A stretch of DNA of 64,000 bases from Owenia fusiformis (Eukaryota > Annelida > Polychaeta > Sabellida > Oweniidae). The first letter of the stretch is position 1, and each line of letters opens with the position of its first letter. The stretch covers positions 16,190,467 to 16,254,466 of the forward strand of contig CAIIXF020000002.1 in assembly GCA_903813345.2 (NCBI GenBank), read 5' to 3'. Position numbers and translations under genes: made by a program. Below, piece by piece: positions 1 to 64,000 of this stretch. The notes under the pieces are model-generated. The model saw only the letters and a list, made by a program, of their open reading frames with translations. It was not told the origin of the DNA and ran no database searches.

Positions 1-652
1 ATTCATTAGGTATGGAAAATACTATGGGATCTATTGTGGGCAAATTGTGTTATTTGACATTTAGACGAAATGACAAATATATGACAAAATGTACATCAAT
101 CATTCACACAGATGCAAAAGACAAGTGCAAAGATCAGTCAGCTGATTTACAAGGCGACCATTATGAATCCCAAGTGTGATATTGAATGTGTCTTGATTAT
201 GTTAATTCAATTCACAATAAATAGTTTATCGTAAAATCTGTCTTACCTGAACATCAGTAAAAACGGGCAAAAGTGTTCTAACAAAGTTTATTTATGGCAG
301 ATAAGACAAAAATTCACATAGAGAGATGTTCAGATAAGAGAGGTGTTCAGACATACAGGCTTCTATGAATAGGAATTGTCTCAATAATTTTTTTCATGAT
401 AATAATCCAACACAAAAGAATACATGTTGATAAGGGATTTATAAGTAAACGTAAACATCCATGATATTCAACATTACATTTTTCCAAATATAGTATAAAT
501 AAGATATATTTACTATTATATGACAGTATAATGCATGTGTAAACTATACCATATAATATCTAATAAATAAGAACTGGATGTAACTGGCATTATGATGTCC
601 CATTTTGCATAATAGAGAAGTTGGAGACTGCAGACGTTATTAGTATGGCGTC
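1..652. other. Intergenic, nothing recognised
   Basis: AT-rich sequence downstream of the stop codon of the phosphorylase gene. I see no convincing exon, repeat or RNA gene. It probably holds the 3' untranslated region of that minus-strand gene, but no polyadenylation site could be assigned with confidence. Confidence 0.4.
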
Positions 653-3600
653 TCATTTTGCTATAGAGAGGGTGGAGATTGCGCTCTTGCAATAGGCTGC
701 AGCCACCACAGCTGAGTACCTATGCCATTCATTCTGAGTGACGCCATCTAGATAGTCACACACGCTCCTAATGATCATAAAACCATCTTTCCCAGTATCT
801 TGGACACAGTCCAGTATATCACCTATTCCCCTGTCATAGCATATCACTCCGGCTGTTGTACCAAACATGTGGCGTAACTCATTCACACGCGAAATGTATT
901 TTCCTGACCCCATTGGTCCAAAATGAACGCGAGATTTGCCCTTTCTACGCATGTATTCTTTGCCTTTTGGGGGTTTCGGGTGCTCGACTTGTATATTCTC
1001 CCCTGCTGGGTCTGTCATGTAAATTTTATCAGTTCTGGCTAAAGGTCTCGGCCAGTTATAGCCGGAATCCTTCAGCAAACCGAGTGATTCATGGAGATAA
1101 TCTTCCCAATTTGCTTTAGTAAATGCGACACTTTCATTCCAATACATCAACATCTTGAGAGAAGTCTCAATGTTCTGGTCTGAGCAACCCCAGGAGCGAG
1201 TGCTAAAACTGAAATCGTCAGTTCCAGGTGTCCGCTGTACAGATTCACAGTTGACGTAGAGAGGCTGTTTGGTGTCGTCACTGTAGCAGACGACAACGTC
1301 ACCCAGGCGAACATCCTGATAGAAGTCAGTATGGTGAGGTAAACCGCCAACAACGCCAACAACCAGGATGTGTTTCACATTTGTAAATATAGCTAGAAAT
1401 AAAATGAAAAATAAAATTTGACTACAGTAGAACCTGTGGAAGTGGAACACCATTTGGAACCTCAAAAAGGTGTTTCACTAAGCATTTTCTACTGTACGCC
1501 ATTGTTCGATTTCGCCCTGCATCAGACGCTTGGTCGTTTTATAGCATTACATACTACGTACCTAGCAGTTGGTTGATTGTGTTCCAAGTGTATGTCGCCT
1601 CCTGTCTACTATCGATGGGCTTGCATAGCTTCGTGAGAACAACATTTGCATTGCCAATTGCACCCAAAGTATAGACACTGTTTTCACCTGCAAAAAGATA
1701 TGATAGATATCATATCGTGAAACAGTCAATTCAACATTCAAGCAAAGTAAAGCTGCAACAAGGCAATAACACGGAAAATGTCACAACCTGCCGTTTGTGA
1801 GAGAAGTAGAACGCCAAACACCAACCGGCAAAGACCGTCCACAAAAGTTGAAGAGCATTACCACTTTTAGTGGTGACATAAATAGGCTAGATCAAGTACG
1901 TAGGTGGGACGTTACTAACCTGCAGCTCTATGATGGACGTAAGTGGCTTTCTTGTCCAGTATAGCAGTAACAGCAATCATCTCACAATAGAACGTAGTGA
2001 TTATCGCAAACGTTGGATCTGGGTGATCAGAAATCTCACTTAGATCTTTTGATATTGTAATATCTGAGGAAGAACATAAAATATTACAATTATATCAATC
2101 AAATATATCCACTTTGATAATATATTGTAACAGAAATGGCGTACGGCGTTCTTATTACTTTTCCATCCACAGTTTAAGTTTTTAATGATTACGTAGTTCT
2201 AGTTTTAGCTCAATTAATTATGTTTAAAGGATAAACTGCATTTTGAAGTTATAATCATCTTTACAATTTAACTATGTGCAGTAAAACCTATACATACGAA
2301 CATCTGTAAATCAGAAACGTTCGTGTCCCAATGACATTCCGATTTGACAGGTTTTACTGCAGTAAAACAAATATTTCATTCCGAATCGGTGAACACCTCT
2401 GTCACTATCGACTTATGGAAAAATAATATCCTTCAAGAATCATAGGACATCTCATTAGAACACTACAATTATTAAACTGTAATATGTAGGTAAAGATTAC
2501 CATGATCTATGCCTACAGGGGCAAGTGTCCTCAACCAGACGCCCTTGTCAATTTGCTGTATGAGGCCAAACTCTTCAAGCTCCATGACAGCTTTGATAGC
2601 ATGTTGCTTGTCAATCAACTGTACACGGGCAACCCTATAAAATAATAATCATGATTGATAAATACCATTTTGATAAGTTGTACAATATGATTAAACCAGC
2701 TGCGTTTAAACCAGTTGAGGCCACGAGAACAATGAACATTTACCTCATCAACTGCTGTAAGTTGAGGGCACGAGGATTATGAATATTTACCTCATTAACT
2801 GTTGTAAGTTGAGGCCATGAGGATAATGAATATTTACCTTATTAACCGCTGTAAGTTGAGGCCACGCGGATTATGAATATTTATCTCATTAACTGCTGTA
2901 AATCGAGACCACGAGGATAATGAATACTTACCTCATTAACTGCTGTAAGTTGAGGCCACGGGGATTATGAATATTTACCTCATTAACCGCTGTAAGTTGA
3001 GGCCACGAGGATTATGAATATTTACCTCATTAACCTCTGTAAGTTGAGGCCACGAGGATTATGAATATTTACCTCATTAACTGCTGTAAGTTGAGGCCAT
3101 GAGGATAATGAATATTTACCTCATTAACCGCTGTAAGTTGAGACCATGAGGATAATGAATATTTACCTCATTAACCGCTGTAAGTTGAGGCCACGAGGAA
3201 TATGAATATTTACCTCATTTACCGCTGTAAGTTGAGGCCACGAGGAATATAAATATTTACCTCATTAACCGCTGTAAGTTGAGGCCACGAGGATTATGAA
3301 TATTTACCTCACTAACTGCTGTAAGTTGAGGCCATGAGGATAAACCTCCTCCAGAGTATCAATTATCTTCTGCTTCTTGGCTAACCAAAGAAAGAATTGT
3401 GCAGTTTTTCTTTTTGTTCGAAGTACTTCCTTTTCGTCAACCTCGTTATCTTTCGTATCTAAATAAGTATTTTAACATCAAAAATACTCCTTTCGGAAAT
3501 GTTATCGATCAGCGTTGTGTCAGGATCTCTGTTTCCAAACGACACTAATTTATGTTGCTTTAAACAATAAAAATAGATATTCATCGCATTAGACTATTTA

Positions 3601-6600
3601 AAGAGGCCTACTGTGTGGAAAAGGGGAACAAAAAATCCAATGAGTTTACTCAAGGGTCAGACATCTTAGTAAACATCTAGCAAAATGTCAGCACTTTTAT
3701 TCTATTGCTTTTCATTAAAATTGCTTGTAGTGTTTTACTGAAGTTTGGCGATTTGATATATGAACGTCTATGATTGATTATCCAATATGTGATTTTAGAG
3801 TATTTAGAGGAGGGAAAAGCAAAATAAAAGTGAAAATATCTAGAAAAATAAGCTTTTTTATATGCATATTTTTGTTTTACAACATACAACAAACTAGGAA
3901 GCCTAGGTAACGACAACGCCATTGTATTTATTGGCCTTCTTGTCTGAAATTTGTATACATAAAGAATAAAAAATAGAATGAAAAAATCGAATTAGGGCAT
4001 AATCAAGATATAATTGATGCAAGTACTTAATTGTAAAAAGCAGATACTGTAGAAATGTTGTTTTCGTTATGTGCAGCACATATTCCACATTCATGATACA
4101 TAAATAGTAGCAACAGCAAAAAATTCACAACTTAATAAAAAAGTAAATAAAACTGTAGCTAAGCAGTGGGTTTGTAGCATCAATTTCAGACGTACCTTGG
4201 CATCCTTTTTCTATCAGAATAACTAAGTATTCGTAAGAACTATGATATAAGTCATATAGTCACTGAGAAGTAATAAAAGTAGACCCCTGAGAAGTATGAT
4301 AAATTCATTAATCCCCCTTAGAAGAAATGTTGGACCCTAAGACGTAGAAAAGAGACCCCCCCAAGAAGTTGGGTATACGGAAGTACTTCACAGATTGGGA
4401 AACAGTTAAGCATTTTGTAAAAGCTGAACAGCTGGGTGAGACAAAAATACACTTACCCATTGGAAGCTCTGATCAATGTAATGAGGATAATATAGATATA
4501 CATTTAGTTAGTATAAACTTTTAGATATAGCAACATGTAAATGAGGTTTTAAACTTAGAGTTACTTTAGTTTTATCAAATAAATTTGAAAATATCAACTT
4601 CTTTAAAAAAAGTAAAAATCGAACTGTTTAAACCATTCACCTATTATTTCAACGAATTCCCATTTTCCCTCTGCCTCAATAGACGTTGAAACAGAAAGGC
4701 AGTTTACAGAATGGACCTTATCCATGGGGACTTTCCACACCATAAAGCCATTCCGTCCCAATTCATCACCCGTCCCAACCTGTAAAGAAAGTTGGGATCA
4801 ACAGCAACAGAAAACAGCAATACAACGTATTAACATTAACCGCGATTATACTAAGTCATCAAGGAGCATCGTAGCCGGTATGTAGACAATGAACACAATG
4901 AAACAACAAAAGTATACGGACCTGTAGCTTTCTCGTGTCCCAGCTGATCCAAAACTCCCTGTACTCATTCTCGTCCAGGAAGCCTTCGGTGGCCCTCTCA
5001 GCCACTACAGCTCCATTCGCACCTTCTTTTATCAATGACATACTATTCCCATGTGTACCTGGAAATTGGAATATCTTTGAAAGCCTATACTAATCATCTT
5101 CGCACGCTCGGTCTTCACTGCGTTTAAACCAACCGACGGCAGCAGATAGAGTGAACGAATGAACGATGGCGATGCTATTCAAATTAATAAAACAAAGAGA
5201 ATTCTCAAGAATGAACGATAGTTCAAAAGTACTCAACCATAGCAAAATACAACACAAATAAAAATGAAACGTCGCACAAACATTCTCTGAGATGAAAACA
5301 TAATATGGGCGGGCCCGGGGGCGGGCCCAGATATAGAGCGGGCCCTGCCTCCACTGTATTGTACACTGGTCTACTTACAACATATTTCTTTTTATCATTC
5401 GAGTATTTATGATAAAAGACAGCTAAAAGGAGGCAATTGTCACCGGGGTAGTAAAACCTGGATTACGGGTCTTACCGATTATCACCTCGTATGTGTCATC
5501 GACAGTGTCACCGTATACCGAGGAGAGAGCGATGTGGGCGTCAGACTTGGCCTTCACCCGGAACTTGATGTTGGACTTTTTAGAGACGTGTATTTCTGGT
5601 AAGTACTGGTAGTCGTAGTGAGCAGGCGTGAGCACCGTGATGTAGTTCTCTGCAAGACAATAGGCAAATTTTCATAGATTATATGACTTTCATTTTTATA
5701 CTTATCTTTTTATCTGGCTATGTTAGTTTTACTTACAGAAAGTCGTATAAAAAGAGCCTTATCTCCCATTTACTTGCTCTTACTTCCGAGCCTTGTCTGG
5801 TTTACTACTGAGCACCTTATGTGCCCTTATTCATAGAGAGCCTTCTCTCATTTATCAAAAGCCGAATCTGACTGTAAAAATCAAGAGCCTTATTCAGATT
5901 TAATTGCCAAGAAACCTGTCTGACTCTTCCAAAAAACCCGTGTCTGGGTTCACTTACCAAAAGTCTGGATTGATTTATATAAACCTAACATACAAAAAAA
6001 CTTATCTGGGTTTACGTACTAAGAGTCTTATCTGGGTTCAATTACCAAAAAGCCTGGAATGACTTTCCAAAAGCATTATACATGGCTTTACTTACTATGA
6101 GCCTTTTCTGGGTTTACTTACTAAGAGCCTTATCTGGCTTTAATTACTATGAGCCTTCTCTGACTTTACTTTCTAAGAGCCTTATCTGGCTTTACTTACT
6201 AAGAGCTTTATCTGGCTTTACTTACTAAGAGCTTTATCTGGCTTTACTTACTAAGAGCTTTATCTGGCTTTACTTACTAAGAGCTTTATCTGGCTTTACT
6301 TACTAAGAGCTTTATCTGGCTTTACTCTTGGAGGTGGAGGTGGTATTTCCAAGTACTCATCTTCTATTGTTTCAGGTTTATCCAACTTCACAGCTTTAAA
6401 CTCAACATCAATTCTCGCTATTTCGAGAAACTCCTGTTGTTTCATTAGGAATATCGCTTTCTTTAGAAATGTCATGTAATCCATGGGGAATTTTTCTGGT
6501 TTGAAAATAGTCTTGAAGTAAAGCTTAGATATGCTCTGTTTATGCTTGGGAGAACTGACAGATTGGTTGAACCAGAACCATAATGTGCGCATTTCCTAAA

Positions 6601-6958
6601 ATATAAGATACAAGACATTTACGTTTATGAGGCACGTTGTTCGTTAAATATTTAATTTTATATATCAAGTTATTTCAGACGTTGGCTAAATTCGTGAATT
6701 AAAGTGAATACAGTACATTTAGATCAAAATCAAATACGCGAACCTGTAAACCAGAACTTCTGTTAGTCCTCTCTCCTAGATCCGCCAAGCATGATAACGC
6801 ATTGTCTGGTGGTGCCCTCTTTTGAAGTCCATCACAACTAGATAGCGACGTGTTATTATTGAGTTCACATTGTTGCTGAGGGGGCGAAATGATTCTTTGC
6901 AATGACAGGCCTAACTTCAGGTTGTTTTTCCGCTTATATGATGTAATATTGATCGTTC
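653..6958 (-). CDS. FAMeT-like domain / winged helix / nucleoside phosphorylase fusion (ten exons, N-terminus incomplete)
   Basis: Exons, 5' to 3' on the minus strand: 6744-6958, 6304-6595, 5476-5649, 4922-5058, 4641-4779, 3308-3458, 2501-2634, 1920-2063, 1562-1687 and 653-1392. All have AG/GT borders and every junction keeps phase, giving about 749 codons to the stop at 653-655. Exons 3-5 form a domain like the farnesoic acid O-methyltransferase family (SDAHIALSS, YEVIIG, FWISWDTRKLQVGTGDELG). In animals this name usually marks a binding-type module rather than a proven methyltransferase. Exons 6-7 give a helical, winged-helix-like stretch (QLIDKQHAIKAVMELEEFG). Exons 8-10 give a PNP/UDP phosphorylase fold: VYTLGAIGNANVV, HILVVGVVGGLPHHTDFY, RLGDVVV and, near the C-terminus, IRSVCDYLDG, which corresponds to the conserved Asp of the purine site. 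The usual MEgaG glutamate region reads CYDRGIGD, so nucleosidase activity is uncertain. The likely role is intracellular nucleotide or nucleoside sensing or cleavage; this is inferred. Two of its introns start with exon-edge tandem arrays. Confidence 0.85.
1425..1494. mobile_element. Short pogo/Tigger-like MITE in an intron
   Basis: A 70-bp element with inverted ends CAGTAGAACC and a matching TTCTACTG, flanked by TA on both sides (1423-1424, 1495-1496). The end sequence and the TA target fit the pogo branch of Tc1/mariner. It makes up much of the 169-bp intron between the last two exons of the phosphorylase gene. A related, more diverged copy lies near 36505-36609. Confidence 0.6.
2278..2360. 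repeat. Small palindromic element
   Basis: About 83 bp bounded by the inverted 12-mers GCAGTAAAACCT and AGGTTTTACTGC, inside an intron of the phosphorylase gene. It is probably a tiny MITE, and no clear target duplication is seen. Confidence 0.45.
2711..3341 (-). repeat. 47-bp tandem array starting at an exon edge and repeating its splice donor
   Basis: About 14 copies of a 47-bp unit. On the minus strand each carries a sequence like GGCCTCAACTTACAG, then TTAATGAG followed by GTAAATATT. The copy nearest the exon body supplies the last 34 or so coding bases of exon 3308-3458 and its donor; the rest lie in the intron. Readthrough past the first donor meets TAA at once, so only the exon-proximal donor preserves the frame. 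Confidence 0.85.
5735..6325 (-). repeat. 26-bp tandem array starting at an exon edge and repeating its splice donor
   Basis: About 22 copies of a 26-bp unit. On the minus strand each reads like AAAGCCAGATAAAGCTCTTA followed by the strong donor GTAAGT. The first copy forms the last 22 coding bases of exon 6304-6595. Choosing CTTA/GTAAGT as donor restores phase with the next exon. The five or so copies next to the exon are nearly identical, while copies towards 5735 are strongly degenerate, so the array seems to have grown at the exon end. Confidence 0.8.
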
Positions 6959-7452
6959 CTGGAACACAACATTTTACATATTTTATTTCGTATAAACAGT
7001 TTGTTGATATATTTACTTTTTTTGATACATGTATCATCTTTACCAAGTTGTCCTGCAAAGTACCACACAATGTGATCTTGGACTTTATTAATTTATAAAA
7101 TCATATTTTTGAGATGCAAAGTCACATTTTTGAAAAAGGCAATATCTGTACGGAATTGGGAAACTTTGAAACCACATTTGATTTATTCTTTTAACCTTAG
7201 GCTAATCCTTGTTTAATTATTTGTCCCTGTATATAATTATTTGCCTGAAGATTTGACGTGAGTTTTGAATAAAAAGCAGCTAGATAGGATCTACTTTGCG
7301 GCAATGTCATTTAAATACCAAATCTAAATAGAGTAGCTCTGACCGGTAAATATTTTTTTAAGTAATGAAAATCGAAAAAGTAACTATTACTGTGGGCGAA
7401 AATGAAAAAAATGTGTTAATCGCTTTTGTGTGTGGAACCATGGGCTTTTGAT
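6959..7452. other. Probable intron sequence, no feature
   Basis: Sequence upstream of the first confidently placed phosphorylase-gene exon. The acceptor beside 6958 is good. No further exon or element was recognised before the MITE target site at 7453. Confidence 0.35.
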
Positions 7453-7460
7453 GTATCCAT

Positions 7461-8076
7461 CACGGACGGTCAAGTAAGTTTCTGGCGAAAGCTGGAGCAT
7501 AGATTATAAAGAGGACTGGAAATAAGATGGCAGTCTATTTCAAATCTGCCAACTCGTGTTGGCCTATTTGTCACTATTGACTCAGTTGTTCATCTAGTTT
7601 TACTTACCTTAGATGCTTAGTAATCTATTAAGTATAATATTGTTTCCAAAATTATTGTCATTTGCGATAATTAGTACAGGTCAGCTGCCATTTGCTTGGC
7701 TTAATCGTACCAGTCCACAAAATCAGTGAAATCATATTAAAAATACCAATAAAACTTTAAAATTGAGGCAGATGCGATACAAAGAGACTTTATTAATACA
7801 GATACACCCTCAAAATGCAATCTGATTTTCGACACCGTTTCGGTAGCAAATTTTGGTGTCGAAAGGTTTCGGTGCCGAAACGGTGCCGGAACAGCGCCGA
7901 ATCTTTTCGATGCCAAACGGTGTCGAATTATATTGGCTGTGTATACAGGTTACAGTCACCAAGATGAGCTAATTTCAGGCGAGATTCGGGAAATAAAAAG
8001 GTAGGTCATTCTTGTTTCCAGTCCTCTTAAATAATCTATGCTCCGGCTTTCACCAGAAACTTACTTGACGTCCGTG
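7461..8076. mobile_element. hAT-type MITE, 616 bp, perfect 8-bp target duplication
   Basis: Inverted ends beginning CACGGACG and ending CGTCCGTG, with terminal inverted repeats of about 60 bp (shared motif AAGTTTCTGGCGAAAGC). It is flanked on both sides by GTATCCAT (7453-7460 and 8077-8084). The 8-bp duplication fits hAT or a related superfamily. No transposase is present. The interior has a patch rich in CGGTGCCGAAACGG-type words at 7830-7925. A second family member is the outer element at 28821-32708. Confidence 0.85.
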
Positions 8077-8245
8077 GTATCCATGTCACTTGGGGAATAG
8101 ATTAATGAAGCATCATCCGGTCGAACGCAGGGGTTCACATCATTCAATCTCAGAGTGGAAGGTTCTAGACCCCTGCGTTCGGAGAATGTAATCATAAATA
8201 CTACAATAGCAGACGATCCAAGTAGAAATAATCTTGATTCACATT
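8077..8245 (-). other. Possible exon with a membrane-spanning segment, cut by the MITE
   Basis: On the minus strand an open frame has a hydrophobic run (LFLLGSSAIVVFMITF) followed by basic residues, then EPSTLRLNDVNPCVRPDDA and YSPSDMDT. It runs to the MITE target site. Without the MITE the frame would continue for about 13 codons on the other side. No acceptor fits well and the phase does not match neighbouring exons. It may be a lost or alternative exon of the gene at 653-6958, or chance. Confidence 0.2.
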
Positions 8246-8249
8246 TTTA

Positions 8250-9508
8250 ATTCACATCGAAATTTAGTCAAAAGTAATTTAATATGATTTATTTACATAT
8301 AAAAAAACATCCATTTAGTTTTGAAAAGTGTTTATCAACTTTGAAAATTTAATTTTCTCTGAAAATGTGACCATAGAGCCCATGTTAAAAATACGTACAA
8401 AAGAGTGAAACATCTTTTTTTCTTGTTGTCGACATACAGTACATGTACTTTCGGTTTAGTAATTATTAAACACAAAAGGGTTATATAAAAATTGATCCAC
8501 TAATTCTACTTAAGTTTAGCATTTTTTTCCCTTTATCTGCCATGGTCTGTCTGTAACTTGACCCGAATTAGCCATCTAGTGGTGAAACTGGTAACTACCT
8601 AGGCCTACATGCCAACTGTTTAAACTGCTTCTTTATTCGGTACATTAAATATTCCATAAATACTAAATAAAACAAACAATTTACCAAACCTTTACCCAAT
8701 CTATCGAATGTTTTTTATTTTATCGAATGTAATAATCTATACAATTTGTATTCGCTAAATAGTTTCACTTGTTCTTTGTGTTGCATTCATATTTGATATT
8801 TATACATGTATTTGTGTGATGTAGCGAATCAATTTGTTTTCCTTAACGCATGTATAATTCAATTAATCATTTGTACCGAATGCCACATCCGATAAATTTC
8901 GTCATTTTTCGATACGTTACGAGACTTTCAGTCACGTGATATATTTGAACGATATAGAATACCTATGCGGCCATTTTGCAAATCAGTCTCGAGGTCACGT
9001 GACAAAATATCGAACAACAACAAAAGTTATCGAATATTACCGTATTCCATTCGGTAAATAGCAAATTAGCTTTCGGTAAAATGCATTAACTATGTCATAG
9101 GAAAATAAACCATGGTAAATACAGGCAAACTTATTTCGGTAGGGTTCAAATAGAAATTCAATATTGTGCATATAATGTGTTACTCTTAAGGAATACCATA
9201 ACAATTTACGCAAAACATATCATTTAACGAATGAAATATGTAATTTTATGCACATAGTATGAAGTGATTGGCTATTTTGAAAACCTATTCTGTAACAAAC
9301 ATATTAACGTTATTACCGAATTGACAAATGATCTAGTGAATATAAATATTTCATATATTTGTATTTAATGAATAACGAAGCAAAAATAATGCCATAGCCA
9401 ACAAGCACCTGGGTTATTGTACAATAGGCGCTGATAGCCAAGTTCTTACAGACATGCATCTAAGTACCAATTTATTTCGGCATAGGTAGAGATTGGCACG
9501 CCAGCCTC
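8250..9508. other. AT-rich, no feature recognised
   Basis: I found no exon, tandem repeat or element in this stretch on either strand. Confidence 0.4.
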
Positions 9509-9580
9509 GCCGTGATCGTCTAGTGGTTAGGACCCTACGTTGTGGCCGTAGTAACCCAGGTTCGAATCCTGGTCACGGCA
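9509..9580 (+). tRNA. tRNA-His (anticodon GTG)
   Basis: 72 nt with a full cloverleaf: acceptor GCCGTGA pairs with TCACGGC, D-loop region TAGTGGTTAGGA, anticodon loop TTGTGGC containing GTG, and T-arm GGTTCGAATCC. The sequence closely follows the animal tRNA-His pattern. A T-run follows at about 9593 and can serve as a Pol III terminator. The 10-mer just upstream (9490-9499, AGATTGGCAC) is the exact complement of 9582-9591, forming an outer stem around the gene. Confidence 0.97.
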
Positions 9581-10106
9581 AGTGCCAATCTAATTTTTGT
9601 TTCTCGATTTAATCAAAAGTACTGATGTGTAACATCTTTGTCGAATAATCAACAATTTGTGCATCCCATATTTTCATGTCCGCTCCTTTGCACAAGTCAC
9701 CCCGATGCTGTTGTCAAAAATGGATATATTATTAAAAATACAAAAATATAAAACATTTCGCATTTGAAATGTGTTTCGAGCTAACCAAATGGTTTTGGTT
9801 TTTGGTTTTGGTTTTATCGATTAGAAGAAGCTTGTTATGAGGTAGCCTATAATAAGTAAATTGCAAACCCGGGCCTCAGGTTTAAACCATATAAGTTAGT
9901 TCTGACTTTATTCTGTCGGTCTTATGGCTGGTATTGTAGGTTCCACAGCCTCAACTCTCTTTTAGAGAGAGAGGAGATTTCGTTTTCAATTTTCAGATTC
10001 AGAATCAAGCTTCGGACGTAGTGATTGAGCTTGGGAACCGACGATGATTCAGAATGGTATTCAATAATATTTATTCCGTCTGTCAAACAGATGGCATTCT
10101 AGCCTC
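9581..10106. other. Spacer between the two tRNA genes
   Basis: Apart from the first tRNA's terminator T-run, I see nothing definite. The two tRNA genes share only the six-base leader AGCCTC and the gene itself, so the duplication is old or gene-limited. Confidence 0.4.
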
Positions 10107-10178
10107 GCCGTGATCGTCTAGTGGTTAGGACCCTACGTTGTGGCCGTAGTAACCCAGGTTCGAATCCTGGTCACGGCA
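10107..10178 (+). tRNA. tRNA-His (anticodon GTG), second copy
   Basis: Identical in all 72 positions to the copy at 9509-9580. Flanks differ beyond the AGCCTC leader. A T-rich terminator follows at about 10187-10197. A short outer stem (GGCATT upstream, AATGCC downstream) again brackets the gene. Confidence 0.97.
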
Positions 10179-11196
10179 ATGCCTTCAAAATTTTATTTTT
10201 CACAGTAATCGAAACTACTGATGAGTTTCATTTTTAATTTTCAATATTGTAACGTTTTTTAGTATCATATATGATAGAAGCACTACATCATGAAAAACTA
10301 GCTAATTGAAGACCTTGACTTATTTATTTGAACAATTTATTGGGAGCGTAGGAGATAAATATTAACATAAAACACACACTAGTTTAGTGTATGTGTAATT
10401 AGAGGTACGCCTTTGATAATCGGTAAATAAAACACTTCACTCTATGCCCCTCTTTAAGAAGTATATTGCCTAGTGGCCTTCCTACCTTACCTGACGATAT
10501 AATAAAAGTCAGCGTTTCATTGTTTTAAGTAATTAGATAGTTTTGGAATTAATTCTGATCAATTGATCATTGTGAAGAGGTTAGGGTGGTATGTACTTTT
10601 AGTTACATAATCAATTAGATACCCTAGTACTGTTTATGGTACAAGAGGAAATGGATTGAGATTGGGATTGGTGACATTTTGAGGAAGGGTGATTCGTCCA
10701 AATGATAAATGGAAGTTTGATGACACCGCACTTTAGTCACATATTTGGCACAAACGCTCACATTAGTAAAATAAACACAGCACTATTTTGAACTTATGAT
10801 TTTAATAACAACTTTGACCAGCATTGAAAGCCCATGGACCAGGCAAATAAAATATTTTCTGACTCTGTTCCCTTCGGCTTGTTATGGTTAGGAGGAATAC
10901 TATCTCTGTTGCTCAGCTTCTTATCATATCGTGGTATCTCAAGTTGATAACCCTTTATATCCTGTCACCTTTTGCTTGACAAACCATGGTCAATTCAGAC
11001 CGAAAAGGGTTAAACTAGAAAATACAGCTGGTGTACCTAATTAAGAAAACATCACGTATTATGTAGTTCTGTACTGTAGCCAAAATAGGTCTCAAAAATA
11101 AAAAACAAATAGAATGATTAGACTTCTAATCTATAAATAACTAGTGCAGTCTCCACAGTTAGTTGTAACTGAACCTCTGTAAACAGTAACACTCAC
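10179..11196. other. Intergenic or intronic, no feature
   Basis: AT-rich with no convincing exon or element. If the exons at 11.2-11.5 kb belong to the phosphorylase gene, both tRNA genes lie inside its first large intron on the opposite strand. Confidence 0.35.
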
Positions 11197-11510
11197 TTGT
11201 CTGTTAAAATGAATCATTTCTTCCAGCGGAATATTTGGCGTGGCTCTATTTCCATTTCTAATCATAGCAATTGCAAATGCACATCGCCCATTGTCATGGG
11301 GAACATAATAATTAACTTCTGAAATTTGTATATTACCGTGGTCGATTATCAATTGTCATAATTATTTTCAGTTCATTTCGCATACCTATGGCCGACTGTC
11401 AACATTGGTATGGACGATTATCATTAAATCGAGAAGAACTATCATAGTTGTCATAAATCATATGTGCCAAACTAATCAAACTTACCTTTCTGATCAGAGG
11501 CATCCTCCAT
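11197..11510 (-). CDS. Candidate 5' coding exons (start codon plus second exon)
   Basis: Exon 11486-11510 begins at ATG (MEDASDQK) and ends at a perfect donor, GTAAGT. Exon 11197-11318 has a TTTCAG acceptor, continues in phase (VNYYVPHDNGRCAFAIAM, then NIPLEEMIHFNRQ) and ends at GTGAGT. Order, strand and phase suggest the N-terminus of the gene at 653-6958. The second exon ends in phase 0 while exon 6744-6958 needs phase 1, so at least one exon between them is missing. It could also be a separate small gene. I recognise no domain. Confidence 0.45.
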
Positions 11511-12371
11511 TCTAATGCCTTGAGCTGATTCAGTGATTATCTACCAATTTCTCTTTTTTTTATTTTGTCTGTTTAGCTACTTTTGGATAAAATGTCAAAT
11601 CTACGGAACATACAAATAGGTTCTAAAGTAAATCCAAAACAGTATTTGTGATTCCAAGTTAGTAAGTGTATTCCAGCATCTGTGATTACTCAAGAGTTAT
11701 AAATAAACTGCTAAAAGACAGAAGCCCCGAGAATTCTAGCTGTTTTCCAGTCTGTTAGCGCTGTTCCTCGACCAGCTCACCCATCCTGAAACTATCTGAG
11801 AATATTTAATAGTGATTTTGTTCCAATTACCTGCTTTTATACCTAGACATGTTCGTATGGTAAGTGAATTAAAACACACTAACTGCCAGTGGCTATCAAT
11901 CTCCAAGCATATACCAGGTGGATCCAAGCAGATGTACAGAACTACAGGTCATTGTATGTGGAGAATGGTACATCATTAACAAGGGCAGGAGTCGCAATCT
12001 CGGCTGTCTTCAGGGGCGTAGCCAGGGTCGAAAATAGAGGTGGAAAATTTAAATAGGGAGACAAAGGTACTGAGCAGATCTGTCAATGTAGCAATACGCA
12101 TCGTTTTGAAAGAATTCGATAAAAAACGTCCGCGACAAATATTCAAACACTAGTACTTTTATTGATAAATGTAATCTACGCCAAACATATTTGCCATTAG
12201 ATCATACAGGTAAATAAACCAAGCATTTTTTCACTCTGCAAAGATACTGCGAAGTTCACATAACATGTCAGTCAAAGTAGGACAATAGAAAGGTTCATTA
12301 ACACGCATTTGGGAGAATTTGAACGTTAACGGAATTGTTGTCCATTTAAGTCTCTGGGAACATTATCACAA
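11511..12371. other. No gene; one transposon-end-like motif
   Basis: Near 12011 lies AGGGGCGTAGCCAGGG, a word typical of hAT-type element ends in invertebrate genomes, but no partner end was found. The rest is unremarkable. Confidence 0.35.
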
Positions 12372-12656
12372 CTATTTTCCTCGTACATTCATATTCAAGT
12401 GGGACGGCAAATACGTAAGGCCAGTGAGGTTAAAATAGTTCATAGGGACCGTCATTTTATAAGTTTCACGCACACATCCTTCAAAAGAGTCCCCGGGACA
12501 TCTTGTACCAGTGCGGTGGGGAGTTATTTTAATGTAACTGCCACTCACATTATACAAATTGATTGGTATGGGAACATATTGAAATTTAACAGATTGGTAT
12601 GGGAACATACCGATATTTGTGGGTTCAGCGGGTTCAGTCTGGACGGAAGCAAGCAA
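12372..12656 (-). other. Unassigned open frame
   Basis: An open frame of about 95 codons ending at 12372, with extracellular-looking content: NVS and NLT glycosylation sites and two cysteines (TRCPGD, EGCVRE). Part of it is a direct repeat (GGTATGGGAACATA occurs twice on the plus strand). No start codon or splice context is convincing. It could be a terminal exon or chance. Confidence 0.25.
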
Positions 12657-12829
12657 AAGTTCGCTTATATCAACTCCTCTTGGGAAAGAGTGCTATCTTA
12701 TCCTCCCTCATCGTGTTAAAACTTAACCGAGAACCTACTCAAACCAATGGGTCAATGCCCCACAAGCACCATGGGATGTCCACATAATCGAAACGTCAGC
12801 AATAAAACTATATATGATACAATTAATAT

Positions 12830-12934
12830 CACACCGGAAAAGCCTGGCAACTGTAAAGTCATGATCAGATACCGTTGTCACAAATGGCGGACATAACCGT
12901 CGTGACTTTACCGTTGTCAGGCTATTCCGGTGTG
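12830..12934. mobile_element. 105-bp palindromic MITE
   Basis: Inverted ends CACACCGGAA and TTCCGGTGTG, extending imperfectly through AGCCTGGCAACTGTAAAGTC. It is flanked by AATAT on both sides (12825-12829, 12935-12939), a probable 5-bp target duplication. No coding capacity. Confidence 0.65.
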
Positions 12935-12939
12935 AATAT

Positions 12940-13734
12940 GAATATTTGACGATGAAGTCGGTTATGCCATTTTGAAACTCATTAAATCTTTCAAAGGAAT
13001 AATAAGTTTCTGATATTCTGGGATCATTGATATTTCTCTTCATGTTGTGTTTTGTAAAGTTCTGTCCACATTGGCACGTGTGCTCACATATGCATGATAA
13101 AAAGAGAGTATGTCAATTTGGAGAATTTAACAAAATGATAAAATATATCCACACCCTTCTCCAGCAGTTTTTAAAATATTGATAACAAATAAATAAATTA
13201 TTTTACGTTTTTATTTTCCATTCTCTCTTACGATTTACTGTTCTATGTTCAGCATTTACAAAACTTGACATTTGATGTAACCTAATACAATATGTTCAAT
13301 CTAATAATGACGGAGAAGTGTACCTTCATGCAAATTTAAAAAGTTGACATTTCACTATTAACATTCAAGGATATTGCAAATCCTTAAACTTCAAAAAAAC
13401 ACATGAAACCATGATTTCTGTTAATTCTGGTTTATGTTTGATAAAACCAAATTATACAGTATGCATTCATATAAAAACTGTCATATGTACTGTATTTATG
13501 TCATGTCAGTTGTGAACCTTCGTTAAAATGTCAGCTCTGAATAATCTAAGGCTATGAAACATTACGATATAGCCAAGCTACGGTGACGATGCCCAACACA
13601 TTATGATGAAGCTTCATCCCCTATGCTGGAAACTGACCTACATTGATGGCGCACAAACTAAATAATAGAAACGGACCGACTAAGATGATGCCCAGACCCC
13701 ATTTGACCCATGATGATGGAGCCCTACCAACCAT
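12940..13734. other. No feature recognised
   Basis: AT-rich spacer grading into the 60-bp minisatellite. From about 13615 degenerate GATGATG/GCCC words foreshadow the repeat unit. Confidence 0.35.
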
Positions 13735-14960
13735 GGCGAAGCTTGATTCCCTTTAATTGAGCCAAACATACAATAAAGGAACCAAAGCTACTATAACGAA
13801 GCTTGACCTCCTTTGATGGGGCCAAACATACAATAAAGTAGCCCAGCCCACTATGATGAAGCTTGATCCCCTTTGATGGAGCCCAACATACAATAAAGGA
13901 GTCCAACCCACTATGATGGAGCCTGATCCCCTTTGATGGAGCCTAACATACAATAAAGGAGTCCAGCCCAATATGATGAAGCTTGATCCCCTTTGATGGA
14001 GCCCAACATACAATAAAGGAGTCCAATCCACTATGATGGAGCCTGATCCCCTTTGATGGAGCCTAACATACAATAAAGGGAGTCCAACTCACTATGATGA
14101 AGCTTGATTCCCTTTGATGGAACCAAACATACAATAAAGGAGTCCAGCCCACTATGATGAAGCCTGATTCCCTTTGATGGAACCAAACATACAATAAAGT
14201 AGCCCAGCCCACTATGACGAAGCTTAATCCCCTTTGATGGAGCCAAACATACAATAAAGTAGCCCAGCCCACTGTGATGAAGCTTGATCCCCTTTGATGG
14301 AGCCAAACATACAATAAAGGAGTCCAGCCCACTATGATGAAGCCTGATCCCCTTTGATGGAGCCCAACATACAATAAAGTAGCCCAGCCTACTATAATGA
14401 AGCTTGATCCCCTTTGATGGAGCCCAACATACAACAAATGAGTCCAGCTCACTATGATGGAGCCTGATCCCCTTTGATGGAGCTCAACATACAATAAAGT
14501 AGCCCAGCCCACTATGATGAAGCTTGATCCCCTTTGATGGAGCCAAACATACAATAAAGGAGTCCAGCCCACTATGATGAAGGCTGATCCCCTTTGATGG
14601 AGCCCAACATACAATAAAGTAGCCCAACCCACTATGATGAAGCTTGATCCCCTTTGATGGAGCTCAACATACAATAAAGTAGCCCAGCCCACTATGATGA
14701 AGCTTGATCCCCTTTGATGGAGCCAAACATACAATAAAGGAGTCCAGCCCACTATGATGAAGCCTGATCCCCTTTGATGGAGCTCAACATACAATAAAGT
14801 AGCCCAGCCTACCATAATGAAGCTTGATCCCCTTTGATGGAGCCCAACATACAACAAATGAGTTTGATCCCCTATGATGAAGCCTGATCCCCTTTGATGG
14901 AGCCCAACATACAATAAATGAGTTTGATCCCCTATGATGAAGCCAACCTACAATGATGGA
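13735..14960. repeat. 60-bp minisatellite, about 20 copies
   Basis: Units resemble GATCCCCTTTGATGGAGCCC plus AACATACAATAAAG and a variable end (GTAGCCCAG, GGAGTCCAG or TGAGTTTG type). Since 60 is divisible by three and the unit lacks stops on the minus strand, it gives a 283-codon open frame with a 20-residue repeat (core LYVGLHQRGSSFIIVGWATL). Neighbouring frames are open too, so I take it as non-coding. Variant order repeats with a spacing near 420 bp. Confidence 0.85.
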
Positions 14961-15525
14961 GCCTGCCACCTAGATTTAGTAAGTTAAAATAGTTATATAT
15001 TATTTAAATAATATATTAAAATATTTGATTTGAGCAGTTCGCAAACAACTGATTCTGTAGTATTGATTCTATGTGGTCAGGCCCTACGCAAGTAATGAAT
15101 GCATTCATATATTTCACAACAAAGTTCAAGTCTAACATGTAAACTATTCTTGGAATGTACACCCGTAAACGACAGTTTCTCTATATATTCATTTGAGATA
15201 TTTAACATGTGATACGAAACTCTACAAGGCATTAACATGCAAAATGTCACCACTTGCTCCTTGTTAAAGACACCATTTGTTAAGACACCGACTGCTGAAT
15301 GCCAAACACCAACCACTGTCACAACTTGTGGTGGTGACATAACAATGAGCATCTGTCATCGTACAACACTGTTACGAACATTTACAAGTTATTACAAGCA
15401 TTATTTACAGTTGAGCATTATAATTTAAGTACATTTCAAGAAATCATGTTCTAGTTTATCTACCTCAATAAGGCCACTGGAGCTATAATCAATAATCATG
15501 GTATTAATTATATAAATATATCACC

Positions 15526-15665
15526 TGGGGGTCAATAACAGAAACTTCATAAAGTTACGAATTCGTAAATCAATTGTTGTAAACATGGATATGATGACTT
15601 CACAGTAAGAGAACAATGGACTTTGGGAACTCTTAACTTTACGAAGTTTCTGTTAATGGCCCCCT
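15526..15665. mobile_element. Palindromic MITE, about 140 bp
   Basis: Left arm GGGGTCAATAACAGAAACTT and a near-complementary right arm AAGTTTCTGTTAATGGCCCC, with about 35-bp arms. No open frame. Confidence 0.6.
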
Positions 15666-15734
15666 GCTTACATTTGTTCCAAGCAATTTCTCTATTCTAT
15701 GTACTGCACTGTTACCTTTAATCTCTCAAATATT

Positions 15735-15890
15735 AGGGCAGCCTACAACCACCCTCACAATTTAAAATCTTGAAAATAGTGAAAGTTCATATCATTAAAA
15801 TCTGCTCTGTATCAAATAAGTGTAAATTTCTCATATTTTCTACTTTATATTTTCAATAGGTTTTAAATGTGAGGGTAGTTGTAGACAACC
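15735..15890. mobile_element. Palindromic MITE, about 155 bp
   Basis: Left arm GCCTACAACCACCCTCACA, right arm TGTGAGGGTAGTTGTAGAC, with arms of about 50 bp including imperfect parts. Non-coding. Confidence 0.6.
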
Positions 15891-17386
15891 AAACCCTTTA
15901 TGGGAAAATATTACCTTGGATCATTTCAGAGTGTACTTTACAATAAAAAATGAAGAATATGACAACTAGTTACATATCCTGGTGATTTCACTATTTTTTG
16001 CAACTTTAAATGCGACCATATACGGTATTCGGCTTGAATGGTAATTCTATTGGAACTATAGAATATACACTCCTGTATACTTATTTTTGTAATATATATT
16101 ATATGCGATAAAAATGCTAATATTGCAACTTGACATTTCCATATTGCATATTCTTCACTTGGAAAACATGCTTAATGTTAATCACTTTTGACAAATAAAT
16201 TCTGATTTACCTTCTGGTTTTCAGTTGTTAAAAAGCATTGACCTATTTTCATCCAGAAGGGGTTAAGTACATAAGTAGATTAATCGTTGCACAAATAACT
16301 GATTTGCAACAGAAATACCTACACAGACAACACTGACTCATTGTCCTCTATTTCAACATTACAAGTACAGAATGTATAGAGTATTAACATGCATCATGCA
16401 GTATCATGATTCTTTTCAGAACATTTGAAACATTTATTAATATACAGGTAATGTATTCCTTATTTTTTTCACCCAAAATTCAACGATAAAATCATTGAGG
16501 TAGCCATTTTGATACCTTAGCACATTATGGCAGGTATCGAAATTGTATATTTATCAATACTTAAAAAAAACAAAATAGTGAACACTTTTCTAATATCATA
16601 ATACCAGCAATACCACTCAGCATAGCTTGATATACTGGAGTTTGGAATGGCTTAACATATAGGCCTAGTGTGGAGATGAAGAAAGTGAACAATGACACAT
16701 GCATGCTAGACATGCTTGTATAACCTAATGCAGTAACGGACTTAGAACTGTCAACAGATGGCAGACAATTTGATGGGTTGATTTCATATTTACAACATGT
16801 ACTGCACTGACTTTTAATTCTTTAACACATAAGTAAAGGATTATGAATAAAAAAAGGATTTGTTTGATTAAGTTAAAGATTTACACATAAACCATTGAGG
16901 GTAAGGAGAAGTCAACAAGTGACCTGCCATCTATACAATTCCTAATTCTTATTTAACACTTATGACAAATTGATGATTAAAATAATGCCTTTTGAGAGCT
17001 GCACATTTAAATTAACAGATCAAATAAAATGATCTAACAATGGTCCTGCATGGCAGAACTAATTACTTTATAGTATATTTTTTTGTTATATGGTCCCGAG
17101 GGTATCACCCATGTACTACAATGATGCCATCTATGTTCCAAGGACCAAGATTGTGTGATACATGTACTTTATGATGTCACACATTTACCCAGGTGATGTC
17201 ATACATATACCCTGGTGTTATCATACATATACCCTGGTGATGTCAGCCATGCAGCGTGATGATGCATCGAATATGAATCAAAAATGGCTGATGTTGTCCA
17301 CTCAAAATCCTTTTCCATCTTCAGTTATGTTCTTCAGTAATTTTCAGTGGATGATCACAAACGATTGATGAAGGATGCGCAATTCT

Positions 17387-20300
17387 TCACACTCCCTCAT
17401 TACTAAATGGTGACAACATTGGGTCATGTGTCTGAGAACTACTGGGTAAGTTCGATTGCTGGAATAGCATTTGCTGCGGGACTAGAGTTAATGGAACCAT
17501 AGGATCACTGGTTGATTGCGCCACCTGGAACAACAACATGAATTCATTAGTACAGATTGACTTACACAGGGTTACCAAAATGTTTCAAATATCAATGCCC
17601 TTTCTTTTCCCCAATTAAAACATTAGATCCTTAATCCTGTAATTCAATGAAAAGAGAGATAAAGTAACACGTTCATTGAATACATGTATATGATTTTAGT
17701 AGACAGTTTTGATTTAGTTTTTTTTATTTCATGCATGTTTTAAGTAATGGTAGTTTTAAAAATTCCACTCACTTTAGAATTTTCAGACTATTTTACTTAA
17801 CAGACTGTGGAAACCTTATTATTAGTCAAATGTGAAAATCTCTTAAATAATTAAAAATTAATCCATTTCCTAAGAATTGAGTTGCCTTTGGACACTTGGT
17901 ACTTACTGGGGCCTGCACTATGGGACTAGGAGACAACAGATTCTGTTGTTGCATTGTGACTACTGGAGTTGTCACTGATGTACTAGAGTCTACAATCAAT
18001 TATTAAAAATTTCTAAATATACAAGTATTCACTGAGAAGGGATTAGATACAGGGAAAATTACAAGACCAAACACTGTTATCAGTCAATAGGGACCTATCC
18101 TAAACTGAACAGTGAATAAAGGAGTAATCTCATGCTTATTGTAAAGAAAGAAAATGGCATGGCAACTGCTTTCTTAATTTCTGATTGAAACACAATATCT
18201 ATTCATACAAAAGCAAACTTGAGCATCGTTTCAATGCATTATGTATATTCAATGGGTTCACTTTGTTTACATCATTGTAGATAGTTTTTTTTAAAATTTG
18301 GTTTAAGGCAAAGCACTGAATAAATGGTCCCTACTCTGTGGCATTTGGGTAGCAGCTGGTGATCCTGTTGCATTAATCATTGGGTTTGTCATTGACAGCT
18401 GCATGGCAATGTTCTGAAGCTCCATCTGTTGTTGCATGATAGACTCCTGCAGCTGTAGCTGTTTCTGCTGTAGCTGCAGATGTAACTGTCGTTGAGCTGC
18501 ACTTAAGTGAACCTAAAATGAAGAGTCCAATACAAAGTTTGAAAAAATATAATTTAAACAATATTTCTTGTGCCTGGAAGAGGTTAAAACTTTGTTTACC
18601 TTTGTTTACACCAATGCATAACTTCCCTCCTCATGTGATAGGCCCCCTCTACCATGTCAACCACCTCCTATATTACTGAACCATTAAACTAGACTAAGAC
18701 CATTTCATTGTATGATGCAGTATTGTTTACAAGTCTTCTGTACAAATACCAATTAAATAATATGAACACTGACCGACAAATGCCCACTGCAGAGACTGTC
18801 TACAAAAAAGGTGGAGACTATAACAATAGTGGTAGTTACATAAAAATGAATAATGATTACCTTGGGCACAGTTCCTTCAAATCCCCCTGAGGTTGTATTC
18901 GTACGTTTCCCTAATTTGGGACCTGAGGGAGGTAACTCAACAGGCCTACTGGGCGAAAGGCTTGCTTGGGGTACCTCCTTTGGCTTTGCTGATTGGGTGC
19001 TAGGAAGCTGAAAGAACAGAGACATTTAATCAACATATTATAAGTTACTAAAAAGCTGCCTGAAGAGACACAAAAATAATGACAAGCAAACTTGTGATCA
19101 GTTTTTAGAATTCTTTACAAAACTTAATCAAAACTATCACAGAACCATAACAACTTCTTCCTATAAAAGACTGAGGTAATCAGGTTCAGTAATCCTACGA
19201 TATAGCTGTTTTAACATTGTATCCTTTAACTTACATTATATTGTGAGTCAGGCTGGACACTTGTACTAGGCTGTGGAGCTGAAATATAAAGATTTTCATC
19301 ACTCAGTCCTTTAAACATTATTGAAATGCTTGAATCATCATCTTTGCTCAGTTACAAATCTTCCAAGTTTTCCAGCATTAAGTAAAATTGGGAATAGTAA
19401 ATGAGATAATAATTTCAATATTTCCATGAACACACTTTAAGATCTATTTGAGAATGTGAAAAGTTTAGACAATGTTTTAATTTAAGGTGATAATATGCTT
19501 AAACCCTTGTAAAATCATAGGCCAAAGAGCTTAAATTGTAAGAGGCATTTACCATCAAACATCCTATCGCTGTAGACAGCCTGTATGGGGAATGAGTCTG
19601 AAGGACTGTTGGAATGGACCCACAATTCCTTGTCAGATTCAGCAAGCTTTTTCTCAGGTTCTCCTGACGGGTCAAATATATCATTCAAGCTAGAAAACAA
19701 GAAACAATTATTAACTTAGGACCCACATAATAATAAACAATGAAGCATACCTTATAACTTTGTGAGTATATACAATTAAATATACCTTATAACTTTGTGA
19801 GCATAAACAATGAAGCATACCTTTTAACTTTGCGAGTATATACAATGAAGCATACCTTATAACTTTGTGAGTATATACAATTAAATATACCTTATAACTT
19901 TGTGAGCATAAACAATGAAGCATACCTTTTAACTTTGCGAGTATATACAATGAAGCATACCTTATAACTTTGCGAGTATATACAATGAAGCATACCTTAT
20001 AACTTTGTGAGTATATACAATAAAGCATACCTTGTAACTTTATGAGTATATACAATGAAGCATACCTTATAACTTTGTGAGTATATACAATTAAATGTAC
20101 CTTATAACTTTGTGAGCATAAACAATGAAGCATACCTTATAACTTTGCGAGTATACACAATGAAGCATACCTTATAACTTTGTGAGTATATACAATAATG
20201 CATACCTTATGACTTTGTGAGTACATACAATGAACTCAGGTTTAGAGTTCCATTGGTGGTATGTGATGTAATATCTGGTTTGGAGCCACATCCACTCCTG

Positions 20301-23300
20301 TCCTTTTGTCAAGAATCTATATTTACAAGATACACCCTCTCCAGTTGACATCACTGAAAATGAGTGAATTATGATTCCTTATTAAGCATAAGCATACCAT
20401 AAGACTCAACATCATTATTAATTGATTAACAATTAATGTAATTATGTTATGGCATGACATTATGAAAATTTAGAGCAAGACAAGATCAGGGAATCAGGTT
20501 TATCAGAAAGTCAACATTTATAATGAATAAATATGTAATATATATAATGAACAAATTACAACCAGTCATATGTGTCAGCCATATTTTTTATTTATTTCAA
20601 AGATGTATATAGGAAATAAACAAGCAAGGTGCAAAATCTTCGAATATTATATGTTAAATTCTTTCATTCTTTCTTTCTTGTCATGAATTTTACTCTTTTA
20701 GGTAACATATACAAAATTAACCAATCAGTAAAATGTTTGATAAACATCATACTCACACTGTTCGTGATTTTTTCCTATCTTTAAGAGATCATCGGGGTGG
20801 TAATAATCGTACCCTGATGTACCAAGCACCTCAAATGGCAGATAGCCAATAATAGGAGGACCCCTGAAATCATCACAAATAAAGTAAAAAAGTAAATAAA
20901 TAAAAAATTAACAGATTAGAACAATAATCTTATGACATTCATGTGAATCATATAATAGACTATTATGACAGCTATGAATTGCTTATATTCAATGACTGTA
21001 TACTCCTCTATTCTTTTTAGTAGTTGTATCCATTTTACCCTTTCCATTCGTTCAACTACGCTTCTTAAATGAGAGATTCATCTTACTTTTAGCTAACTTC
21101 TACCCTCAGGGTAATTCATTAAGGGCCTTTTAAACTAAATATTTGCTCCCTGAAAGGGCATCCCAAACATCACTGGCCACATCATTTTATGGTCCTTTTA
21201 GGACTTGACAAGTTTTCTTTCATTTTAACCAGTATTTTTACATTTTTAGAATAATAAGTACTGCTAAGATGTCAAATGAAATAAAGAGTCCTAATTTGAG
21301 AACAATGCTCACCTATGGTCCAAGAATAGGAATTTCCACTCTAAGCTATGTCTGGATGTGAACTCATTACAAACATTATCAACATGTGACATCTCTCTAA
21401 TTAGTTTAGAGTTGATGAGTCGTATAGTCGCACAGAAACATATGTTGTGCTTGTCTTCTTTATTGTACATTGAAGACACAGTAGACACATTGTCATCCAA
21501 ATACAGATCTGGAAGTAAAGAGTTGAGTATTGTACACTGAAGACACAGTAGACACATTGTCATCCAAATACAGATCTGAAAGTAAAGAGTTGAGTATTGT
21601 ACACTGAAGACACAGTAGACACATTGTCATCCAAATACAGATCTGGAAGTAAAGAGTTGAGTATTGTACACTGAAGACACAGTAGACACATTGTCATCCA
21701 AATACAGATCTGAAAGTAAAGAGTTGAGTATTGTACATTGAAGACACGGTAGACACATTGTCATCCAAATACAGATCTGGAAGTAAAGAGTTGAGTATTG
21801 TACACTGAAGACACAGTAGACACATTGTCATCCAAATACAGATCTGGAAGTCAAGAGTTGAGTATTGTACACCGAAGACACAGTAGACACATTGTCATCC
21901 AAATACAGATCTGAAAGTAAAGAGTTGAGTATTGTACATTGAAGACACGGTAGACACATTGTCATCCAAATACAGATCTGGAAGTAAAGAGTTGAGTATT
22001 GTACACTGAAGACACAGTAGACACATTGTCATCCAAATAGAGATCTGAAAGTAAAGAGTTGAGTATTGTACACTGAAGACACAGTAGACACATTGTCATC
22101 CAAATAGAGATCTGAAAGTAAAGAGTTGAGTATTGTAAATTGAAGACATAGTAGACACATTGTCATCCAAATAGAGATCTAAAAGTAAAGAGTTGAGTAT
22201 TGTACATTGAAGACACGGTAGACACATTGTCATCCAAATAGAGATCTGAAAGTAAAGAGTTGAGTATTGTACATTGAAGACACGGTAGACACATTGTCAT
22301 CCAAATACAGATCTGGAAGTAAAGAGTTGAGTATTGTACACTGAAGACACAGTAGACACATTGTCATCCAAATACAGATCTGGAAGTAAAGATTGAGTAT
22401 TGTACACTGAAGACACAGTGGACACCTTGTCATCTAAATAGAGATCTGAAAGTACAATACAAACAACCCCACCACTAACAATTGCTTACCTGGCTCTGGG
22501 TTCCAATATCGGAAGCTTCCATTCACCTGGACCTGTTCATATACTATATCTTCATCTTTGTCAGTTTGTCTCTTCAGATGGCACGTGAACATCAACTGGT
22601 TCTCCTCTGAAAACATAACAATCATAAGTAGACTATTATCTCCCTTAATATCATATTAAGTTCATTGATGAGTCGACATAAAATTATTAAAGCTAAATAA
22701 TAAAATAAATAGCGAGAAGAGTAATTGTGTCCTTTGGTCAGTAAGCATAGTCTACCTACAAACATGACAAGACCTTGTGATCCCCTCTACTGGACTACAA
22801 ACCTTCTCACACAGGCTGTTGTAGTGGGGTGGGGGATCACAAGGGCTAGTAGCTAAACAGAATGGTGAGTCAAATCTATAAAAAGATTCTTGTAAATATC
22901 AAAGAGCCGACTGTTCCTACCTTCCTCAAAGTGTGACCTGGTGGAGTTGCTATTAAAGATCCTACGGTTTGTGAGGATGTTGTACAAATCAACTCTCTCA
23001 TCTGGGTGTAGGAAATCATAGATTGACCTGTTGGACAAGTTGCTCTGGAAATGCAACACAACAAATTAGAATTAAGAAATATAGACCGAAGAGTAGGGGT
23101 AATATTGTCGAATACACCCTGCAGGGCTAGGCACAAACGTTATGACATCACACATTACACGTATTACCAGGGGTATTCTTCGCGAATATGCCCAGGGTGA
23201 AATGTTGATTTTGCTTACAGTTTATAGAAAGCGTTAATAGTCATGTTTGAATTCATGATCAATTTCATTTCTACAAATTTTAAAATGTATTTTGTGTAAA

Positions 23301-25999
23301 TTGGATAAAAGTAGTTCTAATAAGAGCAATTGTAGTGAAAAATCTTGGGACAAATTATCTCATTATTCTGGCTTTCAAGGTCATTTCTAAGGTGATGAGA
23401 AATAAACATTCCTATGGAAGGACATGAGGCATACTCAAAGATGCTCTTTGTATTCAACTCAAAAATTAATGTAAAACATGTGCAGTACCAGACACTCATG
23501 TATATAATGTTTTACTTGTATTTGAATCGCAAATTAAGGTTGAACATTATGTGAATGTATGTGGCATTTGTAAAATGAAAATGTGAAAGAGTTTTTCTAA
23601 GTATTAAGTATTTTCTAAGTATTTTCTAAGTATTATAGTAGAGCTTTACTCACTGCTAAATGTCCAAGTAATGATGTTATACTTTCTGAGGCATAAAGTA
23701 TATTACCAGCTTGTGTTATAGCCAGTATGAAGCCATCCAGGGCCTAAAACACACAATATGAACATGTATATTAGAAACATTACTCAATCTTCCATACTAA
23801 CATGAATTAGAGATCACTATGGTCTATGGATCACTTTACTGTTAAGTGCAACACAGGTGGATATGGTTTTCTATCTCTTAGCTTGTATTCACGAATGCAA
23901 ATAGCGACTTCCAGCTAGCGGGTTGATTGCAATTTGGCTGACTATTGAGGTGTTCAGAAATGTAAATAGTGGAAGTACAACGGGCACATGCGCATAGACA
24001 TAAAACACATTTTAACTTTATTTTATCATGTGGCATGGCATAAAAAGTCATGTAATCACGGTCAGTCGACAACAGGTTGTTCGATATTGAAACTCCAAAC
24101 TTACGGATAAAATTTTGCAAATCATCAGATTAATCCGGTAGCCGTTATTTGCATTCGCAAATACATGTACAAGCTTACTTAACATTATTCAGTGGGATAA
24201 ATTTTATGCATTAAGAGCACTCAACCGGAAAACGAGGGGTTGTGGGTTCAATCCACACTGGGGTGGGCTGACTTTCTCACAAAAGCCCATAGCACAGAAT
24301 TTCATTAACCAATATACATTTAAAGCTACTCACCTCTAACATTAGCTGAGTAAATTCATCATTTGTGAGGAATGATGGCTTCCAGATCTCTTTGATTTCA
24401 TGGGCTTGAGACTGAAGAGATATGTCTGAAATTAAAGAAATAAGGATGACAAAGGTAAAGCACTTCGAAAAAGTGCCATAAAAAGTCTCGAATATTTCAA
24501 CTGAATGGTTTGCTTGAAAACAGAGATTTATAAAGATTAAAAAATAATAGAAAGTGTGAAATGTTGGTAGGCAATCTTTTAAAAAGTGCATTTATATTGA
24601 CCTATATTGAGCACTGTATTGATGTATGGGCCACTTATTACAGTCATAATTCAATCATGAAGTGTAGAGGCATAGGTTCCAAACCAAACCAAGTTGCCTT
24701 TAAAGCATTTTTCTAAAGCCATTTTGTAAGAGAAAAATGATGAAAAAATGTATTATCTTTTAATTTGAAGTATGACCTGATCGATTGCAAATTTCATTTT
24801 TGCACATCTGAAGTGATATACCATTTGTGTCATATTGTGAAGTTATTTAATTTGCAATCGATTCACAGGACTCTCACAAGGAAATATTAAGGGTGTGGTG
24901 CTAACATCTTCAGAATAACCGTTCAATCGGGATAAATCATATTTATGTTATGTTTTATCCTTTTTACATGCTATTATTGTATATTCAGTCAAGTTTAGAC
25001 TTTGGAAACAGTCATGATTTGCCAATAGGATGTAGAGGGAGCTAAATAGAGTGTGGTGCTGCGCCACAGTCTAAAAGCCTGGCGAGAGCCCTGGATTCAG
25101 GTCATACTGTATTTTAGGTATTTTTGTGAAAATCATTAGAAACCAATGGAATCTGATGATATCCACATGTTAAGTCAATGGAGCACATCCAATGTCAAGT
25201 CAATAGACCCTTGCTGAACTTAATGACCTCAACCTCAGCCCATGTGGGTCCAAATGCTTAAATATTTTCCAAAGTATTATATGACATTGTTTTCTTTATG
25301 TTACACCTAAAATGATTCATTTTGTTCATGGGGAAATCAAAATGGAGAGTGCACTACTTCCTTTAGAGATTTAAAACAGCATCAATATAATCTTACCACT
25401 ATGTTTGCGTAAAAACGCTATTGCACTTTTAAGAACTGTCGTTTTGTCCATTTTACGTGACGAGGATGTTGATACCATACTGCACAACTCATGGATGAGT
25501 TTGTTAAATTGGTCCCGCCTTTTTTTCTCACTGAGATTTCGACTCTTTCTGGAAGCATCACATAGAAATATTTTGGGATTACAAAGCAAGGAAATCAATT
25601 TGATAAATATTAAACATCTTATCAAAGCCATGTGAGAATTAATTTTAATTTTACACCTAAAATGTAGGTTTTAAATTTCTTATAGTTTTAGCATAGCCTT
25701 ACAAATGTACCTTAATTGAAATATTCATTGAAATTATCAATGGAGATTTTATTGTTTACATCATGGAGATATAATGATGTGATACATATCATAAGGCCTT
25801 TATCTTTAAAAAGTTTGCAATTACATGCATGGTATGTGCATTCCAAGATTCTGGGAGGTGTTTGTAAGAGAGAACATTTAGAAGTGTGATATGACTCATG
25901 ATATATTATTATTAGCGTATCCACTCGAGGCTATGTATTACATAATAACAATAAAGTACTCACCTTTTCCCTTTGTCATCATATTCGCTTTCATCATCA
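17387..25999 (-). CDS. Clock: CLOCK, circadian bHLH-PAS transcription factor (15 exons, first coding exon missing)
   Basis: Exons 5' to 3': 25964-25999, 25397-25548, 24334-24425, 23654-23743, 22921-23044, 22490-22606, 21313-21508, 20757-20863, 20206-20353, 19553-19689, 19235-19278, 18861-19007, 18335-18512, 17907-17989 and 17387-17524. All borders are AG/GT and all phases join, giving about 595 residues. Exon 2 is the bHLH (basic region [14 protein letters not shown], then [18 protein letters not shown]), which binds E-boxes as a dimer with a BMAL1/CYCLE partner. Exons 3-6 give PAS-A ([17 protein letters not shown]), exons 7-9 PAS-B ([57 protein letters not shown]). Exon 13 is a glutamine/leucine-rich coiled coil ([16 protein letters not shown]) in the place of the vertebrate region removed by the Clock-delta19 mutation. 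The C-terminus ends [10 protein letters not shown]. Exon 1 encodes an acidic leader ([12 protein letters not shown]); the upstream start exon was not found. The protein is shorter than vertebrate CLOCK. NPAS2 is the alternative name, but invertebrates normally have a single CLOCK. Confidence 0.95.
19725..20229 (-). repeat. 35-bp tandem array starting at a CLOCK exon edge and repeating its splice donor
   Basis: Fourteen copies at a strict 35-bp spacing. On the minus strand each reads like TATACTCACAAAGTTATAAG followed by GTATGCTTCATTG. The exon-proximal copy forms the last 24 coding bases of the PAS-B exon 20206-20353 (ending VCTHKVI) and its donor; the rest fill the intron. Using a later donor would add an in-frame TAA. 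Confidence 0.9.
21455..22452 (-). repeat. 67-bp tandem array starting at a CLOCK exon edge and repeating its splice acceptor
   Basis: Fifteen copies of a 67-bp unit. On the minus strand each has a pyrimidine-rich CTCTTTACTTCCAG acceptor followed by ATCTGTATTTGGATGACAAT and about 25 further bases of coding-like sequence. The copy nearest the exon body supplies the first 47 or so bases of exon 21313-21508 ([16 protein letters not shown]), just before PAS-B. It is the acceptor counterpart of the three donor arrays in this window. Confidence 0.9.
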
Positions 26000-26674
26000 C
26001 TGAAAAATGGAAAATATGTATAAAGTATTAAATCGTATAAAATGTTAACCACTAGCTATAACTTGATCAAACAGACAAATACCTCCACATTCAGGGTTAA
26101 ATGAAGAATAAGAAGATTACAGTGCTTTCCCCAGGTTTTTTCTCAAATGGGTGCAAATTTTCAATTTTTCAAATTCAGACCAAACTGGGTTAATATATCT
26201 GTTTAATTTTTAGGTAAGTGCGAACTGTATACTTTCCTGAAAAAAGCAAAGAAATACACACATGCCTTTATACTTTATTTTGCACCAGAAAAGAACATGT
26301 GCAGGTATAGCAATTTTTTCAAAAATGTTTTCATTTAGAAGTACCTTAATGCCTTTGGTAGAACATGGGTCTCAAACATGATGAAAATGACATTTTCTGC
26401 AATTTTCAGACAATTTTAAAATGGTAGAGAATGGGCGTCAGAGAATGTGGTAGGAAGGTCTAAACGTCAACAGATTTATCTGAAATGTTTTGAGCTTGCT
26501 TTCCTCTACCAGGAAACCAACTGGGCAAAACTCCATCTTGATCCGGAAAAAAGTTGACACCGACATAATAATAATGATTGTGTGCAGGAAATTTCATGTT
26601 TTTTTCCAACAGGAGGGACATAATGATCAATAGACTGAATTCTCAGGAAATTCAGTCTATTGGATATAGACTAA
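26000..26674. other. CLOCK upstream intron or promoter side, no feature assigned
   Basis: The missing 5' exon of CLOCK should lie upstream of here. I could not identify it. A short perfect hairpin (GACTGAATT ... AATTCAGTC) lies at about 26633-26657. Confidence 0.35.
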
Positions 26675-27386
26675 TCCCACCCTTATCCCGTGCCAGGACT
26701 ATAGTCCTGCGAACGTCTTATTCTTTTGCCTGTACGATTACAACATGGGAGAATTTTCTACACTTCTTACACTTAAGATACCTATTTCAATAGATTCCTT
26801 GGTATTTTAGCATTCTTTTCGTGTAGTTGAATCCACAATTGTCTGGGTTTATCGGCAGAACAAAGAAATTTGCGTTTTTAATCACAATATTTGCGTGTAA
26901 TATTTATATATTTCAACCATCAAATTCCTCCATTTATTGGTGCTTCCGGGCCACTTCCGGGTCAGTCAAATGGGGAATCCCCTTTTAAATCCAACCGCCA
27001 TCTTGGAAAGTGATGGAATATCGGACGCCTGTAAATCCTATACGCCATATGGTATATTATTGATGTTTGACCAATCAGATTTCAGCATTTGGTTCAGCCC
27101 TTGTCAGAGAAACATTTTGTGATTGGTCAAACATCAATAATATACCATATGCCGTATAGGATTTACCATTCACCATGGAATATCTCTCGATGAAAAAGAA
27201 AAATGTTTCCATTCTGCCAATATACTTTCAACTATACGAAAAGAATGCTAAAATAACCAGGAAGCTATTGAAGTAGGTATTTTAAGTGTAAGGGGCGTAG
27301 ATAATTCTCCCAAGTTGTAATCGTACAGGCAAAAGATTGCGCTAAATGCAGGACTATAGTCCTGGCACAGGATAAATCCCACCCCA
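26675..27386. mobile_element. Foldback element, about 710 bp, with a smaller MITE inside
   Basis: Long imperfect inverted arms of about 160 bp: outer part TCCCACC, then GTGCCAGGACTATAGTCCTG (itself containing a 14-bp palindrome), TTTTGCCTGTACGATTACAA and TTTTAGCATTCTTTTCGT. Open frames inside are short. No target duplication was identified. Confidence 0.7.
27031..27166. mobile_element. 136-bp MITE nested in the foldback element
   Basis: Nearly perfect inverted arms of about 47 bp, starting GTAAATCCTATACGCCATAT and running through GATGTTTGACCAATCA, around a central loop of about 40 bp. It is distinct from the outer arms, so it is a separate insertion or a separate palindrome. Confidence 0.7.
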
Positions 27387-27470
27387 TTATTCGAGTAGGC
27401 CCTCTTCAAATCTATCACTATAACAATAAAACCAAAGTTTAGTGGGAATGAAGGCTTAATTTAACAAGAA

Positions 27471-28800
27471 CACAAATGTGTACAATATGTCCCCACCTTT
27501 GGGTGATCCTGTCAAATGGTTATCCTAAAAATGAGTAGACAAGACTTTACCGAGACAATATGAGGACGGAGAATCCAAAATGGCCACCTTAAAATTTACC
27601 AAGAATGCCAAAAAATTAGTCAGTTCTAGATTTTCAGACTAAGAACCACACCTGAAAATTTGAAATTGATCCGTCACACAGTTAACCAGAAAACATGTAA
27701 ACAAGACTTTACAGACAAGATTTTATGGACAGAAAATCCAAAATGGCTGCCTTGACATTTATCCAGAAAGCCAAAAACTAATCTGTTCTAGATTTTCATT
27801 CTAAGAATCATCCCTGAAAATTTGAAATTGATCTACCAAATGGTTCACATGGAAATGTGTAGACAAGACTTTACAGACCAGATTTTAGGACAGAAAATCC
27901 AAAATGGCTGCCTTGACATTTATCCAGAATGCTGTAAAAATAATCAGATCTAGATTTTCATACTGAGAATCATCCCTGAAAATTTGAAATTGATCTACCA
28001 AACGGTTCACCTGAAAATGCGTAGACAAGACTTTACAGACACGATTTTAGGACGGAAAATCCAAAATGGCTACCTTGACATTTACCCAGAATGCCCAAAA
28101 ACTAATCAGATCTAGATTCTCATACTAAGCATCATCCCTGAAAATTTGAAATTGATCTACCAAACGGTTCACCTGAAAACGCGTAGACAAGACTTTACAG
28201 ACAAGATTGTAGGACGGAAAAATCCAAAATGGCCGTCTATAAAAAAGTGATTATGAGTTTTTACTGAAATCTTTTTACAAAATTATCACATATAACTACT
28301 GTTAACAATAACATAAGCTTTTACAACAAAGTACACCTGAAATTATTTATAAAGCTACTAAAAAGTTAAAGTATGAAAACTGAAAAACACCATTCAATAT
28401 GATACAAAGTATTATCGTGCGCTAACTTTTCTTAAAACATTCAAAATGGCTGACATGACTGAGCTAACAGGTCCAAAACCTAATCAGATCTAGAATGAAG
28501 TGAGCCGAACAAGATTTTAAGTTTTAAAAGCAACTGTGAAGCTGTTTTTCTTAAAGTTTGCAGACAAGGATTTTAGCATTTGACTTCAAAATGGCCGACA
28601 GGAAGTAGGTATTGAGTTAATTTTTTTTATCCACATCTGTATGCACTCATAAGTTATCCCTGAAAATTTGAAGGTGATATCTGTAGCGGTTTTGGAGAAA
28701 ACTGCGGGACGTACGGACGGACAGACAGACAGACGGACAGACGCGCCTAGGCCAACAATATGGCCCCACACTATGTGGTGGGGACATAAAAAGCACATTG
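27471..28800. mobile_element. Element with ATGTCCCCACC inverted ends and 162-bp internal repeats
   Basis: Left end ATGTCCCCACC, right end GGTGGGGACAT. Inside are five to six imperfect copies of a unit of about 162 bp (key words AAAATCCAAAATGGC, TGAAAATTTGAAATTGATCT, GTAGACAAGACTTTACAGAC). Near the right end lies a GACGGACAGACAGACAGAC-type microsatellite at 28711-28743. This layout is common for non-autonomous elements in mollusc genomes; the superfamily is not certain. Confidence 0.65.
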
Positions 28801-29144
28801 TCCCAAATGAACAATATTATCACGGACGTCAAGCAAGTTTCTAGCGAAAGCCGAAGCATAGATTATTTAAGAGGACTGGAAACAAGAATGACCTACCTTT
28901 TTATTTCCCGAATCTTGCTAAAATTACCTCATCTTGGTGACTGTAACCTGTATATCTGTATTAATAGAGTCTCTTTGTATCGCATCTGCCTCAATTTTAA
29001 AGTTTTATTGGTATTTTTAATATGATTTCACTGTTTTTGTGGACTGGACGATTCAGCCAAGCAAATGGCAGCTGACCTGTTCAAAGTACTTTTAGTACTA
29101 ATTATCGCAAATGACAATAATTTTGGAAACAATATTATACTTTA

Positions 29145-31702
29145 GAGTTGTTAACTGTTAAAAATAATAAGAAGATAACTTCGACATATGAGTGTTACCT
29201 GATGAATGGGACCCTCACGTGCCTTCCAAATGGTAGTACACGAACTCTAGTGTAACTACATCAGCTAATCTTTCTGTCCGATCAACAATAAGTACAGTTA
29301 TACAAGAAATGTAAATGAAGTGGAAATATTCCCAAAAATTTTCCGAAAGGCATATCATTAATGATACGTTATATTACCAAACATGCGTGAAAATGTTCGT
29401 TCATTTTATGAGAGCTAAATAAAATGAGAACATCCAAGCATCGGGTATGACTCCACCATTGTTTGCCGTTTTACTACTTGCAACAATCAACCTCACTGCC
29501 AGCATATCAAACAAGGCCCATTTTCCATCAAACTTGGTCCAACTACTATCAGGCGGATGTCCTTGAAAAATCAAGTTGACAAGGTTACCAAAGCCTAATA
29601 GTTGCCATGGCAACCATAGAAATGAGCTAAAAAATGAGAGCAAAAAAGCACCCAAACCCACCATAATGGCACTAAATTATAAAATATTTCTAGATATACA
29701 CATTTTCTTAAACTTTGATATTATCTAGAACACTTCTAGACAACAAAAATGTCACAAATTGGGGGTAGGTTTACCACTTCGATTTTTTTCTAGGCTTGGT
29801 CAAAACTACAAAAAGCACTAATTTTTACTTTTGAATCACCTATTATCGCCATAATGGCTATACTTTTTCAAGGTCAAGGTCGCCATGCTAAAAGTTGAAT
29901 TACGGAGATAAATCTGCTCTTCAGACAATGTTTGATAGCTTTTCTTCACCACGGAACAAAGATCTTTGCGCTGGTATGCCCATTTCCATGAGATAATATA
30001 CGTGAAGGAGGAACTGTGTCTTTAAATGTCATCAAAACTTTATGCCAACACGTGAAAAAGCCATTTTCGCACTACTTTTGGTGTAATAATGCCATCGAAA
30101 ACATTCCATTTTCACCCATGTTCGGTAATAAAGGTGTTATTACGGTAAATACCACTTCCGGGTAGGAAGTGTTTTTTAATACTTTAAAAACGAACCCATG
30201 CCAACTTCAATGGTGTGTATAGTAGGTTTAAGTGTATGTACTATGGCCATTTGAGGTATGTATGTAAAGCTGACTGCCAAGTACTTTCTAAATGTGCCAT
30301 TTTTAGAAAAAAATCTCAAGGATATGATCCCGTAAACAGGAACTACTTTATTCGTTAATTTTCATCGTTGAAGCAGGGATTTTACCTAAAAATGAGTCCC
30401 TATGTTGGCGTAGGGATATTTAAAAATTGAGACGCAAACCCTATGTTAAATATAGTGTCAAGATGAAGGTTATGTATAGGATATTGCAGAAATATAGTCA
30501 TTGTATAGGCTAATTCGTTCGAAAATGGCAATATGTACCCCTGAAGGTGTGAGTATCGTAATCCAACACCAAATTCGAAAATTCACAACAATACTTTGCA
30601 CATATGGCGTTCGTGATCAACTATAAAATGCTTACCCCCCCCATAGTGTTATATATCAAAATGTACCTGTTCATATAAGGGTTCGATTGATCTACATCAA
30701 ATTATAGGGAGTCAGCTTACTTTTTGAGATATCAGCGTCCATTTATTGTAACTCGCGTTTGCTACCATTTCCTCATTTCTGAGATGACGGGCAAACGCGT
30801 AGTTAACATGCTCACGCCGGAACTATTTTGACCTACATAGCTATTTTCGTAATTCAAATGAAAGTTGAACTCCTCCTCTTTATTTTGATACCAAATAGTG
30901 GCATACTAGGTGCCCTAGAAGCCAACTATGGCGTTATTTAGAACAAAACCACAAATTTGTAAACGGACTTTATGGAGTCATACCTTTTAGGGGATGGATA
31001 TGGAACCTCACACCAGAACTTGAATTTTGTGATTTTTTTCAATATTTTTCAATGATTTACTGAAGTGACACCATAACGTATCATAACTTCCGGAATGACA
31101 TGCCTTTTGGAAAATCTTTGGGAATATTTTCACTTCATTTACATTTCTTGTATAACTGTACTTATTGTTGATCGGACGGAAAGATAAGCTGATGTAGTAA
31201 CACTAGAGTCCATTTCACTGCTTTATTTTGTCAGTAGAACGGCAAAAATAAGAAATTGGGAGACCATTGTGCAATAATATATGGAAAAGTCTATTCATAA
31301 TGTACATGAATGACATTTAGATATCTTGGATTGTTTCTAGTTTGGCTTATAAAGCGTGTGGCCTCTTATATTTCGATGTTTCTCTGCCATGTTATTTTCA
31401 ATAAGATTAACATGGCTGAAATTCTTCAAATTACAAGACGGCACAGGCTTATTGCACCAAAAACTAAAAAATCTGAAATATACAAATGTCATTCATGTAC
31501 ATTATGAATATACTTTTCCATATATTATTGCACAATGGTCTCCCAATTTCTTATTTTTGCCGTTCTACTGACGAAATGAAGCAGTGAAATGGACTCGAGA
31601 GTTCGTGTACTACCATTTGGAAGGTACGTGAGGGTCCCATTCATCAGGTAACATTCATATGTCGAAGTTAGGTTCTTATTATTTTTAACAGTTAACAGAC
31701 TC
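29145..31702. mobile_element. Long-TIR element nested in the hAT-type element
   Basis: Inverted arms of about 240 bp (GAGTTGTTAACTGTTAAAAA at the left end, complement at the right), with TA on both sides (29143-29144, 31703-31704), suggesting a Tc1/mariner-type target. The right arm is split by the element at 31206-31596. The central part (about 29400-31060) has no recognisable transposase; its longest open frame is under 90 codons. Confidence 0.75.
31206..31596. mobile_element. 391-bp palindromic MITE inside the arm of the previous element
   Basis: Ends GAGTCCATTTCACTGC and complement, near-perfect inverted arms of about 115 bp (motif GGGAGACCATTGTGCAATAA). It interrupts the right arm of the 29145-31702 element, as alignment with the intact left arm shows. 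A related copy lies at 61037-61428. Confidence 0.8.
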
Positions 31703-31715
31703 TAAATAGATTACT

Positions 31716-32544
31716 ACTACTTTTTTCAAGGCCTGACTGCGTCGCTAACATGCTAAATATAAGAGTTAGCTGACGTTTGGGAGTCTGACTTACCTTCTAA
31801 AGGTTAGAACCCGAATCTTAATGAAACCATATCACCTTTGTTCCGTCAACCATGGAGCATTTGCCACAACATCCAAGAGGTAAATCATGGATCGAGAAAA
31901 TGAATGATTTCCTTGTAAGTTCCGGAAGTTTCAATACGAAAAATTACCGAACATATGTGAAAACCGAATATTTGTTCGTTGTTTTCATGATTTACAGGTT
32001 CGTTTGTTCTTCAATGTTTTGGTCTAAATTATAAAGCATCACCAACAGGTCTTACTCTATTAATCGACTAATACAGCAGACGGCTCATATTTCTACGTAG
32101 CATTTCATTCAGACCAATAGTGGGAGTGTAGATCACGCAGTTTCGTTCGTTGCGTACTTCACTTGAAATTGGTAATTTTAAATATTGACTACTTCACTTA
32201 GCTTGGCGGATGTAGAATATTGCTTAATATTCTTTTAATTTTCACACCAGACATGCTTGGTTGACACGTCAACAAAGTAAAGTTCAAGGGTCAATGCGTT
32301 ATTTCGTGATAACTACAACGCCTTCCTGGAAGTCAACATTGATGAAAAATGAAAAAGTCGGAAAAGCATTTACGCTAATTTCTATCAAATGCTATGTTTA
32401 TGCATCATCATCGACGCAACAAAGGTGATATGGTTTCATTAAGATTCGGGTTCTAACCTTTAGAAGGTAAGTCAGACTCCCAAACGTCAGCTAACTCTTA
32501 TATTTAGCATGTTAGCGACGCAGTCAGGCCTTGAAAAAAGTAGT
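31716..32544. mobile_element. 829-bp element with about 126-bp identical inverted repeats
   Basis: Ends ACTACTTTTTTCAAGGCC and complement. The two arms (31716-31841 and 32418-32544) look identical, so the insertion is young compared with its neighbours. It is inserted in the outer hAT-type element beside the word ATTACT. The interior has a 60-codon open frame (31852-32034) that I do not recognise. Confidence 0.85.
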
Positions 32545-32716
32545 AAGCATCTAAGGTAAGCAGTAAGTAAAACTAGATGAACAACTGAGTCAATAGTGAT
32601 AAAAAGGCCAACACGAGTTGGCAGATTTGAAATAGGCTGCCATCTTGTTTCCAGTCCTCTTTATATTCTATGCTCCAGCTTTCGCCAGAAACTTACTCGA
32701 CGTCCGTGAATATTAT

Positions 32717-35493
32717 GAAAAATAATAAAATCAATTTATCAAATGAAAAAAATAAAAAACGAAATGAAAAAATATTATGAAACCTTACCACATATTGGTA
32801 CCGTTAGGATAATGTTTACCCGACATTTGGTGTCGAACAATTTCTAAAACTCAGGTTCATCCATTGCAATTGGTGGTTAGTTTCGATATACCTTCTACTA
32901 TGGAAAAATATAGCAAAATAATGCGAGATAATTTTCAGGCGATTTGTCAGCCATCTTAATTATTCGTTGCAGTCGAAATACGAACGTCTGTAATTGTTAA
33001 AACTTAATGTACGTTCGCTTTTTATGATAGTGATATTTACAGAAGAGTTGATCATTGTTTACAGCATCCTCTCTATTTCATACAGTATGATAACCAAAAT
33101 AATATGTTATAGGATTCAAACAATCCGAAAATTGAGTAATGATGACATTCCAGATACTCTTTCGTATTATGTTTTGCCTGAGGGCTCCTGAGAGAATGGT
33201 GCAGGAATCGGGCTGGCAATACCTTTCTAATGTGCTCAATGGTCGAATGGTCATAAAATCACCATGGAAAGTCGATCTTTTAAATCTTGACACAACTCAT
33301 TCTCACTTTCTACTAATGTAAATGTTATTTTTCTCGAACGATATATAGAGTACAAAGGATTGGTATCGATATGGTGAACTGAATTCAACAATGTTTTTCT
33401 CAGTCTAAACCAGTCAGGCCATAAGAAGTAAATTCTTTGTTTTGCGTCCTCTTGCTTGCACGATTTTGAGTAAATCAGAAAAAACACATCCAAATAGCAA
33501 TCATAAGCAAGGGTCTGGTGCATTTAGTCTTTTAGCATTTCGGAATCAGAAATGACAGACAATTTGATGTGGGTCAAAATTTACAGTGTTATTGATTACT
33601 TATTGATTACGCATTTTCTTATTTTTGGTTACCTTTGAATAGCCTAATAGCTATGTTTATATATATTGTACATGATGTATGGATATGTGTTTGTAATCAC
33701 TGCAAATTGGTATGTCATGCCTTTTTATGCCCATAAAATGTATACATTTCTAATGCGTTTGTGTATTTTCCTGAGTTTGTGTTTGTTTTCCTTGTGCCCT
33801 TGCATGAATCTTAATACTTCTTATGGCCTTATTGAAAACATTCTGTAAAAAACAAGGTCCTTTATGTAATGTTGACTGATTGACAACAATTTAATGCAAA
33901 ATACCACGTGCAGTATGGCAAATGATTTTAGACGGTCATATCTTTCACCATGAGTACTTTCTGAGCATAAATACAGTGTTTTTTTGTTAAGACAATATGT
34001 TTTCTTTCAAGTGAAGTAACTATGATGATAAAAATATATTTAGATATTGAGCATATCCAGTTTTGACACTTCAATTGTGTTGGGACAATTATACATATTT
34101 CAGTCAAATTGATGCGGAGCACAACATTTGGTTTCAATTTAATAGTCTCTATACACGACCCTGGTGCCTGAAGAGTCCGAATCAATCAAAAACCTAAACC
34201 AGAAAACTGCTCATTGTGAGAATTAAAAGTGAAGCTACTTTTTTCTGATATTTCTAACAAAGAATGGCAGCCGTTCCCCCCTTCAAATAAAACTGGCGGG
34301 AAATTCAAAAATTTGAAAAAAAATTAAATCCTAAGATATTTAAAAAATATGATTTTCTTCATGGGTCTGTAAGTTATTTCTTCTTTATGTCATACATGTG
34401 GATATTGGCGTTTTTCTATAATAATGATTATTTGTTTTCTGTTAGAATACTTATTTTGACTCTCAGCAGGGGGGGGGGGGGGGGGGGGTGTCGTACACAA
34501 AGATTTGAATGGTGCATTAATCTTTATCTTTTCCATCTTGCATCATTCACCAAGCAGTAAGAAAAATAACAGGTTATCCAATTCCATTGCACTTTATTTT
34601 CATCAGAGACAAACATCACATATATATTTTCACTATTTACACTTTTTATGATGCGATTTGCAATTGAGTTCCTCGTAAAAATTATTGATAAAAATGAATA
34701 ATAATGAAATACATTTTTCAGAATTAATTCTAACATATGTTCCTGTTCACAGACCAGCGCAATATACAAATAAGTAACTGATATTCTAATAACAGCAATG
34801 AAAGGTCATTAAACACAATTGTAAAGCTTCATTACAAAATCATAGACAAAGAATGATAGAGATGCCTGTAGAAAGCCTTTTTAGCTTGGCTACTCTAGGA
34901 TCTGTTATTCTTAGATTTATTATAGTCGATAACTGGATCTTAGAGATGTTTCGATAAAGGATGTTTCGACAAAGGTTGTTTTGAAAACGCATACCTAAAC
35001 TTGTAATTTAAAGGGTCTTGTCACACTTAAACCAATTTGAAATTGATTTTCATGAATTACTCCCAGTGGACATAAATAGTTTCCGTGTTGTTTACTCCTC
35101 AATTATTGATTGCAAATCGTTGTAATCTGTACATTATCAACTCAATATCTAGCTCTTGTGGCTTGTTCTACAACAAGACCCTTTAACGTGGTTCATTACA
35201 TGAACGAGTGAATAATTTCACAGTCCGTATAAAAGTTTGAGTTGAGAAGGTTTGAACGTATGAAAAGCATACAAGGTGATGGTAAACTTATAAAATTTGA
35301 TCTGCACGTAAACCATAACATCGACCAAGTGACCGTGCGCTATATCTAACGTTGATGAGCTGAATATGTAATGTATTAGATCAAACATGCTGACTTCAAT
35401 TTTGATAAACAAATCAATCTAATCTGTGTTAGCGATGTATGGAGCAAGCCCTTTGCATTGGCTGCATAACATACTCTCCCACCAGTATTTGTA
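32717..35493. other. AT-rich, no gene recognised
   Basis: Scattered open frames under 90 codons, none with splice or domain support. It contains the G-homopolymer listed separately. Confidence 0.4.
34469..34488 (+). repeat. Run of 20 guanines
   Basis: An uninterrupted G tract in AT-rich surroundings. It could form a quadruplex, and its exact length may be a sequencing approximation. Confidence 0.9.
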
Positions 35494-35702
35494 CAGGGTG
35501 TTTCATTATGCCAATCTCCAAGGTCAATTTGAGGTAAAAAAGTCATATAATGTGTATATCATATAGGAACCTAGTATTTTATTTAAGACCAAGATATTTG
35601 ACTCTTATGACAATAAATACAGTTTAGAAGTTACAAATGGTATATCCATTTGAGCTACATTCGGAGATTATTTACTTTTGGTCCACGTTTTGTAACACCC
35701 TC
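35494..35702. mobile_element. Short mariner-like MITE
   Basis: Left end CAGGGTGTTTCATTATGCC and a right end whose complement starts GAGGGTGTTACAAAACGTGG. About 209 bp, non-coding. The ends resemble those of the truncated element at 36919. Confidence 0.5.
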
Positions 35703-36041
35703 AATAGCGAGAGGCGAGCAAGTCATGATAAAGCACTGAGGAGGAACTGGAAACGAAGATAGGTTCTTTTATCTTTACAATATTTGGCAAGTTTCTATTT
35801 CCGGTTTCAAAACAAATAGTACTAGGATTTCAACTTCGACAGTGATACTGTAATTGGTAAGATATTTACAAATCAATTCCCACTATTAGGAAACGAGGGA
35901 AAGTGCTTTCCTAGTTTCTTCGAGAAATGTTCCTCCACAGTGGGGGTTTCGTCATTTAAAATTTGAAGTTGCAATAGTAAATTCGCCTGAAAACTTATAT
36001 TGAAACCTCTCTAGTATTAACCAATTAAAGTATAAAACGTA
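35703..36041. other. No feature recognised
   Basis: Unremarkable spacer before the transposase relic. Confidence 0.3.
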
Positions 36042-36873
36042 TTAATAATACAGAGCTTTTGATATAAGTCTCACTTTACTTAACCTTTGAGTGACATATA
36101 TACCAGAAATGATGATGCAGTTTACAGTTCTGATACATGTTCCAGTTCTAAATTCTCTATTTAAGTCATCGTCTTTGTTTTGGGAGTGGTGTATTGTCAA
36201 CGAAATTGTGGTTAACTCTCCTCCTATAATGCCCTGCATATTAGGCGCAGCATTCACCGTCGCAACCTAATATACAAGTTCATTGTTCATGAAATCTACG
36301 ACATTTGGTGCATTATTTGGACCACCCAGCCCTTCTGTGGCGTGAAGTATTGCTCCACCCTATCCTGGCAGAGGAGTTTCTCACTCGGAGTATATTGCAC
36401 TCCCGGCTTTTCCAAAAGTATTGGCACCATTTCCACCAATGACCACACTGAAAGAATAATAAATACACGTTTCTATAAATTCGGAAAGAGTGAATTCAGA
36501 AGAACTGTAGAAACTATGTAAGTGGAACACACTTTAAACCACTTAAAGAGGTTCATTAACATGGAATGTTACACTCCTGTGAGATGTTCCACTCAACATG
36601 TTCTACTGTTATCATAACAAAAATAGTATAACATCTTAATAAATGGCTATAATTCTCATAAAGTACTAATAAAACCAATTCATTTTTATATTAATTTTAT
36701 ATTTACTGCATATTGAGTAAATGCAGCACTTAATCAATGCAACATCATACCTGTAATCTTCCATCTTTCCAACCGAGGGTTAATTTTTTTCTTTTCCTCT
36801 CTAGAAGATTAGGAATTTCTTGAACTTCTTCAATACAACTGTCAAACCAGCCTAAGAACACCACAGTCAGCCA
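36042..36873 (-). pseudogene. Relic of a P-element/THAP9-like transposase C-terminus
   Basis: Exon-like block 36751-36873 (AG and GT borders, phase 0) encodes WLTVVFLGWFDSCIEEVQ and LLERKRKKLTLGWKDG. Block 36296-36447 encodes WSLVEMVPILLEKPGVQYT and EKLLCQDRVEQYF. A different frame then continues with GGPNNAPNVVDFMNN. This order (WL..FL..lD.W, then a helix with LL..PGV.Y, then LCQD..EqyF and a GG..N.P.V..F motif) is what I know from P-like/THAP-type transposases. The phase does not join between blocks and there is a frameshift after EQYF, so it is decayed. Earlier domains are missing. Confidence 0.6.
36505..36609. mobile_element. Diverged pogo-like MITE
   Basis: Ends CTGTAGAAAC and GTTCTACTG with an internal GTAAGTGGAACAC/GTTCCACT pair, resembling the element at 1425-1494. 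It sits in the presumed intron of the transposase relic. Confidence 0.45.
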
Positions 36874-36918
36874 CTAGAACAAAGTAAATAAACCAAATAT
36901 TTCATATTTATTACTAGT

Positions 36919-37478
36919 ACAGGGTGTCCCGAAAGTATGCCCCCCTAGGCAGATATACACCAATGTTCCCATAGTATGTGTCATATATCATTTTAAAGCT
37001 TATCCAAAGTTACATTGATTTGCCAAGTATCATCGTTCAACTTACAAATGGGAAAAAGTTACAGGCATTTCGAAACTTAGTGTTTGGCCAAAATTAAAGT
37101 TAAAATCAGTATCCTGGAAATACCGCTAACCTGAATGTGACCAAAAATATGGGTGCTATCCTCAACGAGAGGATGGATATTGAGTTGTAGAAAGTGGTCA
37201 GTAAGCAGATACTCCAACGAAACTCTTCTAAAATGCCTAAAAAAGGTTTTATGAGGATTATAAAATGCCATAACCCTATTTTAAGTGAATTTAAAGTCAT
37301 ATCTGGAAAGAAATGCTGCTGTTAACGTGGCCAAGGGAGACACGGCGACTATTAATTTTGTGTAAAACTAATTTTGGTAAAACACTACATTTTGAAATGC
37401 GTGTAACATTTTCCCGTTTGTGAGTTGAACCATCATACTTGGCAAATCAATGTAACTTTGGACAAGCCTTAAAATGAT
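36919..37478. mobile_element. TIR element truncated by the macrosatellite
   Basis: The left arm begins CAGGGTGTCCCGAAAGTATG and runs about 175 bp. The right arm (37370-37478) is its imperfect complement (GGCAAATCAATGTAACTTTG pairs with CAAAGTTACATTGATTTGCC) but stops at AAAATGAT, about 60 bp short of the expected end. The next bases are the first macrosatellite unit. Confidence 0.7.
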
Positions 37479-37550
37479 TTCCAAGCTGAAAGGGACCCTG
37501 AAAACGGAGGAACTAAACTGATGTAATAATTGAATAGAAAAAGTACTTAC

Positions 37551-37674
37551 TTTGGTGCTTTGGTTACAGTAACACGAACAACTCTCGCCCATGATACTGT
37601 TTACGTGGACCGGACCTGATGGCTCAAAGTTGTCGAAAGACTGATCCAGCTGTCGCCCTAACTTGGTGTGTTTG
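37551..37674 (-). other. Exon-like block repeated once per macrosatellite unit
   Basis: A 124-nt block ending at a strong donor (CACCAAA then GTAAGT) with a possible ATGCAG acceptor. In frame it reads LGRQLDQSFDNFEPSGPVHV, then a cysteine-rich end (CSCSCHQSTK in most units, CSCYCNQSTK here). The frame is kept in the other units (next at 40270-40393). Its phase-0 donor fits the phase-0 start of the transposase relic exon 36751-36873. I recognise no domain, so coding is only possible. Confidence 0.3.
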
Positions 37675-38759
37675 CTGCATCTCTCTCATAGTTGTACCTG
37701 AAAGATACAAGATAAGAAAATAAAAAATACAAGAATGCAACTTGGTCGAGTCACTTCCAATACAAGCGGAGGAGGGAATGCCAAGTACATTAAGTGAAAT
37801 CAAGGCAGTCATCATTTAGTGTATTTCTTAGAAAAAATGTTTGCCAAACATACATGTGCCGACAATGGGATAAGAATACCAACAATTGAAAAATGTGTCA
37901 TTGTGGAAGAACCGTACTGAACCAGAGAGCAAAATCATCAAATGATAGAACTGATTATGTGTTACAGTACCTTTAACAAGATGGTATGTAGATATAAATG
38001 CTGCAGATAGGTAGCACAAATTGCAGATTCTCTGTGGTTTTCCTTTTGTGTTTCTTTTTGTTCTCTCCAAGGCAAGAGGTATGTAGATCACAAATGCTGC
38101 AGGTAGGTAGCACAAATTGTAGATTCTCTGTGGTTTTCCCTTTGTGGTTCTTTTTGTTCTCTAAAAGGCAAGAGGACTGCACCTGAAAGTACATTTAAGG
38201 AAAAGATCAGCGATGGTTCAATTAAAAAGAAAGCAACCCCGAAACTAAGCCCACAATTTTAACATGAAAACCCAAAAGAAAAGACCCTTCAATCTACAAC
38301 TGTAGCTAAAATGAACACAAGACTTCAGACCTTCAAAATTTAGATCTGGAGTAGTACTTGAAGTCAACTTTAAAATTGAATCATTACTGAGTAAGTACTG
38401 GTCAAAGAAATACAATACAATACAAAACAAAACAATACAAAACTATACAATATAATACAATACAATACAATACCAAACAATACAATACTAAGCACTACAT
38501 GTAGATCCATGATCTTGGTCATCTGGTTCGTTGCTTGTCTGGTTCGTTGGTTGTTTGGTTCGTTGGATGGAGTGTTGATTAGTTTGTTGATTAATTAGTT
38601 AGTTGGTTGGTTAGTTTTAACCTATTGGGTGGTCTGGTGGTTGTCTGGTTGGTTAGTTGGTTGGTTAATAAGTAAGTTAGTTAATAGATTAAGCCTATTG
38701 GGTCATTGGTTGGTCGGTTGGATGTTCGGTAAGTTGGTTGGTTGGTTGTCTGGTTGTTT

Positions 38760-39775
38760 GACTTCCCCCCAAGAAAAACTGGAATAGTACTGGGAGCAGC
38801 CCCCTGCTAATGGGATGCAACTGATTGCAAGAGATAAAAACTGGTCAAAAGCGACATCTACAGTAAGTCCTTGAAACTCAACCTAGTCCCCTAATGGAGA
38901 CAAATGTGATTTCATCAGGACTGTCTTTCTGCAGGAAAACTGAAAAACTACTGGGAGTTCCCCCCCCCCCTGCTAATGGGATGCAACTGATTGCAAGAGA
39001 TAAAACTGGTCAAAATGCGACATCTACTGTATGTCCTTGAAACTCAACCTAGTCCCCTAATGGAGACAAATGTGATTTCAACAGGACTGTCTTTCCGCAG
39101 GAACACTGGAAGAGTACTGGGAGTCCCCCCCCCTGCTAATGGGATGCAATTGATTGCAAGAGATAAAAACTGGTCAGAGCGACATGTACGGTAGGTCCTT
39201 GAAACTCAACCTAGTCCCCTAATGGAGACAAATGTGATTTCAACAGGACCGTCCTTCGGCACGAAAACTGGAATAGTACTGGGAGTCCCCCCCCCTGCTA
39301 ATGGGATGCAACTGATTGCAAGAGATGAAAACTGGTCAAAAGCGACATCTACGGTAAGTCCTTGAAACTCAACCTAGTCCCCTAATGGAGACAAATGTGA
39401 TTTCAACAGGACTGTCTTTCCGCAGGAAAACTGGATGAGTACTTGGATTCCCCCCCCCCTGCTAATGGGATGCAATTGATTGCAAAGAGATAAAACCTGG
39501 TCAGAGCGACATGTACGGTAGGTCCTTGAAACTCAACCTTGTCCCCTAATGGAGATAAATGTGATTTCAACAGGACTGTCATTCCGCAGGAAAACTGGAA
39601 TAGTACTGGGAGTTCCCCCCCCCTTCTTATGGGATGCAACTGATTGCAAGAGATAAAACTGGTCAAAATGCGACATCTACTGTAAGTCCTGGAAACTTGA
39701 CCTAGTCCCCTCGTGGAAAAAATGTGATTCCAACAGGACCGTCTTTTCGCAGGGACTTCACCATCTGTGCTACAA
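38760..39775. repeat. 163-bp minisatellite of the first macrosatellite unit (six copies)
   Basis: The unit contains GAAAACTGGAATAGTACTGG, a C-run of 4-13 bases, CTGCTAATGGGATGCAACTG, GGTAAGTCCTTGAAACTCAA and TTTCAACAGGACTGTC. Copy numbers in the eight macrosatellite units are 6, 6, 7, 6, 6, 7, 4 and 5 (the last truncated). Confidence 0.9.
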
Positions 39776-42700
39776 ATAGACAAACCATGTTGTAGTAGTT
39801 GTTATTTTACATAAAACTTTACATAAAAACTTTAAATAAAACTTTACACTATACTTTACTCTACGCTACTAAAAATTTACAGAATATTACAAAAGATAAA
39901 ATTTATTTCTCCCAATTTGATATAAACCAGTAGACTTCCATATTTTTGATTTTGAAACATGAACTCTATCCCCCCGGAAACCCAACCACCCCCCTCCCAC
40001 TTTACCTTAGAGTCCAAGTTTCTCCACCAAAAATATGGGTCGGCCAACAAAAGTCCACAAGTAAATATCAAACTGGGAGGCGCCCCCCATCCCTATGCAA
40101 AACCAGGAAGGAATACTTAACTTAGGTAGCAGGAACGCAAGAATGCAGGAACGCAGCTGTTGTCTCGGTTGTGTCGTTGGTCATCGGGCTCCTCATCTCC
40201 AAGCTGAAAGGGAACCTGAAAACAGAGGAACTAACCTGTTGTAATAATTGAATAGAAAAAAGTACTTACTTTGGTGCTTTGGTGACAGGAACACGAACAC
40301 CTCTCGCCCATGATACTATTTACGTGGACCGGACCTGATGGCTCAAAGTTGTCGAAAGACTGATCCAGCTGTCGCCCTAACTTGGTGTGTTTGCTGCATC
40401 TCTCTCATAGTTGTACCTGAAAGATACAAGATAAGAAAATGAAAAATACAAGGATGCAACTTGGTCGAGTCACTTCCAATACAAGCGGAGGAGGGAATGC
40501 AAAGACATTCCTTTCATTGACTCTAGTAAATCTGTCATAGCCTTATACCCCTCCTGGCTCAAGATTTATATCATCAAGTCAACTAACTGCTTGGGCAGAT
40601 GTAACTCTGTAGGAAGAATGGAATAGTTGTGCATATGTATATTCTTTAAGAACACAGACCACATGTGAAAATAATGAAACATGGCTTCATGGTACATCTG
40701 TACATTAAGTGAAATCAAGGCAGTCCTCTTTTAGTGTATTTCTTAGAAACAATGTTTGCCAAACATACATGTGCCAACAATGGGATTAGAATCCCAACAA
40801 TTGAAAAATCTGTCGTTGTGGAATAACCGTACTGAACCAGAGAGCAAAATCATCAAATGATAGAACTGATTATGTGTTACAGTACCTTTAACAAGATGGT
40901 ATGTAGATATAAATGCTGCAGATAGGTAAGACAAATTGCAGATTCTCTGTGGTTTTCCTTTTGTGTTTCTTTTTGTTCTCTCCAAGGCAAGAGGTATGTA
41001 GATCACAAATGCTGCAGGTAGGTAGCACAAATTGTAGATTCTCTGTGGTTTTCCCTTTGTGGTTCTTTTTGTTCTCTAAAAGGCAAGAGGACTGCACCTG
41101 AAAGTACATTTAAGGAAAAGATCAGCGATGGTTCAATTAAAAAGAAAGCAACCCCGAAACTAAGCCCACAATTTTAACATGAAAACCCAAAAGAAAAGAC
41201 CCTTCAATCTACAACTGTAGCTAAAATGAACACAAGACTTCAGACCTTCAAAATTTAGATCTGGAGTAGTACTTGAAGTCAACTTTAAAATTGAATCATT
41301 ACTGAGTAAGTACTGGTCAAAGAAATACAATACAATACAAAACAATACAAAACTATACAATACAATACAATACAATACAATACCAAACAATACAATACTA
41401 AGCACTAGATCCATGATCTTGGTCATCTGGTTCGTTGCTTGTCTGGTTCGTTGCTTGTCTGGTTCGTTGCTTGTCTGGTTCGTTGGTTGTTTGGTTCGTT
41501 GGATGGAGTGTTGATTAGTTTGTTGATTAATTAGTTAGTTGGTTGGTTAGTTTTAACCTATTGGGTGGTCTGGTGGTTGTCTGGTTGGTTAGTTGGTTGG
41601 TTAGTAAGTAAGTTAGTTAATAGATTAAGCCTATTGGGTCATTGGTTGGTCGGTTGGATGTTCGGTAAGTTGGTTGGTTGGTTGTCTGGTTGTTTGACTT
41701 CCCCCCAAGAAAAACTGGAATAGTACTGGGAGCAGCCCCCTGCTAATGGGATGCAACTGATTGCAAGAGATAAAAACTGGTCAAAAGCGACATCTACAGT
41801 AAGTCCTTGAAACTCAACCTAGTCCCCTAATGGAGACAAATGTGATTTCAACAGGACTGTCTTTCTGCAGGAAAACTGAAAAACTACTGGGAGTTCCCCC
41901 CCCCCTGCTAATGGGATGCAACTGATTGCAAGAGATAAAACTGGTCAAAATGCGACATCTACTGTATGTCCTTGAAACTCAACCTAGTCCCCTAATGGAG
42001 ACAAATGTGATTTCAACAGGACTGTCTTTCCGCAGGAACACTGGAAGAGTACTGGGAGTCCCCCCCCTGCTAATGGGATGCAATTGATTGCAAGAGATAA
42101 AAACTGGTCAGAGCGACATGTACGGTAGGTCCTTGAAACTCAACCTAGTCCCCTAATGGAGACAAATGTGATTTCAACAGGACCGTCCTTCCGCACGAAA
42201 ACTGGAATAGTACTGGGAGTCCCCCCCCCTGCTAATGGGATGCAACTGATTGCAAGAGATGAAAACTGGTCAAAAGCGACATCTACGGTAAGTCCTTGAA
42301 ACTCAACCTAGTCCCCTAATGGAGACAAATGTGATTTCAACAGGACTGTCTTTCCGCAGGAAAACTGGAAGAGTACTTGGATTCCCCCCCCCTGCTAATG
42401 GGATGCAATTGATTGCAAGAGATAAAAACTGGTCAGAGCGACATGTACGGTAGGTCCTTGAAACTCAACCTAGTCCCCTAATGGAGATAAATGTGATTTC
42501 AACAGGACTGTCATTCCGCAGGAAAACTGGAATAGTACTGGGAGTTCCCCCCCCTTCTAATGGGATGCAACTGATTGCAAGAGATAAAACTGGTCAAAAT
42601 GCGACATCTACTGTAAGTCCTGGAAACTTGACCTAGTCCCCTCGTGGAAAAAATGTGATTCCAACAGGACCGTCTTTTCGCAGGGACTTCACCATCTGTG

Positions 42701-45700
42701 CTACAAATAGACAAACCATGTTGTAGTAGTTGTTATTTTACATAAAACTTTACATAAAAACTTTAAATAAAACTTTACACTATACTTTACTCTACGCTAC
42801 TAAAAATTTACAGAATATTACAAAAGATAAAATTTATTTCTCCCAATTTGATATAAACCAGTAGACTTCCATATTTTTGATTTTGAAACATGAACTCTAT
42901 CCCCCCGGAAACCCAACCACCCCCCTCCCACTTTACCTTAGAGTCCAAGTTTCTCCACCAAAAATATGGGTCGTCCAACAAAAGTCCACAAGTAAATATC
43001 AAACTGGGAGGCGCCCCCCATCCCTATGCAAAACCAGGAAGGAATACTTAACTTAGGTAGCAGGAACGCAGGAACGCAGCTGTTGTCTCGGTTGTGTTGT
43101 TGGTCATCGGGCTCCTCATCTCCAAGCTGAAAGGGAACCTGAAAACAGAGGAACTAACCTGTTGTAATAATTGAATAGAAAAAAGTACTTACTTTGGTGC
43201 TTTGGTGACAGGAACACAAACACCTCTCGCCCATGATACTGTTTACGTGGACCGGACCTGATGGCTCAAAGTTGTCGAAAGACTGATCCAGCTGTCGCCC
43301 TAACTTGGTGTGTTTGCTGCATCTCTCTCATAGTTGTACCTGAAAGATACAAGATAAGAAAATGAAAAATACAAGGATGCAACTTGGTCGAGTCACTTCC
43401 AATACAAGCAGAGGAGGGAATGCAAAGACATTCCTTTCATTGACTCTAGTAAATCTGTCATAGCCTTATACCCCTCCTGGCTCAAGATTTATATCATCAA
43501 GTCAACTAACTGCTTTGGCAGATGTAACTCTGTAGGAAGAATGGAATAGTTGAGCATATGTATATTCTTTAAGAACACAGACCACATGTGAAAATAATGA
43601 AACATGGCTTCATGGTACATCTGTACATTAAGTGAAATCAAGGCAGTCCTCTTTTAGTGTATTTCTTAGAAACAATGTTTGCCAAACATACATGTGCCAA
43701 CAATGGGATTAGAATCCCAACAATTGAAAAATCTGTCGTTGTGGAATAACCGTACTGAACCAGAGAGCAAAATCATCAAATGATAGAACTGATTATGTGT
43801 TACAGTACCTTTAACAAGATGGTATGTAGATATAAATGCTGCAGATAGGTAGCACAAATTGCAGATTCTCTGTGGTTTTCCTTTTGTGTTTCTTTTTGTT
43901 CTCTCCAAGGCAAGAGGTATGTAGATCACAAATGCTGCAGGTAGGTAGCACAAATTGTAGATTCTCTGTGGTTTTCCCTTTGTGGTTCTTTTTGTTCTCT
44001 AAAAGGCAAGAGGACTGCACCTGAAAGTACATTTAAGGAAAAGATCAGCGATGGTTCAATTAAAAAGAAAGCAACCCCGAAACTAAGCCCACAATTTTAA
44101 CATGAAAACCCAAAAGAAAAGACCCTTCAATCTACAACTGTAGCTAAAATGAACACAAGACTTCAGACCTTCAAAATTTAGATCTGGAGTAGTACTTGAA
44201 GTCAACTTTAAAATTGAATCATTACTGAGTAAGTACTGGTCAAAGAAATACAATACAATACAAAACAAAACAATACAAAACTATACAATATAATACAATA
44301 CAATACAATACAATACCAAACAATACAATACTAAGCACTACATGTAGATCCATGATCTTGGTCATCTGGTTCGTTGCTTGTCTGGTTCGTTGCTTGTCTG
44401 GTTCGTTGGTTGTTTGGTTCGTTGGATGGAGTGTTGATTAGTTTGTTGATTAATTAGTTAGTTGGTTGGTTAGTTTTAACCTATTGGGTGGTCTGGTGGT
44501 TGTCTGGTTGGTTAGTTGGTTGGTTAGTAAGTAAGTTAGTTAATAGATTAAGCCTATTGGGTCATTGGTTGGTCGGTTGGATGTTCGGTAAGTTGGTTGG
44601 TTGGTTGTCTGGTTGTTTGACTTCCCCCCAAGAAAAACTGGAATAGTACTGGGAGCAGCCCCCTGCTAATGGGATGCAACTGATTGCAAGAGATAAAAAC
44701 TGGTCAAAAGCGACATCTACAGTAAGTCCTTGAAACTCAACCTAGTCCCCTAATGGAGACAAATGTGATTTCAACAGGACTGTCTTTCTGCAGGAAAACT
44801 GAAAAACTACTGGGAGTTCCCCCCCTGCTAATGGGATGCAACTGATTGCAAGAGATAAAACTGGTCAAAATGCGACATCTACTGTATGTCCTTGAAACTC
44901 AACCTAGTCCCCTAATGGAGACAAATGTGATTTCAACAGGACTGTCTTTCTGCAGGAAAACTGAAAAACTACTGGGAGTTCCCCCCCCCCTGCTAATGGG
45001 ATGCAACTGATTGCAAGAGATAAAAATTGGTCAAAAGCGACATCTACAGTAAGTCCTTGAAACTCAACCTAGTCCCCTAATGGAGACAAATGTGATTTCA
45101 ACAGAACTGTCTTTCCGAAGGAACACTGGAAGAGTACTGGGAGTCCCCCCCTGCTAATGGGATGCAATTGATTGCAAGAGATAAAAACTGGTCAGAGCGA
45201 CATGTACGGTAGGTCCTTGAAACTCAACCTAGTCCCCTAATGGAGACAAATGTGATTTCAACAGGACCGTCCTTCCGCACGAAAACTGGAATAGTACTGG
45301 GAGTCCCCCCCCCTGCTAATGGGATGCAACTGATTGCAAGAGATGAAAACTGGTCAAAAGCGACATCAACGGTAAGTCCTTGAAACTCAACCTAGTCCCC
45401 TAATGGAGACAAATGTGATTTCAACAGGACTGTCTTTCCGCAAGAAAACTGGAAGAGTACTTGGATTCCCCCCCCCCTGCTAATGGGATGCAATTGATTG
45501 CAAGAGATAAAAACTGGTCAGAGCGACATGTACGGTAGGTCCTTGAAACTCAACCTAGTCCCCTAATGGAGATAAATGTGATTTCAACAGGACTGTCATT
45601 CCGCAGGAAAACTGGAATAGTACTGGGAGTTCCCCCCCCTTCTAATGGGATGCAACTGATTGCAAGAGATAAAACTGGTCAAAATGCGACATCTACTGTA

Positions 45701-48700
45701 AGTCCTGGAAACTTGACCTAGTCCCCTCGTGGAAAAAATGTGATTCCAACAGGACCGTCTTTTCGCAGGGACTTCACCATCTGTGCTACAAATAGACAAA
45801 CCATGTTGTAGTAGTTGTTATTTTACATAAAACTTTACATAAAAACTTTAAATAAAACTTTACACTATACTTTACTCTACGCTACTAAAAATTTACAGAA
45901 TATTACAAAAGATAAAATTTATTTCTCCCAATTTGATATAAACCAGTAGACTTCCATATTTTTGATTTTGAAACATGAACTCTATCCCCCCGGAAACCCA
46001 ACCACCCCCCTCCCACTTTACCTTAGAGTCCAAGTTTCTCCACCAAAAATATGGGTCGGCCAACAAAAGTCCACAAGTAAATATCAAACTGGGAGGCGCC
46101 CCCCATCCCTATGCAAAACCAGGAAGGAATACTTAACTAAGGTAGCAGGAATGCAGCTGTTGTCTCGGTTGTGTCGTTGGTCATCGGGCTCCTCATCTCC
46201 AAGCTGAAAGGGAACCTGAAAACAGAGGAACTAACCTGTTGTAATAATTGAATAGAAAAAAGTACTTACTTTGGTGCTTTGGTGACAGGAACACGAACAC
46301 CTCTCGCCCATGATACTGTTTACGTGGACCGGACCTGATGGCTCAAAGTTGTCGAAAGACTGATCCAGCTGTCGCCCTAACTTGGTGTGTTTGCTGCATC
46401 TCTCTCATAGTTGTACCTGAAAGATACAAGATAAGAAAATGAAAAATACAAGGATGCAACTTGGTCGAGTCACTTCCAATACAAGCGGAGGAGGGAATGC
46501 AAAGACATTCCTTTCATTGACTCTAGTAAATCTGTCATAGCCTTATACCCCTCCTGGCTCAAGATTTATATCATCAAGTCAACTAACTGCTTGGGCAGAT
46601 GTAACTCTGTAGGAAGAATGGAATAGTTGAGCATATGTATATTCTTTAAGAACACAGACCACATGTGAAAATAATGAAACATGGCTTCATGGTACATCTG
46701 TACATTAAGTGAAATCAAGGCAGTCCTCTTTTAGTGTATTTCTTAGAAACAATGTTTGCCAAACATACATGTGCCAACAATGGGATTAGAATCCCAACAA
46801 TTGAAAAATCTGTCGTTGTGGAATAACCGTACTGAACCAGAGAGCAAAATCATCAAATGATAGAACTGATTATGTGTTACAGTACCTTTAACAAGATGGT
46901 ATGTAGATATAAATGCTGCAGATAGGTAGGACAAATTGCAGATTCTCTGTGGTTTTCCTTTTGTGTTTCTTTTTGTTCTCTCCAAGGCAAGAGGTATGTA
47001 GATCACAAATGCTGCAGGTAGGTAGCACAAATTGTAGATTCTCTGTGGTTTTCCCTTTGTGGTTCTTTTTGTTCTCTAAAAGGCAAGAGGACTGCACCTG
47101 AAAGTACATTTAAGGAAAAGATCAGCGATGGTTCAATTAAAAAGAAAGCAACCCCGAAACTAAGCCCACAATTTTAACATGAAAACCCAAAAGAAAAGAT
47201 CCTTCAATCTACAACTGTAGCTAAAATGAACACAAGACTTCAGACCTTCAAAATTTAGATCTGGAGTAGTACTTGAAGTCAACTTTAAAATTGAATCATT
47301 ACTGAGTAAGTACTGGTCAAAGAAATACAATACAATACAAAACAATACAAAACTATACAATACAATACAATACAATACCAAACAATACAATACTAAGCAC
47401 TAGATCCATGATCTTGGTCATCTGGTTCGTTGCTTGTCTGGTTCGTTGCTTGTCTGGTTCGTTGGTTGTTTGGTTCGTTGGATGGAGTGTTGATTAGTTT
47501 GTTGATTAATTAGTTAGTTGGTTGGTTAGTTTTAACCTATTGGGTGGTCTGGTGGTTGTCTGGTTGGTTAGTTGGTTGGTTAGTAAGTAAGTTAGTTAAT
47601 AGATTAAGCCTATTGGGTCATTGGTTGGTCGGTTGGATGTTCGGTAAGTTGGTTGGTTGTCTGGTTGTTTGACTTCCCCCCAAGAAAAACTGGAATAGTA
47701 CTGGGAGCAGCCCCCTGCTAATGGGATGCAACTGATTGCAAGAGATAAAAACTGGTCAAAAGCGACATCTACAGTAAGTCCTTGAAACTCAACCTAGTCC
47801 CCTAATGGAGACAAATGTGATTTCAACAGGACTGTCTTTCTGCAGGAAAACTGAAAAACTACTGGGAGTTCCCCCCCCTGCTAATGGGATGCAACTGATT
47901 GCAAGAGATAAAACTGGTCAAAATGCGACATCTACTGTATGTCCTTGAAACTCAACCTAGTCCCCTAATGGAGACAAATGTGATTTCAACAGGACTGTCT
48001 TTCCCCAGGAACACTGGAAGAGTACTGGGAGTCCCCCCCTGCTAATGGGATGCAATTGATTGCAAGAGATAAAAACTGGTCAGAGCAACATGTACGGTAG
48101 GTCCTTGAAACTCAACCTAGTCCCCTAATGGAGACAAATGTGATTTCAACAGGACCGTCCTTCCGCACGAAAACTGGAATAGTACTGGGAGTCCCCCCCC
48201 CCTGCTAATGGGATGCAACTGATTGCAAGAGATGAAAACTGGTCAAAAGCGACATCTACGGTAAGTCCTTGAAACTTAACCTAGTCCCCTAATGGAGACA
48301 AATGTGATTTCAACAGGACTGTCTTTCCGCAGGAAAACTGGAAGAGTACTTGGATCCCCCCCCCCTGCTAATGGGATGCAATTGATTGCAAGAGATAAAA
48401 ACTGGTCAGAGCGACATGTACGGTAGGTCCTTGAAACTCAACCTAGTCTCCTAATGGAGATAAATGTGATTTCAACAGGACTGTCATTCCGCAGGAAAAC
48501 TGGAATAGTACTGGGAGTTCCCCCCCCTCCTAATGGGATGCAACTGATTGCAAGAGATAAAACTGGTCAAAATGCGACATCTACTGTAAGTCCTGGAAAC
48601 TTGACCTAGTCCCCTCGTGGAAAAAATGTGATTCCAACAGGACCGTCTTTTCGCAGGGACTTCACCATCTGTGCTACAAATAGACAAACCATGTTGTAGT

Positions 48701-51700
48701 AGTTGTTATTTTACATAAAACTTTACATAAAAACTTTAAATAAAACTTTACACTATACTTTACTCTACGCTACTAAAAATTTACAGAATATTACAAAAGA
48801 TAAAATTTATTTCTCCCAATTTGATATAAACCAGTAGACTTCCATATTTTTGATTTTGAAACATGAACTCTATCCCCCCGGAAACCCAACCACCCCCCTC
48901 CCACTTTACCTTAGAGTCCAAGTTTCTCCACCAAAAATATGGGTCGGCCAACAAAAGTCCACAAGTAAATATCAAACTGGGAGGCGCCCCCCATCCCTAT
49001 GCAAAACCAGGAAGGAATACTTAACTTAGGTAGCAGGAACGCAGGAACGCAGCTGTTGTCTCGGTTGTGTTGTTGGTCATCGGGCTCCTCATCTCCAAGC
49101 TGAAAGGGAACCTGAAAACAGAGGAACTAACCTGTTGTAATAATTGAATAGAAAAAAGTACTTACTTTGGTGCTTTGGTGACAGGAACACGAACACCTCT
49201 CGCCCATGATACTGTTTACGTGGACCGGACCTGATGGCTCAAAGTTGTCGAAAGACTGATCCAGCTGTCGCCCTAACTTGGTGTGTTTTCTGCATTTCTC
49301 TCATAGTTGTACCTGAAAGATACAAGATAAGAAAATGAAAAATACAAGGATGCAACTTGGTCGAGTCACTTCCAATACAAGCGGAGGAGGGAATGCAAAG
49401 ACATTCCTTTCATTGACTCTAGTAAATCTGTCATAGCCTTATACCCCTCCTGGCTCAAGATTTATATCATCAAGTCAACTAACTGCTTGGGCAGATGTAA
49501 CTCTGTAGGAAGAATGGAATAGTTGAGCATATGTATATTCTTTAAGAACACAGACCACATGTGAAAATAATGAAACATGGCTTCATGGTACATCTGTACA
49601 TTAAGTGAAATCAAGGCAGTCCTCTTTTAGTGTATTTCTTAGAAACAATGTTTGCCAAACATACATGTGCCAACAATGGGATTAAAATCCCAACAATTGA
49701 AAAATCTGTCGTTGTGGAATAACCGTACTGAACCAGAGAGCAAAATCATCAAATGATAGAACTGATTATGTGTTACAGTACCTTTAACAAGATGGTATGT
49801 AGATATAAATGCTGCAGATAGGTAGGACAAATTGCAGATTCTCTGTGGTTTTCCTTTTGTGTTTCTTTTTGTTCTCTCCAAGGCAAGAGGTATGTAGATC
49901 ACAAATGCTGCAGGTAGGTAGCACAAATTGTAGATTCTCTGTGGTTTTCCCTTTGTGGTTCTTTTTGTTCTCTAAAAGGCAAGAGGACTGCACCTGAAAG
50001 TACATTTAAGGAAAAGATCAGCGATGGTTCAATTAAAAAGAAAGCAACCCCGAAACTAAGCCCACAATTTTAACATGAAAACCCAAAAGAAAAGACCCTT
50101 CAATCTACAACTGTAGCTAAAATGAACACAAGACTTCAGACCTTCAAAATTTAGATCTGGAGTAGTACTTGAAGTCAACTTTAAAATTGAATCATTACTG
50201 AGTAAGTACTGGTCAAAGAAATACAATACAATACAAAACAAAACAATACAAAACTATACAATACAATACAATACAATACAATACCAAACAATACAATACT
50301 AAGCACTAGATCCATGATCTTGGTCATCTGGTTCGTTGCTTGTCTGGTTCGTTGCTTGTCTGGTTCGTTGGTTGTTTGGTTCGTTGGATGGAGTGTTGAT
50401 TAGTTTGTTGATTAATTAGTTAGTTGATTGGTTAGTTTTAACCTATTGGGTGGTCTGGTGGTTGTCTGGTTGGTTAGTTGGTTGGTTAGTAAGTAAGTTA
50501 GTTAATAGATTAAGCCTATTGGGTCATTGGTTGGTCGGTTGGATGTTCGGTAAGTTGGTTGGTTGGTTGTCTGGTTGTTTGACTTCACCCCAAGAAAAAC
50601 TGGAATAGTACTGGGAGCAGCCCCCTGCTAATGGGATGCAACTGATTGCAAGAGATAAAAACTGGTCAAAAGCGACATCTACAGTAAGTCCTTGAAACTC
50701 AACCTAGTCCCCTAATGGAGACAAATGTGATTTCAACAGGACTGTCTTTCTGCAGGAAAACTGAAAAACTACTGGGAGTTCCCCCCTGCTAATGGGATGC
50801 AACTGATTGCAAGAGATAAAACTGGTCAAAATGCGACATCTACTGTAAGTCCTTGAAACTCAACCTAATCCCCTAATGGAGACAAATGTGATTTCAACAG
50901 GACTGTCTTTCCGCAGGAACACTGGAAGAGTACTGGGAGTCCCCCCCTGCTAATGGGATGCAATTGATTGCAAGAGATAAAAACTGGTCAGAGCGACATG
51001 TACGGTAGGTCCTTGAAACTCAACCTAGTCCCCTAATGGAGACAAATGTGATTTCAACAGGACCGTCCTTCCGCACGAAAACTGGAATAGTACTGGGAGT
51101 CCCCCCCTGCTAATGGGATGCAACTGATTGCAAGAGATGAAAACTGGTCAAAAGCGACATCTACGGTAAGTCCTTGAAACTCAACCTAGTCCCCTAATGG
51201 AGACAAATGTGATTTCAACAGGACTGTCTTTCCGCAGGAAAACTGGAAGAGTACTTGGATTCCCCCCCCCCTGCTAATGGGATGCAATTGATTGCAAGAG
51301 ATAAAAACTGGTCAGAGCGACATGTACGGTAGGTCCTTGAAACTCAACCTAGTCCCCTAATGGAGATAAATGTGATTTCAACCGGACTGTCATTCCGCAG
51401 GAAAACTGGAATAGAACTGGGAGTTCCCCCCCCCCCCTTCTAATGGGATGCAACTGATTGCAAGAGATAAAACTGGTCAAAATGCGACATCTACTGTAAG
51501 TCCTGGAAACTTGACCTAGTCCCCTCGTGGAAAAAATGTGATTCCAACAGGACCGTCTTTTCGCAGGGACTTCACCATCTGTGCTACAAATAGACAAACC
51601 ATGTTGTAGTAGTTGTTATTTTACATAAAACTTTACATAAAAACTTTAAATAAAACTTTACACTATACTTTACTCTACGCTACTAAAAATTTACAGAATA

Positions 51701-54700
51701 TTACAAAAGATAAAATTTATTTCTCCCAATTTGATATAAACCAGTAGACATCCATATTTTTGATTTTGAAACATGAACTCTATCCCCCCGGAAACCCAAC
51801 CACCCCCCTCCCACTTTACCTTAGAGTCCAAGTTTCTCCACCAAAAATATGGGTCGGCCAACAAAAGTCCACAAGTAAATATCAAACTGGGAGGCGCCCC
51901 CCATCCCTATGCAAAACCAGGAAGGAATACTTAACTTAGGTAGCAGGAACGCAGGAACGCAGCTGTTGTCTCGGTTGTGTCGTTGGTCATCGGGCTCCTC
52001 ATCTCCAAGCTGAAAGGGAACCTGAAAACAGAGGAACTAACCTGTTGTAATAATTGAATAGAAAAAAGTACTTACTTTGGTGCTTTGGTGACAGGAACAC
52101 GAACACCTCTCGCCCATGATACTGTTTACGTGGACCGGACCTGATGGCTCAAAGTTGTCGAAAGACTGATCCAGCTGTCGCCCTGACTTGGTGTGTTTGC
52201 TGCATCTCTCTCATAGTTGTACCTGAAAGATACAAGATAAGAAAATGAAAAATACAAGGATGCAACTTGGTCGAGTCACTTCCAATACAAGCGGAGGAGG
52301 GAATGCAAAGACATTCCTTTCATTGACTCTAGTAAATCTGTCATAGCCTTATACCCCTCCTGGCTCAAGATTTATATCATCAAGTCAACTAACTGCTTGG
52401 GCAGATGTAACTCTGTAGGAAGAATGGAATAGTTGAGCATATGTATATTCTTTAAGAACACAGACCACATGTGAAAATAATGAAACATGGCTTCATGGTA
52501 CATCTGTACATTAAGTGAAATCAAGGCAGTCCTCTTTTAGTGTATTTCTTAGAAACAATGTTTGCCAAACATACATGTGCCAACAATGGGATTAGAATCC
52601 CAACAATTGAAAAATCTGTCGTTGTGGAATAACCGTACTGAACCAGAGAGCAAAATCATCAAATGATAGAACTGATTATGTGTTACAGTACCTTTAACAA
52701 GATGGTATGTAGATATAAATGCTGCAGATAGGTAGCACAAATTGCAGATTCTCTGTGGTTTTCCTTTTGTGTTTCTTTTTGTTCTCTCCAAGGCAAGAGG
52801 TATGTAGATCACAAATGCTGCAGGTAGGTAGCACAAATTGTAGATTCTCTGTGGTTTTCCCTTTGTGGTTCTTTTTGTTCTCTAAAAGGCAAGAGGACTG
52901 CACCTGAAAGTACATTTAAGGAAAAGATCAGCGATGGTTCAATTAAAAAGAAAGCAACCCCGAAACTAAGCCCACAATTTTAACATGAAAACCCAAAAGA
53001 AAAGACCCTTCAATCTACAACTGTAGCTAAAATGAACACAAGACTTCAGACCTTCAAAATTTAGATCTGGAGTAGTACTTGAAGTCAACTTTAAAATTGA
53101 ATCATTACTGAGTAAGTACTGGTCAAAGAAATACAATACAATACAAAACAATACAAAACTATACAATACAATACAATACAATACAATACCAAACAATACA
53201 ATACTAAGCACTAGATCCATGATCTTGGTCATCTGGTTCGTTGCTTGTCTGGTTCGTTGCTTGTCTGGTTCGTTGGTTGTTTGGTTCGTTGGATGGAGTG
53301 TTGATTAGTTTGTTGATTAATTAGTTAGTTGGTTGATTAGTTTTAACCTATTGGGTGGTCTGGTGGTTGTCTGGTTGGTTAGTTGGTTGGTTAGTAAGTA
53401 AGTTAGTTAATAGATTAAGCCTATTGGGTCATTGGTTGGTTGGTTGGATGTTCGGTAAGTTGGTTGGTTGGTTGTCTGGTTGTTTGACTTCCCCCCAAGA
53501 AAAACTGGAATAGTACTGGGAGCAGCCCCATGCTAATGGGATGCAACTGATTGCAAGAGATAAAAACTGGTCAAAAGCGACATCTACAGTAAGTCCTTGA
53601 AACTCAACCTAGTCCCCTAATGGAGACAAATGTGATTTCAACAGGACTGTCTTTCTGCAGGAAAACTGAAAAACTACTGGGAGTTCCCCCCCTGCTAATG
53701 GGATGCAACTGATTGCAAGAGATAAAACTGGTCAAAATGCGACATCTTCTGTAAGTCCTTGAAACTCAACCTAGTCCCCTAATGGAGACAAATGTGATTT
53801 CAACAGGACTGTCTTTCCGCAGGAACACTGGAAGAGTACTGGGAGTCCCCCCCCCCTGCTAATGGGATGCAATTGATTGCAAGAGATAAAAACTGGTCAG
53901 AGCGACATGTACGGTAGGTCCTTGAAACTCAACCTAGTCCCCTAATGGAGACAAATGTGATGTCAACAGGACCGTCCTTCCGCACGAAAACTGGAATAGT
54001 ACTGGGAGTCCCCCCCCCTGCTAATGGGATGCAACTGATTGCAAGAGATGAAAACTGGTCAAAAGCGACATCTACGGTTAGTCCTTGAAACTCAACCTAG
54101 TCCCCTAATGGAGACAAATGTGATTTCAACAGGACTGTCTTTCCGCAGGAACACTGGAAGAGTACTGGGAGTCCCCCCCCCCTGCTAATGGGATGCAATT
54201 GATTGCAAGAGATAAAAACTGGTCAGAGCGACATGTACGGTAGGTCCTTGAAACTCAACCTAGTCCCCTAATGGAGACAAATGTGATTTCAACAGGACCG
54301 TCCTTCCGCACGAAAACTGGAATAGTACTTGGATTCCCCCCCCCCCTGCTAATGGGATGCAATTGATTGCAAGAGATAAAAACTGGTCAGAGCGACATGT
54401 ACGGTAGGTCCTTGAAACTCAACCTAGTCCCCTAATGGAGATAAATGTGATTTCAACAGGACTGTCATTCCGCAGGAAAACTGGAATAGTACTGGGAGTC
54501 CCCCCCCTTCTAATGGGATGCAACTGATTGCAAGAGATAAAACTGGTCAAAATGCGACATCTACTGTAAGTCCTGGAAACTTGACCTAGTCCCCTCGTGG
54601 AAAAAATGTGATTCCAACAGGACCGTCTTTTCGCAGGGACTTCACCATCTGTGCTACAAATAGACAAACCATGTTGTAGTAGTTGTTATTTTACATAAAA

Positions 54701-57700
54701 CTTTACATAAAAACTTTAAATAAAACTTTACACTTTACTTTACTTTACGCTACTAAAAATTTACAGAATATTACAAAAGATAAAATGTATTTCTCCCAAT
54801 TTGATATAAACCAGAAGACTTCCATATTTTTGATTTTGAAACATGAACTCTATCCCCCCGGAAACCCAACCACCCCCCTCCCACTTTACCTTAGAGTCCA
54901 AGTTTCTCCACCAAAAATATGGGTCGGCCAACAAAAGTCCACAAGTAAATATCAAACTGGGAGGCGCCCCCCATCCCTATGCAAAACCAGGAAGGAATAC
55001 TTAACTTAGGTAGCAGGAACGCAGGAACGCAGCTGTTGTCTCGGTTGTGTTGTTGGTCATCGGGCTCCTCATCTCCAAGCTGAAAGGGAACCTGAAAACA
55101 GAGGAACTAACCTGTTGTAATAATTGAATAGAAAAAAGTACTTACTTTGGTGCTTTGGTGACAGGAACACGAACACCTCTCGCCCATGATACTGTTTACG
55201 TGGACCGGACCTGATGGCTCAAAGTTGTCGAAAGACTGATCCAGCTGTCGCCCTAACTTGGTGTGTTTGCTGCATCTCTCTCATAGTTGTACCTGAAAGA
55301 TACAAGATAAGAAAATGAAAAATACAAGGATGCAACTTGGTCGAGTCACTTCCAATACAAGCGGAGGAGGGAATGCAAAGACATTCCTTTCATTGACTCT
55401 AGTAAATCTGTCATAGCCTTATACCCCTCCTGGCTCAAGATTTATATCATCAAGTCAACTAACTGCTTGGGCAGATGTAACTCTGTAGGAAGAATGGAAT
55501 AGTTGAGCATATGTATATTCTTTAAGAACACAGACCACATGTGAAAATAATGAAACATGGCTTCATGGTACATCTGTACATTAAGTGAAATCAAGGCAGT
55601 CCTCTTTTAGTGTATTTCTTAGAAACAATGTTTGCCAAACATACATGTGCCAACAATGGGATTAGAATCCCAACAATTGAAAAATCTGTCGTTGTGGAAT
55701 AACCGTACTGAACCAGAGAGCAAAATCATCAAATGATAGAACTGATTATGTGTTACAGTACCTTTAACAAGATGGTATGTAGATATAAATGCTGCAGATA
55801 GGTAGGACAAATTGCAGATTCTCTGTGGTTTTCCTTTTGTGTTTCTTTTTGTTCTCTCCAAGGCAAGAGGTATGTAGATCACAAATGCTGCAGGTAGGTA
55901 GCACAAATTGTAGATTCTCTGTGGTTTTCCCTTTGTGGTTCTTTTTGTTCTCTAAAAGGCAAGAGGACTGCACCTGAAAGTACATTTAAGGAAAAGATCA
56001 GCGATGGTTCAATTAAAAAGAAAGCAACCCCGAAACTAAGCCCACAATTTTAACATGAAAACCCAAAAGAAAAGACCCTTCAATCTACAACTGTAGCTAA
56101 AATGAACACAAGACTTCAGACCTTCAAAATTTAGATCTGGAGTAGTACTTGAAGTCAACTTTAAAATTGAATCATTACTGAGTAAGTACTGGTCAAAGAA
56201 CTACAATACAATACAAAACAAAACAATACAAAACTATACAATACAATACAATACAATAAAATACCAAACAATACAATACTAAGCACTAGATCCATGATCT
56301 TGGTCATCTGGTTCGTTGCTTGTCTGGTTCGTTGCTTGTCTGGTTCGTTGGTTGTTTGGTTCGTTGGATGGAGTGTTGATTAGTTTGTTGATTAATTAGT
56401 TAGTTGGTTGGTTAGTTTTAACCTATTGGGTGGTCTGGTGGTTGTCTGGTTGGTTAGTTGGTTGGTTAGTAAGTAAGTTAGTTAATAGATTAAGCCTATT
56501 GGGTCATTGGTTGGTCGGTTGGATGTTCGGTAAGTTGTTTGGTTGGTTGTCTGGTTGTTTGACTTCCCCCCAAGAAAAACTGGAATAGTACTGGGAGCAG
56601 CCCCCTGCTAATGGGATGCAACTGATTGCAAGAGATAAAAACTGGTCAAAAGCGACATCTACAGTAAGTCCTTGAAACTCAACCTAGTCCCCTAATGGAG
56701 ACAAATGTGATTCCAACAGGACTGTCTTTCTGCAGGAAAACTGAAAAACTACTGGGAGTCCCCCCCCTGCTAATGGGATGCAACTGATTGCAAGAGATGA
56801 AAACTGGTCAAAAGCGACATCTACTGTAAGTCCTTGAAACTCAACCTAGTCCCCTAATGGAGACAAATGTGATTTCAACAGGACTGTCTTTCCGCAGGAA
56901 AACTGGAAGAGTACTTGGATTCCCCCCCCCCTGCTAATGGGATGCAATTGATTGCAAGAGATAAAAACTGGTCAGAGCGACATGTACGGTAGGTCCTTGA
57001 AACTCAACCTAGTCCCCTAATGGAGATAAATGTGATTTCAACAGGACTGTCATTCCGCAGGAAAACTGGAATAGTACTGGGAGTTCCCCCCCCTTCTAAT
57101 GGGATGCAACTGATTGCAAGAGATAAAACTGGTCAAAATGCGACATCTACTGTAAGTCCTGGAAACTTGACATAGTCCCTCGTGGAAAAAATGTGATTCC
57201 AACAGGACCGTCTTTTCGCAGGGACTTCACCATCTGTGCTACAAATAGACAAACCATGTTGTAGTAGTTGTTATTTTACATAAAACTTTACATAAAAACT
57301 TTAAATAAAACTTTACACTATACTTTACTCTACGCTACTAAAAATTTACAGAATATTACAAAAGATAAAATTTATTTCTCCCAATTTGATATAAACCAGT
57401 AGACTTCCATATTTTTGATTTTGAAACATGAACTCTATCCCCCCCAGAAACCCAACCACCCCCCTCCCACTTTACCTTAGAGTCCAAGTTTCTCCACCAA
57501 AAATATGGGTCGGCCAACAAAAGTCCACAAGTAAATATCAAACTGGGAGGCGCCCCCCATCCCTATGCAAAACCAGGAAGGAATACTTAACTTAGGTAGC
57601 AGGAACGCAGGAACGCAGCTGTTGTCTCGGTTGTGTTGTTGGTCATCGGGCTCCTCATCTCCAAGCTGAAAGGGAACCTGAAAACAGAGGAACTAACCTG

Positions 57701-60009
57701 TTGTAATAATTGAATAGAAAAAAGTACTTACTTTGGTGCTTTGGTGACAGGAACACCTCTCGCCCATGATACTGTTTACGTGGACCGGACCTGATGGCTC
57801 AAAGTTGTCGAAAGACTGATCCAGCTGTCGCCCTAACTTGGTGTGTTTGCTGCATCTCTCTCATAGTTGTACCTGAAAGATACAAGATAAGAAAATGAAA
57901 AATACAAGGATGCAACTTGGTCGAGTCACTTCCAATACAAGCGGAGGAGGGAATGCAAAGACATTCCTTTCATTGACTCTAGTAAATCTGTCATAGCCTT
58001 ATACCCCTCCTGGCTCAAGATTTATATCATCAAGTCAACTAACTGCTTGGGCAGATGTAACTCTGTAGGAAGAATGGAATAGTTGAGCATATGTATATTC
58101 TTTAAGAACACAGACCACATGTGAAAATAATTAAACATGGCTTCATGGTACATCTGTACATTAAGTGAAATCAAGGCAGTCCTCTTTTAGTGTATTTCTT
58201 AGAAACAATGTTTGCCAAACATACATGTGCCAACAATGGGATTAGAATCCCAACAATTGAAAAATCTGTCGTTGTGGAATAACCGTACTGAACCAGAGAG
58301 CAAAATCATCAAATGATAGAACTGATTATGTGTTACAGTACCTTTAACAAGATGGTATGTAGATATAAATGCTGCAGATAGGTAGGACAAATTGCAGATT
58401 CTCTGTGGTTTTCCTTTTGTGTTTCTTTTTGTTCTCTCCAAGGCAAGAGGTATGTAGATCACAAATGCTGCAGGTAGGTAGCACAAATTGTAGATTCTCT
58501 GTGGTTTTCCCTTTGTGGTTCTTTTTGTTCTCTAAAAGGCAAGAGGACTGCACCTGAAAGTACATTTAAGGAAAAGATCAGCGATGGTTCAATTAAAAAG
58601 AAAGCAACCCCGAAACTAAGCCCACAATTTTAACATGAAAACCCAAAAGAAAAGACCCTTCAATCTACAACTGTAGCTAAAATGAACACAAGACTTCAGA
58701 CCTTCAAAATTTAGATCTGGAGTAGTACTTGAAGTCAACTTTAAAATTGAATCATTACTGAGTAAGTACTGGTCAAAGAAATACAATACAATACAAAACA
58801 AAACAATACAAAACTATACAATACGATACAATACAATACCAAACAATACAATACTAAGCACTAGATCCATGATCTTGGTCATCTGGTTCGTTGCTTGTCT
58901 GGTTCGTTGCTTGTCTGGTTCGTTGCTTGTCTGGATCGTTGCTTGTCTGGTTCGTTGCTTGTCTGGTTCGTTGCTTGTCTGGTTCGTTGGTTGTTTGGTT
59001 CGTTGGATGGAGTGTTGATTAGTTTGTTGATTAATTAGTTAGTTGGTTGGTCAGTTTTAACCTATTGGGTGGTCTGGTGGTTGTCTGGTTGGTTAGTTGG
59101 TTGGTTAGTAAGTAAGTTAGTTAATAGATTAAGCCTATTGGGTCATTGGTTGGTCGGTTGGATGTTCGGTAAGTTGGTTGGTTGTCTGGTTGTTTGACTT
59201 CCCCCCAAGAAAAACTGGAATAGTACTGGGAGCAGCCCCCTGCTAATGGGATGCAACTGATTGCAAGAGATAAAAACTGGTCAAAAGCGACATCTACAGT
59301 AAGTCCTTGAAACTCAACCTAGTCCCCTAATGGAGACAAATGTGATTTCAACAGGACTGTCTTTCTGCAGGAAAACTGAAAAACTACTGGGAGTTCCCCC
59401 CCCCTGCTAATGGGATGCAGCTGATTGCAAGAGATAAAACTGGTCAAAATGCGACATCTACTGTAAGTCCTTGAAACTCAACCTAGTCCCCTAATGGAGA
59501 CAAATGTGATTTCAACAGGACTGTCTTTCCGCAGGAACACTGGAAGAGTACTGGGAGTCCCCCCCCTGCTAATGGGATGCAATTGATTGCAAGAGATAAA
59601 AACTGGTCAGAGCGACATGTACGGTAGGTCCTTGAAACTCAACCTAGTCCCCTAATGGAGACAAATGTGATTTCAACAGGACCGTCCTTCCGCACGAAAA
59701 CTGGAATAGTACTGGGAGTCCCCCCCCCCTGCTAATGGGATGCAACTGATTGCAAGAGATGAAAACTGGTCAAAAGCGACATCTACGGTTAGTCCTTGAA
59801 ACTCAACCTAGTCCCCTAATGGAGACAAATGTGATTTCAACAGGACTGTCTTTCCGCAGGAAAACTGGAAGAGTACTTGGATTCCCCCCTCTGCTAATGG
59901 GATGCAATTGATTGCAAGAGATAAAAACTGGTCAGAGCGACATGTACGGTAGGTCCTTGAAACTCAACCTAGTCCCCTAATGGAGATAAATGTGATTTCA
60001 ACAGGACTT

Positions 60010-60252
60010 AATTTAATTAAAAAGAAAGAAAACCCCGAAACTAAGCCCAAAATTTTAACATGAAAACCCAAAAGAAAAGACCCTTCAATCTACAACTGTA
60101 GCTAAAATGAACACAAGACTTCAGACCTTTAAAATTTAGATCTGGAGTAGTACTTGAAGTCAACTTTAAAATTGAATCATTACTGAGTAAGTGCTGGTCA
60201 TCGAAATACAATACAATACAAACCAAAACAATACAAAACTATACAATACAAT
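60010..60252. repeat. Isolated fragment of a macrosatellite unit
   Basis: A diverged copy of the middle of the unit (AACCCCGAAACTAAGCCCA onward, ending in the ACAAT microsatellite), joined directly to the broken last minisatellite. It marks the array's right edge and suggests a deletion or recombination there. Confidence 0.8.
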
Positions 60253-60476
60253 ATCTTTCAGTTTTGCACAAAGAGTGCACTGATGTGCCTAGAAAAGACT
60301 TGTGAAAATAATGTTTTGAAAAAGTGTATAAAAACAAGAAAATTCAGTGAAAAAATTCAGAAAATTTCCAATTTTTTACACTGAATTTTCTCGTTTTTTT
60401 ATACATTTTACAAAACAAATCTTCTCACAAGGCTTTTCTAGGTACATAAGTGCACTCTTTGTGCAAACTTGGAAAA
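60253..60476. mobile_element. Near-complete palindrome, about 224 bp
   Basis: Arms of about 100 bp, starting CAGTTTTGCACAAAGAGTGC and ending in the complement, with a short central loop near AATTCAGTGAAAAAATTCAG. It is a foldback MITE next to the macrosatellite edge. Confidence 0.75.
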
Positions 60477-61036
60477 TGTTGAGAATGTGGGGAAGGAGTT
60501 ATTCTTGTTTGAAAAATAACATGTGACTCAATTGAGGAATGCAGAAAATTTCCCAATATGCACTTTGGCCTTAGGTTTAATCTTTCCAAACAACATTTTT
60601 GCCCGTGCTATTTTCTGGAACAAAATAAATAAAGTATGAAGACGTGTGTGTATTGCCTTGCTTTTTTAGGAAAGTAGCATTAGATTGTCTTCTCTAAGTA
60701 AACCTAGAATAGTCGAAACAGTAATGTTTGTGACTACTTTGAATTTAAAAAATACAGATGTAAGCAATCAAATGACCATATTGAAACAGTTTATGGAAAA
60801 ATAGAAACATTTATATTTATCCTAACCTAATACTGGAAATCCAGTATTATTGAGAAGCTTGGAGTAGAGATTTAGAAAATTGTAAAGGTGGTCATTTTGA
60901 ATGATTCTTCTTGAGATTTCAGCATTTTATGGAGTTGCCAATTACCTGCTACCAGGTTTACTAAAAAAGACATTGCAAGGATACTTTTGCATACTTTCTA
61001 CTTTATTTTGTACCAGGAAACAACATTGGCAGTTAC
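60477..61036. other. No feature recognised
   Basis: AT-rich spacer; one 60-codon open frame (60901-61083) without support. Confidence 0.35.
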
Positions 61037-61428
61037 AGTCAGTTACACTGCTTCAAAGGCAAGCAGTTAAACCTGAAATATAAGAAATCTAAATAATATT
61101 GTGCAATAATATATAGAAAAATATATTCATATTGCACACGAATGACATTTTTATATGTTGGGTTGCTTGTAAATAGGCTCATAAAGTCTGTAACCTCTTA
61201 TATTTTGATGCTTCTCTACCATGTTAATTCTCAAAAAATAACATGGCGGGCAGACCTCAAATTACAAGAGGGCACAGGCTTATTGCACTAAACACTAAAT
61301 AATCTGAAATATACAAATGTCATTCGTGTGCAATGTGAATATATTTTTCTATATATTATGTCTCAATGGTCTGTAGATTTCTTATTTTTCAGGTTCAACT
61401 GCTTGCCTTTGAAGCAGTGTAACAGACT
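61037..61428. mobile_element. Second copy of the 390-bp palindromic MITE family
   Basis: Ends AGTCAGTTACACTGCTTC and near complement. The interior matches 31206-31596 in order (ATTGTGCAATAATATAT, GAATGACATTT, CTCTTATATTTTGATG, CACAGGCTTATTGCAC). More diverged than the first copy. Confidence 0.75.
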
Positions 61429-62085
61429 GTACAGAATAGCATTTTTTCAAAAATGTTGTTCAGAAAGAATAACCCAACCACAGAAAATATCCGTACCGTT
61501 GTCGTTGTGGTGCATGACACCACCATTCGTACTTTTGCAGTTTGTGTTTTTACCTATTTCTTAGTTTTCTTCGTCTGGAACAACTGCATGCTTTTAGACA
61601 CGTGTAATAGTTTAAAACTTTTGTTTAGTCCCATACTGGTACTTTTCCATCATACTTTGTTTTTCCACTTCTTACAACGTGGCTATGGTTGTCCACTTAT
61701 GAAATCATCCAAAACGAGCATTATGCTGGCATAATAATCCGGACTCTACTTATTCATTTTGTCTACAACAACGGCAAATAACAGCATTTTTTGTGATATA
61801 CTGTGTTATTTACGTATCGGCATTTTTCAAATTCGAAAATTCCTCTTATTTGTATAATGAATGCTCATAGGGATGGAAACACGTGATCAGACATACGGTA
61901 GTCTGTTGAGATTGACCAATGAACAACGCCGAGAAATTACTGTAATCGAATGCTAGTACACATCATGTTCGAATTTCACGACGCTAGACATTAAATGCAT
62001 GCTAGTGTGAATATTGCGTTCTATTTATACAACGTTTCAATCACATAAACATAAACATTAAAATAACGTGAACATAAAATTTATT
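61429..62085. other. No feature recognised
   Basis: Two overlapping open frames of 78 and 93 codons (61328-61564, 61453-61734) have no splice or domain support and partly overlap the MITE. Confidence 0.3.
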
Positions 62086-62715
62086 GAAAATGTCTACATA
62101 AAAACTCATCCATTCTTCGTGGATAAAGTTAAAGTCCAATAAAGTTACATTTTATGACAAAGTAACGTGTTTTGAAAATGGTTACATAAAAATTCATCCA
62201 TTCTTCATGGAGAACGTTAAAGTCCAATAAAGTTACGTACGTTTTAAGGTAAAGTTACGTGTTTTGAAAATGCCTACTTAAAAACTCATCCATTCTTCGT
62301 GGATAAAAGTTAAAGTCCAATAAAGTTACGTGTTTTAGGGGAAGTAACGTGATTTGAAAATGCCTACATAAAAACTAATCCATTCTTCGTGGATAAAGTT
62401 AAAATGAAGTTACGTTTTTAAAGCAAAGTAACGTGTTTTGAAAGTGCCTACAAAAAAATTCATGCATTCCTCATTGAGAAAAGTTAAAATCCAATAAAGT
62501 TACGCTTTTATGGCAAAGTAACTTGTTTTGAAAATACCTGGTACATAAAAAATTCATTCATTCGTTGTGGAGAAAAGTCAAGTAAAGTTACATGTACGTT
62601 CTAATGGCAAAGTAACGTGTTCTGAATATGCATACATAAAAAAGCATTCATTTTTAATGGAGACAAGTCAAAGTCCAATAAAGTAACGTGTTAAATGCAA
62701 AGTAACGTGATTTAA
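62086..62715. repeat. About 88-bp tandem repeat, seven copies
   Basis: Units contain CATAAAAACTCATCCATTCT, TTAAAGTCCAATAAAGTTAC and CAAAGTAACGTGTTTTGAAA. Spacing varies from 83 to 94 bp and copies are imperfect. Confidence 0.8.
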
Positions 62716-62944
62716 AAATTTTCGAATTGTTACTTGTAAAAGAGACGAAAAAGCGTGACTTTTGAAATGTCAATATTTTCTGTCTCTAAATCATGACACA
62801 TATATACTATATCTGTATCAAATTCCAAGTAAGAACGATCGTTTCTCGTGAGCTTTCGTTTCTCGTGAGCTTTCGTGCAAAACTTTTTGAACGACCCTGA
62901 TACTAAGTTGGAATTCTACATTTTTGCGATCGCATGTAGTTAAC

Positions 62945-63188
62945 ACTGGCGGATTAGGGGGGCCCGCCCCCCCCCTTGGGTGGGCCAAGAAGAAAAAAAT
63001 TGGGCCCAAAAAAAAATTGTGGGCTAAAAAAGGCCTTCAGGCACCAAAAAGTGGGCCTTTTTGGTCATTACTGGGCCTTTTAAGGCCTTATTTTTTAATT
63101 TCAGGCCAAATTTTGAAGAAAATGGGCCTCAACGTTTTTTCCCTGACTTGAAATTTGGGCCCCCCTTGTTAATTCCCAGATCCACCCC
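62945..63188. mobile_element. hAT-like non-autonomous element with 8-bp target duplication
   Basis: Begins ACTGGCGGATTAGGGGGGCC and ends GATCCACCCC. Flanked by perfect TAGTTAAC (62937-62944, 63189-63196). The interior is rich in GGGCC/GGCCT words. The end sequence is typical of widespread hAT MITEs in marine invertebrates. Confidence 0.8.
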
Positions 63189-63196
63189 TAGTTAAC

Positions 63197-63716
63197 TACC
63201 ACTTAAGTTTCGACCTGCGTCATAAGACGCAACTTAGGAGTTGCGCTTGCGCAAATTGTCGATACGCAAACGCAACGCAGACGCAAATCTTGCGACGAGC
63301 GCGTGATAAGGCTTCGGGCATATAAGGCTGGAGACTCCAGAAGAGTTTACCATAGCTAGGTGGCCATTATAATATTTTACCTGTTTGTATCTTATTAACG
63401 ACTAGTATCTAACCCTATACCACAGTGTTTGGGAGAGACTCGCCTAGCCTGCTATAACAATCTTACCATGGGTTGTCCACCGAATTTTTGAGATAAATGA
63501 ACTTGAGGAAACTAACCCTCTCTATCGTCAGATTTCTGAGAGAATTCTTGTAAAATCACCAAGGTCAAAATCACTCCGCCGCCAGTTTAAAATGAGATGG
63601 ATTTCCCACTGAACTTTGACATGTTTTCAGATAAACTGAGACCTACCCTATAAATATTTAGTCCCGATTCACTTCCCAAACGCTAGATGGCGCTCCAATG
63701 GGGTAGGGAAGGAGAG
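63197..63716. other. No gene recognised
   Basis: A GC-richer patch with repeated GACGCAA/GCGCAA words at 63220-63305; otherwise nothing. Confidence 0.3.
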
Positions 63717-64000
63717 TATGCTCTTGAATGGATTTAATGAATGATGTTCCCGTTCGTGATATATTTTATAGTTAATTCGTCTTAAATCTATGATGCAGAT
63801 TGTGCTCTGGAGGAAATGTCAATTTTCGGACCAGTCGTACGTCACACTGGTACATGCCAGTCCTTTGCAATTTTGTGAGACGATTAAGTATACATTTTGA
63901 GAATGCCCTTGAATGGATTAAATGAATGATGTTCCCGTTCGTGATATATTTTATATCTAATTCGTCTTAAATCTATGATGCAGTTTGTGCTCTGGAGGAA
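63717..64000. repeat. Direct repeat with 185-bp period, cut by the window end
   Basis: A block with CTTGAATGGATTTAATGAAT and GTGCTCTGGAGGAA starts near 63720 and again near 63905. The second copy is cut by the window end, so an array may continue. Confidence 0.75.

Follow-up and report, generated by a model that had tools for sequence, protein, structure and literature searches.

Four tandem arrays at exon edges of CLOCK and a neighbouring gene resemble the mirage minisatellites of amphioxus

The window analysed here, the whole stretch of 64,000 nucleotides, carries two neighbouring genes whose models, predicted from DNA, were each built on a single open frame with GT/AG introns; both genes, their exons and the arrays described below are read on the minus strand. 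Gene 1 (653..6958) consists of 10 coding exons and 9 introns and codes for 749 aa, its 5' end and start being provisional. Pfam analysis of gene 1 revealed a Methyltransf_FA domain (PF12248, 1.8e-27), whose match begins in exon E5 (5476..5649), and a winged helix HTH_69 (PF22979, 1.7e-6, 28.2 bits with the cut-off at 27), whose match begins in exon E8 (3308..3458), while the C-terminal part of the protein, which we take to resemble a nucleoside phosphorylase, had no Pfam match. The second gene (17387..32826) consists of 16 coding exons and codes for 608 aa in a single open frame, all 15 introns of the model being GT-AG. Residues 16-370 of its product match a solved CLOCK chain (E 4.7e-126) while the best BMAL1 chain gave just 2.6e-43, and the gene is identified as that of circadian CLOCK. 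The original prediction that the arrays are hosted by two unrelated genes was borne out, one being CLOCK and the other a winged-helix/Methyltransf_FA gene. The GC content of the two coding sequences is 0.43 and 0.44 and their GC3 is 0.43 and 0.46, below the GC3 of about 0.6 of Branchiostoma. Such a composition is weak evidence against amphioxus and agrees better with a mollusc or a comparable animal; a cephalochordate host is considered unlikely, and with such a host the finding would already be known.

Analysis with TRF and wraparound alignment identified four arrays, with units of 26, 47, 35 and 67 bp, near the positions originally proposed for them. According to the gene models and the repeat register three of them duplicate a donor and one an acceptor, as had been predicted. 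In all four arrays the unit spans the exon-intron boundary and carries coding sequence together with the splice site, and in each array one of the copies forms the actual exon edge. The 26-bp array (5710..6326) repeats the edge of gene 1 exon E4 (6304..6595, 292 nt) and the donor TTA/GTAAGT (...CCAGATAAAGCTCTTA/GTAAGTAAAG, the slash marking the junction) through the intron at 5650-6303. Wraparound alignment gave 23.6 units with 77% identity to the unit, nine copies including the exon's own being clean and the remainder decayed; TRF recovers just 6083-6326 of this array. The 47-bp array (2713..3341) repeats the edge of gene 1 exon E8 and the donor GAG/GTAAAT (...CAGTTAGTGAG/GTAAAT) in 13 full copies (13.4 units, 94% identity to the unit by TRF and wraparound alignment) in the intron at 2635-3307, which is followed by exon E9 (2501..2634).

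The two remaining arrays lie in CLOCK, and the figures given for both derive from TRF and wraparound alignment. The 35-bp array (19733..20234) repeats the edge of exon E10 (20206..20353; FIVCTHKVI), presumably the end of the PAS-B part, and the donor AAG/GTATGC (...ACTCACAAAGTCATAAG/GTATGC) in 14 full copies (14.3 units, 94% identity to the unit) in the intron at 19690-20205, which is followed by exon E11 (19553..19689). The 67-bp array (21461..22454) is of the acceptor type and repeats the 3' intron end (TTTACTTCCAG) and the start of exon E8 (21313..21508; CTCTTTACTTCCAG/ATCTGTATTTGG...) in 15 copies (14.9 units, 97% identity to the unit), the farthest of which is one base off register. Its intron (21509-22489) begins behind exon E7 (22490..22606), and the array-free intron after the E7 donor is 35 nt only. 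The arrays cover the last 23 (26-bp), 34 (47-bp) and 29 (35-bp) coding nucleotides of their exons and the first 48 in the case of the 67-bp array; they begin in a coding exon and cross the junction as predicted, while the coding span is 23-48 nt and not 22-47 nt. A single repeat family, which the original prediction had denied, was rejected, as in all six unit pairs the similarity did not exceed the best of 100 shuffles; the closest pairs, 26/67 and 35/67, scored 21 against shuffled maxima of 23 and 21, respectively.

Inside the two gene models TRF detected five arrays with 4 or more copies of a unit 20 bp or longer, of which four lie on exon edges. Arrays outside the gene models were left out of the placement test, namely a 60-bp array (13738-14943), a 22-bp array behind the CLOCK stop (17172-17245), the 38-60 kb satellite and a 90-bp array (62084-62719). 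The probability that at least four of five arrays fall on edges was 3.1e-6, 1.2e-4 and 3.6e-2 under three nulls in which whole arrays were slid, and 1.4e-3, 2.4e-3, 6.7e-3 and 1.6e-2 under four nulls based on the birth place of the seed unit. The weakest values are those obtained when the 6.8-kb CLOCK first intron and exon-damaging placements are both omitted. The coincidence had been described as far more than chance; how far depends on the null (P from 3e-6 to 0.04), and the values are too good because the window was chosen, post hoc, for the pattern. An edge-by-edge scan of the 48 exon edges of the 24 introns, which in introns above 1 kb covered the nearest 1000 nt only, gave scores of 43-60 for four edges and of 9-19 for the other 44. 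Hidden arrays were not found at these 44 edges, where the lowest p (0.015, acceptor edge of gene 1 intron E4-E5) is ordinary among 44.

Analysis of the repeated splice sites revealed that GT or AG is kept in 45 of the 47 extra clean copies (7/8 in the 26-bp, 11/12 in the 47-bp, 13/13 in the 35-bp and 14/14 in the 67-bp array), a count made without the decayed part of the 26-bp array. The decoys are thus largely intact, and the protein is lost with any other choice of site: all 47 alternatives, including unit multiples of three, lead to a premature stop, which rules out coding use of the internal copies. Position weight matrices were made from the 21 other donors and 23 other acceptors of the two genes. 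Most internal sites scored about as the real site, and in each of the four arrays some internal site outscored the real one, slightly or clearly, the clearest being a 47-bp copy with GAG/GTAAGT (11.5 vs 7.8 at the real site). In the 67-bp array 13 acceptors with scores of 9.1-11.9, against 11.8 for the authentic one, precede the latter at 110-914 nt from the donor, and 44 nt separate the most distant acceptor from the donor. Preservation of so many sites scoring like the real one might suggest that the arrays are kept to tune splicing or expression, for example of CLOCK; we regard this as highly improbable, since the GT/AG columns, with 2 minority letters where 4.5 would be expected, are not significantly more conserved than other columns (P 0.17, the test being weak) and selection on the decoys in either direction is not apparent, and since the same structure also occurs in an unrelated gene.

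Comparison of the copies indicated that the four arrays differ in their divergence from the exon, and drift of the extra copies is evident in two of them. In the 35-bp array the TGT codon of the exon (Cys, in FIVCTH), for a residue shared with solved CLOCK, is replaced by TAT (Tyr, giving FIVYTH) in every one of the 13 extra copies. The extra-copy consensus of this array departs from the exon at 4 positions, 3 of them in 13/13 copies, and similarity is raised at copy lags 3 and 6, which suggests block duplication. In the 47-bp array the consensus of the extra copies departs from the exon at 4 exon positions, 1 of them in 12/12 copies, while 2 differences were found in the 67-bp array, whose copies 1-13 show 91-99% identity to the exon copy, and none in the 26-bp array. 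Copies 1-4 of the latter show no difference from the exon edge, identity falls to 81-92% in copies 5-8, and the farther copies are decayed with indels, the array being young beside the exon and old at a distance. These divergent patterns indicate that the arrays are unequal in age and in the part that the exon copy plays in homogenization.

We consider it probable, at roughly 0.75, that the four arrays are mirage-type minisatellites, formed by a duplication straddling the junction and by expansion, with the extra copies drifting in the intron. A short segment straddling the splice junction would have been duplicated in tandem, after which slippage or unequal exchange presumably multiplied and shuffled the unit. 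Under protein selection, the exon-proximal copy would serve as the splice site, while the remaining copies, being intronic, would be removed whole by splicing and would drift together. The arrays are probably retained neutrally, since splicing favours the sites closest to the exon body (exon definition) and NMD clears mis-spliced RNAs; the absence of significant excess conservation in the GT/AG columns fits neutrality. Against this reading stand the internal sites that outscore the real one in all four arrays, and a simple first-AG rule would pick a decoy acceptor in the 67-bp array.

Structures of this kind are known from amphioxus, where the paper on the globin mirages is reportedly that of Ebner et al. 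2010. The passages of that paper used for comparison describe minisatellite-like duplications of intron/exon boundaries, named mirages after the Adh3 work (PMC3087553; the latter cited there as Canestro et al. 2002), together with length instability and exclusion of the boundary copies from homogenization, the mechanism being called unclear by the authors. In the parts of the literature considered, lancelet PGBD5 is a further case and TnC is also named (PMC3902484), and regular splicing is reported for amphioxus Adh3, globin and TnC (PMC3087553, PMC3902484). As in the arrays described here, the amphioxus units in these passages span junctions, are of donor or acceptor type and leave intronic extra copies with AG/GT, and the Adh3 units of 10-72 bp cover the range of 26-67 bp found here (PMC3087553, PMC3902484). 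In contrast, the passages give 6 or 3 repeats of 150-160 bp for BflGb6 and a 157-bp duplicate for BflGb9, while the present window holds four arrays of 13-24 copies in two neighbouring genes, and the arrays fill 88-96% of their introns.

Exon-edge structures of this kind were known already as mirages, and the present set is a real and well preserved one. The original prediction of recurring exon-edge duplication, which lengthens introns and multiplies splice sites while the exon-proximal site gives the open frame, stands as a description of the arrays, but the process is not new, as the same structure has been described in amphioxus. A mirage-like case in a non-chordate invertebrate was not found among the matches listed, which comprised titles and abstract beginnings with subscription journals thinly covered, and absence from print is not claimed. 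Internal tandem repeats are also reported from the exon-intron boundaries of human genes that lie in segmental duplications, with 27 intron modifications in the part of the source considered (PMC2812944). These boundary minisatellites likewise change intron structure; unlike the present arrays they are recent, hold some 4 copies of 30 bp on average and have an alternative transcript in two thirds of cases, while here the arrays are longer and every alternative leads to a stop (PMC2812944).

Measurement of the host introns revealed a feature that the original prediction had not mentioned, namely that the arrays make up 594 of 654 nt (91%) in the case of the 26-bp array, 595 of 673 (88%) for the 47-bp, 473 of 516 (92%) for the 35-bp and 946 of 981 (96%) for the 67-bp array. 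The non-array remainder of 60, 78, 43 and 35 nt, respectively, holds the opposite splice site and its surroundings. Since these introns are almost wholly array, they might be new introns born by tandem duplication inside an exon; in the source passages the AGGT model of such a birth is supported in other systems (PMC3443670) and intron gain from mirages has been proposed (PMC3087553). Tandem duplication multiplies splice signals in both situations, but the duplicated AGGT supplies both splice sites in that model (PMC3443670, in the part considered) while the present arrays hold one of the two. AGGT intron birth is hardly tenable here and was rejected, as in 4/4 introns the opposite splice site lies outside the array, in the 35-78 nt of non-array sequence.

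Reduced to one copy, the host introns would measure about 67 (26-bp), 91 (47-bp), 49 (35-bp) and 53 nt (67-bp), a reconstruction which presumes that no unique sequence was lost; counting from the splice site of the farthest copy gives 109 (47-bp), 61 (35-bp) and 44 nt (67-bp). The 20 array-free introns of the two genes are 142-6789 nt long, all above these single-copy lengths, and the array introns at single copy are the four smallest of 24 (1 in 10626 under label exchange, post hoc). Neutral mirage turnover alone leaves the shortness of all four introns unexplained, and the arrays may either be born, or last, in very short introns or else crowd out the remaining intron sequence.

Displacement would mean that array growth and deletions replaced the unique sequence of ordinary-length introns down to the opposite splice signals (35-78 nt), which is compatible with the mirage reading but, in our opinion, unlikely. 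The residue, 43-78 nt before acceptors and 35 nt after the donor, is roughly enough for the opposite splice site, and the 26-bp array, identical near the exon and decayed afar, points to long-lasting turnover; expansion alone, however, comes without flank deletion, and deletions would be required in all four cases. Furthermore, none of the 19 array-free introns of up to 1.3 kb reaches the self-similarity of the decayed control (43), the best scoring 32, although four exceed the maximum of only 6 shuffles. Very unlikely, though also a compatible refinement of the mirage reading, is that over-short introns were lengthened by selected exon-edge duplications and that the arrays are kept above a minimum length. 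The single-copy lengths and their rank among the 24 introns speak for such a rescue, but that pattern was spotted afterwards in four introns of two genes in one window, the lengths are reconstructed on the presumption given above, and an intronic array of 473-946 nt overshoots any minimum.

By simple arithmetic on the single-copy lengths, the share of positions in which a random unit touching such an intron would cross an edge is about 54% for the 26-bp, 67% for the 47-bp, 82% for the 35-bp and 100% for the 67-bp unit; if the introns were once that short, edge crossing would be expected more often than not, and the two regularities would merge into one. Quite unlikely, in our estimate, is the wider proposal that outside cephalochordates too, introns below a workable length grow by exon-edge multiplication, and that short-intron origin, and not attraction to edges, makes arrays cross junctions. 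If true, mirages would be a general route from tiny to ordinary-sized introns, with arrays later decaying to seemingly unique sequence, as the distal part of the 26-bp array would illustrate. The link with very short introns provides a concrete, countable hypothesis for intron length growth. If the host is not an amphioxus, the cases found in print may understate how widely mirage-type minisatellites occur, and the genes that carry them offer natural experiments on spliceosome choice among many near-identical sites.

Neither CLOCK nor the 38-60 kb satellite had a relative in viral_contigs (0 hits), and a search with a dispersed element gave 0 hits in viral_contigs and genome_contigs. Rfam and tRNA scans of the window returned only two tRNA-His. 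The weak periodicity seen in 4 of the 19 array-free introns of up to 1.3 kb, given as score against the maximum of 6 shuffles, concerns CLOCK introns E5-E6 (32/21), E8-E9 (26/21) and E9-E10 (25/24) and gene 1 intron E5-E6 (22/20).

Downstream of exon E5 of the CLOCK gene model, the intron carries an 11-bp repeat of 2.7 copies (23605-23634), which ends about 20 nt from the E5 donor on the intron side and contains no exon sequence. Among the introns of the two gene models that lack an exon-edge array, that is, a tandem array copying an exon edge and its splice site into the intron, this intron showed the highest self-similarity (19 introns compared, up to 1.3 kb).

Between the models of CLOCK and of gene 1, which encodes a Methyltransf_FA and winged-helix protein, lies a 60-bp array of 20 copies (13738-14943) that touches no exon edge as drawn in the two models; the open frames running through it are long because the unit length is divisible by three. 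The sole large array found within the gene models off an exon edge was a 162-bp array of 4.4 copies, located deep in CLOCK intron 1 (27513-28233).

Candidate first exons of gene 1, encoding MEDASDQK..., were identified on the minus strand at 11134-11536, and since their frame, read by eye, fails to connect with exon E3 as modelled, the start of gene 1 is provisional. Two tRNA-His genes with anticodon GTG and the same score, separated by 600 bp, are located on the plus strand at 9509-9580 and 10107-10178.

Inspection by eye indicated that a dispersed element occurs in both orientations near 7480, 8040, 28840 and 32680, and that its ends closely resemble AAGTTTCTGGCGAAAGC. In the region 37977-60008, a tandemly repeated unit is present in about eight copies at a spacing of 2.6-3.1 kb. 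Each copy harbors inner arrays of its own; these arrays include 96 bp x2, AATAC, TCTGGTTCGTTGCTTG and 161-164 bp x4-7.
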